Origin: an uncultured bacterium
Lineage (GTDB): Bacteria; Cyanobacteriota; Vampirovibrionia; Gastranaerophilales; Gastranaerophilaceae
Length of the DNA: 64,000 nucleotides
Assembly: GCA_949288725.1 (NCBI GenBank)
Contig: CASELF010000027.1
Location: 1 to 64,000 of the forward strand
Direction: 5' to 3'
The notes beneath the pieces were generated by a model, which saw only the letters and a list, made by a program, of their open reading frames with translations, searched no databases and was not told the origin of the DNA. The position numbers and the translations under genes are program-made. Positions 1 through 64,000 of this stretch are shown piece after piece; the stretch's first letter is position 1, and every line of letters starts with the position of its first letter.

Positions 1-1687
1 CAAGCACAAGAATTACATCGCCTTCATTTACGGAGTCGCCTTCTGATGCTTCAATTCTCAAGACATTGCCCGGAACACCCGCAGTGACTTCTTCACCTGA
101 ACCTGCTGCAGCATGTGCATGTTCAATACCTGCTTTAACATTAAAGTCGTATGCTTTACCGTTAACAGTTGCTTTATCACCATCAAATGCGATAGCATAT
201 TTTTTACCGTTAACTGTAACTGTATATTCATTAGAATCTGAAGATACAGGTGCTTCAGCCGGTTTATTAGCAGTTTTGTTAACTGAAACTTTACCTTTAC
301 CAAGTAAGAAATCGATACCTTTATCAACATTACCGTCTTTACATGCAGCTGAGATAAATAGATTTTCATCAGTTACAGGAAGACCTGCAGCCTTCAATCT
401 TTCTTCAGCAGCCTTCAAACCTTTTTCAGGATCTTTTTCGTTTAAGTCAACAACTTTTTCTGTAGTAGGTTGTAAGCCGGTTTTTTCTTCTGCCCATTTA
501 ACAAGTTCTGGATCAGGTTCACAAGGAGTTTTACCAAAGTAACCTAACAACATTTTTGCATAACCTGGGTTAGCTTTTTCCCAAGGGTGTTCAGATATTG
601 CGTTCAAGAAAGATTGTTGAGCATAGAATTGAGAAACAGGAGTTACAGATGTTGCAAAACCGCCTCTTTCAACAACTTCTTTCATATTTGCAATAAGTTT
701 AGGGAATTTGTCTAACATACCCATATCTTTTAATTGGTTAACTGTTGTTGCTGTAGCACCACCAGGTAACGGAGCTTGAATAAGAATTGGGTTAACTGCT
801 AGAGAAATTGGAGAAATTGGATAATCTTTCATACATTCTTTAAAGATTTCTTCAGTTTCCATAATTTTCTTAATATCTAAACCTAAATCATATTCAGTGC
901 CTCTTAAAGCGTGCCACATAGAAATAATATCAGGTTGACCGGTACCGCCAGAAACAGGTTTCATAGCAAGGTCGATACCATCAGCACCACCGTCTAATGC
1001 TGCTAAATATGCAGCCAAACCGGTACCTGCTGTTTCGTGAGAATGGAATCTGATATGAGCATCAGCACCTAAAAGTTCACGAGCCATTTTAACTGTTTCA
1101 TAAACTTTTCTAGGGTGAGAAGTTCCTGAAGCATCTTTGAATGCTAAACTGTCAAATGGTAATCCAGAATCTAATATATTTCTCAAAACTTTTTCATAGA
1201 AAGCAACGTCATGAGCACCTTCACAACCATAAGGTAATTCCATCATTGTAATAGTTACTTCATGTTGCATTCCGTGTTTTTTAATTGAATTAGCTGAATC
1301 AATCAAGTTGTTAACATCATTCAAAGCATCGAAGTTTCTAACAACGTTAACACCGTGTTTTGCAAACATTTTTGCGTGTAAGTCGATAACGTCACGTGGT
1401 TGAGAATTCAAACCTACAACGTTAACACCACGTGCTAAAGATTGTAATTTTACATCAGGACCAACAGCTTCTCTGATTTTGTCCATAGTTTCAAAAGCGT
1501 TTTCATTGCAGAAGAATATCGGAGCCTGAAATCTAGCACCACCTGCAGTTTCAAAGTGTTTAATACCGGCATCTACTGCTGCTTTTAATGCAGGGATAAA
1601 GTCTTCAACAAGAACTTTTGCCCCATAAATTGACTGGAAACCATCTCTGAAAGATGTATCCATAACTTTAATAAGTTTTTTACCCAT
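1..1687 (-). CDS. oadA: Oxaloacetate decarboxylase alpha / pyruvate carboxylase subunit B-like protein (3' end beyond window)
   Basis: The reading frame starts at ATG 1687 behind an AAAGGA ribosome site and runs off the left edge, giving 562 codons. The N-terminus carries the carboxyltransferase signature DTSFRDGFQS, and HSHETAG supplies the metal-binding histidines. A Pro/Ala-rich linker follows, then the start of a biotinyl domain (PGNVLRIEASEGDSVNEGD). The biotinylated lysine motif itself lies past the edge. The family moves the carboxyl group of oxaloacetate or carboxybiotin in Na+-pump decarboxylases or in two-subunit pyruvate carboxylase. The oadG-like gene immediately upstream favours the decarboxylase, but no beta subunit is visible. 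birA, also in this cluster, would attach the biotin. The exact substrate remains open. Confidence 0.88.
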   Translation of the reverse strand, partial: MGKKLIKVMDTSFRDGFQSIYGAKVLVEDFIPALKAAVDAGIKHFETAGGARFQAPIFFCNENAFETMDKIREAVGPDVKLQSLARGVNVVGLNSQPRDVIDLHAKMFAKHGVNVVRNFDALNDVNNLIDSANSIKKHGMQHEVTITMMELPYGCEGAHDVAFYEKVLRNILDSGLPFDSLAFKDASGTSHPRKVYETVKMARELLGADAHIRFHSHETAGTGLAAYLAALDGGADGIDLAMKPVSGGTGQPDIISMWHALRGTEYDLGLDIKKIMETEEIFKECMKDYPISPISLAVNPILIQAPLPGGATATTVNQLKDMGMLDKFPKLIANMKEVVERGGFATSVTPVSQFYAQQSFLNAISEHPWEKANPGYAKMLLGYFGKTPCEPDPELVKWAEEKTGLQPTTEKVVDLNEKDPEKGLKAAEERLKAAGLPVTDENLFISAACKDGNVDKGIDFLLGKGKVSVNKTANKPAEAPVSSDSNEYTVTVNGKKYAIAFDGDKATVNGKAYDFNVKAGIEHAHAAAGSGEEVTAGVPGNVLRIEASEGDSVNEGDVILVL

Positions 1688-1714
1688 TTTTAAGTCCTTT
1701 CTTATATAACAAAA

Positions 1715-1951
1715 CTAACTTCTTCTAGCCTTAACAACTGCAATAGCAAGTGCTATTGCTTCGTCTACATTTGCACTGACTTTTTTAGCCGTAGATTTTA
1801 CTTCTTCTACAGCCTCCGGAAAGATTTTGTTAAGATATGACACAACAAGTGTCATTATTCCCATAACAAAAATCATAATAACTAAAAAGCACAAGACAAA
1901 ACCCATGCCCATTCCGAGTAATGCTAACCCGTTCACTAATTGTTCATTCAT
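1715..1951 (-). CDS. oadG: OadG-like small membrane subunit of biotin-dependent decarboxylase
   Basis: This is a 78-residue protein with one long membrane helix (about residues 10-42, rich in Met, Val and Leu) and a short charged tail. That is the size and architecture of sodium-pump decarboxylase gamma subunits, which anchor the alpha subunit at the membrane and help assemble the complex. It overlaps the birA stop by four bases (ATGA) and ends 27 bases before oadA, so the three genes form one transcript. The assignment rests on size, topology and neighbours, because the family has little sequence conservation. Confidence 0.7.
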   Translation of the reverse strand: MNEQLVNGLALLGMGMGFVLCFLVIMIFVMGIMTLVVSYLNKIFPEAVEEVKSTAKKVSANVDEAIALAIAVVKARRS

Positions 1952-2670
1952 AAAATATCTCCTATTGTAAGTACGATTTCTTTATTATCTTTATTTAAAA
2001 GGACCAACTCTCCGTTATCATTTACGGATTTAGCCAACCCTTTTTCTACACTGTTAAATACTTGTACGTTTAATTCTTTGCCGATAAAACAGTTTCTTTG
2101 AATATAATCCTGTTTAATTTGTGCAAAACCGTTTTCTAAAAAACTATCATAACCTTTAAAAAACTCATCAGTTAATTCATTAAAAAACTTATCTAAATCA
2201 ACATTATGATTTAGTTCGATATTCAAAGCCGTAACAACTCTATCCGGAATTTGTTCAACATCATATTTTTGCGCATTAAGATTAACACCAATACCAAGAA
2301 CAAGACCTTTCAATATTGAACCTTGCATAACTGTTTCTGATAATATACCTGCTATTTTTTTACCATTAATCAAAACATCATTTGGCCATTTAATTTGAGT
2401 TTTCAATCCGTAGGTTTCTAAAACTTTGCATAAACAAACTGATAAATATTGAGTTAAATTAGGCAAAATTTTTCTATATTTATCCGCAGGTTTCAGAACA
2501 AAAGACAAAAATAAATTTCCCTCACCTAAATCAACCCAAGAACGGTTTAGCCTGCCTCTGCCTGAGTTTTGACGACGAGCAAAAACAAGAGTCTTATCTT
2601 CCAGGGTATCTATATTTGACTTTGCGTAACTGTTCGTAGAGTCAATATTTTCCAAGTCTACAACTTTCAT
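1948..2670 (-). CDS. birA: Biotin--[biotin carboxyl carrier protein] ligase
   Basis: The 240-residue protein matches the catalytic core of biotin protein ligase. It has a DSTNSYAK substrate-recognition segment near the N-terminus, the biotin/AMP-binding GRGRLNRSW loop, IKWPNDVLINGKKIAGIL, and a GIGVNLN segment. It lacks the N-terminal helix-turn-helix of the bifunctional E. coli protein, so it should be a pure ligase and not a repressor. It would activate biotin with ATP and attach it to the biotinyl domain of the oadA-like product two genes downstream. It is first in the birA-oadG-oadA cluster. Confidence 0.93.
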   Translation of the reverse strand: MKVVDLENIDSTNSYAKSNIDTLEDKTLVFARRQNSGRGRLNRSWVDLGEGNLFLSFVLKPADKYRKILPNLTQYLSVCLCKVLETYGLKTQIKWPNDVLINGKKIAGILSETVMQGSILKGLVLGIGVNLNAQKYDVEQIPDRVVTALNIELNHNVDLDKFFNELTDEFFKGYDSFLENGFAQIKQDYIQRNCFIGKELNVQVFNSVEKGLAKSVNDNGELVLLNKDNKEIVLTIGDIL

Positions 2671-2700
2671 GTTCTCACCTAACGGATTTCACACAATTTT

Positions 2701-2729
2701 ATTATATAACAAACATAAATTTTACGAAA
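2701..2729 (-). promoter_or_regulatory. Candidate promoter for birA-oadG-oadA
   Basis: On the minus strand a perfect TATAAT lies at 2706-2701, about 30 bases before the birA ATG. A weak TTTCGT sits 17 bases further upstream. The -10 is good and the -35 poor, so confidence is moderate. Confidence 0.4.
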
Positions 2730-4547
2730 TTATATATTAATTTCCTGATTTTTAAACTGCATTTCATAAAGATGTTTATAATAACCTTCATGAATTTGCA
2801 TTAATTCTTCATGCGTACCCAATTCAACAAGTTCACCTTCATTGATTACCGCAATTCTATCTGCATTATTTATTGTTGATAATCTATGAGCAATAACAAA
2901 TACCGTTTTATTTTTCATCAAATTATCCAACGCTTTTTGAACAATTGCTTCTGATTCATTATCAAGCGCTGAAGTTGCTTCATCAAGAATTACAATCGGA
3001 GCATTTTTAATCATTGCTCTTGCAATTGCAACACGTTGTCTTTGTCCGCCTGATAAAGTTGTACCTCTTTCACCGACTTGAGTATCTACGCCATCTTCTA
3101 CTGTTGCTAAAAATTCATCAAGATGTGCCATTTTGATAACATTTTGCAAATCTTCTTCTGTCGCATTTCTGTTGCCCATAAGGATATTTTCTCTAATCGT
3201 TCCGGTAAACAAAAAATTATCCTGAAAAACAAATGATATATTATCTCTCAAAGACCTGATATCAATTTTTTTGATATCAACACCATCAAATTTGATTGCA
3301 CCGCTTTTTATATCATAAAATCTTGGCAACAAATTCACTATCGTACTTTTACCACCACCTGAATTTCCTACAAGCGCAATAGTTTCACCCTTATTAACAT
3401 GTAGTGAAAAATCTTTTAACACAGGAACATCTTTCTCATATTCAAAAAATACATGTTCAAAATCAATAGAACTTTGCAAATCATGCATTTTAATAGGATT
3501 TTCGCAATTTTTGATAGTAGGCATCAAATCAAACAACTCAAAAACTCGTCCCAAAGCAACAAAGGTTGTTTGAATATCTGTTAAGGTTCTGCCCAAATCT
3601 TTAACAGGCTTGTAAAGCAATAATAACGAAGTCACAAAAGATGCAAAACTTCCGGCCGTCATTTGCCCTGTTATAATCAAATGGTTTCCGTAAAACATAA
3701 CAAGCGCGATACCAATAGAACATATAAAATACATTATCGGTGACATCCAGCCAACACGTTTGGTTAACGATATCGTCAAATTAAATTGTTCTTTTATTTG
3801 TTTTTCAAACTTTTTGTTTTGCAAATCTTGAAGATTATAGGCAGTCATTATCTTGTTACCTGCAAAAGTTTCATTAATATTAGTAGTCATACTTCCACCA
3901 ACTACCATATTTGCATTTGAAACTTTCTTAATTCTTTTTCTAATCAATGTAACAGGTGTAATCGCAATCGCCATAATTCCGACACCAATAATTGCAAGTT
4001 TCCAAGAGTTATACAAAAGGACTCCGACTAGTCCAACTATTCCAAAACTCGTCATTACAAAAGTTTTTATTGTATTGATAATATTTTTAGATGCTGTTTC
4101 AGGATCCGTAAAAAATCTTGTCAAAACCAATCCTGAAGAATTCATATCATAAAAAACAGGATCAAGCGAAGTTAATTTTTTGAACAATTCAACTTTTAAT
4201 GAATTAGATATTTTATTACCAGTCCAATCAGTCAAATAGTTGTTTGAATATCTCAACAGACCTTGAATAACAGCAAAGGTAACAATACCAAAAGGAATAG
4301 CAGTTGCTAAAACATTTTGTTCAATTGTAAACCCTAAAAATTTCCAAGTTTGACCATTGATTACGCAATCCATATATGGCTTTAAGGCAAAGGCAACAAC
4401 ACCATCAAGCAACCCCAAAGGAATTGCTAATAACATGTTTAATAAAATTCGCGGAACATGCGGTTTCAAAAAAGGTGCAATCTTCTTTGACAAATAACCA
4501 TACCTGAACGCATCCTTCGACACTGTATTTTTTAACTTATAATCCAT
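2730..4547 (-). CDS. ABC exporter, MsbA-type (fused membrane and ATPase domains)
   Basis: This is a 605-residue half-transporter. Residues about 30-330 form the six-helix exporter membrane domain and the rest is the ATPase. Visible motifs are Walker A GNSGGGKST, the ABC signature LSGGQRQRVAIARA, Walker B IVILDEATSALD, and the switch histidine in IAHRLS. Such proteins work as dimers in the inner membrane and export lipids, lipid A core, peptides or drugs. Because Kdo-synthesis genes occur elsewhere in the window, lipid A-core flipping (MsbA) is a reasonable guess, but the family does not reveal its substrate by sequence alone. The gene follows a GGTGAT ribosome site. Confidence 0.9.
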   Translation of the reverse strand: MDYKLKNTVSKDAFRYGYLSKKIAPFLKPHVPRILLNMLLAIPLGLLDGVVAFALKPYMDCVINGQTWKFLGFTIEQNVLATAIPFGIVTFAVIQGLLRYSNNYLTDWTGNKISNSLKVELFKKLTSLDPVFYDMNSSGLVLTRFFTDPETASKNIINTIKTFVMTSFGIVGLVGVLLYNSWKLAIIGVGIMAIAITPVTLIRKRIKKVSNANMVVGGSMTTNINETFAGNKIMTAYNLQDLQNKKFEKQIKEQFNLTISLTKRVGWMSPIMYFICSIGIALVMFYGNHLIITGQMTAGSFASFVTSLLLLYKPVKDLGRTLTDIQTTFVALGRVFELFDLMPTIKNCENPIKMHDLQSSIDFEHVFFEYEKDVPVLKDFSLHVNKGETIALVGNSGGGKSTIVNLLPRFYDIKSGAIKFDGVDIKKIDIRSLRDNISFVFQDNFLFTGTIRENILMGNRNATEEDLQNVIKMAHLDEFLATVEDGVDTQVGERGTTLSGGQRQRVAIARAMIKNAPIVILDEATSALDNESEAIVQKALDNLMKNKTVFVIAHRLSTINNADRIAVINEGELVELGTHEELMQIHEGYYKHLYEMQFKNQEINI

Positions 4548-4602
4548 ATCACCTAATACTCCCTATTCTTTATGTATTAAGTATTACATAAAAAATTATG
4601 AT

Positions 4603-5562
4603 TTACAAACCTTCAAGAATTGTTCTTATTGCTTTTATTTTATTATCCTCCATACGATGCCCGCCAGCTTTTATTTTTGTATATTGTTTAAGATTTTTAA
4701 TTCCACTCACAAGTTCATCGACACAAGCTGATTTAACATACCTGTCATTACTTGTTTGAAGAACATACATATCAGTTGGGTTATTTTTTAAATAGTCTGA
4801 AATTTTAAAAATTTTAGAATACTGTTCTCTAAAATCTTTTACATACTTAATCAAACTCATTTCTAACTTATATTTTTTCGGATGTAAAATAACATTTCTC
4901 AGCCAAAACTCCAATGAACTGATTGGAGAAACCATAATTAAGAAATCAGGCTTAACCTGAGATGACACCTTTGCGCCTAAATAAGCGCCGAAACTGTGTC
5001 CTATCAAGCCGATATTTTTAACACCTTTATCCTTTAAATATTTCATAGCAGATTTTACATCTTGAACCATATCATCTTCTTTTGTGTATATAGATTTTGG
5101 ATTTTTGCCATAACCCCTGTAATCAATTGCAAGAATTCCAAATCTGGTTTTGGCAAGTTCTTTGTATAACGGCTGATTATTAGTTATATTTTGAGAAAAT
5201 CCGTGCAAAAAAATGACATAATCTTTAGAATTGTTAGGATTAATATCCCATGCATTGATTTTTTCAAGATTAGAAACTTTAATTTTTACAGATTTAATCA
5301 TTGGGGCTAATTCTTTATCCATAGAAAGATATGGTCTTTTTGAACCTTTTATAGATGTTTTATAAGCCCTTTGCCTCAAATAATCACCAACAAATTTTTC
5401 AAAAAAGGACGCACCTGAAAAACTTACCTCTCTAAGAGTTTTAGACCTGATAAAAATATCATCATGAAGATTTTTATGATAAACAAAAGATTGTTTATCC
5501 CGAACTTGCCCCCCATAAGCATTTATTGAATAATAATTTGCTTGAACTTTATTAATAATCAT
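4603..5562 (-). CDS. Alpha/beta hydrolase
   Basis: The 319-residue protein has an alpha/beta hydrolase fold from about residue 105. Seen are the oxyanion-region HGFSQN, the nucleophile elbow GHSFGAYLG with the catalytic serine, a probable acid near TSNDRYV, and the catalytic histidine in AGGHRMEDN. The first ~90 residues are unlike standard hydrolases, contain no signal peptide and are rich in Tyr and Lys. Substrate is unknown; members include esterases, peptidases and lipases. It stands alone between the exporter gene and the tRNA-Leu promoter region. Confidence 0.82.
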   Translation of the reverse strand: MIINKVQANYYSINAYGGQVRDKQSFVYHKNLHDDIFIRSKTLREVSFSGASFFEKFVGDYLRQRAYKTSIKGSKRPYLSMDKELAPMIKSVKIKVSNLEKINAWDINPNNSKDYVIFLHGFSQNITNNQPLYKELAKTRFGILAIDYRGYGKNPKSIYTKEDDMVQDVKSAMKYLKDKGVKNIGLIGHSFGAYLGAKVSSQVKPDFLIMVSPISSLEFWLRNVILHPKKYKLEMSLIKYVKDFREQYSKIFKISDYLKNNPTDMYVLQTSNDRYVKSACVDELVSGIKNLKQYTKIKAGGHRMEDNKIKAIRTILEGL

Positions 5563-5606
5563 CTCTTATAACTTCCGTAATAACTATAATATTACAACAA
5601 AAAATA

Positions 5607-5635
5607 TTGACAAACAGAATTGGTTATTGTAATCT
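5607..5635 (+). promoter_or_regulatory. Promoter of tRNA-Leu
   Basis: A perfect -35 TTGACA (5607-5612), a 17-base spacer and TAATCT (5630-5635) place the transcription start near 5642, about 37 bases before the mature tRNA. A small dyad GTTCTA-6-TAGAAC (5648-5665) lies in the leader. Confidence 0.7.
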
Positions 5636-5678
5636 AAACATACCGAGGTTCTAAAATAATAGAACAAAAACTACACAA

Positions 5679-5760
5679 GGGCGTGTGGTGGAATGGTAGA
5701 CACGCTAGTCTTAGGAACTAGTGCGCAAGCATGGGAGTTCGAGTCTCTTCACGCCCACCA
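5679..5760 (+). tRNA. tRNA-Leu (anticodon TAG)
   Basis: The acceptor stem GGGCGTG pairs with CACGCCC. The anticodon loop CTTAGGA gives anticodon UAG. There is a long variable arm typical of leucine tRNA, a GTTCGAGTC T-arm, and an encoded CCA at 5758-5760. It is followed immediately by a terminator, so it forms its own unit. The other tRNA in this window has no encoded CCA. Confidence 0.95.
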
Positions 5761-5761
5761 T

Positions 5762-5792
5762 AAAAAAAGAAGTCATTAAGACTTCTTTTTTT
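5762..5792 (+). terminator. Rho-independent terminator after tRNA-Leu
   Basis: A perfect hairpin with arms AAAAAAAGAAGTC and GACTTCTTTTTTT around the loop ATTAA ends in a run of T directly after the tRNA. Confidence 0.85.
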
Positions 5793-5957
5793 ATGGTTAT
5801 TCCTATATCAAATTGTGAAATTTAACAATAAAATTTGGTTTCTTTGTTGTCATGATAATTCATCCTTTTAAAATTCAAAAAAGTCAACTAATAAGAATAT
5901 ATCAGTAAAATAGAAAAACTGTAAATTTGGTATAAAATAATCATATAAAGGATATTT

Positions 5958-6839
5958 ATGAAAGAATTAGCAGCGTTTATAAATGAACAAGATAATAAAT
6001 TGGCAATGTATGGTATTAGGAAATTGTCAAATGATGAAAAAACAAAATTAGAAAAAGCTCTTAAAAATATTTCGATATTAAAAAAACTGTATAATACCGA
6101 TTACTCTTTAAAGAAAAATTATTATGCTTTTTTGGATTATATTGATTACATAGAGGAACATAAAGACATTTTGGCTAAAAGTCCAAATATGCAAAAAACC
6201 ATGCATGATCTTTTGTCAGAAACTAATTATTTGCTATTAAATCTATTATTTTCATTTACTGCGGCAGTAGAACATTTTAAACATAATTTAAACAAAGATG
6301 ACCATTATGAATATGAAAAAATGTGTAGTCAATTATTTGATTCCTGCATCGAATATGCTTTTACTTGGAAATTGCGAAATTTTGCACAACACCAATGTTT
6401 GCCAATTACAAATATACAAGTAAATAATGATATTCAAAAAGGAGAGAAAATTGATATTTGTATTAGCAAAAATGAATTATTAAAATATAACTCTTGGGGG
6501 AAAATAGTAAAACCATTTATAACTAATCAAGAAAATACTTTTGAAATAACACAAATTATAATCAATGCAGTTACCAATTTGCATACTAATATATTTCGTT
6601 ATTGGATAAACAAATATATTAGTAATTTTGATGAAGATATTAAAACCATTATAGAATTTATTAAAGAAATTAATAATTTTTGTGAAAAACAAAATAAAAT
6701 TTTATCATATCCCATAATACTTAACGACATAATTTCTAAAGATAAAGATAGAAAAAATTTAAATTTTAGTTTCACTCATTTCCCAATAGAATTTTTAAAT
6801 CAGATTGGAGTTATAAAAATAAAAAACATCTATAATTAA
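5958..6839 (+). CDS. HEPN-motif protein of unknown function
   Basis: The 293-residue protein is mainly alpha-helical and rich in Lys, Asn and Ile, and is visibly even more AT-rich than its neighbours. Residues 140-145 read RNFAQH, the R-x4-H pattern of HEPN RNase/nucleotide-binding domains, inside a helical context (WKLRNFAQHQCLPI) after a long helical stretch. HEPN proteins often cleave RNA in toxin-antitoxin and phage-defence systems, but no antitoxin or partner gene is adjacent. It sits alone just downstream of tRNA-Leu, a typical place for acquired genes. Start chosen at ATG 5958 after AAAGGAT; a TATAAA lies at 5931. Function is inference from one motif. Confidence 0.75.
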   Translation: MKELAAFINEQDNKLAMYGIRKLSNDEKTKLEKALKNISILKKLYNTDYSLKKNYYAFLDYIDYIEEHKDILAKSPNMQKTMHDLLSETNYLLLNLLFSFTAAVEHFKHNLNKDDHYEYEKMCSQLFDSCIEYAFTWKLRNFAQHQCLPITNIQVNNDIQKGEKIDICISKNELLKYNSWGKIVKPFITNQENTFEITQIIINAVTNLHTNIFRYWINKYISNFDEDIKTIIEFIKEINNFCEKQNKILSYPIILNDIISKDKDRKNLNFSFTHFPIEFLNQIGVIKIKNIYN

Positions 6840-6938
6840 GAATTTCATTAAGTAAATTCGTAATACGCAAAAAAACATAACTCACGTAACTTATCTCAAA
6901 CATTACATCCTATTGCAGAATATATTTAAAAGCAAACA

Positions 6939-8321
6939 CTAGAATATTTTATAAGGATTGAGGATATTATTAGGGTCGAAAATCTTTTTTATTTGGCGCA
7001 TATAATCTATTGCTCCATTATCAATAACTTTTGGCAAAAATGGCTTTTTCACCAAACCAATACCGTGCTCACCTGAGATTATACCTCCCAATCTTGCGGT
7101 TAAATCATAAATTTCAGATTTTGCTAATTTATATCTTGTATATTCATCTTTATCATTCATATCAATAGGAATTTGAGGGTGAACACTGCCATCGCCTACA
7201 TGACCTACCATGCACATAATCAAATCATATTTTGCACAAATTTTTTGAATACCTTTTATCAATATTGAAAGATTTTCTCTTGGAACAACAACATCATCTG
7301 TTGTTACATTTGGTCTTAACTGTGCGCAGGCTGCCATTGAAGAATGTCTTGCATCCCAAATTTCATCGGCATCTTTTTTCTGTTTTGCATATTTTATATT
7401 TTTTGCATTATTTTGATTTAGAATATCGCAAATCAATTTCATTTGTGCATCGATTACTGTCTTAAACCCGTCAACTTCTATTATCAATGCTGCTTGTTTA
7501 TCGCAAAGCAACCCGCATTTTTTATATTCTTCAATAGTTTTAATCGCATTATTATCCATCAAGTCAATGGTTGTCGGACAAATTTGATGTTTAATAATTT
7601 GATTAACAGAATTAACCGCCTCTTCAACACTGTCAAAATAAGCAAGTAAGACTTCCGATGTTTCCGGCTTGGTTATCAACTTAACAGTAATTTCAACAAC
7701 AATTCCCAAAGTTCCTTCTGAACCTATAAAAAGGCTGCCAAGATTATAACCTGCTGCATTTTTCATTGTATTTGAACCTGTTCTAATCACAGAGCCATCA
7801 GCCATAACTACAACCATATCTATTACATAATCTCTTGTTGTTCCATATTTAAAGCCTCTTGCCCCTGCTGAATTTTGAGCAACACTTCCGCCCATAGTAG
7901 AAACCTTTAAATTGGAAGGATCCGGAGGGTAGTACAGCCCAACTTTTTCTACTTCTTTTTGCAAATCTCCAACAATAACACCGGGTTGAACACGGGCTGT
8001 CATATTCACAGGATTTATTTCTAAAATTTTGTTCATTTTTGAAAAATTCAAAACAATTCCACCATGAACAGAAACACACGCACCAACAGTATTTGTCCCT
8101 GCACCTCGGCAAATTATTGGGGTTTTGAATTTGTTTGCTAGTTTGACAATTTCTTGAACCTGTTCTACACTTTCGACAAAAACGACTGCATCCGGAATTT
8201 GAACATTATCGTGCAAATCACTTGCATCAAAAGCATAAACATACCGTTCTTCCTTTTTTGACAGCACATTTTGTTTGGGTACTTTTTTATATATATTTGC
8301 TATTAATTCCTTAGTCAACAT
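6939..8321 (-). CDS. glcD: FAD-linked oxidase, glycolate oxidase / D-lactate dehydrogenase type (GlcD family)
   Basis: The 460-residue protein has the PCMH FAD-binding domain (CRGAGTNTVGACV, STMGGSVAQNSAGAR, GSEGTLGIVVEI) and the C-terminal FAD-oxidase domain (GHVGDGSVHPQI, SGEHGIGLVKKPFL). This family oxidises glycolate, D-lactate or other 2-hydroxyacids, passing electrons to a partner protein. No GlcE/GlcF partner is adjacent. The start codon lies inside the last codons of the giant coiled-coil gene (11-base overlap, ATGTTGACTAA), so the two are probably translationally coupled although a functional link is not obvious. Confidence 0.9.
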   Translation of the reverse strand: MLTKELIANIYKKVPKQNVLSKKEERYVYAFDASDLHDNVQIPDAVVFVESVEQVQEIVKLANKFKTPIICRGAGTNTVGACVSVHGGIVLNFSKMNKILEINPVNMTARVQPGVIVGDLQKEVEKVGLYYPPDPSNLKVSTMGGSVAQNSAGARGFKYGTTRDYVIDMVVVMADGSVIRTGSNTMKNAAGYNLGSLFIGSEGTLGIVVEITVKLITKPETSEVLLAYFDSVEEAVNSVNQIIKHQICPTTIDLMDNNAIKTIEEYKKCGLLCDKQAALIIEVDGFKTVIDAQMKLICDILNQNNAKNIKYAKQKKDADEIWDARHSSMAACAQLRPNVTTDDVVVPRENLSILIKGIQKICAKYDLIMCMVGHVGDGSVHPQIPIDMNDKDEYTRYKLAKSEIYDLTARLGGIISGEHGIGLVKKPFLPKVIDNGAIDYMRQIKKIFDPNNILNPYKIF

Positions 8322-11300
8322 AAGATGCCAGTTTTTCTATATTGATACTCAATTTTGCAATTTGCTTATCGATTTTATCAATCTTTCTTGTAACTTTTGT
8401 GTCATCCATATCTTCTACCGCTGAAAGAATTTTTTCAATAGTCATTTCTAATCTGTCTATTCTTTCTTGCTGTTCTTCAAATTTATCTTCGATACCTGAA
8501 AGTTTGGAAATTTGTTTTTCGAAAAATGCTAAACGTTCTTGTTGTTCATCAAATTTTTCTTCCAAAGAATTTAGAATAACAGTTTGTTCAGGCAAATCTT
8601 TTTTCAAACTTTCAATTACTGATTTTACCTCAACAATTTCTTCAGCGTTTGTTGAAATTTTGTTCATGCTATCGCTTGCTGAATCAATCCATTCTCCAAC
8701 GTATATCAAGGCTTGACGCATTACGGCATCTGAGGCATTTGAATGTTCTAATAATTTTGTAACCTTATCAACTTTTGATGTTAATTGTTCTGTAAGATTT
8801 CTGCTAAAGGTTTCAATATTATTATTTATTGCATTATACGTTTCACCTGATTTCACTACCATATGTTTTGATAGCGCAGTCAAACCCTCAATATCACTAT
8901 TTATCCTATCAAAATTCAATTGAAGACTTAGAAGTTCTTCTTTTGACAATGAATCTTGCAATTCAGAAACGGAACTTCCGATTTTATTAATATTTTCAAG
9001 CAAAGATGAAAGTTGAGCAGTTTGAGATTCTTGCTCATTTGTTTGCAAATCCTTTAAAGCAAGTCTTAATTTTGCTAAATCAGATTCGATATCTTGCATT
9101 GAATATGTATAATCTGATTCATCCTCTGCACTTGTAATTTGTTTCAATTGGTCAGTTACAGCTGCAAGATTTTGATTAATTTCATCTGTTTTTTCTTCAA
9201 CAAAATCCTTGATATCCTCAGATTCTTCAACAAAAGAAACCTGTTCAAACACAGCAACAACAGTTGCCATAATTGATTCTTTCATTTCTTTTATTGTTTT
9301 TTGAATTTGTTTCGTATTTTGAACAGTATTCAAATTACTAACTTCTACGGTTAACTCTTTCAAACATTTTTTAACCGCTTCAGTTTTTTGATTGTGCTCA
9401 AGGCTATCGATGTAATCCATTTGAGCCATTATCAAATCTTTTACATCTTTAAATTCTTTCTGTGAATATTCATTACCATGTTTAGATAGTGAATCTATTT
9501 TATTATTAATTACCTCTAAAATAGCCGTAATTTTTAAATCGGAATCAGAATATTTCTTAACAGCAGAAATATTTTCTTCAACATTTTCCAGCGTTTCTCT
9601 GATTTCATCCAAATCAACAGAAGCATCGGTATTTGCAACAATATCAACCTTTGCGTCAAGCAAATCTAACTTTTGTTTTATTTCATCCACAAATTGAGGA
9701 GCATTAGCAAGTTCGCCACCACCAATTTTATTTTCTATATTTTCAAGTCGTTCTCTGACCTCATCAGCCCATTCTTCATTTCCTGACTCAGCAAGAATAT
9801 CAACTTTGCTTTCTATTAGACCTAATTTATCATTAAGTTCTTCAATTAAATCTTCATTACCTGATATAGCAAGAACATCAACTTTATTTTCAATAAGTTC
9901 TAATTTGTCCTTAACTTCATCAGCAATAGACACACCCGCAATTTTTGCAAATTCATCAAGTTTTTGGGTCAGATTTTCGACTTTTTGCCTTATGTCTTCT
10001 ACACCTTCAATACCTGAATCAACATGAATTTTATCAACCTTATCTTCAACATTCAATAAGGTGTACATCAAATCATCGACATAACCTGAATTATCAGATT
10101 CGCCATCACCATCAGATGAAACAATAAAATTAATCTTTTCCTCAATTATATTTAACTTATCTTTTAAATCTTCAAGATCAAAATCTCCATCTGAATTAGC
10201 CAAAACATCAAGTTTTCTGTTGATAAGGTTTAATAAATCTGTAGTTTCGATATTATTTGCAAGTTGGGTATTAGCAAGCATATCTCGCAACTCTTCAAAT
10301 AATTCATAATCATCAGATTCCGCTAAAATATCAACCTTTGCATTCAACAACTCAATCATTGAACCAATTTTAGGATCTAAAGTACTTGATAATGCGCCAT
10401 CCTTCAATTGGCTAACAAGAGTTTTGACATCCTGAACCCAATCACAACTGTCTGTCAGTGCAAGAATATCTAATTTGCCTAAAATTAACTCTAATGTTGT
10501 ACCTATCTTTCCGTTTACAATATATGATTTTAAGTCTTCTAACCATTCTCCGCTACTTATTCGCTTCAAGATCTTGTTGACTTTTCTTGAAACTTCAGCA
10601 AATTCTTCCGGATCAATATTGGTAGTAATATTTACAGAATTTATTGTATCTTGGCATTCCTCAGGAGTTAAAACATTTTCAACCTTCTTATGCAACTTTT
10701 TAACATCAGTTTTGAAACAATCAAGCGCTTCTATAAAGTTAAAATCATTTTCACCGGTTAAAACTGCCTTATTAACATCACTATCTAATGAAGGCAAAGA
10801 ATCAGTAAGAGAATCCGACTTTTTCTCTTCTATTGTAATAATTGTATCTTCACCTGATTCATTAATTTCTTTAGTTTCTGTAACCTTGCGGACGACAATA
10901 TTATTCATTTTTTCTTGTATTGCACGAAGAATATTTTTTATTTCCGCATTCTCACCTGACAAATCTCGAACAACTTCTGCAAATTTATTATAATCGCTTC
11001 TAACTTCTACCAAGACTTGTCTTGTTAATAAACTTACATCATCATGCTGAGCCTGCAACTCTTTGAAAGTAACTGCATCAGATTGATTTTCACCATCTTC
11101 AGCCTGTTCATCTTTTGGTGCATTTTCTTGAATTTGTCTTATTGTAAATGCTTTTCCAAGTATGCTGTCACGTAATTCATCAATAGCATTTATAATTCTT
11201 TCATTGTTTAATGAAACGGTTAATAATGATTTAAGTTCTTCATGCTGTTCATTCAATTGTAATTTTATATCATCAGCAACTTCATTAAGAATTTCCATTT

Positions 11301-14300
11301 GAGAGTTTTTAAAATCAGCAATATGTGCTGCAAACTCTTTTATTTCAACCATTTCATCAGTATTTGGAGGAACAATTTTATTTAGAGTTTCCACAACTGT
11401 ATCCTGCAATTCATCCATTTTGCGAATTACAGAATCTACATCATTCAATACAAATGATTTTATATTTTCTTCAATATTACTTAAATCATTAGACAACTGT
11501 TCGTATGTATAATCCAAACGGCTAAGTGTTGCTTGAGAAATCTGATTATCATTTTTAAGTTCATCATTAAATGATTGATGCAAATCACTCAAATCGACCT
11601 TGATATTTTTTGCAAAATCTGCATTTGTAAATAGATTTTGAAGCATTTGACGAATTGGTGTAATTTCTTCAAGCAATTTATCAGATTTTGCATTAATTGC
11701 ACCGATAACATCTGTATTAATTAACTCTAATTCTTGCTTATAATCTGCTAATTTATTGTCTGTATCATCCAACTGATTATACAATTCGGAATTTTGAATG
11801 TTTTCATTTCTGACATCTTGAATAAATTCCAAAAGCATAGTTGTTTTTTCTTCTAAAAGTGCAGCATTATACGCAAAACCTTGTTGAAGTTGAGTATCTA
11901 TACTTGTTGTCAAATCCTCAAGATTATGGCCCAAATCTTCTAATCTGTCAGTTACAAAATCCGCAACACTTTTCTCTTTTGATTCTTCTTCATATTTTAA
12001 AGATTTATACGTTTCTCCAAGAGTAAATATCATATCTTTAATTTCAGATATTTCTTTCATTGAAGCCTTTAAATCTTGATTTGAATAAGGTTCATCCAGT
12101 GTTTTTGTATATTCTTGATACTCATTTAATTTAGCAATAATATCTGTTAACGCATTTTCATTTTGCCCTTGATAAAGCAACAAATCTTCTTCAATTTTTA
12201 ATAGTTTATTCTTAACATTTTCAGCAACAGCAAAATCAGAAACATCAAGAATTCTCTTAATTTCACCTAAATAATTCTGTAGAATATCAATAGTTTCTTC
12301 ACTATTACTTTCAAATTCTTCATACGTATCTTTTCTGTCTTCTAAAATATTTTTAATTTCAGAAATTGCATTTTTAATTTCCTGAGTATCAACTTTGCTA
12401 ACTGTAGTCAAATACTCTGAAATATTTGTCAAGGTATCTTCAACAACAGTTGAACGATTTTCAACAATTTCTTTTATCGCCTGAATATTTATAGAATCAA
12501 GTTTTTCCAATATTGCAACCTGATATTCTTTGATTGCAATATAATCTGAATTGATTTTATCGGTATTAGAAACAATTACATCTAATAAATGTTTTATCTC
12601 ATCCGTAAAGGTTTCAAATTCTTTACCACTAATTATATTTTCAACCGATGTTTGAATTTCAGACAAATGTTCAACAACAGCATCATTTTGTAATTCTGAA
12701 GTATGAATAAATTCAGATTTCAAATCCTCTATTTTTTTACAAACATCAGAAATTGTATCGTTAATCGTTTGGGAATTGTCCTTTGATGAAATTTCACTCA
12801 ATTCACCTACAATAGATTCAACAACTTTTAATACTTTTAAAACATCTTCCTTATCAGATTTTTCATCAATTTTGGAAATTATAGTTTCTGTATTTTCTTT
12901 AATTCTTGAATTTGTTAACCAATCTTGAATTGAAGCAACTTTTGACTTGACATCACCAAATTGTTCTTTTATATCTAGAATATTTTTTACTATATCAGAA
13001 TTAAATTCCTCCAATTTATTGACAACAGATTGTTGATATTCAGAAATTCCATTATAATTTGCTTCAGACTTATCAATATTAGCAAGAAGTTTTTCAGAAA
13101 CCTCCTTTAACTCATCCACAAAGGCATTAAAATCACTACCTGTTACAATATTATCAACCTTGTCCTGCAAACTTGATAAGTTAGTAATAAGAACCTCATT
13201 ATGAACATTTGAATTGTTAACAATATCACTTTTCAAATCATCAATTTTTTCACTTACATCAGCGATAGTATCAATCACAACTTTTGTATTGTCTTTGGCT
13301 GAAATTTCGCCAAGCTCGCCAACGATAGATTCTACAACCTTTAATACCTTTAACAGGTCTTCTCTGTCAGGTTTTTCTTTTATTTGAGATAATATATCCT
13401 GCGTACCTTCTTTTATATTTGAATTGTTTAACCAATCTTGAACTGCAGATACATTTGACTGAAGATTTTCAACTTGAGTTTTTAAATCTAAAATATTTTT
13501 TACTATATCTGTATTTAAGTTGTCTAATTTATCGCTGACTTTTTGCTGATAATCACAAATTTGAACATAATTTTCACCGGTTTTATCTATACTAGAAACA
13601 ATATTATCTAATATTGATTTTAAATCATCTACAAATGAACTAAAATCACTACCAGTTACAACATTATCAACTTTGTCTTTCAAGGTTGATAAATTTGAGA
13701 TGAGTGTTTCATTATTAGAATTTGCACTATTTACAATATCATTTTTTAGGCCTTCTATTTTTTCACTAATTTCTGATAATGTATCAACTACAACCTTTGT
13801 GTTTGATTTTTCTGAAATTTCGCCAAGTTCACCAACTATAGTTTCTACCGTCTTCAAGACCTTCAACACATCATCTTTATCGGATTTACTGTCAATTTTG
13901 TTGATTATATTTTGTGCATTTTCTTTTATATTTGAATCATTTAACCAGTCTTGAATTGAAGATACATTATTATTAATACCTTCAAGGTTAGATTTTAAGC
14001 CGGCAACATTATCAATAATATCTGTATTAATATTATCCAATTTATCAATAATACTTTTTTGATATTCTGCAATTTCATTGTAACCACCTTGAGCACTGTC
14101 AAAAGAGTCAAGCAACTTTTGCATAAATTCTTTCAACTCTACAACAAATGAATTGAAATCGCTGCCTGAAACTACAGAATTTAACTTTTCTTGCAAATCT
14201 GAAATATTAGTAACAATAGTTTCATTTTTGTTTTCAGAATGGTTTAAAATTTCGGTTTTTAAATCATCTAACTTGTCACTAACATCCCAAATTGTATCAA

Positions 14301-16491
14301 TAACATTTTGTGTATTATCTTTTTGAGAAATTTCACTCAACTCATTAACGATAGATTCAACGCCCTCAAGTATTTTTTGAACATCATCTTTATCAGATTT
14401 ACCGCTAATCATAGAAAGAATATTCTTTGTATTTTCCTTGATTTTTGAATTATCCAGCCAATCCTGGACAGAAGTAACATGAGATTTTACTTCACCGACC
14501 TGCTCTTTAATATCTAAAATATCTTTTACGACATCAGTATTTATAGCCTCTAATTTATTAAGTACAGCCTGCTGATATTCATAAATAGCATTATAACCTT
14601 CCTCAGACTTGTCACATGCCAAAAGCAACTTTTGCAAGAAATCTTTTAATTCGTCAACAAAAGAATTAAATTCAGAACCCGTAACAATAGAATCAACCTT
14701 GTTTAATATTTCGGACAAATTAACGATAACAGTATCATTGTGCATCTCGGCAGTACTAATGAAATCATTTTTCAAATCCTCAATCATTTGGTAAACATCT
14801 GAAAGAGTATTTCGAACTTTTTTGGCATCAGCATTTTGAGAAAGTTCTTCAACACAACTGATAACAGATTCCATTGTATCCAAGATTTTGAACAATTCTT
14901 CTCTTGTCGGCTTATCTTTTATCTGAGCCGCAATTTCATCTGTATTTTCTTTTAAGTTTGACCTAGTAAGCCAATCCTCAATTGAAGAAGTCTTATCATA
15001 TATATTTTCAAATTCTTTGTCGAAATTAACATTTTTAACTTCGTCTTTTACTTCATCCAATTTTGCTGAAACATCTGCAACATCAGACTTTCCGGCAACC
15101 TCTTGAAGATTTTCCACAAGGCTTAACTGGTTAGTATTAAGCATCTCCATATCTTTATGGGTTGGAAGTTTTTCAACTTTATCTAATATTTCATCTGTAT
15201 TAGAGATAATTTCTTTAAGTGACTTATTTGCCTCATTATAAGAATCCAAAATTTTATCAACATCATCTTTTTGAGGCAATTTTTTAAGCATTTCAGTTAC
15301 ATGATTTTTAATATCATAAGCCTCATTTGCAAATGAAATTCTATCAATAGATTCTAAAACTTCAGTTTTCACAACCTCGTTGATATCAGTAATTATATTT
15401 TTGCAAACATTTAACTCTGTAGAAACATCGTTGATATTATGAGTCAAATCGCCTAAAACTTCTCTTGAATCAAATTTATCAATTTCTTCATCAATCAAAG
15501 TTAATTTGTCATACAAATTTTTTGTTGATTTTTCAAGGTAAGTAGTATCAGGAATTGCTTCAATATTTTTAGTAACAATAGCCAATTGTTGTTTTAAATT
15601 ATCGGTTTGAGCGACAAGAGAATTAGAGATTTCAACCAAATTAGAAAATAATTCCTTTGTCACAGAATCATCTAACTTTTGTTTTATAACATCAGTTGAG
15701 GCCAAAACTTCGCTGACATCATTTTTTTCAGCAGTATCAGAAAGTTTGGCAGAAATATCTTCAGCTTTTTTAACTAAAGTATCAATAACACTTTGAGTAA
15801 ATTTCAAACTTTCTCCGGTAGCAACACCAGACAATAAAAGTTCTAATTGAGCATCTCTTTTATCAAGGCTTGCCAAATAATTAAAGATATCAGAAACTGT
15901 TTTTTGAATATTAGCGGTCTGTTCACTGAGTTGTTGATTAATCGCAGTCTGATCTGTCTGAATAATACCATTGATTATAGTTTTCAAATCAGAACTTACC
16001 GTATCAATAGTATATTTGTAACTATGATTAAGATTTTCAAAATCATTTCTTAATAGAGTAATAGTTCTAAGAATATCTTCTTTATCGGTTTTATTTGAGG
16101 ATATTTCGGAAATTTTATTTTCAATACCTGCAAGAATGGCTTTTTGCTGGCGAATTTCGGAATAAGTTGAATTCATATTAGTAGAGAATACTTCAAAGAA
16201 TTCTTTAAGTTCGGGAGTTTTAACATGCTCATCAAGACCATTGAAAATTGCTTTTAATGCTTTTTCAATATCAGTAAATTTTACTAAGGCTGTCTGGTAG
16301 CGATCATCAGCATTTTTAGTAACTTCAGCCAAATATGATTTTATAAAATCAGCAGATGCTGAATTTCTGTCAATTACTTCTAACTTATTGGCAATACTAA
16401 CCAACAATCTTTCAAAACTTTCGCTGCTGGTGGCATTTGCCCTTTTTATCTCCCTCAACGTTTCAAAGATTAAATCTAATTCTTGAGCCAT
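8311..16491 (-). CDS. Giant 2726-residue coiled-coil repeat protein, unknown function
   Basis: This single uninterrupted frame occupies about one eighth of the window. The product is almost entirely helical, rich in Glu, Lys, Asp, Ile, Leu and Asn with few Cys, Trp or Pro, and has no signal peptide or membrane segment, so it should be cytoplasmic. Five units of exactly 171 residues (marked by Trp at 507, 678, 849, 1020 and 1191, each in [QE]DWL) form its middle. A second block of shorter units with the theme KVDxLAxSGNEE follows in the C-terminal half. The C-terminus ends in heptad-like EEQQERIDRLE segments. It resembles structural, tethering or cytoskeletal filaments in composition only. I do not recognise the family. 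Start at ATG 16491 behind AAGGAT. Confidence 0.88.
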   Translation of the reverse strand: MAQELDLIFETLREIKRANATSSESFERLLVSIANKLEVIDRNSASADFIKSYLAEVTKNADDRYQTALVKFTDIEKALKAIFNGLDEHVKTPELKEFFEVFSTNMNSTYSEIRQQKAILAGIENKISEISSNKTDKEDILRTITLLRNDFENLNHSYKYTIDTVSSDLKTIINGIIQTDQTAINQQLSEQTANIQKTVSDIFNYLASLDKRDAQLELLLSGVATGESLKFTQSVIDTLVKKAEDISAKLSDTAEKNDVSEVLASTDVIKQKLDDSVTKELFSNLVEISNSLVAQTDNLKQQLAIVTKNIEAIPDTTYLEKSTKNLYDKLTLIDEEIDKFDSREVLGDLTHNINDVSTELNVCKNIITDINEVVKTEVLESIDRISFANEAYDIKNHVTEMLKKLPQKDDVDKILDSYNEANKSLKEIISNTDEILDKVEKLPTHKDMEMLNTNQLSLVENLQEVAGKSDVADVSAKLDEVKDEVKNVNFDKEFENIYDKTSSIEDWLTRSNLKENTDEIAAQIKDKPTREELFKILDTMESVISCVEELSQNADAKKVRNTLSDVYQMIEDLKNDFISTAEMHNDTVIVNLSEILNKVDSIVTGSEFNSFVDELKDFLQKLLLACDKSEEGYNAIYEYQQAVLNKLEAINTDVVKDILDIKEQVGEVKSHVTSVQDWLDNSKIKENTKNILSMISGKSDKDDVQKILEGVESIVNELSEISQKDNTQNVIDTIWDVSDKLDDLKTEILNHSENKNETIVTNISDLQEKLNSVVSGSDFNSFVVELKEFMQKLLDSFDSAQGGYNEIAEYQKSIIDKLDNINTDIIDNVAGLKSNLEGINNNVSSIQDWLNDSNIKENAQNIINKIDSKSDKDDVLKVLKTVETIVGELGEISEKSNTKVVVDTLSEISEKIEGLKNDIVNSANSNNETLISNLSTLKDKVDNVVTGSDFSSFVDDLKSILDNIVSSIDKTGENYVQICDYQQKVSDKLDNLNTDIVKNILDLKTQVENLQSNVSAVQDWLNNSNIKEGTQDILSQIKEKPDREDLLKVLKVVESIVGELGEISAKDNTKVVIDTIADVSEKIDDLKSDIVNNSNVHNEVLITNLSSLQDKVDNIVTGSDFNAFVDELKEVSEKLLANIDKSEANYNGISEYQQSVVNKLEEFNSDIVKNILDIKEQFGDVKSKVASIQDWLTNSRIKENTETIISKIDEKSDKEDVLKVLKVVESIVGELSEISSKDNSQTINDTISDVCKKIEDLKSEFIHTSELQNDAVVEHLSEIQTSVENIISGKEFETFTDEIKHLLDVIVSNTDKINSDYIAIKEYQVAILEKLDSINIQAIKEIVENRSTVVEDTLTNISEYLTTVSKVDTQEIKNAISEIKNILEDRKDTYEEFESNSEETIDILQNYLGEIKRILDVSDFAVAENVKNKLLKIEEDLLLYQGQNENALTDIIAKLNEYQEYTKTLDEPYSNQDLKASMKEISEIKDMIFTLGETYKSLKYEEESKEKSVADFVTDRLEDLGHNLEDLTTSIDTQLQQGFAYNAALLEEKTTMLLEFIQDVRNENIQNSELYNQLDDTDNKLADYKQELELINTDVIGAINAKSDKLLEEITPIRQMLQNLFTNADFAKNIKVDLSDLHQSFNDELKNDNQISQATLSRLDYTYEQLSNDLSNIEENIKSFVLNDVDSVIRKMDELQDTVVETLNKIVPPNTDEMVEIKEFAAHIADFKNSQMEILNEVADDIKLQLNEQHEELKSLLTVSLNNERIINAIDELRDSILGKAFTIRQIQENAPKDEQAEDGENQSDAVTFKELQAQHDDVSLLTRQVLVEVRSDYNKFAEVVRDLSGENAEIKNILRAIQEKMNNIVVRKVTETKEINESGEDTIITIEEKKSDSLTDSLPSLDSDVNKAVLTGENDFNFIEALDCFKTDVKKLHKKVENVLTPEECQDTINSVNITTNIDPEEFAEVSRKVNKILKRISSGEWLEDLKSYIVNGKIGTTLELILGKLDILALTDSCDWVQDVKTLVSQLKDGALSSTLDPKIGSMIELLNAKVDILAESDDYELFEELRDMLANTQLANNIETTDLLNLINRKLDVLANSDGDFDLEDLKDKLNIIEEKINFIVSSDGDGESDNSGYVDDLMYTLLNVEDKVDKIHVDSGIEGVEDIRQKVENLTQKLDEFAKIAGVSIADEVKDKLELIENKVDVLAISGNEDLIEELNDKLGLIESKVDILAESGNEEWADEVRERLENIENKIGGGELANAPQFVDEIKQKLDLLDAKVDIVANTDASVDLDEIRETLENVEENISAVKKYSDSDLKITAILEVINNKIDSLSKHGNEYSQKEFKDVKDLIMAQMDYIDSLEHNQKTEAVKKCLKELTVEVSNLNTVQNTKQIQKTIKEMKESIMATVVAVFEQVSFVEESEDIKDFVEEKTDEINQNLAAVTDQLKQITSAEDESDYTYSMQDIESDLAKLRLALKDLQTNEQESQTAQLSSLLENINKIGSSVSELQDSLSKEELLSLQLNFDRINSDIEGLTALSKHMVVKSGETYNAINNNIETFSRNLTEQLTSKVDKVTKLLEHSNASDAVMRQALIYVGEWIDSASDSMNKISTNAEEIVEVKSVIESLKKDLPEQTVILNSLEEKFDEQQERLAFFEKQISKLSGIEDKFEEQQERIDRLEMTIEKILSAVEDMDDTKVTRKIDKIDKQIAKLSINIEKLASYVD
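9450..10500 (-). repeat. Short-unit repeat block in giant protein (about 26 residues per unit)
   Basis: The encoded protein repeats the theme KVDxLAxSGNEE..EEL.DKL..IE. Two neighbouring units are 26 residues each (starting ENKVDVLAISGNED and ESKVDILAESGNEE). Flanking units are more diverged and vary in length. Boundaries are approximate. Confidence 0.65.
12406..14975 (-). repeat. Five tandem 513-bp (171-residue) coding repeats in giant protein
   Basis: The tryptophan codons of the [QE]DWL motif fall at 14973-14971, 14460-14458, 13947-13945, 13434-13432 and 12921-12919. The spacing is exactly 513 bases every time. Each unit carries the ordered landmarks DWL.NS.IKENT, KSDKDDVLKVLK.VE, ISEK.NT, GSDFNSFVDELK, EYQQ.V..KL and NTDIVKNI. 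Units are diverged in sequence but contain no length change. Confidence 0.85.
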
Positions 16492-16508
16492 CCCTTAATT
16501 ATCCTTAA

Positions 16509-16538
16509 ACTATATCCCTACAATTTTAATATTATCAA
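16509..16538 (-). promoter_or_regulatory. Candidate promoter of the giant coiled-coil gene
   Basis: On the minus strand TTGATA (16538-16533) and TATAGT (16514-16509) are 18 bases apart, ending 18 bases before the start codon. Both boxes differ from consensus by one or two bases. Confidence 0.5.
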
Positions 16539-16614
16539 GTTTAAGCATGTAAGTAAAATGATTTTAAGATATTTATTACAAATGTTAAGATTTTCTACCC
16601 TAAAAGTTTATTAG

Positions 16615-16623
16615 TGCTATGAT
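16615..16623 (+). promoter_or_regulatory. Extended -10 promoter of korDABC
   Basis: TGCTATGAT (16615-16623) is an extended -10 element (TGn + TATGAT) about 30 bases before the korD start. No convincing -35 box is visible, which extended -10 promoters tolerate. Confidence 0.45.
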
Positions 16624-16654
16624 ACAAAGAAGAGTATTTTGAAAGAGGAAGATT

Positions 16655-16867
16655 ATGAGCCACATTGTAATAGATGAAAACAGATGTAAGGCATGCTACT
16701 TATGTATAAAAGAATGCCCGAAGAATTTGATAAAAGTAAGTGATAAAACAAATTCATTAGGCAACAGAGTTGTTGAGTTTTGTGATGAAAAACATGAATG
16801 TCTTGGCTGTGCAATGTGCGCAACAAGATGTCCTGATTTAGCGATAACAGAAGTTTATAGGGGATAA
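16655..16867 (+). CDS. korD: 2-oxoacid:ferredoxin oxidoreductase, ferredoxin-like delta subunit
   Basis: The 70-residue protein carries two 4Fe-4S clusters of the classical ferredoxin type, CKACYLCIKECP and CLGCAMCATRCP. It passes electrons from the thiamine-bound intermediate of the KorA/KorB catalytic subunits to external ferredoxin. It is first in a tight korD-korA-korB-korC operon, two bases before korA. The ribosome site is AGAGGAAG. Confidence 0.92.
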   Translation: MSHIVIDENRCKACYLCIKECPKNLIKVSDKTNSLGNRVVEFCDEKHECLGCAMCATRCPDLAITEVYRG

Positions 16868-16869
16868 TT

Positions 16870-17937
16870 ATGGCGGTAGAAACAATAACAAGTAAAAAAG
16901 TTCTTATAAAAGGGAATTATGCCATAGCAAACGCAGCAGTAATGGCAGGATGCCAATGTTATTTTGGATATCCGATTACACCGCAAAGTGAGATTGGTGA
17001 ATTTATGAGCGGAAAAATGCAAGAACTTGGCAGAGGATACGTTTCAGCAGAAAGTGAACTTGCTGCAATAAATATGGTTATTGGAGCTTGCTCTACCGGA
17101 GTAAAAGCAATGACATCATCTTCTTCATGTGCAGTTTCTTTAATGCAGGAAGGTTTGTCTTATGCTTGCGCAGACGAATTACCTGTTGTATTGGTAAGCG
17201 TTATGAGAGGCGGTCCAGGGCTGGGCAATATCTACCCGTCACAGGGTGATTATAATCAAACACTAAAAGGTGGAGGTAATGGTGATTACAAATTAACCGT
17301 ACTGGCTCCATCAACTGTTCAGGAATGTTTTGACTTAACATATAAAGCATTTTATCTTGCACACAAATACAAAAATCCGACAGTACTTTTAGCGGACGGA
17401 TTTTTAGGTCAGATGATGGAACCTGTAGAATTTAAAGAATATCCTTATCCTGAAATAGATAATTCATCTTGGTGCTTAACAGGAGCAAAAGGTAGAGATG
17501 GAAGGATTATACGTTCATACGCACCTTTAGCGGAGGACAGATGTGTATTTTTAGAAAAATTATTCGCAAAATACAAACAAATAGAAGAAAACGAAGTTGA
17601 CTGGGAAGAATACAAAACCGAAGATGCTGATATATTATTGGTAAGTTTTGGTTCAACTGCAAGAAACGTTAAAACTGCAGCAAAAATATGCAGAGAAAAA
17701 GGACTAAAAGTTGGAACTCTAAGACCAATAACATTATTCCCATTCCCTAAAAAGAGATTATCCGAACTTGCACAACAAGTTAAGAAGATGATTTCAGTAG
17801 AAGTAAATATGGGACAAATGGTTAATGATATAAGACTTGCCGTAAACGGTAAAGTTCCGGTAGAGTTGATACACAAAGGAGTTGGCACACCTCCGTCACC
17901 AGAAGAAATCGTTTCACAAATTGAGGAGTTAATTTAA
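16870..17937 (+). CDS. korA: 2-oxoacid:ferredoxin oxidoreductase alpha subunit
   Basis: The 355-residue protein matches the alpha subunit of KOR/VOR enzymes, with GYPITPQSEIGEFM near the N-terminus, ESELAAINMVIGA, and a transketolase C-terminal domain (VSFGSTARNVKTAA, GTLRPITLFPFP). With KorB it decarboxylates a 2-oxoacid (2-oxoglutarate or branched-chain oxoacids) to an acyl-CoA and reduces ferredoxin, an oxygen-sensitive anaerobic reaction. The sequence does not settle which oxoacid is used; VorB is an equally possible name. Confidence 0.92.
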   Translation: MAVETITSKKVLIKGNYAIANAAVMAGCQCYFGYPITPQSEIGEFMSGKMQELGRGYVSAESELAAINMVIGACSTGVKAMTSSSSCAVSLMQEGLSYACADELPVVLVSVMRGGPGLGNIYPSQGDYNQTLKGGGNGDYKLTVLAPSTVQECFDLTYKAFYLAHKYKNPTVLLADGFLGQMMEPVEFKEYPYPEIDNSSWCLTGAKGRDGRIIRSYAPLAEDRCVFLEKLFAKYKQIEENEVDWEEYKTEDADILLVSFGSTARNVKTAAKICREKGLKVGTLRPITLFPFPKKRLSELAQQVKKMISVEVNMGQMVNDIRLAVNGKVPVELIHKGVGTPPSPEEIVSQIEELI

Positions 17938-17938
17938 T

Positions 17939-18694
17939 ATGGCAACACAAGTATTCAAAATACCTGAATCCTTCAGGAAGGATTTTAAATATACATTTTG
18001 TCCGGGCTGTGACCATGGCGTTGCAATAAGACTTGTTGCAGAGGTTCTAGATGAACTCGGGCTTCGAGAAAACGCAATCATAGCAGCCTCTATCGGATGT
18101 TCAGTAACGATATATGACTTTTTGAATATTGATGCTTTGGAAGCACCTCACGGAAGAGCATTAGCAGAAGCCACAGGTATTAAAAGAGCAAAACCTGACA
18201 AATTCGTCTTTACATATCAAGGAGATGGGGATTTTGCATCTATCGGGCTTTCAGAAAGTTTAAATGCCGCATTAAGAGGTGAAAAACTCTCAGCAATTTG
18301 TATAAATAACACAACTTACGGAATGACAGGTGGACAACTTGGACCAACTACAACACTTGGGCAAGTAACAACAACATCTCCTACTGGAAGAAATGTTGAA
18401 TACTATGGTTATCCGATAAAAATTGCAGAACATATTGCTTTATGCGACGGAACAGCCTTTAGTGCAAGGGTTTCACTTGACACTGTGGCAAATATAAGAA
18501 AAGCAAAACAAGCAATAAAAAAAGCATTTGAAGTACAATTAAAAGGTTTAGGATTTGGTTTTGTCGAAATTCTCTCAAGTTGTCCGACAAACTGGAAAAT
18601 GACTCCTACTCAAGCCCATGAAAGAGTTAGAAATGAAATGTGCAATATATTTAAACCGGGCATATATAAAGATGTAACAGCAGAATTAAAATAA
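17939..18694 (+). CDS. korB: 2-oxoacid:ferredoxin oxidoreductase beta subunit (thiamine diphosphate binding)
   Basis: The 251-residue protein has FCPGCDHG near the N-terminus, the thiamine diphosphate/Mg2+ motif GDGDFASIGLSESLNAA followed by NNTTYGMTGGQLGPTT, and the cysteine-containing C-terminal CPTNWKMTP segment. It binds thiamine diphosphate and forms the active site with KorA. Its start codon is one base after the korA stop. Length is usual for the family. Confidence 0.93.
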   Translation: MATQVFKIPESFRKDFKYTFCPGCDHGVAIRLVAEVLDELGLRENAIIAASIGCSVTIYDFLNIDALEAPHGRALAEATGIKRAKPDKFVFTYQGDGDFASIGLSESLNAALRGEKLSAICINNTTYGMTGGQLGPTTTLGQVTTTSPTGRNVEYYGYPIKIAEHIALCDGTAFSARVSLDTVANIRKAKQAIKKAFEVQLKGLGFGFVEILSSCPTNWKMTPTQAHERVRNEMCNIFKPGIYKDVTAELK

Positions 18695-18707
18695 GGATAG
18701 ATAATTC

Positions 18708-19256
18708 ATGGAAAAAGATTTTATAATAGCAGGATTTGGCGGACAAGGCGTATTGTTAGCAGGCGAAGTTTTAGCAAACGGTTTTATGCTGGATAATAAG
18801 AATGTAACTTGGTATCCATCTTATGGTGCCGAAATGAGAGGTGGTACAGTTAACTGTACGGTAGTTGCCGCAGATGATGAAGTTAGCGCAGTACAAAAAT
18901 CCTCTGCAGATTTTATTATTGTTCTAAACCAAGCATCTTTTGATAAATTTACTTCAAAAGTAAAAAAAGGCGGTACTATTATCGTTAATTCGTCACTTGC
19001 TAAAATTCAAAAACTTAGAAATGATATCAATTATGTATTTGCACCTATTACAGAATTGGCTCAAGAAAAATTAGGCAATATAAAAATGTCTAATATATTA
19101 GCATTAGGTATTGTTTCAAAAGTCAGCAAACTGATAAGTATTCAAACATTGGAAAAGGCTTTGGATAATGTTATTCCGCCTCATAAAAGAAATTTGATAC
19201 CTAAAAATATTGAAGCATTAAAACTAGGCTATGAGTATGATTTATTGCCGGTTTAG
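18708..19256 (+). CDS. korC: 2-oxoacid:ferredoxin oxidoreductase gamma subunit
   Basis: The 182-residue protein has the CoA-binding gamma-subunit signature GFGGQGVLLAGEVLANG and then SYGAEMRGGTVNCTVV. It helps bind coenzyme A in the KOR complex. It is the last gene of the korDABC operon, 13 bases after korB, and is followed by a dyad that may end transcription. Confidence 0.92.
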   Translation: MEKDFIIAGFGGQGVLLAGEVLANGFMLDNKNVTWYPSYGAEMRGGTVNCTVVAADDEVSAVQKSSADFIIVLNQASFDKFTSKVKKGGTIIVNSSLAKIQKLRNDINYVFAPITELAQEKLGNIKMSNILALGIVSKVSKLISIQTLEKALDNVIPPHKRNLIPKNIEALKLGYEYDLLPV

Positions 19257-19286
19257 TTTAAAATCACCTAAAAAGTTGATTTTAAA
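19257..19286 (+). terminator. Dyad after korC, possible terminator
   Basis: A perfect 10-bp inverted repeat, TTTAAAATCA and TGATTTTAAA around a 10-base loop, lies right after the korC stop. It is AT-rich and lacks a long T run, so termination is only possible. Confidence 0.35.
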
Positions 19287-19338
19287 TTTGAATGAAAAGT
19301 TTATTCTTATCATGTGACATTTAAGAGGTTTAAGTAAA

Positions 19339-19572
19339 GTGAAACGTGAAAACATTATTTCTTCTATAAAGGAAAAAGAAATACAACTATCTAAACTCAA
19401 AGAACACATTGATAAGAGTGAAGTTTGTTCAGATTTATACAACAAAATACTAATTGAAAAAGCCATCCTAACGCAACAATTAAAAGAGTTAAAAGAAAAA
19501 TCTATACTTAATAGAATAAAACATCTACTCCCAAAACAAGAAAAATTGATTTGTGATTATTTTAAAAATTAA
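19339..19572 (+). CDS. Small helical protein, unknown
   Basis: A 77-residue frame opens with GTG after AAGAGGT. The product is highly charged (Lys, Glu) and reads as one long amphipathic helix or short coiled coil (EKEIQLSKLKEHIDKSE). No family is recognised. It lies alone between korC and rpsU. Composition and the ribosome site make it plausible, but there is no independent support. Confidence 0.5.
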   Translation: MKRENIISSIKEKEIQLSKLKEHIDKSEVCSDLYNKILIEKAILTQQLKELKEKSILNRIKHLLPKQEKLICDYFKN

Positions 19573-19612
19573 CCAAAATAAATAACTTATCCATTCAAAA
19601 AAAGCATTCTAC

Positions 19613-19641
19613 TTGCATTTTTATAGTTTCTAATATATAAT
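19613..19641 (+). promoter_or_regulatory. Promoter of rpsU
   Basis: TTGCAT (19613-19618), a 17-base spacer and a perfect TATAAT (19636-19641) lie about 50 bases before the rpsU start. Confidence 0.72.
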
Positions 19642-19689
19642 TATATATATTACTCCAGTAAAAAAGCAATAAAGGTGGTGAAAATATAA

Positions 19690-19863
19690 ATGGCAGAAGT
19701 TAAAGTTGGCGAAAACGAAAGTATTGAAAGCGCTTTAAGACGTTTCAAAAAGAAGATCCAAAAAGCTGGTATTCTTTCTGAAGTAAAAAAACGTGAAAGA
19801 TACGAAAAGCCTAGCGTTAAAAGAAAACACAAATCTGAAGCTGCTAGAAAAAGAAAAGTATAA
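19690..19863 (+). CDS. rpsU: 30S ribosomal protein S21
   Basis: A 57-residue, very basic protein opens at ATG 19690 after AAAGGTGGTG. It shows the S21 pattern: [34 protein letters not shown], and a Lys/Arg tail ending RKRKV. S21 binds the small subunit near the anti-Shine-Dalgarno region and supports initiation. It has its own consensus promoter and a strong terminator, so it is a single-gene unit. Confidence 0.95.
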
Positions 19864-19886
19864 GAATTTAAATACTTTTAATAAAG

Positions 19887-19920
19887 AAAGAGGGGAATGT
19901 CAAAAGGCATTCCTCTTTTT
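19887..19920 (+). terminator. Terminator after rpsU
   Basis: A 13-bp stem (AAAGAGGGGAATG with CATTCCTCTTTTT, two G-T pairs) and an 8-base loop are followed by T residues, 23 bases after the rpsU stop. Confidence 0.85.
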
Positions 19921-19948
19921 CAGTGCAAAAAGATGAGTAAATTAACCA

Positions 19949-20242
19949 TTAACCTAAAATACTAAAACCTACAATAGAATTTGCGGTAATATTAAACCAT
20001 TTATATTCCATAAAAGATTCTAAATTACATTCACAATCTTCCATCTTGCAATTGCATAAATCTTCGATTCTTGCTATTTTTACATCTTTCAACGAAATTA
20101 AACAATCGTGGCAATCATGACAATCATTGGAATATTCATGAATAGTTCCGATAATATGCAATCTATCTGTTAAAATTAAAACTCGACTGGTGGAATTTTC
20201 TTCCATAATATTATTTATAGATTCTCCAAGTGATTTTGACAT
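19949..20242 (-). CDS. Cysteine-rich small protein, unknown
   Basis: The ATG at 20242 is preceded by a full AAAGGAGG ribosome site, so it is chosen over an in-frame start 11 codons upstream. The 97-residue product has a beta-rich pattern (RVLILTDRLHIIGTIHE ... CLISLKDVKIARIE) that resembles Sm-like barrels. It also has six cysteines in two clusters (CHDCHDC and CNCKMEDCEC), which could bind metal. The Sm-like reading is a pattern inference only. It lies upstream of rpsU on the opposite strand, convergent with it. Confidence 0.68.
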   Translation of the reverse strand: MSKSLGESINNIMEENSTSRVLILTDRLHIIGTIHEYSNDCHDCHDCLISLKDVKIARIEDLCNCKMEDCECNLESFMEYKWFNITANSIVGFSILG

Positions 20243-20316
20243 ATAACCTCCTTTAACAGTAAAGAGTATAAGCAAATATCAAATGGGAATAATCCACCAA
20301 GTGGAAATCAATCAAG

Positions 20317-20532
20317 CTAATTTCTAAAAATATTTTTATCTTTCAACTTTTCACGAGGAACAACCAAACCGCAATATTTACAAGCAAACATTGTATTCGT
20401 ACTATCCAAAGGCAAAAAACAGTGCTCACAATCGGCACTATCATCGACTATCTTAGGGGTATCCTCTGAATACTCAAATTTGTTATATTTTTTTGACTTA
20501 AAGGCATTAACTATCAGTTCAAAAATATACAT
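20317..20532 (-). CDS. Small zinc-ribbon protein, unknown
   Basis: The 71-residue product has two CxxC knuckles, CEHC and CKYC, 15 residues apart, as in zinc ribbons. The N-terminal FELIVNAFKSKKY segment is short and hydrophobic to basic. No function is assignable. It follows cdd on the same strand by 12 bases, so it may be co-transcribed. Ribosome site is weak. Confidence 0.6.
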   Translation of the reverse strand: MYIFELIVNAFKSKKYNKFEYSEDTPKIVDDSADCEHCFLPLDSTNTMFACKYCGLVVPREKLKDKNIFRN

Positions 20533-20544
20533 CGTTATACACTT

Positions 20545-20931
20545 TTATAAAGAAAAACTTTCCGGCAATAGGAATGAAAGAGTATAAACCTTAATTTCAT
20601 CACCATCTTTTACAATAACATCAAAAGTATCGTCACATTCACAAAACTCATGAATAACTTGTCTGCATGCTCCACAAGGAAAGCAATTGTCTTGATTTGG
20701 TGAATAAATAGCAATAGCCTTAATTTTCTTTTCGCCATTAGCAATCGCAGAACCTATTGCGTTGCGCTCTGCACAAATTGACAAACCAAAACTGGCATTT
20801 TCAAAGTTACAACCCGAATAAGCCTCTCCTGATTCAGCCAAAACGCACGCACCAACAGCAAATTTTGAATATGGTGAATACGAATTTTTAGAAACTTCAA
20901 TTGCCCTTTGCATTAATTCTTCATACTTCAT
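20545..20931 (-). CDS. cdd: Cytidine deaminase
   Basis: The 128-residue protein has the zinc-dependent deaminase motifs CAERNAIGSAI (catalytic Glu and first Cys) and FPCGACRQVIHEF, plus GCNFENASFG for substrate binding. It converts cytidine and deoxycytidine to uridines in pyrimidine salvage. Length matches homotetrameric bacterial enzymes. Start at ATG 20931 with AGAGGA upstream. It is divergent from the Pro/Gln-rich gene at 21074. Confidence 0.93.
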   Translation of the reverse strand: MKYEELMQRAIEVSKNSYSPYSKFAVGACVLAESGEAYSGCNFENASFGLSICAERNAIGSAIANGEKKIKAIAIYSPNQDNCFPCGACRQVIHEFCECDDTFDVIVKDGDEIKVYTLSFLLPESFSL

Positions 20932-21073
20932 ATTAAAATCCTCTTTATCATATTATAACCACTTTTTACTGTTTTAATACAATTATTAATTTTTGTTAAC
21001 TTCTATCTACAATTAAAGATAAAATTAAAGATTTGAATAAAAAAAGCCGATAACAAGAAAAACGGGACTAACT

Positions 21074-22651
21074 ATGGACGTATCAAGAATAAGTATGGTA
21101 ACTCCCAAAATCATTGATTGGCGGAGATTAACAGCAAAAGAAATAATAAAATATGATAATGAGGGAATGAACGTTCCTCAGGAATATTTATCCTGGGCAA
21201 GAGCATTTCGTGTTGATTTAGAAAAAAATGACACTGATGAAACGACATATGAAATGGCGATTTCAAAACCAACTACTCCGCAAAACACAACAACACAAAG
21301 CCCGGAACAATCACCGACACAAACTTCTGAGCAACAAGAAACTACCCCTGAGCAAAATAATATAGTTGAGCCAACCCCTCAACTAAATCAACCTGCAGCA
21401 ACACCTCAAAATACTCAAAACACCCCTCAACCAACCACCCAAATCCAAGAAGCTACAACCCCCGTTGCTCAAGTTATACAACCTCAACAACCACTACAAC
21501 AAAGTCCCGCAACACAAACAACTTCTCAAACAAATGAACAACCCCAACCTGTTCAACCAACACAAACTGTGCAAACACCTCAACCAATACAGACCCCACA
21601 GACAAATACAACAAACAATCAAACTCAAACAACATCACAAACAACAACCCAACCTTCCACTTCAACAGATGAAACTCAAGAAACGGAAATAAACGAAAGA
21701 ACTGAAACTGAAGAAGAACAAGAAGAAAAAATGACCGCAGATGAAAAGAAGAAAAAAATGGAAGAAAAAGGGCAAGATTTATCAACCATTGCAAGAACAT
21801 TTATTAGTGAGAGTTCTGACAAAGGAGATAGTGCAAATGAATATACAAACACGCTAACAACAGTTGGAGAAGCATCTGATAATGCAATTGCAAGTCTTGA
21901 CAGTTACATGAGCGATTTATTAGGCCAAGCGAATGACTTACAATCACAATTAAACAGCATCAAAAATAAAAGCAATAAAAAACAAACAGACTTTGCAAAA
22001 GCCCTCCAAATAGAAGATGAACTAAAAAATTTGGGAACAACAGGTCAAAATGTTGCACTGGGCTACGATACAGATTTAAACTTATACCAAACAACAATTG
22101 ATGAAGGAACAACAATCGGACTTGATACGCAAGATTATGGAAACACAACAATAGATCTCGCAAACGAAGCCAAAAAATCAGGTTTCTACTTTGCAGCACT
22201 GAGCAACTTACTGGAAAGCACAGGAAAATATGCAGTTAGTGCAGGTCAAGGGGTTCAAGACAATGCAATAATAGTTTCAAACACAAACAACGCAAATAGA
22301 AACACCGTTCAAGAAAATCAAACAAATATCTATAACCTAACAGGAATTTCTGCAGGAGAAGTCTCTGGCGATAACAGATTAGCAGAACAAAACGGAACTA
22401 CAACAACAACTTCAAATACAGGAACTCAAAAACCTAAAACCGGAGAAAATGCAACTGATAAAACAAATCAAAAACCACAAACAGGTACAGACATAAGCAA
22501 AACAGAAACCCTAATGAAAAAAGCCGAAAAAGAAGAATCAAACGCAACTGACGATAAGAAAACAGAAGTTGAAAAGAAAGCAGAAAAAATTGCCTCAGGT
22601 AATTTGGATGAAATCTTAAAACGAAAAATGAGAAAAGGTGAAACTGTTTAA
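21074..22651 (+). CDS. Pro/Gln/Thr-rich protein with helical C-terminal domain, unknown
   Basis: The 525-residue protein starts with a compact segment (about 1-60, containing DWRRLTAKEIIKYDNEG). A 150-residue low-complexity stretch of Gln, Thr, Pro and Asn follows, then an acidic/lysine stretch. From about residue 235 a helical Ser/Asn/Thr/Gln-rich domain appears (SYMSDLLGQANDLQSQLNSI). No signal peptide is seen. The composition suggests a disordered linker between two domains. Family is not recognised. It is divergent from cdd and its end overlaps the convergent rpe stop by four bases. Confidence 0.75.
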   Translation: MDVSRISMVTPKIIDWRRLTAKEIIKYDNEGMNVPQEYLSWARAFRVDLEKNDTDETTYEMAISKPTTPQNTTTQSPEQSPTQTSEQQETTPEQNNIVEPTPQLNQPAATPQNTQNTPQPTTQIQEATTPVAQVIQPQQPLQQSPATQTTSQTNEQPQPVQPTQTVQTPQPIQTPQTNTTNNQTQTTSQTTTQPSTSTDETQETEINERTETEEEQEEKMTADEKKKKMEEKGQDLSTIARTFISESSDKGDSANEYTNTLTTVGEASDNAIASLDSYMSDLLGQANDLQSQLNSIKNKSNKKQTDFAKALQIEDELKNLGTTGQNVALGYDTDLNLYQTTIDEGTTIGLDTQDYGNTTIDLANEAKKSGFYFAALSNLLESTGKYAVSAGQGVQDNAIIVSNTNNANRNTVQENQTNIYNLTGISAGEVSGDNRLAEQNGTTTTTSNTGTQKPKTGENATDKTNQKPQTGTDISKTETLMKKAEKEESNATDDKKTEVEKKAEKIASGNLDEILKRKMRKGETV

Positions 22652-23295
22652 TTTCGCAACGACATAACAGCACCAGCGATATCAGGTGCATTATAAATAT
22701 AACTACCTGCCACAAGTGAATTTGCACCATTTTCAATACACAATTTGCCGGTTTGAGCATTTATACCGCCATCGACTTGAATTATCAGATTTTCGTCAGA
22801 ATTTTTCCTTATATAAAAAATTTTCTCTACGCAATCATTCATAAATTTTTGCCCGCCAAAACCCGGCTCAACAGTCATTACCAAAACCAAATCCACATAT
22901 TTTAAAAATTTATCAAGAACACTTGGGCTAGTCTTTGGTTTTATAGAAATTCCGGCCTTAACACCTAAACTTTTAATTTTATTTATCAATGGCAAAACTT
23001 CATCTTCGTTAACCGCTTCATAGTGAAAAGTTAAAATATCAGCACCAACTTGCGCAAATGCTTCAACATATTTCATAGGATTCTCAATCATCAAATGAAC
23101 ATCTAATGGGAGTTTAGTAACTTTCTTAAGAGATTTTACAACAGGCACACCGATAGTTATATTCGGAACAAAATGTCCGTCCATAACATCCACATGAATC
23201 CAATCAGCACCTGCTTTTTCTACAATATGAATATCTCTTTCTAAATTTGCAAAATCTGCAGATAAAATAGAAGGTGAAATAATTATCTTACTCAT
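22648..23295 (-). CDS. rpe: Ribulose-phosphate 3-epimerase
   Basis: The 215-residue TIM-barrel protein has ISPSILSADFANLE at the N-terminus, the metal-site DVMDGHFVPNITIG, LDVHLMIENP, MTVEPGFGGQKF and QVDGGINAQT. It interconverts ribulose-5-phosphate and xylulose-5-phosphate in the pentose phosphate pathway. It is the last gene of the run pyrH-frr-cdsA-rnc-rpe, two bases after rnc. Confidence 0.96.
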   Translation of the reverse strand: MSKIIISPSILSADFANLERDIHIVEKAGADWIHVDVMDGHFVPNITIGVPVVKSLKKVTKLPLDVHLMIENPMKYVEAFAQVGADILTFHYEAVNEDEVLPLINKIKSLGVKAGISIKPKTSPSVLDKFLKYVDLVLVMTVEPGFGGQKFMNDCVEKIFYIRKNSDENLIIQVDGGINAQTGKLCIENGANSLVAGSYIYNAPDIAGAVMSLRN

Positions 23296-23297
23296 AC

Positions 23298-23981
23298 TTA
23301 AAACAACCCCAACTTTTCACAAGCCAAATATGCACATTTTTGTTCGGCTTCTTTTTTGCTGTAACCCTTTGCAACAGCAAGAACTTCGTCATTATAAACA
23401 ACCTGAACTTCAAAAATTCTTTTATGTGCAGGTCCTTGTTCGTTAATCACAACATATTCAGGAGGTAATTTACTCTTATCCTGAGTATATTCCTGCAAAA
23501 TTGCTTTTGCATTATACTTTATAAAATTATTTTCAACATCTTTGATATAAGGCAAAAAAGTTTTTTCAATATATTTTTCTAATTCAGCAAACTTTCCATC
23601 CAAATAATAAGCACCTAACACTGCTTCAAACGCACAAGCACATATAGAATTCAAATTTCTGCACCCTTGTTTTTCTTCGTGCTTACTCATTATTATCAAG
23701 TCTTGCAATCCATTTTTCTTCGCAATATCAGCAAGAGTATTGTCTGAAACAACAATGCTTCTAATTTTAGATAACTCACCTTCTCTTGATTCAGGATAAA
23801 GCCTAAATAAAACATCAGAAATAGTTAACTTTAAAACAGCATCGCCAAGAAATTCAAGTCTTTCATAACATTGCACCTCAGGCAAATTATTTTCTTTTGT
23901 ATAAGAAGAATGAGTTAAAGCATACCTAAAATTCTCTTGAGTAACAGTTTCTATTCCAAAAATTTCAGAAATAGTTTTCAT
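23298..23981 (-). CDS. rnc: Ribonuclease III
   Basis: The 227-residue protein has the RNase III signature ERLEFLGDAVLKL, a second metal-binding glutamate in CAFEAVLGAYYLDGK, and a C-terminal double-stranded RNA-binding domain (about 155-226, ending KGYSKKEAEQKCAYLA). It cleaves double-stranded RNA in rRNA processing and mRNA decay. Its ATG overlaps the cdsA stop by one base. Confidence 0.96.
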   Translation of the reverse strand: MKTISEIFGIETVTQENFRYALTHSSYTKENNLPEVQCYERLEFLGDAVLKLTISDVLFRLYPESREGELSKIRSIVVSDNTLADIAKKNGLQDLIIMSKHEEKQGCRNLNSICACAFEAVLGAYYLDGKFAELEKYIEKTFLPYIKDVENNFIKYNAKAILQEYTQDKSKLPPEYVVINEQGPAHKRIFEVQVVYNDEVLAVAKGYSKKEAEQKCAYLACEKLGLF

Positions 23982-24868
23982 TAGAATAAACCTTTTACAA
24001 AATTTGTAACCGTATTAATCCATTCCGTTTGAAATACAAAGCATTTACAAAAATAATACATAACAGGAATGGTAAGAACAAAACTATCAGATCTATCTAA
24101 AAATCCGCCATGCCCAGGCAAACTTTTACCGGAATCTTTTACTCCTGCATCACGCTTAATCAAAGATTCACACAAATCACCAATCTGAGCAAAAATTGTA
24201 GAAATTAAGCCTGCAGCCACTGCGATGTACCATTGTATATCAATAGATAAAAGTTTGTACATATACAACCAAATTAATAAAGCCCCAATAACAGCAGAAA
24301 TCATACCGCCGATAGAACCTTCGACAGTTTTGTTAGGACTTATAACAGGAGCAAGTTTATGTTTTCCGAATTTAGTTCCCACATAATAACATCCGACATC
24401 AGTCATCAGAATTGCAGTAAACATCAAAACAACAAATCCAAGTCCGCTATCAAACTTGTCACAATGTAAATCTCTTAAAAAAATCAAATGCAGCGGAAAC
24501 CATCCGCAGTAAACCATTCCCAACAAAGTAGTAGCGACATTGGCAATATATGGCTGTCGACCTTTAAAAAGCACCCACATAAATGAACACATTGCACAAA
24601 TAGTCAACGTAATTGCAACTAAGTCAAACCTTTTAAAAAATACAACAGCCGTTAAAATTGCCTGCGTAAAACATATGACCTTGAGACTTGGATAAAAACC
24701 TTTGTGATTAAGGATTTTTACATATTCCATAGAACCCATAAAAACCATAAATATCAACATTATCAACATAGGAATACCACCATAAATTATGGAAAGCATA
24801 ACAAAAGTTCCCATAATGAAACCGGTAAGCATCCTTACGGCATTTTTATTCAAGCCTAAACTTATCAT
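23981..24868 (-). CDS. cdsA: Phosphatidate cytidylyltransferase
   Basis: The 295-residue, multi-pass membrane protein carries the CDP-diglyceride synthetase signature KRDAGVKDSGKSLPGHGGFL followed by DRSD, and the upstream SPNKTVEGSIGG. It makes CDP-diacylglycerol from phosphatidic acid and CTP, the branch point of phospholipid synthesis. It overlaps both frr and rnc by one base. Confidence 0.95.
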   Translation of the reverse strand: MISLGLNKNAVRMLTGFIMGTFVMLSIIYGGIPMLIMLIFMVFMGSMEYVKILNHKGFYPSLKVICFTQAILTAVVFFKRFDLVAITLTICAMCSFMWVLFKGRQPYIANVATTLLGMVYCGWFPLHLIFLRDLHCDKFDSGLGFVVLMFTAILMTDVGCYYVGTKFGKHKLAPVISPNKTVEGSIGGMISAVIGALLIWLYMYKLLSIDIQWYIAVAAGLISTIFAQIGDLCESLIKRDAGVKDSGKSLPGHGGFLDRSDSFVLTIPVMYYFCKCFVFQTEWINTVTNFVKGLF

Positions 24869-25434
24869 TATACAGTCATAACCTCTTTTTCTTTTGCTGC
24901 AACAGCAGTATCAATATTAGCAGTATATTTATCAGTTAATTTTTGAATTTTATCCTGATTATCTTTAACAAGATCTTCCGGAAGATTTTCTGCTTTTTCA
25001 ATTTTTTTCAAATTATCAGTCATATCACGGCGGATATTTCTAACAGCAACCTTTGCTTCTTCTCCTAATTTTCTAACATCCTTTGTAATTTCACGACGTC
25101 TGTCTTCGGTCAAAGGCGGGAAAGTTAAACGAATACAAATACCGTCACTATTAGGAGTAATACCGATTTCTGCTTTGATAATCGCTTTTTCGATTTCTTT
25201 CATAATAGACTTGTCATATGGAGTTATAACCAAAGTTGTTCCATCTTGAACAGAAACTTGTGACATTTGTCTTAATGGAGTAGGGGCGCCGTAATATTCA
25301 ACGATAACCTTGTCCAAAATACCTGGATTAGCACGCCCTGAACGTATTGACCCAAATTCTTTTTGCAATTGGGCAATGGCTTTTTCCATTTTTTCTTCTC
25401 CGAATAAAAATAATTCTTCCAAAGATTCTGTCAT
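24868..25434 (-). CDS. frr: Ribosome recycling factor
   Basis: The 188-residue protein matches RRF throughout: SIRSGRANPGILDKVIVEYYG, TPLRQMSQVSVQDG, RLTFPPLTEDRRREITKDVR and NIRRDMTDNLKK. With EF-G it splits the post-termination ribosome. It lies 23 bases after pyrH, the common pyrH-frr-cdsA arrangement of many bacteria. The start ATG follows AAGAGGT. Confidence 0.97.
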   Translation of the reverse strand: MTESLEELFLFGEEKMEKAIAQLQKEFGSIRSGRANPGILDKVIVEYYGAPTPLRQMSQVSVQDGTTLVITPYDKSIMKEIEKAIIKAEIGITPNSDGICIRLTFPPLTEDRRREITKDVRKLGEEAKVAVRNIRRDMTDNLKKIEKAENLPEDLVKDNQDKIQKLTDKYTANIDTAVAAKEKEVMTV

Positions 25435-25457
25435 TTTTTACCTCTTTCTTATAATAA

Positions 25458-26168
25458 TTAACCTATATAAGTACCTATTTCTTTACCATTAAGGATATCT
25501 TTTATACCGTTTTCTTTTTTGAAATCGAAAACAACAATCGGTATTTTGTTCTGCTTACACAAAGCACAAGCCGCAGTATCCATAACCTTAAGTCCGTTTT
25601 TAATAATATCATCATATCCGATATTATCAAGTTTTTTAGCGTTTGGATTAACTGCAGGATCATCAGTATAAACACCATCAACACCATTTTTAGCCATCAA
25701 CATAGCCTCTGCATTGATTTCAGATGCTCTTAATGCTGCTGCTGTATCTGTTGTAAAGAAAGGATTTCCTGTTCCTGCAGCAAATATAACAACTCGGCCT
25801 TTTTCTAAGTGTCTGATTGCTCTATGTCGAATATAAGGTTCAGCAATTTGGTTCATAGTAATTGCTGATTGAACCCTGCAAGATACACCCAATTGATTCA
25901 ATGCACATTGCAGTGCAATTGCATTCATAACAGTAGCAAGCATTCCGACATAATCACCTGATGCTTGATCCATACCTAGTTTTGCACTATTTTTCATCCC
26001 TCTAAATATATTGCCGCCACCTACAACAACAGCAACTTGTGCACCTTCATCAGTAACTTTTTTGATTTCATTTGAAATCATCTTTACAGGCTCTTGATCG
26101 ATTCCAAACTGTTGACTTCCTAAAAGAGCCTCGCCGCTTATTTTTAATAAAATTCTTTTATATTTCAA
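25458..26168 (-). CDS. pyrH: Uridylate kinase (TTG start)
   Basis: The 236-residue protein has the amino-acid-kinase pattern of bacterial UMP kinase: RILLKISGEALLG, VAVVVGGGNIFRG, AAGTGNPFFTTDTAAALRA and KNGVDGVYTDDP. It phosphorylates UMP to UDP. The initiation codon is TTG, giving MKYKRILLK, with GGGAGAA upstream and no nearer ATG that would keep the conserved N-terminus. It heads the frr-cdsA-rnc-rpe run. Confidence 0.95.
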   Translation of the reverse strand: MKYKRILLKISGEALLGSQQFGIDQEPVKMISNEIKKVTDEGAQVAVVVGGGNIFRGMKNSAKLGMDQASGDYVGMLATVMNAIALQCALNQLGVSCRVQSAITMNQIAEPYIRHRAIRHLEKGRVVIFAAGTGNPFFTTDTAAALRASEINAEAMLMAKNGVDGVYTDDPAVNPNAKKLDNIGYDDIIKNGLKVMDTAACALCKQNKIPIVVFDFKKENGIKDILNGKEIGTYIG

Positions 26169-26245
26169 AATACTTCTCCCTTATAACCTTTGCTTTATCC
26201 TAACTTAAAGAAACTTTCCTGTAAACAATATATTAAGGTATATTA

Positions 26246-26986
26246 TCACTCTAAAGTTTCTTGAATTGATAAAGATTCTATACCTTCGATATTTTTAAAG
26301 GTTTTATATAAATCTTTAATAGTTTTTTTATTTTGAATTTCCACAATACAAGAAATTTTAGAAGTATTAGATTCCGCACTATATTTCTTCTTTGATAACC
26401 TGGAAATTTCTTGGAATTTATCAATAACAAAATCTTGAATACTATCGATAAAATCATTCTGACAAACAATACTTAATTTAATACGTTTAATACGTTTTGT
26501 ACTTGTAGGAAGAACTTTTTTTTCTAAAATTCTTATCATAACAAGAGTTAAGATAGATAAAAGAGTCCCGGCAAAGGCAATTTCAAACATGCCAGCACCG
26601 CATGCCATACCAATACTTGCAGCAATCCACAAAGTAGCAGCAGTAGTAAGCCCCAAAACAATCGGACCGTTTCTCAAAACCGTACCGGCACCGATAAAAC
26701 CAATACCTGTAACAATTTGAGCCGCAACCCTTGATGTATCTCTTATACCAGTAGCCTGCATAACATCTACATTATCCCCCGGCGCAAATGTCGGGAAGCC
26801 ATATATAGAAATCAAAGTAAATACACAAGCACCCAAACACACTAAAATATGAGTTCTTAACCCTGCATATTTGTTTGTTAATTCTCTTTCCAAACCAATA
26901 CAAAAGCCGAAAATTACAGCTATAGAAATTCTGATTATATAATCAAGATTAACTATATTAACCAAATGTTGAATTGTATCATCCAT
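26246..26986 (-). CDS. MgtC/SapB family membrane protein
   Basis: The protein has the MgtC membrane domain with FGFCIGLERELTNKYAGLRTH trimmed to its core GLERE..KYAGLRTH, then QIVTGIGFIGAGTVLR and a C-terminal ACT-like cytosolic domain (about 150-245). MgtC-type proteins affect magnesium homeostasis and acid or membrane stress by acting on the F-type ATPase or other membrane targets. ATG 26986 (246 residues) is preferred to an in-frame TTG three codons upstream because AGAGGG is correctly spaced for it. Confidence 0.85.
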   Translation of the reverse strand: MDDTIQHLVNIVNLDYIIRISIAVIFGFCIGLERELTNKYAGLRTHILVCLGACVFTLISIYGFPTFAPGDNVDVMQATGIRDTSRVAAQIVTGIGFIGAGTVLRNGPIVLGLTTAATLWIAASIGMACGAGMFEIAFAGTLLSILTLVMIRILEKKVLPTSTKRIKRIKLSIVCQNDFIDSIQDFVIDKFQEISRLSKKKYSAESNTSKISCIVEIQNKKTIKDLYKTFKNIEGIESLSIQETLE

Positions 26987-27017
26987 CTTTTTCAAACCCT
27001 CTCAACTACTAAAACAA

Positions 27018-28088
27018 TTACCTGACCTTACTTTGCGGATCAAGTATATCTCTTATGGTATCACCGATAAGATTAAAAGCCAATACCGATATAAAAATTA
27101 AAATACCCGGAGTTAAAAGCCAAGGTCTATAAATTATATTAGTAAATTCTTGCGCCTCTTTAAGCATATTACCCCAACTTGCATCAGGCTGCTGAATACC
27201 CAAACCGATAAAACTTAAACCTGATTCAGAAAGAATATAAGAAGGCACAGACAAAGTCATCGCAACAATAACAAAACTGGTAGTCTGAGGCAAAATATGT
27301 TTAACAATTATTCTAAATTTGGAAGCCCCAATAGATTGAGCCGCCTGCACATACTCTTGATTTTTAATAGACAAAACCATCCCCCTGACAACTCTTGCAA
27401 ACCCTGCCCATCCGATAAGTGCGAGAATAATAACAATAAGCAAAAATCTTTGAGTACTGGTCATTCCCGGAGGTAAAATTGAAGCAAGAATAATCAAAAG
27501 ATAAAAACTTGGAATTGACATGATTGCTTCTGCAAAACGCATCATAAGCGTATCGACTTTTCCGCCAAAATACCCTGAGATTCCCCCATATAATAAACCA
27601 ATAGGGAATAAAACAAACAAAGCTAAAAACCCTATTGTCATAGAAATTCTACCGCCAAACAACAATCTGGAAAATACATCCCTTCCATTAATATCAGTTC
27701 CCAAAAGATAAATTCTTCCGCCTTTGTCTGTTGTAAACAAATGAATTTTTGCAGGAATTAACCCTAAAAATTTATACGGTTCACCTTTTGTAAAGAACTT
27801 AATATAATGTTTCTTAGACCTGTCAAATTTATATTTAATTTCTAACGTATTATCATCAAATTCTCTAATATAATTATATGTATAAGGTCTGGATAATTTA
27901 CCGTTTTCATCAATCGTAAAAATTTTAGACGGCGGAACATAAGCCATTGTTCTATCAGAAAAATCTTTTGTATAAGGAGCGATAAAATCAGCAAAAAACA
28001 ACAGCAAATAAATAATTCCAAGAACAAACAATGCAACTCTTGCGAATTTATCTTTCCATAATTGTTTAAAAACTTCTTTTACCATCAT
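27018..28088 (-). CDS. oppC: Peptide ABC transporter permease, OppC/DppC type
   Basis: The 356-residue permease has an N-terminal helix (about 16-36), a periplasmic segment of about 110 residues and a five-helix permease domain. The binding-protein-dependent motif EYVQAAQSIGASKFRIIVKH (EAA loop) docks an ATPase. It pairs with the OppB gene just upstream and the OppA solute-binding gene. The start overlaps the oppB stop by four bases. The transported peptide class cannot be read from sequence. Confidence 0.9.
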   Translation of the reverse strand: MMVKEVFKQLWKDKFARVALFVLGIIYLLLFFADFIAPYTKDFSDRTMAYVPPSKIFTIDENGKLSRPYTYNYIREFDDNTLEIKYKFDRSKKHYIKFFTKGEPYKFLGLIPAKIHLFTTDKGGRIYLLGTDINGRDVFSRLLFGGRISMTIGFLALFVLFPIGLLYGGISGYFGGKVDTLMMRFAEAIMSIPSFYLLIILASILPPGMTSTQRFLLIVIILALIGWAGFARVVRGMVLSIKNQEYVQAAQSIGASKFRIIVKHILPQTTSFVIVAMTLSVPSYILSESGLSFIGLGIQQPDASWGNMLKEAQEFTNIIYRPWLLTPGILIFISVLAFNLIGDTIRDILDPQSKVR

Positions 28089-29056
28089 GATTTCACCCTT
28101 ATTCTCGGATCAGTAAGAATTAATAGAATATCCGCAATCAAATTACCAACAATAAGCATAACCGCACCCATCATCAAAGATGCCATTACAAGATTGATAT
28201 CAGATTTCATAACAGCCTCTAAAATTAAAGTCCCTAACCCCGGATAATTAAACACATATTCAGTTAACGCAGCGCCGCTCAACAACCCTGCAAACTCAAA
28301 CCCTAAAAGTGTAATCATAGGGTTGATAGCATTTCTAAGTGCGTGCTTATACACAACCTTAAATTCAGATAACCCCTTAGCCCTTGCAAATTTGACATAA
28401 TCACTGTCTAACACATCTAACATATTAGCCCTCATCTGTCTTTGCAAACTGGCAAGCGAAATTGTGAATAAAACAGTTACCGGCAAAACTAAATGATAGG
28501 CTATATCCAAAAACTTTCTACCCCAACTCATATCAGCAAAATTCGGACTCGTAAGCCCCCCGATAGGAAACCACCCCGTCTTAACAGCAAACATCAATAG
28601 TAACACAGCAAAGAAAAATGACGGAATTGCCATACCTATACTTGTTAATACTGTTAATATTCTATCAAAAGGAGTTTTCCAATTAACCGCAGAAATTATC
28701 CCCAAAGGAACCCCCACAAGCCATGTTAACAAAATGACAATAGAGGTTAACAAAAGAGTATAAGGAATTCTTTCTTTCAACTTGTTACTAACCTTTTCAC
28801 CATTTGAAGTTACCCCCAAATCTCCCTTCACAAAAGAAATTGCCCATTTCCCATATTGAACAATAATCGGTTTATCTAATCCCAAACGTTCTTTTTCTCT
28901 TTGAACTGTTTCAGGAGAGATTGAAGGATTCAATTTCAACTCTGCTAAAGGATCTACAGGAGATAATCTTATGATAAAAAAACTGATAATTGATACCACT
29001 ATCAATAATGGTATAGTCTGAAGTATTCGCTTAAATATATATTTCAAAGTTTCCAT
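28085..29056 (-). CDS. oppB: Peptide ABC transporter permease, OppB/DppB type
   Basis: The 323-residue permease starts with a membrane helix (PLLIVVSIISFFIIRLSPVD) and has the EAA loop YVKFARAKGLSEFKVVYKHA and the family's RNAINPMITLLG. It forms the inner-membrane channel with OppC. It lies directly after oppA (adjacent stop and start) and overlaps oppC. Confidence 0.92.
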   Translation of the reverse strand: METLKYIFKRILQTIPLLIVVSIISFFIIRLSPVDPLAELKLNPSISPETVQREKERLGLDKPIIVQYGKWAISFVKGDLGVTSNGEKVSNKLKERIPYTLLLTSIVILLTWLVGVPLGIISAVNWKTPFDRILTVLTSIGMAIPSFFFAVLLLMFAVKTGWFPIGGLTSPNFADMSWGRKFLDIAYHLVLPVTVLFTISLASLQRQMRANMLDVLDSDYVKFARAKGLSEFKVVYKHALRNAINPMITLLGFEFAGLLSGAALTEYVFNYPGLGTLILEAVMKSDINLVMASLMMGAVMLIVGNLIADILLILTDPRIRVKS

Positions 29057-30901
29057 TTACTTTTCCTCGACATAAATTTCTTCAAGATTATGAGTTAATC
29101 CGTTCAAAGAGGAAGGATATATATTCTTGAATTTCTTTCTGATTGCATTAATTATTACAGGTGAATAAATATAAATCATAGGTTTTTCATCATAAATTAT
29201 TTCCTGATATCTGTCATAATATTTTTTTCTATCTTCAAAAGTAGTAGCCAATGCACCCTTGGTAAACATATCATCAAGTTCTTTCTCCCAAGGAAGAATA
29301 TTTTTCTTACCTTCAGCTGGCGTTCTCATATTAAACATATGCAACCGACCGTCAGACATCCAAACATTTTTTCCTCCGTTTGGCTCCAATGGAGAACCCG
29401 TTAAACCCATAATAACCATATCCCAATCAAAGGTACTTACGAGTTTATTCACAAGAGAATTAAATTCTATAGGCTTAAAATTAACCTTCATCCCTAAATC
29501 TTCTAAATCTTGTTTAACCATAACTCCGATGGCTTCTCTTTCGGTATTACCGGCATTTGTATATAAGTCAAATTCAACCCTATTACCGTCTTTATCGTAT
29601 AATCGTCCTTTTTTATCTTTATAGAAGCCTGATTTTTTTAAATATTTTTCTGCTTTTTTAATATCTCTGTCAAATGGTTTTAAATTTTTATTCAAATAAA
29701 TCGAATTAAGACTTTCAGGAGTAAACAAAGGAGTTCCAATACCATTTGCAATATTAAACACCATATTTTTTCTATCAATAGCAAGGTCAACTGCTCTTCT
29801 AAAGTTTATATCCTGAAACCATTTTTGCTTTATAGGATTAACATAATATTTATTCTTATCATCTTTTCTATCATTCAAATTAACAGAAAGATACATTGTA
29901 CTGGTTGCCGGACCAAGATTATAAAGCGTAAAATCAGAATGAGGTTCAATCGCCTTATATCTTGCGACCTTTGCACCTTGAAGCGCAATTACATCAATCT
30001 CACCTGCTTCAAATTTTAAAATTTCATTATTCAAATCCCCGACAATTAAATAAACCAATTTATCTAAATACGGTAATTTTTGATCTTTGGTATTAATAAT
30101 GTAATAATTTGGATTTCTTTCATAGACAACCCTTTGCGCAGGAAGGTATTCTTTCAATTTAAAAGCCCCTGAAGTAACCATATCTTTAGGCTTTGTCGTT
30201 GTAGAAAGAAAACTGTCAAAATAAACACCACCCTTTTTTACAGCCTGCTGAAAAACATGTTTTGGCGCAATAGAAGCAGATAAAGAACGAATAAACGGCG
30301 CATAAGGTTTTGGAGTTCTAAATTCAACAGTATAATCATCAATTTTACGAACCGTAGGCAATTTGTTATCAATAACCATAGAATCACGTAATGAAGTGTC
30401 ACCGATACCTGCAAAAATAATATCTCGCCAAGTAAAAACGACATCATCTGCAGTAATTGGAACACCATCAGACCATTTAATCCCATGACGCAATTTTATA
30501 ATATAAGTCATACCGTCAGGAAGTATCTCATAAGATTTGGCAAGTTTTGGAACAGGCTGACCTGTAACAGGATGAGTAGATAAAAGTCCGTCATACATAA
30601 TTTCTGACATCGCAGCAGAAATATTATCCTTACAATTAAACGGATTGAAAGTTTTTGGACCTTGCCCGATGGTAGAAGTTATAAGTTCTCCGCCAAACTT
30701 ACCAACAGGAGCCTGGGATTGCAAATAATCAACTCCATCAATAGTTATATTTTTTTGCCCCGGATATTTCTGAACTTGAGCCTCTTCTTTTGTTACGCTT
30801 ACAGAATTATCTTTCATAGGAACATCTTTTACTATGCAAGATTTGCAAAGCAATGCGACTAAGACAATAACTACTATAACCCTAATAACTCTCCAATTCA
30901 T
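29057..30901 (-). CDS. oppA: Peptide-binding protein, extracellular solute-binding family 5
   Basis: The ~614-residue protein has a hydrophobic N-terminal export segment (RVIRVIVVIVLVALLCKSC) and then the SBP5 fold, with PVPKLAKSYEILPDGMTYII, LRHGIKWSDGVPITADDVVF and RRAVDLAIDRKNMV. The lipobox is imperfect, so it may be anchored by the uncleaved helix. It captures peptides or similar solutes for OppB/OppC. ATG 30901 is chosen over an in-frame TTG two codons upstream. ATPase genes are not adjacent and must be elsewhere if the transporter is active. Confidence 0.9.
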   Translation of the reverse strand: MNWRVIRVIVVIVLVALLCKSCIVKDVPMKDNSVSVTKEEAQVQKYPGQKNITIDGVDYLQSQAPVGKFGGELITSTIGQGPKTFNPFNCKDNISAAMSEIMYDGLLSTHPVTGQPVPKLAKSYEILPDGMTYIIKLRHGIKWSDGVPITADDVVFTWRDIIFAGIGDTSLRDSMVIDNKLPTVRKIDDYTVEFRTPKPYAPFIRSLSASIAPKHVFQQAVKKGGVYFDSFLSTTTKPKDMVTSGAFKLKEYLPAQRVVYERNPNYYIINTKDQKLPYLDKLVYLIVGDLNNEILKFEAGEIDVIALQGAKVARYKAIEPHSDFTLYNLGPATSTMYLSVNLNDRKDDKNKYYVNPIKQKWFQDINFRRAVDLAIDRKNMVFNIANGIGTPLFTPESLNSIYLNKNLKPFDRDIKKAEKYLKKSGFYKDKKGRLYDKDGNRVEFDLYTNAGNTEREAIGVMVKQDLEDLGMKVNFKPIEFNSLVNKLVSTFDWDMVIMGLTGSPLEPNGGKNVWMSDGRLHMFNMRTPAEGKKNILPWEKELDDMFTKGALATTFEDRKKYYDRYQEIIYDEKPMIYIYSPVIINAIRKKFKNIYPSSLNGLTHNLEEIYVEEK

Positions 30902-30960
30902 AAACAAAGGATAGCATAAAAAAGATTAATTATAACTAATCCAAAGGACAATTCTTAAAT

Positions 30961-31176
30961 TTATACAAATTCCACAGAGGATAAAATAGGAATATCCTTA
31001 ACAGTTTTTTCAATATTAGGAATATTTGACTTATATTTTAATTTTGAAAATGATTTTTTACACATACGAGATGCTGAAGTATTAATAATAATTTGAATTG
31101 ACTCAAACAAATTTTTATTAGTCAAATCAATTATTTCAACACTATTATCAAACCTATTACCACGAGAATTTTTCAT
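30961..31176 (-). CDS. Possible small protein upstream of oppA (doubtful)
   Basis: A 71-residue frame starts at ATG 31176 and is oriented with oppA. The product (VEIIDLTNKNLFESIQIII...) has a plausible alternating pattern but no family match and no ribosome-binding site. It fills an otherwise empty stretch between oppA and kdsD. It may be a chance frame. Confidence 0.28.
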   Translation of the reverse strand: MKNSRGNRFDNSVEIIDLTNKNLFESIQIIINTSASRMCKKSFSKLKYKSNIPNIEKTVKDIPILSSVEFV

Positions 31177-31247
31177 ATAAAATATATCGAAAAATAATCT
31201 TAAATTTTTATAAAGATTTTGTAAAAATACACCACATGGAGGATATT

Positions 31248-31253
31248 TATAAT
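31248..31253 (+). promoter_or_regulatory. Candidate -10 box for kdsD operon
   Basis: A perfect TATAAT lies 34 bases before the chosen kdsD start. No good -35 sits at standard distance. Confidence 0.35.
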
Positions 31254-31286
31254 ATAATAACAAAGAAAAGAGTAAGTGAGGTGGAT

Positions 31287-32267
31287 ATGGTAGCTATGAC
31301 ATTAAGTAAAATTAATGAACTTGCAAAAGAAGTTCTTGATATTGAAGCAAAATCAATTTTAAGACTAAAAGATAACATAGGGGAAGAATTTGATAAAGCA
31401 ATAGACATACTATACAACTGTAAAGGCAGAGTAATAGTTACCGGCATGGGCAAATCAGGCATTATAGGCAAAAAAATAGCTGCAACAATGTCATCAACAG
31501 GAACCCCTGCATACTTTTTGCACCCTGCAGAAAGCACCCACGGCGATTCAGGAGTAATAACAAGAGAAGATGTTATTATTGCGATTTCAAACAGCGGCGA
31601 AACACAAGAATTGATGAATTTATTACCGCTAATCAAAAGATTTGGCTGCCCTATGATAGGAATGACAGGCAATCTTAATTCAACACTTGCAAAAACAAGC
31701 GAAGTAGTGCTTGATATATCAGTAGAAAGAGAAGCATGTCCTCTAGGCAAAGCCCCAACAGCAAGTACAACAGCAACACTTGCAATGGGTGACACACTGG
31801 CAGTTTGCTTAATGGAGAAAAAAGGATTTACCAAAGAAGACTTTTTAATGTTCCACCCATCAGGAAAATTAGGCAAAGGTTTGACCTACAAAGTTAAAGA
31901 TTTGATGATTACAGGCGAAAAAATGCCAATCGTTAAAGATACCGAAACCTTCTTGAATGTAGTAAAAATGATATCCGAATACGGACTTGGAATGACAATG
32001 ATACTAAATTCAAGCGGTAATTTAACAGGAGTACTGACAGATGGTGACATAAGAAGAACTGTTATGCGCCATGCAAAACTTGAAGATTTAAAAGTAAGCG
32101 AAGTTATGACTGCAAATCCTAAAAAAATAACAGAAGAAGCATACGCAGCATCAGCCCTAAATCTTATGGAAAAATTCTCAATCACAGCGCTTCCTGTCGT
32201 TGATGAAATGAACAAACCAATCGGCGTAATCCACGTTCATGATTTACTAAGAGCAGGGGTTGCATAA
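31287..32267 (+). CDS. kdsD: Arabinose-5-phosphate isomerase (Kdo synthesis)
   Basis: The protein has an N-terminal SIS sugar-isomerase domain (VTGMGKSGIIGKKIAATMSS, HPAESTHGDSGVI, ISNSGETQELMNLLP) and two C-terminal CBS domains. It converts ribulose-5-phosphate to arabinose-5-phosphate, the first step to Kdo of lipopolysaccharide. ATG 31287 gives 326 residues, the usual length, and lies downstream of a TATAAT and GAGGTGG. The frame is open to an earlier ATG at 31236, which would overlap the -10 box. It overlaps kdsC by one base, which supports the Kdo role. Confidence 0.92.
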   Translation: MVAMTLSKINELAKEVLDIEAKSILRLKDNIGEEFDKAIDILYNCKGRVIVTGMGKSGIIGKKIAATMSSTGTPAYFLHPAESTHGDSGVITREDVIIAISNSGETQELMNLLPLIKRFGCPMIGMTGNLNSTLAKTSEVVLDISVEREACPLGKAPTASTTATLAMGDTLAVCLMEKKGFTKEDFLMFHPSGKLGKGLTYKVKDLMITGEKMPIVKDTETFLNVVKMISEYGLGMTMILNSSGNLTGVLTDGDIRRTVMRHAKLEDLKVSEVMTANPKKITEEAYAASALNLMEKFSITALPVVDEMNKPIGVIHVHDLLRAGVA

Positions 32268-32770
32268 TGAGTTTTGAAGAATTAAAAGAAAAAGCAAGCA
32301 AAATAAAACTTCTGGCATTTGATGTTGACGGTGTAATGACTGACGGAAGTATAACATACGACGAAAACGGTATTGAATATAAAACATTCAATGCAAAAGA
32401 CGGTCATGGACTTGCAAAAATGACGAAAAACGGGTATATAACGGCAATAATTACAGGTAGAAATAACGGTACTGTTGATAGAAGGGCATCAGACTTGAGA
32501 GTAACCGAGGTTTACCAAGGCGTTCGCAACAAATTGCCAATATTAGAAGCAATTATGCAAAAATATGAACTCAACTTTTCACAAGTTGCATATATGGGAG
32601 ATGATGAACCTGATATTTGCATTCTTGAAAAAACAGCCATAGCAGCATGCCCGGCTGATGCTGTGGAGCGAGTAAAAAAAGTTTGTAATTTCACATCAAC
32701 ATTGAATGGTGGCAGAGGAGCAGTCCGCCAGTTGTGTGATTTTATATTTGATAATAAAATAGAAGAGTAA
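32267..32770 (+). CDS. kdsC: 3-deoxy-D-manno-octulosonate-8-phosphate phosphatase
   Basis: The 167-residue HAD-fold protein is of the small, cap-less KdsC type. It has LAFDVDGVMTDGSI (nucleophile Asp), TGRNNGTVDRRA, and YMGDDEPDICIL for Mg2+ binding. It releases phosphate from Kdo-8-phosphate. It directly follows kdsD with a one-base overlap, giving two Kdo-pathway enzymes in one operon. Confidence 0.93.
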   Translation: MSFEELKEKASKIKLLAFDVDGVMTDGSITYDENGIEYKTFNAKDGHGLAKMTKNGYITAIITGRNNGTVDRRASDLRVTEVYQGVRNKLPILEAIMQKYELNFSQVAYMGDDEPDICILEKTAIAACPADAVERVKKVCNFTSTLNGGRGAVRQLCDFIFDNKIEE

Positions 32771-32796
32771 ATTATAAATATTGAAGGGATAGATAA

Positions 32797-33159
32797 ATGT
32801 ACGAAATTAAAACGCAGGCATATTTTTCTGCAGCACATCACCTACTAAATTATGATGGAGAATGTGAAAACCAACACGGACATAACTGGATGGTAGAGGC
32901 TTTTGTAAAAGGTGAAACACTTGATAAAAGTAACATTCTAATTGATTATAAAATATTAAAAAAAGAATTAAACAAAGTTTTAGACACACTAGATCATAAA
33001 GATTTGAACGACCTTCCGGAATTTGCAGGAGAAAGTCCTTCAAGTGAAATGATTTCTGCATATATCTATACAAAATTAAAAGAGAAAATAGTACAGTTGA
33101 GCAAAATTACAGTATGGGAAACACAAACCTCATGCTGCTCATATTATGAAGCCGAATAG
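32797..33159 (+). CDS. queD: 6-carboxytetrahydropterin synthase / 6-pyruvoyltetrahydropterin synthase family
   Basis: The 120-residue protein has the zinc-binding histidines of the family in FSAAHHLL and QHGHNW, the catalytic cysteine just before in GECENQ, and the PSSEMISAYIY segment. QueD makes 6-carboxytetrahydropterin from dihydroneopterin triphosphate for queuosine and related 7-deazaguanine tRNA bases. No other queuosine gene is adjacent. Start follows GAAGGGAT. Confidence 0.9.
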   Translation: MYEIKTQAYFSAAHHLLNYDGECENQHGHNWMVEAFVKGETLDKSNILIDYKILKKELNKVLDTLDHKDLNDLPEFAGESPSSEMISAYIYTKLKEKIVQLSKITVWETQTSCCSYYEAE

Positions 33160-33183
33160 CAATATTAAAGGAGAAGGGAAGTA

Positions 33184-34032
33184 ATGGATTTAATAGCATC
33201 ATCACTAATGGGAGCGGTACAGGGCTTGAGTGAATTTTTACCGATATCAAGTTCTGCACATATAGTTTTTACATCAAATTTTTACAAGATATTCAAACAA
33301 GTAGCAATACACCCGGAGCAGTCAACACAAGAAATTTTCCTTGATATAATGCTTCATTTTGGAACTCTAATTGCTGTTATAATTTATTTTAGAAAAGATA
33401 TTTGGGATATTTGTAAAGCCCTATACACAGCAGTAAAAACAAAAAATTACAGAACAACGGAAGCAAAATTAGGTTTATATATTATTTTAGGCACAATAGT
33501 AACAATAATATTAGCATTACCATTAGAAAAATTTGCAAGCCACTTAGTATTTCATCCTGCAATTGTTGGAGGATTGTTAATTTTAACAGGCGGAGCATTA
33601 TTTTTCAGCGAATATTTATCAAACAAAAAAGGTACAAAATTAACAGAAATAAATTTAATCCAAGCGATATTAATAGGTTTAGCCCAAGGAATAGCAGTAT
33701 TACCGGGGCTATCAAGATCAGGCTGGACAATTGCCGCAGGATTGTTTTTAGGACTTGACAGAAAAACTGCAGCAAGGTATTCTTTTTTATTGAGTGTCCC
33801 AATAATTATGGGAGCCTCAATGGTTTATCCTATCATCAAAATCGATATGGCAGAAGCCGTAGGATACAACTGGACTGCTATTATTACAGGAACAGTAATT
33901 TCCGGAATTGTAGGATATTTGTGTATCAAATATTTTATGAAATTTATTTCAAAATTTTCACTTAATATTTTCGGATATTATTGTGTTATAATGGGCATAT
34001 TCACATTAATCTTTTTCAATATTTACAGATAA
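33184..34032 (+). CDS. uppP: Undecaprenyl-diphosphatase
   Basis: The 282-residue, multi-pass membrane protein carries the UppP motifs GLSEFLPISSSAH (Glu, Ser and His catalytic region) and LPGLSRSGWTIAAG (phosphate-binding loop). It recycles undecaprenyl diphosphate to the monophosphate carrier used for peptidoglycan, O-antigen and other envelope polymers, and confers bacitracin tolerance. The ribosome site AAAGGAGAAGGGA is strong. It ends the kdsD-kdsC-queD-uppP run. Confidence 0.95.
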   Translation: MDLIASSLMGAVQGLSEFLPISSSAHIVFTSNFYKIFKQVAIHPEQSTQEIFLDIMLHFGTLIAVIIYFRKDIWDICKALYTAVKTKNYRTTEAKLGLYIILGTIVTIILALPLEKFASHLVFHPAIVGGLLILTGGALFFSEYLSNKKGTKLTEINLIQAILIGLAQGIAVLPGLSRSGWTIAAGLFLGLDRKTAARYSFLLSVPIIMGASMVYPIIKIDMAEAVGYNWTAIITGTVISGIVGYLCIKYFMKFISKFSLNIFGYYCVIMGIFTLIFFNIYR

Positions 34033-34086
34033 AAAAAGATTGTTAATAAATGTAAAAAATAAAAGATAAAATAACAAAATTTTATC

Positions 34087-34113
34087 TTGACGTGTATTCT
34101 AATGATGTAGATT
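34087..34113 (+). promoter_or_regulatory. Candidate promoter for the 34-39 kb three-gene operon
   Basis: TTGACG (34087-34092) is followed after 15 bases by TAGATT (34108-34113), 12 bases before the ATG. Spacing is short of the optimum, so this is tentative. A TGGAG ribosome site precedes the start. Confidence 0.3.
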
Positions 34114-34125
34114 TGTGGAGTTATC

Positions 34126-35172
34126 ATGATATCACCAATTAGTAATTTTAGGGAAAACAGATTAGTAACATTTAAATCAGAGCCGAAAGAAAAAAATGGG
34201 GCGGATTCTGCATACGATGAGGATACTCTTTTAAACAACAATTTTGCCACAAGAACGAGGATAGGGTTAGACAAGTTAACAAAAGCATTTACAATCTATC
34301 CGGCAAAAGGATTAAAAGGGAGCATCAACTCAAACTTTTATGAATTTTTAACACTGGGACAAAACGTACCATTTATAATAGGTAGTGCAACATTAATTGC
34401 AATATTTAACAGTGTTAACAAGCATTTTTCACATAATGCACTGAAAAAAGCATCCAAACTTGGTAACAAGATGGCATTAGGCGTATTATTATATGCTTTA
34501 ACTAAAGAAGCCTCAAAAGTATTGATAACAAAACCAATCCAAATGATAACCGGAATTGATACAGAATTACCTTATGCAAAGGTCAACTATTTCTTACAGG
34601 AAAGACCTGGGGTTTATGATGATTTAACCAGTATTGAATACCATAAGGTAGGAGAAAGTGTAGATTTTCCACGTTGGGATCTGCTATACGGAGATCCTAA
34701 AAAAGGAGAAGCAAGAAACTTCAGATACGATAAAATTGCACAAAAGAACGGGTTAGGAACAGATTTAAATGATTCTGACCAAGATGTAAAACCAATGTAC
34801 AAAGAAGTTTTAGTAAAATCAAAATTAGCAAAAAGTTTTTCATCTTTCTTATGGGCAGTAACCGCAGTAGCACTGGCATTCCAACAGCCATGGGAGGATT
34901 ATTTTAACGCCGCAACATTAAAAGTATGGAAGGGTAAAGATTTCATGCATTCATTAAAAGTTTTTGGCAGAAGTTTAAAAAGAAGTATCAAAAAACTATA
35001 TGAAGGTCCAGTCCATGCGACATCTCCAATAACAAAACATGCCGGAAAAGCACTTTTAGGGCTTGCAGCAATAACCACAATATTAGGGGTTGCAAACTCA
35101 GTGCACTTAACTAAAAAACCACAAAAACACAATGACGTTATCAATCCTAAAAAAGAAAGTGTGGTGTGCTAA
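34126..35172 (+). CDS. Unknown membrane-associated protein (first gene of GH13 operon)
   Basis: The 348-residue protein has a polar N-terminus with LVTFKSE near residue 15, then hydrophobic segments at about 80-95 (FIIGSATLIAIFNSV), 112-128, 240-255 (SFLWAVTAVALAF) and near the C-terminus (ALLGLAAITTILGVANSV). No signal peptide or family is recognised. Its stop codon directly abuts the next start, so it is translationally linked to the 849-residue protein and the GH13 enzyme. A short stretch with FPRWDLLYGD resembles IPWDLYKDDE of the next protein, hinting at distant relatedness. Function unknown. Confidence 0.8.
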   Translation: MISPISNFRENRLVTFKSEPKEKNGADSAYDEDTLLNNNFATRTRIGLDKLTKAFTIYPAKGLKGSINSNFYEFLTLGQNVPFIIGSATLIAIFNSVNKHFSHNALKKASKLGNKMALGVLLYALTKEASKVLITKPIQMITGIDTELPYAKVNYFLQERPGVYDDLTSIEYHKVGESVDFPRWDLLYGDPKKGEARNFRYDKIAQKNGLGTDLNDSDQDVKPMYKEVLVKSKLAKSFSSFLWAVTAVALAFQQPWEDYFNAATLKVWKGKDFMHSLKVFGRSLKRSIKKLYEGPVHATSPITKHAGKALLGLAAITTILGVANSVHLTKKPQKHNDVINPKKESVVC

Positions 35173-37722
35173 ATGAGAACAACGAATTTATTACAATCAT
35201 ACATAAGAAATAATCCCAACACACAGCAATATCAATCAGATAAAGTATCTAAAGATTTTGATGTTCACAGAGAACTGACCAATAGAACATTTATAAAACC
35301 TTTGCCAAGTAATGGTAAATTACTAAATCCTACAATAATGGATTATCCTGCAGAGATACAAAAAGACATAAATTATGATATAAAAGCCTTTTATCACGCA
35401 ATAAAAGGGGAAGCAAACGACCACGAATTAGGACGATTGAATGATGTAGGTATGAAATTTGGAGGTTTGGTACTTGCAGCATACCTATTTACAAAAAAAC
35501 AAACACCAAAAACTAAATTATTTGAATTTATAGGATTTGGAACATTTTTTGCAGCAATGGATTTATGGCCAAAATTATTCATCCAACTTCCTGCACAACT
35601 GGTTCACGGATTTAATGTAAGACAATATTATGAAGACAACTACGGAAGAAAGAAATTATTCTATCAAGATCACCAATTTATTCCTTGGGATTTGTACAAG
35701 GATGATGAAATCAACAGAATTGGTGACAGATTAGGCATACCAAAGGATATTCCAAACAGAAGAAACGCAATCCAAGAAAAAATGCGTCAAATAGCATTAC
35801 AAAATAACACATTATGGATGTTGACATCAGGTTTTGCAACACCTCTAATAAGTGCTTTGCTATGTAATGCTCTTGATAAACCTGTAAACAAATTGGCAGA
35901 TCAACATATGGATAAATTTGCAAACAATTTACTTGTAAACTTTACCAAAGAAATTCCGAAATATGATTTCAGCCAAAATACAGAAGCATTAAACAAAATC
36001 TTGACAGAAAACACAGGAAAACCAATAACCAAAGACGTATATAACGCAATATTCAGCAATATGCGAGAAGGCTTGGATAAAGTAGTAAGTGACGGATTAG
36101 AAGAGGATCTGAAAATATTATTACCACAAAATCAAGATTACAAGGTTACAGAATCCAGTGTAAAAACAATCCAAGATACAGTAAGACAACTTCTAAAACC
36201 AGCAAATCTGCCTAAAGAAATAATTGAGCAAATTCTACCAAACGCAGAAAATTTAACAGAAGAATTTAAAAATCGCGGATTGATAAATGGTACATACAAA
36301 GAATTTTCAGAACATGTAAAAGCATTACAGAAGATATTGCAAAACAACATAAATGCAGCAGCTTCAGGACTGGATGAAGGAGCAAGAGAAGTTCTTGAAT
36401 TCCATACCTCAAGACTTCTACATGCTAATTCAATCCAAAAAGATGCCCCAATTTATAAGGTACTAAAATTTGAACCTGCAAACATACTTACACCTGAAAT
36501 AGCAAAAACATTAAAAACTGTAAGTCAAAGATTAAATACTTTTAAAGCAGAAAATGCAATTTTAGACAGATACTCTTATATAAAAACAGCCCAAGCACCT
36601 GAAACAGGACTTGCAAACCTTTGGAACAATATGTCTGAAAAGATATTTTCAACAATGAACTTTACAAAGGATGAAATAAAACTTGCAAGAATAGACAACG
36701 AAATCGCAACAGAAATATTACGAAATAAGATGGAAGCAATAGTTGCAGACAAGGCAAGTTATGAGAAATTCATAAGCACAATGGAATCATTACTTTCAAA
36801 CTTATACAGTAAATCATCACCAATGGATATGACACAAGAAGAAAACTTATATAAAACAATAGTAAATTCAACTTGTGACAATGCGACACAGACATTATTG
36901 AAAAACGGAATGAAGCATACAGCAGAAAGCATTGGGGGAATTATTGACGGTAATAACAACTTAGTATCACCAAACACCTCAGCAAGACACTTGATGATGA
37001 AATTTGTTGAAGACAGAATAAATGGTGTAAAAAGTTCATTCTACAGATTCTTAAACTTTGCAGACCTATATTACAGAATAGCGCACCTGGATGGTCATGA
37101 CACAGCAATATTAAATAACAGAATACCAAGAGAAATCAAAGAAGAAATGGTTGAATTGGCAAAAACAGTTATGCTGGAAGGTCATAATGCAGATTTCTCA
37201 GTAAAATTCTGGCAATTAAGAAATCCTGAACCAAACAGAAATGACTATTCACAAATCGAAACTGAAGGCGGAAAAGTAATAAACAAATACTTTGGAGTTG
37301 GAGAAAAAGAATGCGTTGAATTTGGTGCAGACAGACATTATTACGAAAGCGTAATGAGATTAATGTATGGAGAAGACTTGCACCCTGACACATTAGCAAA
37401 AATAAACAACTCAGGTTTCTTTGAAGACTTTAAAAAATTCAGAAAAGATGTAATGGAACTTATTGGTGGAGAAAGTTACTTCGCAAAACCTAACCATATA
37501 ATAAGCGGAGCAACAAGAAAAGCATCTTCAGAAGAAAAATTCATCTTAACAGGATGTACACCGGCAGATATAGCATACAAAGCATTCCACAACAAATTTA
37601 ACAGTGGAAAATGGTTCAGTGTATTTGGAAAATTAGGAGCAGGACTAATTGGAGTAACATTACTGGCACAATTGCTTATCGGAAGGAACAAAAATCCTTG
37701 GAAGCAGAAGGAGGATAAATAA
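35173..37722 (+). CDS. Unknown 849-residue membrane-associated protein (second gene of GH13 operon)
   Basis: The protein has a polar N-terminus, hydrophobic stretches around 95-105 (FGGLVLAAYLF), 117-132 (FIGFGTFFAAMDLW), 218-232 (MLTSGFATPLISALLC), a long helical middle of about 500 residues, and a final hydrophobic segment (GKLGAGLIGVTLLAQLLIG) just before the C-terminus. This suggests membrane tethering at both ends with a large soluble helical domain. I recognise no family. The start follows the previous stop with no gap, and the stop overlaps the GH13 start by one base behind GGAGG. Confidence 0.82.
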   Translation: MRTTNLLQSYIRNNPNTQQYQSDKVSKDFDVHRELTNRTFIKPLPSNGKLLNPTIMDYPAEIQKDINYDIKAFYHAIKGEANDHELGRLNDVGMKFGGLVLAAYLFTKKQTPKTKLFEFIGFGTFFAAMDLWPKLFIQLPAQLVHGFNVRQYYEDNYGRKKLFYQDHQFIPWDLYKDDEINRIGDRLGIPKDIPNRRNAIQEKMRQIALQNNTLWMLTSGFATPLISALLCNALDKPVNKLADQHMDKFANNLLVNFTKEIPKYDFSQNTEALNKILTENTGKPITKDVYNAIFSNMREGLDKVVSDGLEEDLKILLPQNQDYKVTESSVKTIQDTVRQLLKPANLPKEIIEQILPNAENLTEEFKNRGLINGTYKEFSEHVKALQKILQNNINAAASGLDEGAREVLEFHTSRLLHANSIQKDAPIYKVLKFEPANILTPEIAKTLKTVSQRLNTFKAENAILDRYSYIKTAQAPETGLANLWNNMSEKIFSTMNFTKDEIKLARIDNEIATEILRNKMEAIVADKASYEKFISTMESLLSNLYSKSSPMDMTQEENLYKTIVNSTCDNATQTLLKNGMKHTAESIGGIIDGNNNLVSPNTSARHLMMKFVEDRINGVKSSFYRFLNFADLYYRIAHLDGHDTAILNNRIPREIKEEMVELAKTVMLEGHNADFSVKFWQLRNPEPNRNDYSQIETEGGKVINKYFGVGEKECVEFGADRHYYESVMRLMYGEDLHPDTLAKINNSGFFEDFKKFRKDVMELIGGESYFAKPNHIISGATRKASSEEKFILTGCTPADIAYKAFHNKFNSGKWFSVFGKLGAGLIGVTLLAQLLIGRNKNPWKQKEDK

Positions 37723-39554
37723 TGATTACTCTAAATTTAACTCCAGAAACTAAAAATAGCCAATATACTAAATATGGAAAAGGAAACAACATGAATTCTT
37801 TGTATAACAAAATTACATTTGGAGCCAACTTTTTAGATAAATATAAAAATACTGCAATAACAAACAATACAACAAATCCAATACAAGAGACAAAAGCAGA
37901 ACAAACTACCCCACAAAAGTTATCCGGCAGTAATTTATTAAGCCAATACTTAGAAGGTGTTGCAATTGCTAACAAACCGGCAGTAAAACCAGTAACAGAA
38001 ATCACTACAGAATCAGTAAAACCATATAAAAATGATTTGAGAACACTATTCCAAACAAACAGAGTTAAACTGTTAGCAATAGTACCAAGAACATTTAATG
38101 CACAAGACAAAAACGGAAACGAATATATTGACGGTAATGAAATTTGCGGAACATTTCTCAACGCAATAAATCGTCTTGATGAAGTAAAAGCAGAAGGTTT
38201 CAACACCTTACACGTTCTGCCTATAAACCCACCCGGCAAAGAAAATGCAATGGGAACAGCAGGTTCTGTATATTCACCGGAGGATTTATTAAAAATAGAT
38301 CCGATGTTAATCGATAAAAATGATCCACGTTCAGATAAAGAACAATTTAAAGCCTTTGTTGATGCTTGTCACAACAGAGGAATAAGAGTAATGGTAGATT
38401 TGCCAAGTTGTGCATCATTTACGCTATATGAAAACAAACCTGAGTTGATGGCACACGAAAGAAACGGCTTAGCAAAAACACCACAAGGCTGGTACGATAT
38501 CAGAATGTTTGAACCTTGGGAAGATGAAGGCAAAAGAACATTAAACCCTGAACTTCTTGAATATCACAGAAAATTTGTTGATATGATGATAGATGCAGGA
38601 GTTGATGGTATCAGAGCAGATGTAGCCAGAGCAAAACCTGTTGAATTTTGGGACATTATAATTCCATATTCAAGAAAACGAAATCCTGAATTTGCCTGGT
38701 TAGCAGAAACATATACTTATGAAGACGCTTCCCCTCAAGCAAATATGCCATACGACAGACCGGAAGATTCCTTAAGAGCAGGATTTGACGCATATTACGG
38801 ACAATATCACATATTCCACGAATGGAATACTGCAAAAGAATTGCACAATTATGTTATTGATAATCTTAATATGTCATACAGACTTGAAAAGGGTAAATCA
38901 TTAATCGGCTCATTTGCAACCCACGATGATATTTCACCAATGTACCACGGTGGAACGGTATATTGCAATTTAACATCAGGATTGCAAGCGACATTACCAA
39001 TGCTAAACCCTTACGCAGTTGATGGTTTCCAATCAGGAGATTACTATAACTATAAATATGGAAACACCTATTCTGAAAAAACACAAACAGATTCCAACGA
39101 GATGAAAACACACCCAGGAAGATTAGACATATTCAACCTGTCACGCAAACCGGGTGGAGATAATCCTGAAATTGGACAATTCTTTGCAGATGCAATGAAA
39201 TTTAGAGATAAATATCAAGATTTAATAACAACAGGATCTTATATTGTACTAAACAAAGACGGCGATAAAAAAGATCAAATTATTGCATTTGCAAGACACA
39301 AAAGAGGTAAAACACTTTTAGTTATAGCAAACCGTAACGTTAATAGAAGAACAACAGGAAAAGTTATTGTTCCAACCCTAAAAGAACACCAAAAACTTGA
39401 AAACTTGCTTCCATCATACGGAGAAGAAAGTAAATTCCAAGTATCACAAGGAAAAGTTACGGTAGACTTAGGCCCGGGCAGAATTCACGTATTTGAAATA
39501 GATACTCCATATATTGAATCCTACACAAACCAAGTATATAAACAAAATATTTAA
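37722..39554 (+). CDS. GH13 (alpha-amylase superfamily) enzyme
   Basis: After a ~100-residue N-terminal extension (with KITFGANFL near residue 30) comes a TIM barrel with all three GH13 catalytic residues: Asp300 in GIRADVA, Glu329 in LAETYTYED and Asp402 in FATHDD. Region I is IRVMVDLPSCAS. The C-terminus is a beta domain. Such enzymes act on alpha-glucans or alpha-glucosides as hydrolases or transglycosylases. No signal peptide is visible, so the location is uncertain. It is the third gene of an operon with two unknown membrane proteins. An internal ATG at 37791 is possible, but GGAGG favours 37722. Confidence 0.88.
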   Translation: MITLNLTPETKNSQYTKYGKGNNMNSLYNKITFGANFLDKYKNTAITNNTTNPIQETKAEQTTPQKLSGSNLLSQYLEGVAIANKPAVKPVTEITTESVKPYKNDLRTLFQTNRVKLLAIVPRTFNAQDKNGNEYIDGNEICGTFLNAINRLDEVKAEGFNTLHVLPINPPGKENAMGTAGSVYSPEDLLKIDPMLIDKNDPRSDKEQFKAFVDACHNRGIRVMVDLPSCASFTLYENKPELMAHERNGLAKTPQGWYDIRMFEPWEDEGKRTLNPELLEYHRKFVDMMIDAGVDGIRADVARAKPVEFWDIIIPYSRKRNPEFAWLAETYTYEDASPQANMPYDRPEDSLRAGFDAYYGQYHIFHEWNTAKELHNYVIDNLNMSYRLEKGKSLIGSFATHDDISPMYHGGTVYCNLTSGLQATLPMLNPYAVDGFQSGDYYNYKYGNTYSEKTQTDSNEMKTHPGRLDIFNLSRKPGGDNPEIGQFFADAMKFRDKYQDLITTGSYIVLNKDGDKKDQIIAFARHKRGKTLLVIANRNVNRRTTGKVIVPTLKEHQKLENLLPSYGEESKFQVSQGKVTVDLGPGRIHVFEIDTPYIESYTNQVYKQNI

Positions 39555-40285
39555 GTAATATAAAAAACTAAATTAACTAAAAAATCTGCAACAAGCATAT
39601 ATATAGTTGAAAGGATGGCAGCCTGAGTAGTTGAATAACCGACTTCTTTGGCTCCACCTTTTGTTTCATATCCCTTAGATGCGCAGACAAGAGCAATCAA
39701 AGCACCAAAGATACAAGCCTTTAACAAACTTATATAAATATCTTTAGTCGCCATCCAAGCCCAAGCAGATGCCATATATCTTGCGGGGTTAAGATTAATA
39801 GTACCCCAAGCAATAACCATACCACCAACAATGCCAATAAATTCAGCGATAAGAACCACCATAGGAACTGTTATTGCAGAAGCAATAATTCTTGGAGTGA
39901 AATAATAACCGACAGGACTAATTTTTAACGTTTTAATCGCATCAACTTGAGAAGTAACTTGCATATTAGCAATCTCAGCAGAAATAGCAGTCCCTGCTCT
40001 TGCGCCAATTGCAAGTGCAACAAACCCAGGAGCAATTTCTCTAATCATAACAACAGCGATTGTTCCACCAATATAAGCTTCAGCACCTGTCATCAAAAAT
40101 TCCTTTGAAACCTGAATTGCAATAACTGCTGCTGAAATAAAAACAATAATAAGCGATATAGGCAATGAATCATAACTTATAGCCGCTGCTTGAGAAACAA
40201 CATTTTTGAATTTAACATTTCCGCCCAAAATATACTTCAAGCATTCAAACAAATTTTGTACGCATAATCCTAAAAATTTAATCAA
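39551..40285 (-). CDS. mlaE: MlaE-family ABC transporter permease
   Basis: The 244-residue protein has the MlaE/YrbE permease pattern: LPISLIIVFISAAVIAIQVS, EIAPGFVALAIGARAGTAISAEIANM and SQVDAIKTLKISPVGYY. MlaE moves phospholipids between inner and outer membranes together with an ATPase and an MCE-domain protein, neither of which is adjacent. It starts with TTG after AAAGGGG. It is convergent with the GH13 gene (4-base overlap). Its presence supports an outer membrane. Confidence 0.9.
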   Translation of the reverse strand: MIKFLGLCVQNLFECLKYILGGNVKFKNVVSQAAAISYDSLPISLIIVFISAAVIAIQVSKEFLMTGAEAYIGGTIAVVMIREIAPGFVALAIGARAGTAISAEIANMQVTSQVDAIKTLKISPVGYYFTPRIIASAITVPMVVLIAEFIGIVGGMVIAWGTINLNPARYMASAWAWMATKDIYISLLKACIFGALIALVCASKGYETKGGAKEVGYSTTQAAILSTIYMLVADFLVNLVFYIT

Positions 40286-40396
40286 AACTAGCCCCTTTTG
40301 CCTAACTGTAGATAATATAACACAAAAATTCAGAAAACAAAAATATTGACTTATAAAACAAAATCATTAAATAAAAACTGAGAGGAGCGAATAATA

Positions 40397-40900
40397 ATGT
40401 CAGTGAATAGTATTTCATCAACAAACAATTATAGCATAACCCAATCAACACAAAATAAACTTAGCGAAGAAACGAAAAGAAAATTACAAGCCTTGGGGAT
40501 TGACCCATCAACCGTAACTTCAGAATCTCAAGCCCAAGCCCTAATTGCATCTGCACAACAACGAATACAAGAAACGCAAAATGAAAGTTCTTCCAAAGGA
40601 ACTTGTACATCAAGCGAAAGTGAACTAATTTCAAGGGCAAAAGATTTGGCATCGAAATTAAATATTTCAACCTCAAGCAATGACTCTTTAGAAAATCTGA
40701 TTGATAAACTCACTTCAAAACTTAATATACTACAAATAGACAATAATAATACTAGCAATAAGGATGAATTAAACCAATATAAAAACGAACTGAGTTCCAT
40801 ACAAAATGAATATTCCAGCATAAGTGAAAACCAAAACACATTACTCAATGCAATGAATATGACAGCAAATATTAATAAAATGATGCTTGGAATAAAATAA
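40397..40900 (+). CDS. Ser/Asn-rich helical protein, unknown
   Basis: The 167-residue protein starts behind GAGAGGAG. It has a Ser/Thr/Asn-rich N-terminus, a helical motif LQALGIDPSTVTSESQAQAL near residue 30, and a coiled-coil C-terminal half (YKNELSSIQNEYSSISENQN). No signal peptide or family is recognised. It has a strong terminator, so it is a single-gene unit. Confidence 0.72.
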   Translation: MSVNSISSTNNYSITQSTQNKLSEETKRKLQALGIDPSTVTSESQAQALIASAQQRIQETQNESSSKGTCTSSESELISRAKDLASKLNISTSSNDSLENLIDKLTSKLNILQIDNNNTSNKDELNQYKNELSSIQNEYSSISENQNTLLNAMNMTANINKMMLGIK

Positions 40901-40934
40901 ATAAACTAACAATTATTGTTCATAAACTATAAGT

Positions 40935-40960
40935 AACCTCACAACTAAAGTGAGGTTTTT
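40935..40960 (+). terminator. Terminator after the Ser/Asn-rich gene
   Basis: AACCTCAC and GTGAGGTT enclose a 7-base loop and continue into TTTTT. Confidence 0.82.
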
Positions 40961-40970
40961 GTTTAGAAAT

Positions 40971-40999
40971 TTGACTTAAAATATAAAAATTTATAAAAT
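40971..40999 (+). promoter_or_regulatory. Promoter of the 41-kb secreted-protein gene
   Basis: TTGACT (40971-40976), a 17-base spacer and TAAAAT (40994-40999) lie just before the AAAGGAGAG ribosome site. Confidence 0.68.
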
Positions 41000-41016
41000 A
41001 AACAAAAGGAGAGTTT

Positions 41017-41958
41017 ATGAACAAAATATATGATTTAATGGCATTAACGCTATTAGTTTTAGCAATAATATGTATTATATACAACCAAAATTTTACACAA
41101 CCTAAAGAACAACAACCCTCCAATGTCAATCAAGAAACATTACAAAAACTCTCTCAACAACAAGACCCCCTAAAATATTACCCACCTATAGAAACAGAAA
41201 ATACTGCACTAAAAATAAAAGTAAATTATCCGGATTCACTCAGTTGGAAAACAAAAAAAGAGATATACGAAATCCGAAAAAAATATATAGAAAGGTCAAT
41301 ATTTAATAACCCCAATTATGAACCCTCAGAAGAAGTTTTTGGACAAATCCAAGACAGAAAACCTTGGATTGCAAATTATATATGCGAAAAAACAAACGGA
41401 GAATCTCCTGTAGAAGGGCCGTCAGAAGAAGCAAGATTTATTAATAATCCGACAATACTTTTGGGTTTAGAATATCCGTTTATATTTCACGATGTAACGG
41501 ATTTTACTTTTTGCGATACAAATTTATCAACAATAATACCAACCTCAGTAACATATAATGGTCCTGAAAAAGAAATTACCGTAGAATATCAACATCTGCC
41601 GTTTTCAACAAAAGGGAATAACACCTTTTACCAATTTAACGGTATAAACGCAAGAGACTTAGGTTATAAATACATTTATTTGGACAAAGAAAAGACAACA
41701 TACGATATAGAATTTAAAAATGAGACAAATATTTCAAATGAAGTATTTGAATTGAATAACTTTATCCATCTTGGGTACTCCTGCAAAGTTGAAGGAGGCT
41801 GTAACAATGGCTCCCCACGTCAAGAATTTGTAGAATTTAAAAACAATACCCCAAACAAAGAAAAAGGGAAAATTATATACCTAAAATTATGGAAAGAAAA
41901 ACCTCAAAATCCAAAACAAAAAGCAGATATAACAGAAATAATAAGATTTAAACAATAG
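41017..41958 (+). CDS. Unknown exported or membrane-anchored protein with paired cysteines
   Basis: The 313-residue protein starts with one membrane helix (about 8-25, MALTLLVLAIICIIY), then a Gln/Pro-rich stalk and a larger domain likely outside the cytoplasm. Four cysteines are in the second part (NYICEK, FTFCDT, GYSCKVEGGCNNG) and could form disulfides. No family is recognised. It has its own promoter and is followed by tRNA-Thr. Confidence 0.72.
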   Translation: MNKIYDLMALTLLVLAIICIIYNQNFTQPKEQQPSNVNQETLQKLSQQQDPLKYYPPIETENTALKIKVNYPDSLSWKTKKEIYEIRKKYIERSIFNNPNYEPSEEVFGQIQDRKPWIANYICEKTNGESPVEGPSEEARFINNPTILLGLEYPFIFHDVTDFTFCDTNLSTIIPTSVTYNGPEKEITVEYQHLPFSTKGNNTFYQFNGINARDLGYKYIYLDKEKTTYDIEFKNETNISNEVFELNNFIHLGYSCKVEGGCNNGSPRQEFVEFKNNTPNKEKGKIIYLKLWKEKPQNPKQKADITEIIRFKQ

Positions 41959-41984
41959 AATTGCTGGACTGGTGAAAAATATTG

Positions 41985-41993
41985 TGCTAAAAT
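41985..41993 (+). promoter_or_regulatory. Extended -10 promoter of tRNA-Thr
   Basis: TGCTAAAAT is a TGn-extended -10 element about 43 bases before the tRNA. No -35 is required. Confidence 0.45.
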
Positions 41994-42036
41994 TTGAATG
42001 TTAAAAACGAACAAAGTTGAAACACCAAATAAATAA

Positions 42037-42109
<73 letters not shown>

Positions 42110-42319
42110 TTCTCTATTGAAACTAATTTTCATAATATATTTTAATGATATATTGATAATCTATTATTAAGTGTTATTATAAATCTCGGAATTAAGTTTT
42201 TTAAGAAAAAGAAAAAGATAAAAATAATATAATACAAGGTCTTAAAATTATACTTGTAAAAATTAAGTAAATACATCCAAAACAACTATTCTATTAAATG
42301 GAGAATATACACAAATAAT

Positions 42320-44161
42320 ATGAATGAAGTTATAAATGTATGTTTAGCATGTGATGACAACTATTCCAAGTATGCCGGAGTAGTAATTGCTTCAATACTT
42401 GCAAATGCAAATACAGATGACAGATTAAATTTCTACATTCTTGACGGAGGAATCGCTCAAGAAAATAAACAAAAAATCCAAGAACTAAAATCAATTAAAG
42501 ATTGTGAAATAAACTTTATCGATATAGATGAAAATCTTTTTGAGGATTACAAAAAAGTTCCGACACTAGAACATATTAGTTTTGCAACTTTTTATAGGCT
42601 AAAACTTACATCTTTATTACCTAATGTTGACAAAATTATATATTTAGACTGCGATATGGCTGTAATGACAAGCCTTAAAGAATTATTTGAACTTGATTTT
42701 GGAAACAATTATGCTTATGGTGTTCGAGATATAGGAAAAAAATTACTAAAGAAAAATCCCAATTATGTTAATGCTGGAATGTTATTTTTCAATCTAAAAT
42801 TAATGAGAGAAGATAATATTGAACAAAAATTTTTGGACTATATAAAATCCGGACAACGCTTAAGGTATGCAGACCAAGATATAATAAATGGGGCGATGTT
42901 AGGAAAAATAAAAATAGCAGATGAAGAGTGGAATGTTCAATCAAGTAATTTTACAAATCGTTCAAGTTACACAAACAAACCTAGAATAATTCACTTTATT
43001 GCTAAAAGAAAACCATGGATGTGGGCATCGTTCAGTTATCACAGAAATATATTTTTCAAATATTTACAAATTACTCCTTGGAAATTATCCGACAAAGATT
43101 TAAAACATTGGACAAAAGACAATCAAATAGCATCACTAATTGCGTACCTAAAATATCGACCTCTATTTTTATTAAGACCAAGATTTTATTATGCCGTATA
43201 TAGAACATACATTAAAGATCAAATTTTTAAATTATGTTCAATAAAAGAATATAACGAGACTCATAATATCCTAAGAATCCTCGGAATAAAAATAAAATTT
43301 CCCAAAATTGAATATATAAAAAAACAAAAAGAAAATCCATTCCACTATTACCAGCAAAACAATATTGATATAACTACATTACCCCAAGCAACAGGTCAAA
43401 TAAGAGATATACAACTTGCAGATTTAGCATTACTAAAAGAATTAGATTATGTCTGCAAACAAAACAATCTTCAATATTGGTTAGATGGAGGAACCCAACT
43501 TGGAGCAATACGTCATAAAGGTTTTATTCCGTGGGATGATGATATTGATGTAGGAATGATAAGAGAAGATTACGAAAAAATAATTGAAGCATTCCAAAAA
43601 TCTTCTAGAAACCCCGATATATTTGCAGATTATTATAAAGACAAAACAGAACCTGCACAAATGATTATAAAAATTCAGCATAAAAAATGTAAACATCTAT
43701 TTGTAGACATTTTTCCTTTTGACATATATGGAAAAGCGATTTCAACAGAAGAACAATTGGAAAAATCAAATTATATTAAATCTCAAATTCAAAATATAAG
43801 AAAACGTACTTATATAAATCAACAAGATATAAAAAGAAAAAATGCTGAATTTATGAAAAGCAAAATTCTAACAGGGATAAAAACCCAAAACAAGACAGAA
43901 ACTGATATCGTATGGGGAATAGATTTTCACCATAGATGGAGTAACTGGTTTACTAATTACAATGTAATCTATCCACTAAAACCTATTGAATTTGAAGGGC
44001 AACAATTCCCTTGCATAAATAATCCCAATGAATATTTAACCAGATTATACGGAAACTATATGTCATATCCTAAAAAAATAGGATACGGGCATAGCGCATA
44101 TGTTAATTTGACTGAACAAGACAAAAAAGTTATTGATGAATTAAAAAATTCATTGATTTAA
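42320..44161 (+). CDS. Two-domain glycosyltransferase: GT8 fused to LicD
   Basis: Residues 1-260 are a GT8 glycosyltransferase (NVCLACDDNYSKYAG, DCDM as DxD at 110-112, NAGMLFFNLKLM). Residues about 360-600 are a LicD-type nucleotidyl/phosphotransferase domain (LDGGTQLGAIRHKGFIPWDD plus DIDV). GT8 enzymes add sugars to surface glycans such as lipopolysaccharide core, and LicD-type domains attach phosphocholine or similar phospho-groups to sugars. The fusion implies one polypeptide that both extends and decorates a surface glycan. It lies 210 bases after tRNA-Thr; no Shine-Dalgarno is obvious. Confidence 0.88.
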   Translation: MNEVINVCLACDDNYSKYAGVVIASILANANTDDRLNFYILDGGIAQENKQKIQELKSIKDCEINFIDIDENLFEDYKKVPTLEHISFATFYRLKLTSLLPNVDKIIYLDCDMAVMTSLKELFELDFGNNYAYGVRDIGKKLLKKNPNYVNAGMLFFNLKLMREDNIEQKFLDYIKSGQRLRYADQDIINGAMLGKIKIADEEWNVQSSNFTNRSSYTNKPRIIHFIAKRKPWMWASFSYHRNIFFKYLQITPWKLSDKDLKHWTKDNQIASLIAYLKYRPLFLLRPRFYYAVYRTYIKDQIFKLCSIKEYNETHNILRILGIKIKFPKIEYIKKQKENPFHYYQQNNIDITTLPQATGQIRDIQLADLALLKELDYVCKQNNLQYWLDGGTQLGAIRHKGFIPWDDDIDVGMIREDYEKIIEAFQKSSRNPDIFADYYKDKTEPAQMIIKIQHKKCKHLFVDIFPFDIYGKAISTEEQLEKSNYIKSQIQNIRKRTYINQQDIKRKNAEFMKSKILTGIKTQNKTETDIVWGIDFHHRWSNWFTNYNVIYPLKPIEFEGQQFPCINNPNEYLTRLYGNYMSYPKKIGYGHSAYVNLTEQDKKVIDELKNSLI

Positions 44162-44250
44162 TAAAAATAATAAATCTTACCTCTAAACAAACATATTTAA
44201 TAATTAAAACAAAATGAATTGTAAACGAAAATGGAAAGGAAACAAAAACA

Positions 44251-45288
44251 ATGACCCCATACAATTACGGAGTAATGATAACTTCCTCAATTAATATTGG
44301 AGATGAAATACAAAATACAGCAGCATTAAGATTTTTACCTCAAATAGACGAATATATAAATAGAGAAACAATAAAACATTTTACACCTAAAGATAAAGAA
44401 CACTTAACAAAAGTTATATTAAATGCCTGGTGGATGTGGGAACCCCAAAACTTTCCACCCTCAAAATATATAAAACCATTATTAATTTCAATGCATATAA
44501 AAAAAGAAATACGAAACAAATTTTTAACAAAAGAGGTAAAAGAATATTTAATAAAAAATGGTCCTGTAGGTTGCAGAGACTTAAGCACATATAGATATTT
44601 AGAAGAAAACAATATTCCTGCATATTTTTCAGGATGTTTAACTTTAACCCTACAAAGAAATTATAATATAAAACGCCAAGATTATATTCTTTGTATTGAT
44701 GTTCCTAAAGAAATAGAAGAAAATATAAAACAAAGAACAAACAGAAAAGTTGTTAACATATCACCGTTATTATCACCATACTTTCTTCCGCAACAAAGAT
44801 TAGAAGTCGCAAAACTATATTTAAGGTTAATTCATAATGCACATTGCGTAGTTTCAACAAGACTACATGCGATATTACCTTCGCTTGGACTTGAAACGCC
44901 GGTATTAAGAATTGTTCCGACAGGATACGAGATGGACATAAAAGGGCGAATTGAAGGTATGGAAGATTTTGTACAAAGTATAAAGGAAGAAGACTTTATA
45001 AATACACCGGATGTATATGATTTTGAAAACCCACCACAAAACAGTACAAATCACTTAGAATATAGAAAAAATTTAATAAACAAATGTAAGGAATTTACAG
45101 GTTTTGATAATGAAAAACCAACAATAGAAGATGATTGTGATCCGTTATTAGAGATGTTTCAATTAATACAATACTCACCAATTCAAAACAAAAGAGTGCT
45201 ATATTTTGCACATAACACGGATTTAATAAGAGCATTATTTAAAAAACTTGTATTAAAAGTTAATCGCCATAATTTTCTAGAAAAATAG
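44251..45288 (+). CDS. Polysaccharide pyruvyl transferase family protein
   Basis: The 345-residue protein has NIGDEIQNTAALRFL near the N-terminus and the family landmark VVSTRLHAILPSLGL (near residue 200). This family moves pyruvate ketals onto surface polysaccharide sugars, though some members have other roles in glycan synthesis. It follows the GT8-LicD gene by 89 bases, so both probably act on the same surface polysaccharide. Start follows AAAGGAAAC. Confidence 0.84.
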   Translation: MTPYNYGVMITSSINIGDEIQNTAALRFLPQIDEYINRETIKHFTPKDKEHLTKVILNAWWMWEPQNFPPSKYIKPLLISMHIKKEIRNKFLTKEVKEYLIKNGPVGCRDLSTYRYLEENNIPAYFSGCLTLTLQRNYNIKRQDYILCIDVPKEIEENIKQRTNRKVVNISPLLSPYFLPQQRLEVAKLYLRLIHNAHCVVSTRLHAILPSLGLETPVLRIVPTGYEMDIKGRIEGMEDFVQSIKEEDFINTPDVYDFENPPQNSTNHLEYRKNLINKCKEFTGFDNEKPTIEDDCDPLLEMFQLIQYSPIQNKRVLYFAHNTDLIRALFKKLVLKVNRHNFLEK

Positions 45289-45414
45289 AATTATCCTCCG
45301 AACCATGCTCAAATGTTAATTTTTTGTTTATTTTTTCAAGAAAGATAAAAAAAGGTGTTATAACAAGAATATAGAAAAAAAGACAGAAATATTTAAGAAA
45401 AGGAGATAATTATT

Positions 45415-47016
45415 ATGGCAAAAACAATTGGTATTGACCTTGGTACTACAAACTCAGTTGTTGCAGTTATGGAAGGTGGTAAACCAACCGTTATAGCAAA
45501 TTCAGAAGGTTCAAGAACAACACCTTCAATTGTTGGTTTTTCAAAAACAGGGGAAAGATTAGTAGGACAATTAGCAAAACGTCAAGCTATATTAAACCCT
45601 GATAAAACAGTTGCATCAATCAAAAGACATATGGGAGAGGATTACAAAGTTCATATTGACGGAAAAGATTATACTCCTCAAGAAATTTCAGCAATGATTT
45701 TAAGAAAATTAGCAGATGATGCAAGTAATTATCTTGGAGAAAAAGTTACATCTGCAGTAATTACAGTACCTGCATATTTTAACGATGCACAAAGACAAGC
45801 AACAAAAGATGCTGGTAAGATTGCAGGATTGGATGTATTGCGTATCGTAAACGAACCAACTGCAGCAGCACTTGCTTACGGTTTGGAAAAAGACAAGAGT
45901 GAAAAAGTTCTTGTATTCGACTTAGGTGGTGGTACATTTGATGTATCAATTCTTGAAATCGGTGACGGTGTTCACGAAGTACTTTCAACATCAGGTGATA
46001 CACACTTAGGTGGTGATGATTTCGACCAAAAGATTATGGATTGGATTTGTGACGAATTCAAGAAATTAGAAGGCATCGATTTAAGAAATGATAAACAAGC
46101 AATGCAACGTATTAAAGAAGCTGCAGAAAAGGCTAAATGTGAATTGTCATCATTGATGGAAACAAACATTAACTTAATGTTTATCACAGCAGATGCTAAC
46201 GGACCAAAACACTTGAATATGGATTTAACAAGAGCAAAATTTGAAGATTTATGCTTTGACTTACTAGAAAGATGTAAGAAACCTGTAGAACAAGCAATTA
46301 AAGATGCAGGCATATCAAAATCAGACATAAACGAAGTTGTATTAGTTGGTGGTTCATCAAGAATTCCGGCAGTACAAAGACTTGTTAAAGAATACACAGG
46401 CAAAGAACCTAACCAATCAGTAAACCCTGATGAAGTAGTTGCAGTAGGTGCAGCAATTCAAGCAGGTGTATTGGCAGGTGAAGTAAAAGATATCGTATTA
46501 CTTGATGTAACACCATTGACATTAGGTATTGAAACTTTAGGTGGAGTAATGACACCATTAGTTCCAAGAAACACTACAATCCCTGTTTCAAAATCACAAG
46601 TATTCTCAACAGCAGAAAACAACCAAACAGCAGTAGATATTCAAGTACTACAAGGTGAAAGACCAATGGCAAAAGATAACAAGTCATTAGGTATGTTCAG
46701 ACTTGAAGGTATCGCACCTGCAATGCGTGGTATTCCACAAATTGAAGTAACATTTGATATTGATGCTAACGGTATCGTAAATGTTTCAGCAAAAGATAAA
46801 GCAACAAACAAAGAACAAAAAATCACAATTACCAACTCATCTAACTTGTCAGAACAAGATATCGAAAAGATGGTAAAAGAAGCTGAAGCAAACGCTGCTG
46901 AAGATAAAAAGAAAAAAGAAGAAGCAGAAATTAAAAACAATGCATCAAGTATGATAGCATCAGCAGATAGAGTAATGAAAGATTTTGAAGGAAAAATCGA
47001 TGCTAATGACAAATAA
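45415..47016 (+). CDS. dnaK: Chaperone DnaK, truncated at residue 533 by an in-frame stop
   Basis: The frame opens with [21 protein letters not shown] (nucleotide-binding domain), continues through [17 protein letters not shown] and [14 protein letters not shown], and ends in the substrate-binding domain. The conserved C-terminal lid begins but stops at TAA 47014-47016 after 533 residues. The next 82 codons in the same frame are clearly the rest of DnaK, giving a normal 616-codon length. Causes could be a true nonsense mutation, stop readthrough or an assembly error. The ribosome site is AAAGGAGA. No CIRCE element is visible. grpE and dnaJ are not adjacent. Confidence 0.92.
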
Positions 47017-47265
47017 AAATTAGAAGAACAAAAAACAGCACTTCAAAAAGCAATTGATGAAAACAAACCAACTGATGAATTGAAAAAATTATCAGAAGAA
47101 TTGCAACAAACAATGTTTGCTATATCACAAAAGGCTTATGAAGCTGTACAAAAAGAAGGCGGAAATGCTCAAAGTGCAAATTCTGAATCAGCATCTTCTT
47201 CAAATTCATCTTCTAACAACAATAATGATGATGACGTTATTGATGCAGAATATGTTAAAGAATAA
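47017..47265 (+). pseudogene. dnaK: DnaK C-terminal remnant downstream of the in-frame TAA
   Basis: Directly after the TAA, the same frame encodes [31 protein letters not shown] and, after a Ser/Asn-rich tail, DDDVIDAEYVKE, the DnaK C-terminal signature. It has no ribosome site, and its first in-frame ATGs are inside conserved helices. It is therefore the cut-off lid and tail of dnaK and not a separate gene. Confidence 0.85.
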
Positions 47266-47290
47266 TAGTTCATTCACCTTTATAATGATG

Positions 47291-47325
47291 AAAAATAGAA
47301 CCTCCAAAAGAGGTTCTATTTTTTT
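47291..47325 (+). terminator. Terminator after dnaK
   Basis: GAACCTC and GAGGTTC, extended by A/T pairs on both sides, with a 5-base loop and a seven-T run, lie 25 bases after the original dnaK end. It is symmetric enough to serve also the convergent rex gene. Confidence 0.85.
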
Positions 47326-47343
47326 ATTAATAAAAAAAATAAA

Positions 47344-47958
47344 TTAAATATTGTAAGTAAATTGTAAAAAAGTTCCCATAAGATTTTCATTCCAAACCTG
47401 AACATCATCAGGGACTTCCAAAACCGTAGGAGTAAAATTCCAAATATATTTAATCTTAGATTTTACAATAAGGTTAGCCGTTTGTTGGGCAAACATTCCA
47501 GGAACAGTAAGAATTGCAATATCTGTACCATCCTGCAAAGCAATTTCGGGAAGATTTTTAATATCTATAATTTTTTTCCCATTAATTTCTTTGCCGATTT
47601 TATTTTTATCATTATCAAATAAACTTATAATATTCAACCCATAACTTGTAAAATTATCATATTTGGCAAGTGCCATGCCAAGATTACCTGCACCAATGAT
47701 ACAGGCTTTTTTAGACTTCGAAAACCCTAAATTTTTTTCGATAGAAGTTTTTAATTCTTTAACAATATACCCGACCCTTGATTTGCCTGAGTTATTTAAA
47801 AGATTAATATCTTTTCTAACCTGTGAATCATCAATACGCAAAAGTGTTGCAATTTGTTTACTGGAAATATATTCTTTTCCTTCTGCGATATAATCGCGCA
47901 AAATGCAATGATATAAGGTTAAACGATTAATAACTTTTTCTGAAAAATTCTTTTGCAT
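47344..47958 (-). CDS. rex: Redox-sensing transcriptional repressor Rex
   Basis: An N-terminal winged helix (YISSKQIATLLRIDDSQVRK) is followed by a Rossmann NAD(H)-binding domain (ACIIGAGNLGMALAKY) and a swapped C-terminal helix. Rex senses the NADH/NAD+ ratio and represses fermentation genes when NADH is low, which fits the anaerobic metabolism here. ATG 47958 gives 204 residues, the normal size. The frame is open further upstream, but that would add a 22-residue extension of Tyr and Ile unlike Rex. No Shine-Dalgarno precedes it, and a TATAAT just upstream suggests a very short leader. Confidence 0.9.
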   Translation of the reverse strand: MQKNFSEKVINRLTLYHCILRDYIAEGKEYISSKQIATLLRIDDSQVRKDINLLNNSGKSRVGYIVKELKTSIEKNLGFSKSKKACIIGAGNLGMALAKYDNFTSYGLNIISLFDNDKNKIGKEINGKKIIDIKNLPEIALQDGTDIAILTVPGMFAQQTANLIVKSKIKYIWNFTPTVLEVPDDVQVWNENLMGTFLQFTYNI

Positions 47959-48002
47959 ATAAATATTATACATAAAAAGATAATAAATATTAATTTTAAT
48001 GG

Positions 48003-48008
48003 TATAAT
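48003..48008 (+). promoter_or_regulatory. -10 box seven bases before the thioesterase start
   Basis: A perfect TATAAT ends seven bases before ATG 48016. Transcription would start at or next to the A of the ATG, so the mRNA would be leaderless, in line with the absence of a ribosome-binding site. Confidence 0.5.
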
Positions 48009-48015
48009 CAAAAGT

Positions 48016-48438
48016 ATGAAACACATATTAGAACAAAAAGTATATTATTCAGACACAGATTCATACGGTGTAGTATGGCACGGCTCATATTTGAGATGGT
48101 TGGAGATGGGCAGAGTAGAATTTTGTGAGAACTTAGGACTAAACCTTATTGATTTACAAAATCAAGACATAGTACTTCCTGTAACCAATTTGAACATAAA
48201 ATACAAAAGTTCTGCAAAACTTAATGATGACATTCTTATTGAATCAGAGATAACAGAACTTAAAAGTTACAGCGTAACATTCAAACAAGTAATAAAATCA
48301 AAAGAAACGGGAAAAATATATGTTGAGGCAGATGTTATAGTTGTAGCCATAAATAATGACGGAAAATTATACAGAAGGTTACCTGAAGTATTATCTCAAA
48401 AATTTGAAGAGGTATTAAAATGCCCGGCACTCGTTTAA
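48016..48438 (+). CDS. Acyl-CoA thioesterase, YbgC/4-hydroxybenzoyl-CoA type
   Basis: The 140-residue hot-dog fold protein has VYYSDTDSYGVVWHGSYLRW, the family motif with its catalytic Asp, followed by a long helix and beta strands. It hydrolyses short acyl-CoA or related thioesters. Proteins of this type are often linked to envelope (Tol-Pal) genes, but none is here. ATG 48016 is used; the open frame to 47953 is not supported by the family. It overlaps the pseudouridine synthase gene by 19 bases. Confidence 0.87.
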   Translation: MKHILEQKVYYSDTDSYGVVWHGSYLRWLEMGRVEFCENLGLNLIDLQNQDIVLPVTNLNIKYKSSAKLNDDILIESEITELKSYSVTFKQVIKSKETGKIYVEADVIVVAINNDGKLYRRLPEVLSQKFEEVLKCPALV

Positions 48439-49157
48439 ACAAATACATTGCATCTTCAGGAATATGCTCCAGACGAAAGGCTGATGAATTAATTGAAAAC
48501 GGGGCAGTAAGTATTAATGGAAAAAAAATAAACGAACCGGGATACATAGTTCAACCCAAAGACAAGGTATTTGTAAATAACAAACTAATTCATCCTGTAA
48601 AACACGAATACTACAGGTTCTACAAACCTGCAGGCTACATAACAACAGCAGATGATGAAAAAGGCAGAAAAACTATCTATGATTTGTTGCCTGAAAACTT
48701 ACAAAAACTAAAACCCGTAGGACGATTAGACAAAGATTCAACAGGGTTATTAATCCTAACAAATGATGGAGACTTAATAAATGCACTTACACATCCATCA
48801 ATAAAAGTTCCAAAACTATACAGAGTATCAGTTAATGGCAAAATTACACAAAATGACATTGATGCAATGTATAAAGGAATAGAAATAGAACCTGGCAAAA
48901 TCGGATATGCCCAAGTCGATGTATTAGAAATTGATTCTAAACATACGGTTATGGAAATTGTATTATACCAAGGTCTAAACAGACAAATAAGAAAAATGTT
49001 TGAGCATTTAGGATATGAAGTTGTGACATTAAAAAGAATTCAACATGCTACAATCAATTTAGACGGGCTAAAAAGAGGTGAATATAAACCAATAAAACCC
49101 GGACAAATCAAGGACCTAAAGAACTTTTTAAAAAGGATATCCAAGAAAAATGATTAA
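48420..49157 (+). CDS. 23S/16S rRNA pseudouridine synthase, RluB/RsuA family
   Basis: The 245-residue protein has an N-terminal S4 RNA-binding domain (RLNKYIASSGICSRRKADEL, and VSINGKK), then the catalytic domain with GRLDKDSTGLLILTNDG (catalytic Asp) and EGLNR-like YQGLNRQIRKMFEH. It isomerises one uridine in rRNA. RluB, RluE or RsuA cannot be told apart safely. Start overlaps the thioesterase end; GAAGAGGT is the ribosome site. It overlaps coaE by 8 bases. Confidence 0.92.
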   Translation: MPGTRLNKYIASSGICSRRKADELIENGAVSINGKKINEPGYIVQPKDKVFVNNKLIHPVKHEYYRFYKPAGYITTADDEKGRKTIYDLLPENLQKLKPVGRLDKDSTGLLILTNDGDLINALTHPSIKVPKLYRVSVNGKITQNDIDAMYKGIEIEPGKIGYAQVDVLEIDSKHTVMEIVLYQGLNRQIRKMFEHLGYEVVTLKRIQHATINLDGLKRGEYKPIKPGQIKDLKNFLKRISKKND

Positions 49158-49722
49158 ATTTGCACTTGTTGGAAATATCGCAAGCGGAAAATCCACAGTA
49201 GAAGAAATATTAATTAAAAACAACTACCCTGTATTAGATACAGACAAGGTTTGTCACAAATTATTAGAAAAAACAGAACAAATAAAAGAAACTTTTAAAG
49301 AATATGATGTATTTTTACAAAATGGAGAAATCTCAAGAGAAAAACTCGGACGATTAGTTTTTAACGATACAAAAAAAAAGAAGGAATTAGAAAATATACT
49401 ATACCCGATTGTCAGAATTGAAATAGAAAAATTTTTTCAAGAAAATAAAGATAAAAAAGCAGCATTTGTAGCAATTCCGCTTTTATTTGAAGCAAAAATG
49501 GAGGATTTATTTGACAAAATAATATTCATATATTGTGACGATAAAATAAGACTGGAAAGGCTAATAAAAAGAAACAATTATGACAAACAATATGCACAAA
49601 CAAGAATACTTGCTCAGCAACCTCAAGAAAATAAAATAAAAAAATCTGACATAATAATAAGTAATAACACAGATATAATAGCATTAGAGCACGAGATAAA
49701 AACCTTATTAAAAAACCTATAA
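49150..49722 (+). CDS. coaE: Dephospho-CoA kinase
   Basis: The 190-residue P-loop protein has GNIASGKSTVEE, DTDKVCHKLL, and the lid segment with RLIKRNNYDKQYAQTRI. It phosphorylates dephospho-CoA to finish coenzyme A synthesis. It overlaps the preceding gene by eight bases, so it is in the same operon. It is followed by a short gap before the atp operon. Confidence 0.93.
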   Translation: MIKFALVGNIASGKSTVEEILIKNNYPVLDTDKVCHKLLEKTEQIKETFKEYDVFLQNGEISREKLGRLVFNDTKKKKELENILYPIVRIEIEKFFQENKDKKAAFVAIPLLFEAKMEDLFDKIIFIYCDDKIRLERLIKRNNYDKQYAQTRILAQQPQENKIKKSDIIISNNTDIIALEHEIKTLLKNL

Positions 49723-49779
49723 AAATGTCATTGCAGAAAAATTTTTTCAGTGATAACATGAGATTAGAGAGGGAGCCAA

Positions 49780-50469
49780 ATGGAACACTGGACTTACAAT
49801 TTAAGCATATTAGGACATGGTGTAACAATTAATATGGATACATTAATAACAATGTGGTTCTCAATGATAATATTAATTGTTATTGCATTTATCTCAACAA
49901 GAAATTTAAAAATGGTACCGGGAAAGTTGCAATTATGTGCAGAAGGTATAATCAAATACTTTAATAACATTGCAAAAGCAAGTATGGGCAATGACAATGC
50001 CCAAAAGCATATTGCTATTATATTAACATTATTTATGTTTATATTAACAGCAAATTTAGTAGGGCAATTACCACTAAAAATAATACATTTGACAACAGGT
50101 GAATTAGCATCACCAAACAATGATATAAATATGACAGCCGCAATGGCTATAGTTGTTTCAATATACTACATATTCTTTGGAATACAAAAGAATGGATTTA
50201 GATTCTTTTTCAAAGGATTTAGTATAGATGGAATAATAATAACACTTGTAGATATGTTAGAATTATTTGTAAGACCATTTTCATTGGCACTGCGACTTTT
50301 TGCTAACATACTTGCAGGTGAATTATTAGTTGCAACCTTTATAAGTTTATGTGCAATAGTAATACCATTACCATTTATGTTATTTGAATTATTTGTAGCA
50401 CTGATACAGGCATTGGTATTTACGCTATTGTCAACAACATATATTTCAATGGCAGTACAAGATGAGTAA
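49780..50469 (+). CDS. atpB: ATP synthase subunit a
   Basis: The 229-residue, multi-pass membrane protein has LFVRPFSLALRLFANILAGE, which includes the essential arginine of LRLFAN, and the C-terminal LFVALIQALVFTLL. It forms the ion half-channels next to the c-ring. It heads the operon a-c-b'-b-delta-alpha-(Zn finger)-gamma. No atpI precedes it. GAGAGGGAG is the ribosome site. Confidence 0.95.
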   Translation: MEHWTYNLSILGHGVTINMDTLITMWFSMIILIVIAFISTRNLKMVPGKLQLCAEGIIKYFNNIAKASMGNDNAQKHIAIILTLFMFILTANLVGQLPLKIIHLTTGELASPNNDINMTAAMAIVVSIYYIFFGIQKNGFRFFFKGFSIDGIIITLVDMLELFVRPFSLALRLFANILAGELLVATFISLCAIVIPLPFMLFELFVALIQALVFTLLSTTYISMAVQDE

Positions 50470-50484
50470 TAAAGGAGAGAAAAA

Positions 50485-50721
50485 ATGGCTATAGAACAAA
50501 CTTTAGATTTAGCGAAATTAGGGGCAGGTATTGCAATCGGATTTGGTGCAATCGGCGGAGGTTTAGGCTTAGGTATTGCAACAAAAGGTGTTTTAGATGC
50601 AATTGCAAGACAACCTGAAATTAAAGATGAAGCTTTCAAAAACTTTATTATTGGTGCAGGTCTTGCAGAAGCAACAGCAATTTATGCTTTATTTATTGCA
50701 ATTATGTTGTTATTCAAATAA
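50485..50721 (+). CDS. atpE: ATP synthase subunit c
   Basis: The 78-residue hairpin has two membrane helices, the RQPE loop at 42-45 and ion-carrying Glu62 in GLAEATAIYAL. Residues corresponding to the Na+ ligands known from Ilyobacter-type c subunits (Gln in helix 1, Ser after the Glu) are Gly and Ala here, suggesting proton coupling (inference). It multimerises as the rotor ring. Spacing to atpB is 15 bases. Confidence 0.96.
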   Translation: MAIEQTLDLAKLGAGIAIGFGAIGGGLGLGIATKGVLDAIARQPEIKDEAFKNFIIGAGLAEATAIYALFIAIMLLFK

Positions 50722-50735
50722 GGACTAAATAGAAA

Positions 50736-51179
50736 ATGATTGAATTTAATGCTACTTTTATAATTGCGATGCTTAGTTTTGTTGTGTTCATAATGATAAT
50801 GAATGCGATATTCTATCAGCCTGTTTTAAACATAATAAGGAAAAGAGAAGAATATATAAATTCAAATTACGAAGAGTCAACAAAGAATGACAAAACAGCA
50901 AAAGATCTTGATGAAAGCAGAAATACGCAGATTAACGCAACCCAAGCAAAATGCAGAAAAGATTTTTATACTGCAGTGAATAAGTTGCAAGAAAATTCTG
51001 CCGGCAAAATAAAAGAAGCAAAAGAAAACAATAAAACAATAATACAAACAGAAAAAGACAGATTATTAAAAGAAGAAATGGAATTACAACAAAAATTACA
51101 AGGCAGTGTAGTTGAGGATTTGGCAAATTCTATTACAGAAAAACTTCTAAACAATAATCAAGTTCAAGTAAAACAATAA
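50736..51179 (+). CDS. atpG: ATP synthase subunit b' (second b-type subunit)
   Basis: The 147-residue protein has one N-terminal membrane helix (about 5-30) followed by a long charged helix, as in b subunits (YQPVLNIIRKREEYI). It precedes a second b-like gene, as in cyanobacteria and chloroplasts, where b' and b form a heterodimeric stator stalk. This split is one reason for placing the genome near Cyanobacteria. The name atpG is used for b' in cyanobacterial operons, not for gamma. Confidence 0.85.
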   Translation: MIEFNATFIIAMLSFVVFIMIMNAIFYQPVLNIIRKREEYINSNYEESTKNDKTAKDLDESRNTQINATQAKCRKDFYTAVNKLQENSAGKIKEAKENNKTIIQTEKDRLLKEEMELQQKLQGSVVEDLANSITEKLLNNNQVQVKQ

Positions 51180-51190
51180 GAGAAACGACA

Positions 51191-51700
51191 ATGCAGGAAA
51201 TTCTTTCAATACTAAAGACATTAGCAGAATCAAATACCATCAACTTTATAATAATGTTGGTGATACTTGGATTGATAGTGAGAAAAATACATTTGAATGA
51301 ATCCTTCCAAAAAGCGACGGATAAAATTCAAAACAACATAGAAACTTCAGAAAAGACAAAACAAAACAGTCAAGACAATCTTGCCCAAAGTCAGAAGAAA
51401 ATGGAAGAATTACCAAAAGAACTTGCAACACTAGAAAAGACTTCAGAAAGCAAGATCAAGTCATTTGAAGATACTATCAAAATAACAACACAAAAAACAA
51501 TAACAAATATAAATCAATCAATACAAAAAACAATGGCAATAGAAGAGAAAAAGTTATCAAATCATATAAAAGAGAGAACTTCACACGAATCTATTGACCT
51601 TGCAAAAAATAAAATTATTGATATTTTGAAGAAAAATCCAAACTTACATAATCAATTTATACAACAAAGTTTGGATGAACTAGATAAGGTAAAACTATAA
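51191..51700 (+). CDS. atpF: ATP synthase subunit b
   Basis: The 169-residue protein has one membrane helix (about 17-32, FIIMLVILGLIVRKI) and a long charged coiled-coil stalk. It links Fo to the delta subunit as part of the stator. It is placed between b' and delta, and its stop overlaps the delta ATG by one base. Confidence 0.87.
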   Translation: MQEILSILKTLAESNTINFIIMLVILGLIVRKIHLNESFQKATDKIQNNIETSEKTKQNSQDNLAQSQKKMEELPKELATLEKTSESKIKSFEDTIKITTQKTITNINQSIQKTMAIEEKKLSNHIKERTSHESIDLAKNKIIDILKKNPNLHNQFIQQSLDELDKVKL

Positions 51701-52239
51701 TGATAAAAACCTCAGTAATTTCAAAGAACTATGCAAAAGCACTATTAGAAGCAGCGCAAGAAAGCGGTGATTATTCTTGTTATGCAACCCAACTGGAAGA
51801 AATAATAAATGTGCTAAACAATTCAAAAGATTTGCAAATCGTTATGGCAAATTCTGCAATTTCAACATCGAAGAAAATTGAAATTGTTAATGAAATCTTT
51901 GGAAACAAAATTGACCACAAACTATTAAATTTTATCAAAATATTAATAGAAAAGAACAGATTTAATGAATTTGAAACGATAAAAGAAATATATAATGAAG
52001 AAATCTCAAAACTTTCAAACAAAACAAAAGTAGAGATAACATCGCCAATAGACCTGGATTTTGAAAAGAAGACAGCGATATTATTCAAACTAGAGCACAA
52101 ATTAAACACAGAAGTAATTCCTATATGGAATATAGATGAAAGTTTAATAGCCGGATTAATCTTCAAAATTGGTGATTGCGTGATAGATACTAGCGTAAAG
52201 ACCAAGTTAGAAAATTTAAGTAATGAAATAAATAGATAA
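51700..52239 (+). CDS. atpH: ATP synthase subunit delta
   Basis: The 179-residue protein has the OSCP/delta fold: an N-terminal helical domain (SKNYAKALLEAAQESGDYS) and the C-terminal conserved stretch with SLIAGLIFKIGDCVIDTSVK. It joins the b/b' stalk to the top of the alpha/beta ring. It is between atpF and atpA, 9 bases before atpA. Confidence 0.95.
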   Translation: MIKTSVISKNYAKALLEAAQESGDYSCYATQLEEIINVLNNSKDLQIVMANSAISTSKKIEIVNEIFGNKIDHKLLNFIKILIEKNRFNEFETIKEIYNEEISKLSNKTKVEITSPIDLDFEKKTAILFKLEHKLNTEVIPIWNIDESLIAGLIFKIGDCVIDTSVKTKLENLSNEINR

Positions 52240-52248
52240 GGGGGCATT

Positions 52249-53760
52249 ATGGTACTTATCCAACCTGAAGAAATAAGTTCAATAATAAAAGAGAAAATAG
52301 ACAATTACGAACTTCAAACAGAAGTATCAAATACCGGAACCGTACTGGAAATAGGCGATGGTATCGCAAGAATCTATGGACTACGCAATGTAATGGCAAA
52401 TGAACTTGTAATGTTTGAAGACGGAGCAGGAACACTTGGTATAGCGATGAACCTGGAAGAAGACAATGTAGGTGTAGTAATACTTGGAGATTACACACAC
52501 ATAAAAGAGGGAACCGTAGTAAAAACAACAGGAAAAATTGCATCAGTACCTGTAGGAGAAGGTTTAATCGGAAGAATTATTGACCCTACAGGCAAACCAT
52601 TAGATGGAAAAGGAGAATACAAATATACAAAAGTTAGACCAATCGAAAGAGTAGCTCCTGGTATTGTAACAAGGAAATCAGTTCACGAGCCGCTAAAAAC
52701 AGGTTTAACAGCAATTGATGCACTAACTCCAATAGGAAGAGGACAAAGAGAATTAATTATTGGAGATAGACAAACAGGCAAAACAGCAATTGCAATAGAT
52801 ACAATAATTAACCAAAAGGGCAAAGATGTAATCTGTATATATGTTGCAATCGGACAAAAAGCATCAACAGTAGCATACTTAGCCAAAACATTAGAAGATC
52901 ATGGTGCTATGGATTACTCAATAATAGTTTCATCAACAGCGAATGAATCAGCGCCATTACAATATATTGCACCATTTGCAGGAGTAACAATTGGTGAAGA
53001 ATTTATGGAACAAGGCAAATCAGTTTTGATAATATACGATGACTTATCAAAACACGCCCAAGCATATAGAGCGATGAGTTTGCTACTTAAAAGACCGCCA
53101 GGACGTGAAGCATACCCTGGAGATGTATTCTACTTACATTCAAGATTATTGGAAAGAGCCGTAAAATTGAATGATGAACTTGGTGGTGGAAGTATCACAG
53201 CATTACCGATTATTGAAACTCAAGCAGGTGATGTATCCGCATACATTCCAACAAACGTAATTTCAATTACAGACGGACAGATATTCTTAGAAAGTAACGC
53301 ATTTAACGCAGGTATAAGACCGGCAATAAACGCAGGTATTTCAGTATCTCGTGTAGGTGGTGCAGCTCAAACAAAAGCAATAAAACAAGTTGCAGGACAA
53401 TTAAGACTAGACCTTGCTCAATACAGAGAACTTGAAGCCTTTGCACAATTTGCATCAGATCTTGACGCAATGACGAAAAAGCAACTTCTAAGAGGTCAAA
53501 AACTTACAGAAGTATTGAAACAGCAACAATATTCTCCACTAAGCACGGCAGAACAAGTTTCAATATTGTTTGCAGCAAATGAAGGTCTATTAGACGATGT
53601 AGAAAACTCAGATATTGCAAGATTCAAAAAAGAATGGTTTGTCTACTTTAATGCAAACTTTAAAGATTTAGTTGAACGACTAAATTCAGGTTCCGCATTA
53701 TCTGATGACGATAAAAAAGCCTTAACGGAAGGTTTGACAACATTTAAAAGTACATTTTAA
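52249..53760 (+). CDS. atpA: ATP synthase subunit alpha
   Basis: The 503-residue protein has Walker [14 protein letters not shown], the alpha/beta signature around [17 protein letters not shown], and [15 protein letters not shown] at its N-terminus for delta binding. It forms the hexamer with beta subunits, which are not in this window. Length is standard. The ribosome site is AAGGGGG. Confidence 0.98.
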
Positions 53761-53788
53761 CAATTAACAACGAAGGAGAATCGATATT

Positions 53789-53995
53789 ATGAAATGTTAC
53801 AATCATCACGATAGAGATGCTTTTGGAGTATGTACAGTTTGTGGAAAAGGCTTATGCTTGGAATGTATGAAGCAAGATTCCAATGATGTACGTTGTAAAA
53901 ACAACTGTCAAAAAGGATTTAAAGGAAGCCAAATACTATCTTTTGCAGGCTTTTTGATAATAACAGTACTTTTGTTAATATGTGTCTTTGACTAA
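53789..53995 (+). CDS. B-box-type zinc-finger membrane protein inserted in the atp operon
   Basis: The 68-residue protein has CYNHHDRDAFGVCTVCGKG plus LCLEC, then CKNNC, a pattern of Cys and His matching bacterial B-box-like zinc fingers, followed by a single C-terminal membrane helix (about 49-66, ILSFAGFLIITVLLLICVF). It is expressed from its own AAGGAG site between atpA and gamma, in the same direction and with small gaps (28 and 17 bases). It may help assemble or regulate the ATP synthase, or may simply be a passenger. No standard ATP synthase part looks like this. Confidence 0.85.
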   Translation: MKCYNHHDRDAFGVCTVCGKGLCLECMKQDSNDVRCKNNCQKGFKGSQILSFAGFLIITVLLLICVFD

Positions 53996-54012
53996 GAAAA
54001 TAAGGTAAAACA

Positions 54013-54942
54013 ATGGCAAATTTAAAAGAGATAAAAAACAGAATACAAAGTATAGAAAGCACAAAAAAAATAACACGTGCAATGAAGATGGTTGCAGCAG
54101 CCAGAGTAAAAAAATCTGAATCTGCTGTAAAAGCATCTCGACCATATACAAAGGAACTTGTCTCAATGTTTCAAAAGTTACTAAATTCAGTACCTGAGTT
54201 TAGCAGTGAGACATTAAAAATTAAATATGCCATTGATGATTACCCTGAGCTGTTAGCGCACAGAGAAATAAAAACGGTAGGAATGCTTGTAATAACCTCA
54301 AACAAAGGTTTAGCAGGCGCATACAATGCAAATGTCGTTAGAGAAACCTTAAAAAGAATAAAAGAATACAAAGAACAAAATATAGAAACAATTTTATTTA
54401 TAGCAGGTCAAAAAGGCATTTCTGCCCTACGCAAAAAATGTCAAACAATAGGATGCCCAATAGTCAAGAAATATTTTTCAGCAATAGATAAACCATCCCC
54501 AATCGAAGCAAGAGATATTGCAGAGGATATGGCAGAATATTTTGTTGACGGAAAAATTGACAAAATAGAAATCGTAACAACAAGATTTAAAAATATGATG
54601 AGTTATTTTGTAGAAGATTGGCAAGTATTACCTGTTGCAGGAGTATTAGACGAACACACAAGAATTGCGGATAATATAATAGATCCTCTAATGGAATTTA
54701 TGCCGGATGAACATCATATTATGCAAAAAATTGTGCCAATGTATATGACAAACATATTTTATCAAGCATTGCTAGAAGCACAAGCAAGTGAATTAGCATC
54801 CAGAATGACATCAATGTCAGCAGCAACAACAAACGCTGAAAAAATGATTTCCGAATTGTCAATTGAATATAACAAGACAAGACAATTTAATATCACTCAG
54901 GAAATTATCGAAGTTGTTAATGGTGCAAATGCTCTAAGATAA
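54013..54942 (+). CDS. atpC: ATP synthase subunit gamma
   Basis: The 309-residue protein has the N-terminal gamma motif NRIQSIESTKKITRAMKMVA, the core LLAHREIKTVGMLVITSNKG (the KTV...LVxT pattern of cyanobacterial gamma) and the C-terminal YNKTRQFNITQEIIEVVNGA. It is the rotating central stalk. In cyanobacterial nomenclature this gene is atpC. Beta and epsilon do not follow; a convergent gene starts two bases later, which matches the cyanobacterial split into two atp loci. Confidence 0.95.
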   Translation: MANLKEIKNRIQSIESTKKITRAMKMVAAARVKKSESAVKASRPYTKELVSMFQKLLNSVPEFSSETLKIKYAIDDYPELLAHREIKTVGMLVITSNKGLAGAYNANVVRETLKRIKEYKEQNIETILFIAGQKGISALRKKCQTIGCPIVKKYFSAIDKPSPIEARDIAEDMAEYFVDGKIDKIEIVTTRFKNMMSYFVEDWQVLPVAGVLDEHTRIADNIIDPLMEFMPDEHHIMQKIVPMYMTNIFYQALLEAQASELASRMTSMSAATTNAEKMISELSIEYNKTRQFNITQEIIEVVNGANALR

Positions 54943-54944
54943 GT

Positions 54945-56702
54945 TTATTTTAGCAATTCTGCGCCTGTGAAATTATTCATACTGTGTAAGAACTTGATAT
55001 TTTCCGGTTTTAACATATTATCTGTAGATGGATTAGTTACAACTTTATCAGTAGCAGGGTTTTGTTGTGCTGCTTTTTGTTTTTCCATACGACGTTTAGT
55101 CATATAAATATTCATTTTTGGAATACCAATACCAAGAACAAGACCTGAATATAAATAACCTGCAAGTTGAGCAATTTTGATATATTTAAGTTTTGATTTT
55201 GTTGCTTTATCAGCAAGATCAACCATTTGTTGATATGAAAGCGCCTTACCATCTTTACCAAATGCTTTTTTACCTAAATTAGCAAACAAAATTTCATCTC
55301 TAGTTTTCAGTGCTGAATTATTAATCCAGTTCAGAACACCTTTACCATCACGTTTAATTAAAGATTTGTCAAAAGATTGAGCAACAAGTTTTTGAACAAA
55401 ATTACCCAACAATAGCCAGTTTGCAAAGCCTAAGACATCTTTAAAAGTAGCTTCTTTCAATTCATTATCATTTCTTGCTGCCAAAAATCTTGACATAATG
55501 GTAACACCATATATAAACTTGAATTGGTTAATCGTAGGAGATAAACCTTTGAATTGAAGATTTTTAAGAAGATTTTTAGGATTACCAATTGTAGCAAGGA
55601 CACCTACACCAAACAAAGCGGCAACCATAAGTTTTTTGAGTTTGAAAGAATTTGATTTATCTTCTTCACCACCACCAACAAAACCGCTCTTTCCGGTTTT
55701 TAATTTTGTCAAATACATATTAACAGGTTGAGCAGAAACACCTATTGCAGAAGCAATACCGATACCTAAAAGAGAACGTTTCAAGTTCATAGACTTCAGA
55801 GCTTTAACAAAAGCATTATCAATCTTAGGTTCAAAGTTGCTTGCAGCCTCCTTGACAGAAGTTTGTGCAGACTTGAATGCTTCTATAACAGTGTCTTTGT
55901 TGAACACTTTACCCAAGTTAAACATATTATTGATAATAGAACTAATATCATAACGTGAAGAATGTAATTTTTCACCTGCTTTAGCAACAATTCTGTAATT
56001 ATTTTCAACCTTAGAATCTGCAACTAAAAGGCTTCTAATTTGGTTGAAAGAATCTTTAGAAAGTTTCTTTCCGTCAGATTTTATTTCAGTTTCTAATATA
56101 CCTGCTGCTTTATCAATAGATTCCTGGTTAAACTTAATCCATTTTGCATTATCATCAGGGCTTAACGCTTCATAATTTTTCAAAGTTTCTACTAAATACT
56201 CACGCAAAGGATTTGCATTAGGGTTATTTTTAGCAGAGTTCAAAGCCTCACTGTAAATTTGTCCATGCAAATTAATTGTCTCAGAATCAGCAAAGATAGA
56301 ACTTGCTTTCACATCGTTTTTACCAAATTTATACATATGGTTAATACCCGTAGCAAAAAGCAAACCAGCAGCAGTACCATACAAGCCAATCATAGCGTGG
56401 TTTACGTTACCGGTACCTTCACGACGCATAGTTTCCATACCTGCATCAGTATTACGAGTAAAGTCAGTAATCGTTCTTGGCAATACCATGAAACCTAAAT
56501 CAACAAATGTAGCACCCCAGGCTTGATTTGTGTCCAAAAATCTTAGAAATAAATCGCCCCAACCTGTAAAATTTGGGTTTGAAGATTTTTGACTTAAATT
56601 TTGGGTAATTTTATTGCCTGATAATGGATACCTTTTATCTTGTCTATTATCAGCGAATTTTTGAGTTCTAAATTGTTGTTGTAAGTTACTTTCAATTTTC
56701 AT
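54945..56702 (-). CDS. Unknown multi-segment membrane protein, paralogue A
   Basis: The 585-residue protein has an N-terminal polar region with NPNFTGWGD, then DLGFMVLPRT and MRREGTG, and several hydrophobic segments (near 120, 305, 345, 395 and 535). The C-terminus is polar with KRRMEKQKAAQQNP. It aligns along its length with the next gene: [VI][LI]PRT, RRE.[TS]G, AQP.N, and RF.AA...NELKE.T..D. Both are unknown to me. It lies convergent with the gamma gene. Start at ATG 56702 has no clear ribosome site. Confidence 0.78.
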   Translation of the reverse strand: MKIESNLQQQFRTQKFADNRQDKRYPLSGNKITQNLSQKSSNPNFTGWGDLFLRFLDTNQAWGATFVDLGFMVLPRTITDFTRNTDAGMETMRREGTGNVNHAMIGLYGTAAGLLFATGINHMYKFGKNDVKASSIFADSETINLHGQIYSEALNSAKNNPNANPLREYLVETLKNYEALSPDDNAKWIKFNQESIDKAAGILETEIKSDGKKLSKDSFNQIRSLLVADSKVENNYRIVAKAGEKLHSSRYDISSIINNMFNLGKVFNKDTVIEAFKSAQTSVKEAASNFEPKIDNAFVKALKSMNLKRSLLGIGIASAIGVSAQPVNMYLTKLKTGKSGFVGGGEEDKSNSFKLKKLMVAALFGVGVLATIGNPKNLLKNLQFKGLSPTINQFKFIYGVTIMSRFLAARNDNELKEATFKDVLGFANWLLLGNFVQKLVAQSFDKSLIKRDGKGVLNWINNSALKTRDEILFANLGKKAFGKDGKALSYQQMVDLADKATKSKLKYIKIAQLAGYLYSGLVLGIGIPKMNIYMTKRRMEKQKAAQQNPATDKVVTNPSTDNMLKPENIKFLHSMNNFTGAELLK

Positions 56703-56734
56703 AAGTTATGCCTTTGCTATTTATATTTATATTT

Positions 56735-58435
56735 CTAGTTGTTAAAAAATGAACTGAATGCTGAAGTTTTATCCTTCATTAATTTTTGAGTAAATGTTGT
56801 TACTGCACCATTAGTAGTTTTTGCGACATTACTTGCATTATCATTTTTCTGTTGAGCCTGTTGTTTCATTTGATTTTTCTTATTTGTTTGGGTTCTTGTA
56901 TATAGAGGAATAAAAATACCTAATGAAATTAATGAGAACGCAAGATTACCTAATTGACAAACTGCCCTTAAATTCTTGGCCTTGGTTCTTAATGCGCTAT
57001 CTGCAATTGCCTCAAGTTCATCAGTAGATTTCATTTTAGTATGCTTAGCCCAATTCCAGAATTTTTGTAAAACATTAGCGTTAGCAGCAGGTGTTTTAAG
57101 TTTGTTGGTAAGTTTAATACCGTTATTGTTGTGATTTTCAAGGAAAGTAGCAATACCTTTAGCCGCATAATCACCTAAGAAATAGAAACTAGAAAATGTT
57201 GCAATATCTCTTATAGTATTTTCTTTTAATTCGTTAGAATCTTCAGAAGCGGCGATTCTACTAGAGAAAGTTGCTGCAGAAATAATTCTTGCCTGATCCA
57301 TAGTAGGGAAAATATTCTTAAATTGGAACATTTTCAAACTTGGTCTATCCATAATCATAGATAAAGCAGCAACACCTAACATAGAAGGAACTGCTAAGAA
57401 TTTTTGAGCAGTTAATTTAACTTTTTCTTCCGGAGTTAAAACTCTTTCTTTATCATCATTATAAATCGGAGCACCTTTTTTACCGGACATTTTGTGAGTA
57501 ATCCATCTATTGATAGGTTGAGCTGCAAGAGCTAAAGGTATAATTATACCCAACCCGAAAATACTCTTAGCATTAACAAGATGTTTAGCCTTACTAAAGT
57601 ATTTAGCCAAATCATCAGCATTTTTAATATTAGCATCTTCAACTACAATACCATGTAACAAATCCTGTGCACTTTCGCAAAGATGACCTAAACTGCTTGA
57701 GAAAAATCCTTTTTCTTTAGAAAATCTTATATTTTCTGCAATACCTGTTTTAGAAACAATGTATTTGTAAAGATCAGAAGAACCTTTATGATTGTCAGAA
57801 GCAATATTTTTAGCAGTTTCTCTTAATTTTGAGATATATTCACTGTCATTACCTAAAATATCTTTAAACTTCTTCAAACCATTTTTATCAATATCACCAT
57901 CAACACCCTCAATATCATCAAACATAGATTTTAGGGTATTAAAGATTTTATCTTCTTTGCTATCACCAATAGCTTCAGTGTAATATTTTTGAACTTTGTT
58001 TATTGTATCACTGTTAGCCCAACTTCTGAACAAACCTGACTTACTAAAAACACCCATTATAGGCTTTTGTAATACACACGCAACTGCTTGAACGATAAAA
58101 CTAGGAATAATACAGTTGATAATAAGTCCTGAAGATTCACGTCTGAAAGCTTCAAAACCACCCATAATATTTAATTTACGTTCTTTTTGTTCATTACCGT
58201 TTTCATCCTTTTTCTTTGAACCAATAAAAGTTTCAAAAAAAGTTCTCGGGATAATCGCGGTGGACAAGTCTAAAACCGTAACGTTAAGCATCGGGTACTC
58301 TTCGCATTTTTGAATACCCTTCAAAGCCAAACCACCTAATCCTGTAAAACTAGTTGATCCTTTTTGTTTCAACCCAAACTTACCAGCCGGGGCACTTTTG
58401 CTATTTACACTACCTAATTCAACTTTATTTATCAT
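56735..58435 (-). CDS. Unknown multi-segment membrane protein, paralogue B
   Basis: The 566-residue protein has TSFTGLGG near the N-terminus, LDLSTAIIPRT, FRRESSG, hydrophobic segments near 108-125 (INCIIPSFIVQAVACVL), 295-310 (SIFGLGIIIPLALAAQP), 355-368 and 505-520 (LAFSLISLGIFIPLY), and a Gln/Asn/Lys tail. The motif RIAASEDSNELKENT matches RFLAARNDNELKEAT in the downstream gene. It is first in the pair (32-base gap), with a TATAAT in the 58.4-kb upstream region. Function unknown. Confidence 0.8.
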   Translation of the reverse strand: MINKVELGSVNSKSAPAGKFGLKQKGSTSFTGLGGLALKGIQKCEEYPMLNVTVLDLSTAIIPRTFFETFIGSKKKDENGNEQKERKLNIMGGFEAFRRESSGLIINCIIPSFIVQAVACVLQKPIMGVFSKSGLFRSWANSDTINKVQKYYTEAIGDSKEDKIFNTLKSMFDDIEGVDGDIDKNGLKKFKDILGNDSEYISKLRETAKNIASDNHKGSSDLYKYIVSKTGIAENIRFSKEKGFFSSSLGHLCESAQDLLHGIVVEDANIKNADDLAKYFSKAKHLVNAKSIFGLGIIIPLALAAQPINRWITHKMSGKKGAPIYNDDKERVLTPEEKVKLTAQKFLAVPSMLGVAALSMIMDRPSLKMFQFKNIFPTMDQARIISAATFSSRIAASEDSNELKENTIRDIATFSSFYFLGDYAAKGIATFLENHNNNGIKLTNKLKTPAANANVLQKFWNWAKHTKMKSTDELEAIADSALRTKAKNLRAVCQLGNLAFSLISLGIFIPLYTRTQTNKKNQMKQQAQQKNDNASNVAKTTNGAVTTFTQKLMKDKTSAFSSFFNN

Positions 58436-58858
58436 AATATTTTACTATCTGTGCCGAATATGTCTTAATTATACTCAAGACACATTTATATTAAAAGCGG
58501 TCAAAAAAAAAATTGCTTAAAAGCCCTTAAATGTAAAATTAATGTAAAGACGGAATTTTAACTTTTTTTGTAAAAATACAAATTTTTAAATCAATTTTTG
58601 CAAATTTTGATATAAAAAATAAAAAAAATGATAAAAAATAATCAAATTAACTAAAAATTTTAGACAAAAATTTTTGTAAATTTTTATTAAGCAACTTCAT
58701 TAATATATAGAAAACCACTTAATAAATATATGCACTTACAGACAAAACAACTATTTGTAAATAAATGTAACGATAAAAGATAAAAACCTAAAGTTTTAGA
58801 AAAATATAACGATATAAAAATTGTGGTTACGAAGATTACAAAATGAAAGAGGTCTGAA
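58436..58858. other. 423-base extremely AT-rich intergenic region
   Basis: The stretch separates two divergent genes. It contains long A/T runs between 58500 and 58680 and the short inverted pair TTGCTTAA (near 58512) and TTAAGCAA (58687-58694). It should hold promoters for both neighbours. I see no RNA gene or conserved small frame in it. Confidence 0.5.
58468..58473 (-). promoter_or_regulatory. Candidate -10 box of the paralogue pair
   Basis: A perfect TATAAT on the minus strand is 33 bases before the paralogue B ATG. No strong -35 is seen at standard spacing. Confidence 0.4.
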
Positions 58859-59080
58859 ATGGATTTAACAAAAGAAGAAAAATTATTTAATTTTACCGAC
58901 AAAGGATTACAAGAAGCAAGTTCTGTAATTATTGTTTCTAAAAACCAAGCGGTACAAGATGCAGATTTTAACAACATCGTACAAATTTTGGACGAAAAAG
59001 GTACAGAAGAAGTTGCTTACACAATCAACAAGTTTGTTGAAATCTTTGATAATAAAGGTCTATCCGGATTTATTATGTAA
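58859..59080 (+). CDS. Small acidic protein, unknown
   Basis: The 73-residue protein starts after AAAGAGGT. It is helical and acidic (TDKGLQEASSVIIVSKNQA, VQILDEKGTEEVAYTI). No signal peptide or family is recognised. A clean terminator follows, so it is a single-gene unit upstream of rsmH. Confidence 0.7.
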   Translation: MDLTKEEKLFNFTDKGLQEASSVIIVSKNQAVQDADFNNIVQILDEKGTEEVAYTINKFVEIFDNKGLSGFIM

Positions 59081-59113
59081 TAATTATTACAAAATAAATT
59101 TTACAAAGTATAT

Positions 59114-59140
59114 GAAGAGGTAAAATTTTTACCTCTTCTT
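59114..59140 (+). terminator. Terminator after the 73-residue gene
   Basis: GAAGAGGTAAA and TTTACCTCTTC with a loop of a few A/T bases are followed by TT, 33 bases after the stop. Confidence 0.72.
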
Positions 59141-59197
59141 TGATATTAATTTTAATATGCTATCCGCACAAAAAAGTTTTCGTGATAGTATAAATTT

Positions 59198-60130
59198 ATG
59201 CAAGAATTTAAACACTATACCGTTATGAAACACGAAGCCGTAGACGCACTAAATTGTCAAAACGGATTAGTTTATGTTGACTGTACCCTTGGAGGCGGAG
59301 GGCATAGCGGGCTAATATTGGAAAGAATTTCACCTGATGGAAAACTTATCGCATTTGACATTGATCAAGATGCAATTGATGCGGCATCAGAGAAATTGAA
59401 AGGTTACAATAATCTGACAATTGTAAAAAGTTCTTATACAAACATTAAACAAGTGCTTAAAGATTTGAACATAGAAAAAATTACAGGCGGAATTCTATTT
59501 GATTTAGGTGCCTCATATCACCAATTAACAAAACAAGAAAGAGGTTTTTCTTTTTCTAAAGAAGCTCCGCTTGATATGAGATTTAATACGGATTCTGATT
59601 TTTCTGCGTATGATGTTGTAAATAAATATTCTGAAGATGAATTAATAAGAATATTCTCAGAATACGGAGAAGAAAGGTTTTCCAAACGGATTGCAAAAGC
59701 AATTGTTACAAAACGGAAACAATCTCCGATAAAAACAACCACAGAATTATCACAAATTGTTACAGACTCAGTACCAAAGATAAAGAGTTCAATTCACCCA
59801 GCCACAAGGGTTTTTCAGGCTATAAGAATTGAAGTTAACCAAGAGTTACAAAATGTAAAAACTACATTAAATAATGTATTGGATATATTAGATATTGGTG
59901 CTATAATTAGTGTGATAAGTTTCCATTCTCTTGAAGATAGAATTGTCAAACAGTTTATGAAATATCACTCCACGAGGTGTCATTGCAGTAAAACAGATAT
60001 GATTTGTCATTGTCCGCCTCCAAAGTTAGAGTTGATAAACAAAAAACCAATAATGGCATCAGAGCAGGAAATAAAAGAAAATCCTCCTTCAAGAAGTGCA
60101 AAACTTAGAGTCGCAAGATGCATACGGTAA
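59198..60130 (+). CDS. rsmH: 16S rRNA m4C1402 methyltransferase
   Basis: The 310-residue protein matches RsmH (MraW): N-terminal YTVMKHEAVDALNC, the SAM-binding VDCTLGGGGHSGLILERI, DLGASYHQLTKQERGFSF and ISFHSLEDRIVKQFM near the C-terminus. It methylates N4 of C1402 in 16S rRNA. In the division cluster it usually precedes ftsL, as here. No Shine-Dalgarno is evident; a TATAAA lies immediately before the ATG. Confidence 0.96.
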   Translation: MQEFKHYTVMKHEAVDALNCQNGLVYVDCTLGGGGHSGLILERISPDGKLIAFDIDQDAIDAASEKLKGYNNLTIVKSSYTNIKQVLKDLNIEKITGGILFDLGASYHQLTKQERGFSFSKEAPLDMRFNTDSDFSAYDVVNKYSEDELIRIFSEYGEERFSKRIAKAIVTKRKQSPIKTTTELSQIVTDSVPKIKSSIHPATRVFQAIRIEVNQELQNVKTTLNNVLDILDIGAIISVISFHSLEDRIVKQFMKYHSTRCHCSKTDMICHCPPPKLELINKKPIMASEQEIKENPPSRSAKLRVARCIR

Positions 60131-60158
60131 AAGAGTTTATGGGCAGGTAGTTTAGGGA

Positions 60159-60635
60159 ATGAATTTGAGTTCAGCAAGAGTAAGAATAGAGCAAACAGAA
60201 GATTATAACAAAAACAGTTACGCAACAGAAACAATAGTTGCGGACAACACTGTTATTGATGGTGGTTTTATACAAGAAAAACCTATTACCATTCAAGAAA
60301 TGTTTGTGCGCAGAATTAATAAAGCATTAGGTTTTTGTATTACAGTTGCAATCAGTGTTACTTTTATTAGTTATTATACAGCAATGAATTGCGAAGCAAA
60401 ATTAAACAAACTTGATAGTGAAATTGTTAGACTAAACGCTGAAAATCAGGATTTACAAGCAGAACTTGACAGATTTCAATCTTTTAACAATGTTGATAAC
60501 AAGGTTGAAGAATTTAACCTTCTAAAAAAAGCTGACAAAGTTTTGGAAATAACTGCATTAAATGCTGACAAGAAAAATGTTTCACACGTAACAAAACCTA
60601 TTAACAACAACTTTGATTGGGCAATAGGTTACTAA
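60159..60635 (+). CDS. FtsL-like division protein (single membrane helix plus coiled coil)
   Basis: The 158-residue protein has a ~65-residue cytoplasmic part, one membrane helix (about 66-85, ALGFCITVAISVTFISYY) and a leucine-zipper-like segment (LNKLDSEIVRLNAENQDLQA). That topology and its place after rsmH are those of FtsL, which stabilises FtsB/FtsQ at the septum. FtsL sequences are poorly conserved, so the name is inferred and left off. No ftsI follows; a terminator does. Confidence 0.65.
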   Translation: MNLSSARVRIEQTEDYNKNSYATETIVADNTVIDGGFIQEKPITIQEMFVRRINKALGFCITVAISVTFISYYTAMNCEAKLNKLDSEIVRLNAENQDLQAELDRFQSFNNVDNKVEEFNLLKKADKVLEITALNADKKNVSHVTKPINNNFDWAIGY

Positions 60636-60650
60636 AAAGAAATAAAATAA

Positions 60651-60688
60651 AAAAAGACTTCTCTAGGTTATAGGGAAGTCTTTTTTTT
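60651..60688 (+). terminator. Terminator after the FtsL-like gene
   Basis: GACTTCTCTA and TAGGGAAGTC (one G-T pair) around loop GGTTA, flanked by A and T runs, end in eight T. Confidence 0.86.
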
Positions 60689-60729
60689 GCAAAAAATTAC
60701 GAAATGTAAAATAAAATCATAAACTTTAG

Positions 60730-60766
60730 TTGGAAATATACCATACTAAAGTATGAAATTTTCCAA
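60730..60766 (+). promoter_or_regulatory. Interrupted dyad upstream of the HD-GYP-like gene
   Basis: The outer arms TTGGAAA (60730-60736) and TTTCCAA (60760-60766) enclose an inner hairpin CATAC/GTATG with loop TAAA. It is upstream of the TATAAT at 60799. It could be an operator or an RNA hairpin; no function is proven. Confidence 0.35.
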
Positions 60767-60833
60767 AAGTAATTAAAGAATAAAAAAAATTTGCCGTATA
60801 TAATAAAAGAAGGCATGCAATAAAGGAAATTTT

Positions 60834-62069
60834 ATGGATAGAGAAGAGAAGAAAACAGGTGTTTCACTATTCGGGAAAAACGAAGGATTAGCAGGTTCTG
60901 ACCCCATGGAAGAAATGTTTGCGCTCAACTTGGGCGATTTCATATCAGAAACACTTATCTCAGAAGACTTAGCAAAGAAAATAAGTATTACAGCCAACAA
61001 AAAAGAGAGATTACAAAATCAATTATTAGAATTAATTGATATCTATTCTTCAAAAAACACATTATGTGTTTTGAATTTCACGCAGGGCGAAGAACAAGCA
61101 ATATATACATCAATCGCAAAATCAATTGTTGATATGCTGGAAGTGGAGGATTGCTTAATATATTTAGTAAAAGAGAATATATTAACACCTATAGGCACAA
61201 CAACAGAAAACATCGAACAAAACAATATAACATTAAATGATTTACTCTATAATGACACCATTGAAAATGGTAAGCATTTATATATACCAATGCGAGGTTC
61301 CGCAACTGCAGTTGGGATGATAGAAGTTGTAAGAAACGAAAAACTTGAAGAAGATTTTGCTGAACTTTTAATTAGTATTGCAAATTTACTAGGAACAACG
61401 ATTACTCTACAAAATGAAATCGAACATGTAAATAAATTGGTAGCAAATCCGGAAACAACAGAAATTGAATTAAAACAATCAAGAGCAGAATTAACAGCCT
61501 TGATTGGCGATTTATGCGACTACCAACAAAACTTTGTAGAAGCACTTGCAAGCGCAGTAGACAGAAAAGGTCAATATACAGTGTCACATTCAAGAAACAC
61601 TGCAAAACTTGCAAGAAACATTTGCAAAACATTAGGCTTAAATGAAAAAACAACAGATCTTATATATTATGCAGGACTATTGCAAAATATAGGCAAAATT
61701 GTATTACCTGAAAGAATTTTTGCAACAAACGGAAAATTATCAACAGAAGAACTTCAAAAAATTCAAAACCACTCAAATGTTGGAGTTAACCTGCTGATGA
61801 ATATAAACTTCTTGTCAGAAGTTGTACCATACATAACCTATCAAACAGAAAGAGTAGACGGTTCAGGAAAACCTGAAGGACTGAAAGGGCAATCAATTCC
61901 ACTAGGTTCAAGAATAATAGCCGTTGCAGATGCCTATTCTGCAATGACATCAGATAGACCATACAGAAAAGCAATGACACCTGATAAAGCACTGGAAATT
62001 ATGACATCAGAAGTCAATAAAAAATGGGATCCTGATGTTATTAATGCCCTCATAAAAACAGTAAAATAA
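60834..62069 (+). CDS. GAF and HD-GYP-like protein with degenerate active site
   Basis: Residues about 55-200 resemble a GAF sensor domain and 225-405 an HD-GYP domain. The scaffold is intact (TVSHSRNTAKLARNIC, NHSNVGVNLL, IPLGSRIIAVADAYSAMTSD, RPYRKAM), but the catalytic HD is Gln284-Asn285 (LLQNIGKI), HHE is replaced in YQTERVDG, and GYP is GKP (345-347). A cyclic-di-GMP phosphodiesterase would need those residues, so it is more likely a sensor, scaffold or effector. Start follows AAAGGAA. A TATAAT is at 60799 and an interrupted dyad at 60730-60766. Confidence 0.87.
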   Translation: MDREEKKTGVSLFGKNEGLAGSDPMEEMFALNLGDFISETLISEDLAKKISITANKKERLQNQLLELIDIYSSKNTLCVLNFTQGEEQAIYTSIAKSIVDMLEVEDCLIYLVKENILTPIGTTTENIEQNNITLNDLLYNDTIENGKHLYIPMRGSATAVGMIEVVRNEKLEEDFAELLISIANLLGTTITLQNEIEHVNKLVANPETTEIELKQSRAELTALIGDLCDYQQNFVEALASAVDRKGQYTVSHSRNTAKLARNICKTLGLNEKTTDLIYYAGLLQNIGKIVLPERIFATNGKLSTEELQKIQNHSNVGVNLLMNINFLSEVVPYITYQTERVDGSGKPEGLKGQSIPLGSRIIAVADAYSAMTSDRPYRKAMTPDKALEIMTSEVNKKWDPDVINALIKTVK

Positions 62070-62071
62070 AA

Positions 62072-62107
62072 CAAAAAAGAAGGGGCTTAAAGCATCTTCT
62101 TTTTTTG
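62072..62107 (+). terminator. Terminator after the HD-GYP-like gene
   Basis: AAAAAAGAAG..GCT and AGC..CTTCTTTTTT form a stem with a two-base internal mismatch, followed by T residues. Confidence 0.65.
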
Positions 62108-62123
62108 TCTATTGTTTAATATA

Positions 62124-62160
62124 AAGCGGAGCGGATTTCAAATTGAAATCCGCTCCGCTT
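62124..62160. repeat. Perfect 18-bp inverted repeat in convergent gap
   Basis: Arms AAGCGGAGCGGATTTCAA and its exact complement, TTGAAATCCGCTCCGCTT, surround one central base. The stem is GC-rich in a very AT-rich genome and lies between the HD-GYP terminator and the clpX stop. It may stop clpX transcription, but the following T run is short. Confidence 0.8.
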
Positions 62161-62182
62161 ATACATATAATCTTATAGCAAA

Positions 62183-63484
62183 TTATGCTGTAATTTCTTG
62201 ATCTTTTTTAGTTGGTAACGGCACGATTTCGGCATTTTTGCGATTTCTAACCATATCAGCAGTAACCACAAACTTGTCGATATTTTCCTTTGTAGGAACA
62301 TCATACATTACATCTAACATGATTTCTTCTACAATAGAGCGCAACGCTCTTGCACCAGTCTTACGCTTAATTGCTTCTTTCGCAATTAAATCAATTGCAT
62401 CCGGCTCAAATTCCAAATCAACGCCATCCATTTTCAACAACGCTTGATACTGCTTCAAGACAGCATTTTTAGGCTCAGTCAAAATCATTTTTAATGTTTT
62501 TTCATTCAACTGGTCAAGCACTGCATAAACCGGAACACGACCGATAAATTCAGGAATTAAACCAAATTTAAGCAAATCTTCCGGCTGAAGTTTTTTCAAC
62601 AACTTAACCGCATTTGCTTCCTTTTCAGCCTGAGACATCGCAGCCTTCGCGCCAAAGCCGACAGAATTACCTTCTCCGGCACGAGCATCAACGATTTTTT
62701 CAAGACCGACAAACGCACCACCAACAATAAACAAGATGTTGCTGGTATCAATTTCAATAAATTCTTGATGAGGGTGCTTTCTACCACCTTGAGGCGGTAC
62801 ATGTGCAACAGTACCTTCTATCATTTTCAATAGTGCCTGTTGAACACCTTCACCTGATACATCTCTTGTTATTGACGTATTTTCTGATTTACGTGAAATT
62901 TTGTCGATTTCATCAATATAAATAATACCTCTTTCAGCCTTTGCAGAATCAAATTCGGCATTCTGATACAATCTCAAAAGAATATTTTCAACATCATCAC
63001 CGACATAACCTGCCTCTGTTAATGTTGTTGCATCTGCAACTGCAAAAGGTACATCAAGCATTTTTGCAAGAGTTTGCGCCAATAAAGTTTTACCTGAACC
63101 GGTTGGACCAACAAGCAAAATATTTGACTTTTGAATCTCAACATTATCAGCATCATTATTTTTGTTATGTTTCAAACGTTTATAATGGTTGTAAACTGCA
63201 ACGGATAAAACTTTCTTAGCATCATCCTGACCTACAATATACTTATCTAAATATTCCTTGATTTCATGCGGTTTAGGAATAGGTGCTTCTTCCTTTTCAC
63301 CCTTTCCATTTTTAGCAGAATCATCTTTATCCTTTGCCTCGAAAAATTCTTCTTCTAAAATTTCATTGCAAAGTTCGACACATTCATCGCATATATATAC
63401 CTCAGGACCAGCAATAAGTTTTTTTACCTGGTCTTGAGTCTTACCGCAAAAGGAACATTTTAATTTTTCATCATTTTTTGGCAT
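62183..63484 (-). CDS. clpX: ATP-dependent Clp protease ATPase subunit ClpX
   Basis: The 433-residue protein has the N-terminal zinc domain (CSFCGKT and CDEC), Walker [13 protein letters not shown], Walker [28 protein letters not shown] and the C-terminal [14 protein letters not shown]. It unfolds substrates and feeds them to ClpP. It lies 22 bases after clpP in the common clpP-clpX order. Starts at ATG 63484. Confidence 0.97.
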
Positions 63485-63506
63485 TTAAATAATCTCCAAA
63501 TTTATA

Positions 63507-64000
63507 TTATTTTACAATATCTCTGGATATAACTTTATCAATCATACCATATTCAAGGGCTTCTTGAGGAGTCATAATATAATCTCTGTCAGTATCCTTT
63601 TCAATTTTCTTAAGAGATTGACCGGTATTTGATGCCAATATTTCATTCAATGCTTTTTTAATTCTGATAATTTCAGCCGCTTGAATTTCAATATCAGTAG
63701 CCTGACCTTGAGCACCACCCAAAGGTTGGTGAATTAGAACTCTTGAATGAGGCAATGCCATTCTCTTACCTTTTGCTCCTGAAGAAAGAAGGAATGCACC
63801 CATAGATGCTGCTTGTCCTAAACAAATTGTAGAAACATCAGCTCTGATATGCTGCATTGTATCATAAATTGCAAAACCTGCAGTTACACTACCACCAGGG
63901 CTGTTGATGTATAGCATAATATCCTTTTCCGGATTTTCACTATCTAATAGCAATAACTGTGCTACAACAAGATTTGCTACCATATCATCAATCTGTGTTC
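63507..64000 (-). CDS. clpP: ATP-dependent Clp protease proteolytic subunit (5' end beyond window)
   Basis: The frame continues through the right edge with [14 protein letters not shown], so the ATG at 63983 is internal and not the start. Visible landmarks are [18 protein letters not shown], the catalytic serine in [11 protein letters not shown], the catalytic histidine in [10 protein letters not shown] and the acid near [10 protein letters not shown]. It forms the barrel protease fed by ClpX. The missing part is only about 30 residues by family length. Confidence 0.95.

Follow-up and report, generated by a model that had tools for sequence, protein, structure and literature searches.

What do two proteins of membrane type, neither with an annotation, have to do with the GH13 enzyme whose gene abuts theirs? 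The question is raised by a locus in a window of 64,000 nt (by 'window' we mean the whole stretch of DNA that was analysed), located on a 196.9-kb contig of a Gastranaerophilales assembly (2.2 Mb, 102 contigs, 96% complete). The explanation that we prefer, held tentatively and at somewhat less than an even chance, is one lineage-specific, membrane-anchored complex that would process alpha-glucan where the inner membrane faces the cytosol, with the GH13 enzyme docked via its N-terminal extension.

The three genes and their linkage

The unit and the block in front of it have the following coordinates:

34071-34109 (+): promoter-like block upstream of P1, ATAACAAAA..TTGAC..GTATTCTAATGATG; recurs in most genus loci inspected
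34126-35172 (+): P1, 348 aa, of no known family (from the ORF list)
35173-37722 (+): P2, 849 aa; P1-like N-terminal module, large helical domain, C-terminal hydrophobic helix
37722-39554 (+): GH13 enzyme, 610 aa, without signal peptide

The ORFs and the junction sequences confirmed that the three genes abut at distances of 0 and -1, as the first-pass annotation had it: a TAA stands directly before the ATG of P2 at 35173, and P2 and GH13 are joined by TAATG at 37720-37724. On inspection of the sequence we saw a ribosome site of GGAG type ahead of P1, GGAGG ahead of the GH13 start and no obvious site ahead of P2. At the 3′ side, the MlaE permease gene (39551-40285) is convergent and overlaps GH13 by four bases, thus the unit ends with GH13; at the 5′ side, the end of bacA is 93 bases away from P1. 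The conserved block at 34071-34109 may act as the promoter; as a consensus scan found promoter-like sites no commoner than in shuffles, it is conservation that singles this block out.

Among 381 candidate stretches we found 272 relatives of P2, and the best 80 of the 272 were retained; the named ones of these 80 came mostly from Candidatus Gastranaerophilales / Melainabacteria assemblies, from animal guts. The record with one P2 locus (L089) bears the title Muribaculaceae bacterium; its contig was probably binned wrongly.

Gene order was read in 116 loci, of which 19, with a P2 protein identical to one already counted, were removed. The strong coupling claimed in the first pass held in relatives: in 92 of the remaining 97 distinct loci the order was P1, P2, GH13 on one strand; the exceptions were one rearranged locus (L066, GH13>P1>P2) and four loci cut by contig ends (L061, L103, L119 and L124). 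The P1-P2 gap was within -4 to +2 in 84 of the 92 ordered loci, and the P2-GH13 gap was within -8 to +6, also in 84 of 92. This linkage is more than chance would give. The upstream flank in the genus usually holds bacA, together with genes that we take to be kdsD, kdsC and a 6-pyruvoyl-tetrahydropterin-synthase-like gene; in the loci displayed from other families of the order the flanks differ, which identifies P1, P2 and GH13 as the conserved unit. Among the neighbours that the unit keeps within the genus there is no glycogen gene, and among those that it keeps across families there is no export or envelope-glucan gene.

The genes also co-occur across 59 relatives (own genome included): P2 was present in 51, P1 in 49 and GH13 in 55, the last number including three weak matches to other GH13s (G042, G044 and G052; E 2e-12 to 5e-5). 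The mismatches, G004 and G043 (no P1) and G051 (neither P1 nor P2), are contig ends, as checked in the sequence for G043 and G051; in G051 the C-terminus of P2 is at the contig end, adjoining its GH13, and this explains a GH13 seemingly without P2. In 7 of the 59 relatives P1, P2 and a close GH13 were absent together. All 36 genus genomes carry P2, at one place each (as two contig-end pieces in G010 and as a fragment in G016); in the rest of the order it was found in 15 of 22 genomes, or 16 of 22 if G051 is counted. Across the phylum, a survey found P2 in 67 of 67 family genomes (16 genera), with one locus each, and in 0 of 89 genomes outside the family, three of these 89 being in the same class. 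All three genes are under purifying selection (dN 0.035-0.22, dS 0.8-2.6, window versus three relatives). In one relative, G055, the GH13 is broken up into two ORFs (L056:5830-7484), which reflects either an error in sequencing or a true lesion.

P1 and P2: two paralogues, probably in the membrane

The hydrophobic segments and the region common to both proteins are:

34348-34404 (+): P1 hydrophobic segment 1, aa 75-93; family-mean hydropathy 1.10, weak
34471-34527 (+): P1 hydrophobic segment 2, aa 116-134; family-mean hydropathy 1.30
34825-34881 (+): P1 hydrophobic segment 3, aa 234-252; family-mean hydropathy 1.28
35053-35109 (+): P1 hydrophobic segment 4, aa 310-328; family-mean hydropathy 1.70
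37624-37680 (+): P2 C-terminal hydrophobic segment, aa 818-836; family-mean hydropathy 1.67
34210-34911 (+): P1 module homologous to P2, aa 29-262 (hhalign)
35302-35931 (+): P2 module homologous to P1, aa 44-253 (hhalign)

Two large membrane-associated proteins had been proposed here, and the proposal stood in part. Each protein has four peaks of family-mean hydropathy (1.02, 1.32, 1.41 and 1.67 in P2) and looks membrane-bound; by this measure only the last peak of each gives a strong transmembrane call, the other three being weak. P1 is a probable 4-helix membrane protein.

Comparison by hhalign of P1 (29-262) with P2 (44-253) gave Prob 96 and E 4e-9 (E 7e-9 in a second alignment), while in the controls (ten unrelated families from these loci, and P2 reversed) Prob stayed below 1 and E above 0.06. 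Thus, P1 and P2 are paralogues with a membrane module of ∼200 residues in common; three hydrophobic segments lie within it, as does the conserved stretch '..WDLLY / ..PWDLY', and conserved inter-helix motifs are seen in both proteins. Beyond the module P2 continues with a helical domain of ∼560 residues (AlphaFold2 pLDDT mostly 80-96; 82 for the whole model) and a hydrophobic C-terminal helix; P1 continues with a shorter stretch and a C-terminal helix of its own (mean pLDDT of the model, 75). Homology between the two C-terminal helices was unsupported (hhalign Prob 5), and L177, a third membrane protein, whose N-terminus is similar, had no detectable relationship to P1 or P2 (Prob below 1).

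No family of Pfam or NCBIfam scored above cut-off for either protein; Pfam returned nothing for P1, and for P2 sub-threshold matches to other families only. Within these two collections we saw no recognisable glucan-binding domain in P1 or P2, and no BMC shell domain in Pfam. PHROGs had no match for either, and a phage origin was rejected on this ground. A defence system was rejected as well, since PADLOC matches were weak (P2 versus a CARF model, E 0.006; GH13 versus a GlgB-labelled model, E 2e-4).

Foldseek against PDB had no match at E<=0.001 for P1 (206 at E<=10) or P2 (75 at E<=10). The best VIA matches, apoA-IV for P1 (Z 7.0, rmsd 9.9, 152 aligned) and XPR1 for P2 (Z 6.3, rmsd 5.3, 157 aligned), were within the range of unrelated helical models. 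A PDB sequence search produced one match for P1 (E 0.78) and 24 for P2 (best E 2e-4), most of the latter being helical designs. The lack of a credible fold match does not prove a new fold.

Another role that one could imagine for P1 and P2 is transport: as a channel or an exporter they would carry alpha-glucan or maltodextrin that GH13 makes or trims, and a surface glucan would result. That both are predicted to be membrane proteins, and have conserved motifs between the helices, would suit such a role; nevertheless, we consider it improbable, given a single strong hydrophobic helix in each protein, no match to any transporter or export family in Pfam, NCBIfam or PHROGs, fold searches without a credible match, and no export or envelope-glucan gene kept with the unit from family to family. 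In the membrane-anchored complex that we prefer, the two paralogues would make up an anchor or scaffold, to which P2 would contribute its large helical domain.

The GH13 enzyme and its N-terminal extension

Coordinates of the enzyme's domains and residues, and of the motif that it has in common with P2, are as follows:

37932-37973 (+): conserved helix-like motif NLLSQYLEGVAIAN in the GH13 extension, aa 71-84
35185-35202 (+): N-L-L-Q-S-Y motif at the P2 start, aa 5-10
38028-39551 (+): GH13 catalytic and C-terminal domains, ∼aa 103-610; conserved tail with YKQ[NH] at its end, in 82/95
38619-38621 (+): nucleophile D300, kept 89/89
38706-38708 (+): acid/base E329, kept 89/89
38925-38927 (+): transition-state stabiliser D402, kept 89/89

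The Pfam model PF00128 matched the enzyme barely above cut-off (23.9 bits versus 22). That all GH13 catalytic residues are present proved right for the triad, which is intact, and for R298 and H401 (also kept in 89/89); it did not extend to region I, where the classical Asn-His is absent and the sequence is D-[LM]-P-S-C in 86/89 copies and D-I-P-S-C in 3/89. The region-I pattern D-x-x-x-N-H is common in GH13 enzymes, not universal.

In a profile search the closest solved structures were 4gkl (alpha-amylase), 1gju (maltodextrin glycosyltransferase), 3dhu (alpha-amylase) and GlgE. The operon enzyme has the signature of nucleophile, acid/base and stabiliser in common with the first three; compared with them, it has DLPSC in region I instead of D-x-x-x-N-H, a conserved helix-like motif in its extension, and P1 and P2 as constant neighbours. 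In the alignment the region-I Asn-His was present in the amylases 4gkl and 3dhu and absent, as in the operon enzyme, in the transferases 1gju and GlgE, which speaks, if only mildly, for transfer instead of hydrolysis. Judged from these residues, a transglycosylase is more likely than a plain amylase.

GlgE, the maltose-1-phosphate maltosyltransferase (label GH13_3), raises another alternative: the operon enzyme could be of this type, with P1 and P2 as accessory proteins. The two are distantly similar in sequence (E 1e-16), which places GlgE among the nearest solved relatives, and both are without the region-I Asn-His. On the other hand, the phosphate-binding residues of GlgE, given as N352, K355, Y357 and N395 in a passage of PMC4526890, align with K, Q, W and V in the operon enzyme; with 0 of 4 kept, the enzyme was ruled out as GlgE and the alternative is hardly credible.

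Where does the enzyme work? Judged by hydropathy of the first 40 residues, a signal peptide was present in 0 of 95 copies, and none of nine copies checked had a transmembrane segment. The genome has four GH13 genes in total, and the other three start with a hydrophobic signal-like stretch; the operon enzyme is thus most likely cytosolic. Two of the secreted paralogues (G000:C6:14190-15680 and G000:C27:79671-81137) are 39-40% identical to it in the catalytic core; they have signal peptides and lack both the extension and P1/P2 neighbours. The GH13 of contig C12 was considered as GlgB, the glycogen branching enzyme; this was ruled out, as its sequence opens with a signal peptide and it is thus another secreted GH13. 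Of the membrane-bound polysaccharide system suggested in the first pass, the linkage and the membrane-like character of P1 and P2 speak for the general idea, while the variants with a surface glucan or uptake have no support in an enzyme of this probable location; the variant with a storage granule is conceivable.

The extension, also noted in the first pass, is present and usually consists of ∼60-130 low-complexity, poorly conserved residues ahead of the catalytic domain. An EM search of the GH13 extensions alone produced one motif, [NG]-L-[LI]-x-x-Y-L-x-N-x-A-x-I-N, whose helix is amphipathic by inspection. Its part N-L-[IL]-x-x-Y is common to the GH13 extension and the P2 start: this pattern, written after viewing the GH13 and P2 sequences, is in 76/93 GH13 extensions and 80/94 P2 proteins (first 20 aa) versus 0/95 P1 proteins, 4/305 other ORF starts and 1.0% (GH13) or 0.4% (P2) of shuffles, all counts being non-independent as the loci are related. 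A 14-column matrix trained on GH13 alone placed 52% of P2 N-termini, and 7% of those of P1, above the 95th percentile set from 600 other N-termini. The motif fades outside the home family, and several GH13 extensions in other families are without it.

By analogy with encapsulation peptides, the motif may be a helix that serves docking or self-assembly and is carried by a flexible linker. Such peptides of bacterial microcompartments are described, in excerpts of PMC12339742 and PMC11157265, as a short helical motif joined to the enzyme by a disordered linker. The likeness is a works-like analogy only (helical motif plus linker); P1 and P2 match no shell family, and the putative partners of the GH13 enzyme are membrane proteins. 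In the proposed complex, a soluble retaining alpha-glucan enzyme would remodel alpha-glucan or maltodextrin chains at the cytosolic side, held to the scaffold by the conserved amphipathic helix in its flexible extension, with the motif that is also found at the P2 N-terminus.

Another possibility is that the enzyme is soluble and acts on imported maltodextrins or cytosolic glycogen, while P1 and P2 do another job at the membrane (an envelope or division scaffold) and are co-regulated only. The enzyme's lack of a transmembrane segment and of a signal peptide, as well as the lack of a recognisable glucan-binding domain in P1 and P2, would be expected then. Co-regulation only would leave unexplained why three genes stay adjacent in one order across families with differing flanks, why they are absent together in some relatives, and why P2 and GH13 have an N-terminal motif in common; we therefore rate it as unlikely.

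Alternatively, the N-terminal motif could be recognised by a non-classical route that takes the enzyme across the membrane, to work outside. This would account for an N-terminus that has a conserved motif and no classical signal peptide, and a different N-terminal motif, carried by P1, does occur in other, unrelated proteins of the genome. Still, one carrier of that wider motif is an AAA ATPase of cytosolic type, and the three other GH13s of the genome use ordinary signal peptides, so that the route seems very improbable.

Several observations concern N-termini elsewhere. An alpha/beta hydrolase at 4603-5562 (-) has an N-terminal extension with VSFSGASFFEKFVGDYL, resembling ITFGANFLDKYKN of the GH13 extension. 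The start element of P1, P-I followed by F-[KGRT], was seen in 4 of 308 sampled proteins, unrelated to each other: an AAA ATPase (L166:10746-11855), a small membrane protein (L070:10936-11391), a membrane protein (L177:18416-19345) and P1; it could be an N-terminal signal peculiar to the lineage. A looser N-terminal F-x-G motif (8.0% of N-termini versus 4.1% of internal stretches) and a stricter form (3.2% versus 1.3%) were dropped as too weak.

Alpha-glucan context and meaning for the lineage

Outside the genus, 7 of 15 loci have a second, giant GH13 protein (∼1,100-1,450 aa) next to the unit, encoded downstream in L056, L058, L059, L061, L062 and L064 and divergently upstream in L068. None of six N-termini (L058, L059, L061, L062, L064 and L068) had a signal peptide. 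Presence of such an enzyme beside the unit in some other families strengthens the link of the unit with alpha-glucan, the presumed substrate. At the same position L057 has a 1,103-aa fragment at a contig end, without a Pfam match. Several of the seven giant proteins carry an N-terminal [VL]SF[KT]G element.

The genome also encodes glycogen synthase, GH57 (3 places), GH77 (4 places) and a short phosphorylase-like gene, which makes a cytosolic alpha-glucan pool plausible. The phosphorylase-like protein (G000:C77:47085-48365; 565 aa) is matched by the Pfam phosphorylase model in parts only, and overlaps a weak glycosyltransferase-5 match. Use of starch or glycogen was inferred in published genome papers, as stated in excerpts of PMC3787301 and PMC4040986.

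Two other features of the window deserve mention: an ORF of 2726 aa at 8311-16491 (-), with no Pfam match at E<=0.001, that adjoins a FAD-linked oxidase gene, and a GT8 glycosyltransferase fused to a LicD-type domain at 42320-44161 (+).

One could speculate further that a core, single-copy P1/P2 scaffold defines most Gastranaerophilales and recruits alpha-glucan enzymes by N-terminal docking helices, the small GH13 everywhere and the giant second GH13 in some families, thus forming a shell-less glucan-processing station of no described type; this extension of the preferred reading we judge to be somewhat unlikely. In searches of the open-licence PMC literature on glycogen, alpha-amylase, glycoside hydrolases or protein families of Gastranaerophilales, Melainabacteria or Vampirovibrionia, and on GlgE, maltosyltransferases and encapsulation peptides, we found no description of a P1-P2-GH13 unit.

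The unit is real, belongs to the core of the lineage and includes two unannotated protein families. With P2 in every sampled family genome and no annotation for P1 or P2, it represents a core trait of a lineage described, in an excerpt of PMC3787301, as a non-photosynthetic sibling of Cyanobacteria. The data suggest for Gastranaerophilales a seemingly unstudied, membrane-linked way of handling glucose polymers. If this is true, dedicated scaffold proteins, together with a docking motif, would keep glycogen or maltodextrin chemistry at a membrane, and the unit would offer a concrete point of entry to the energy metabolism of gut bacteria that have been little studied.
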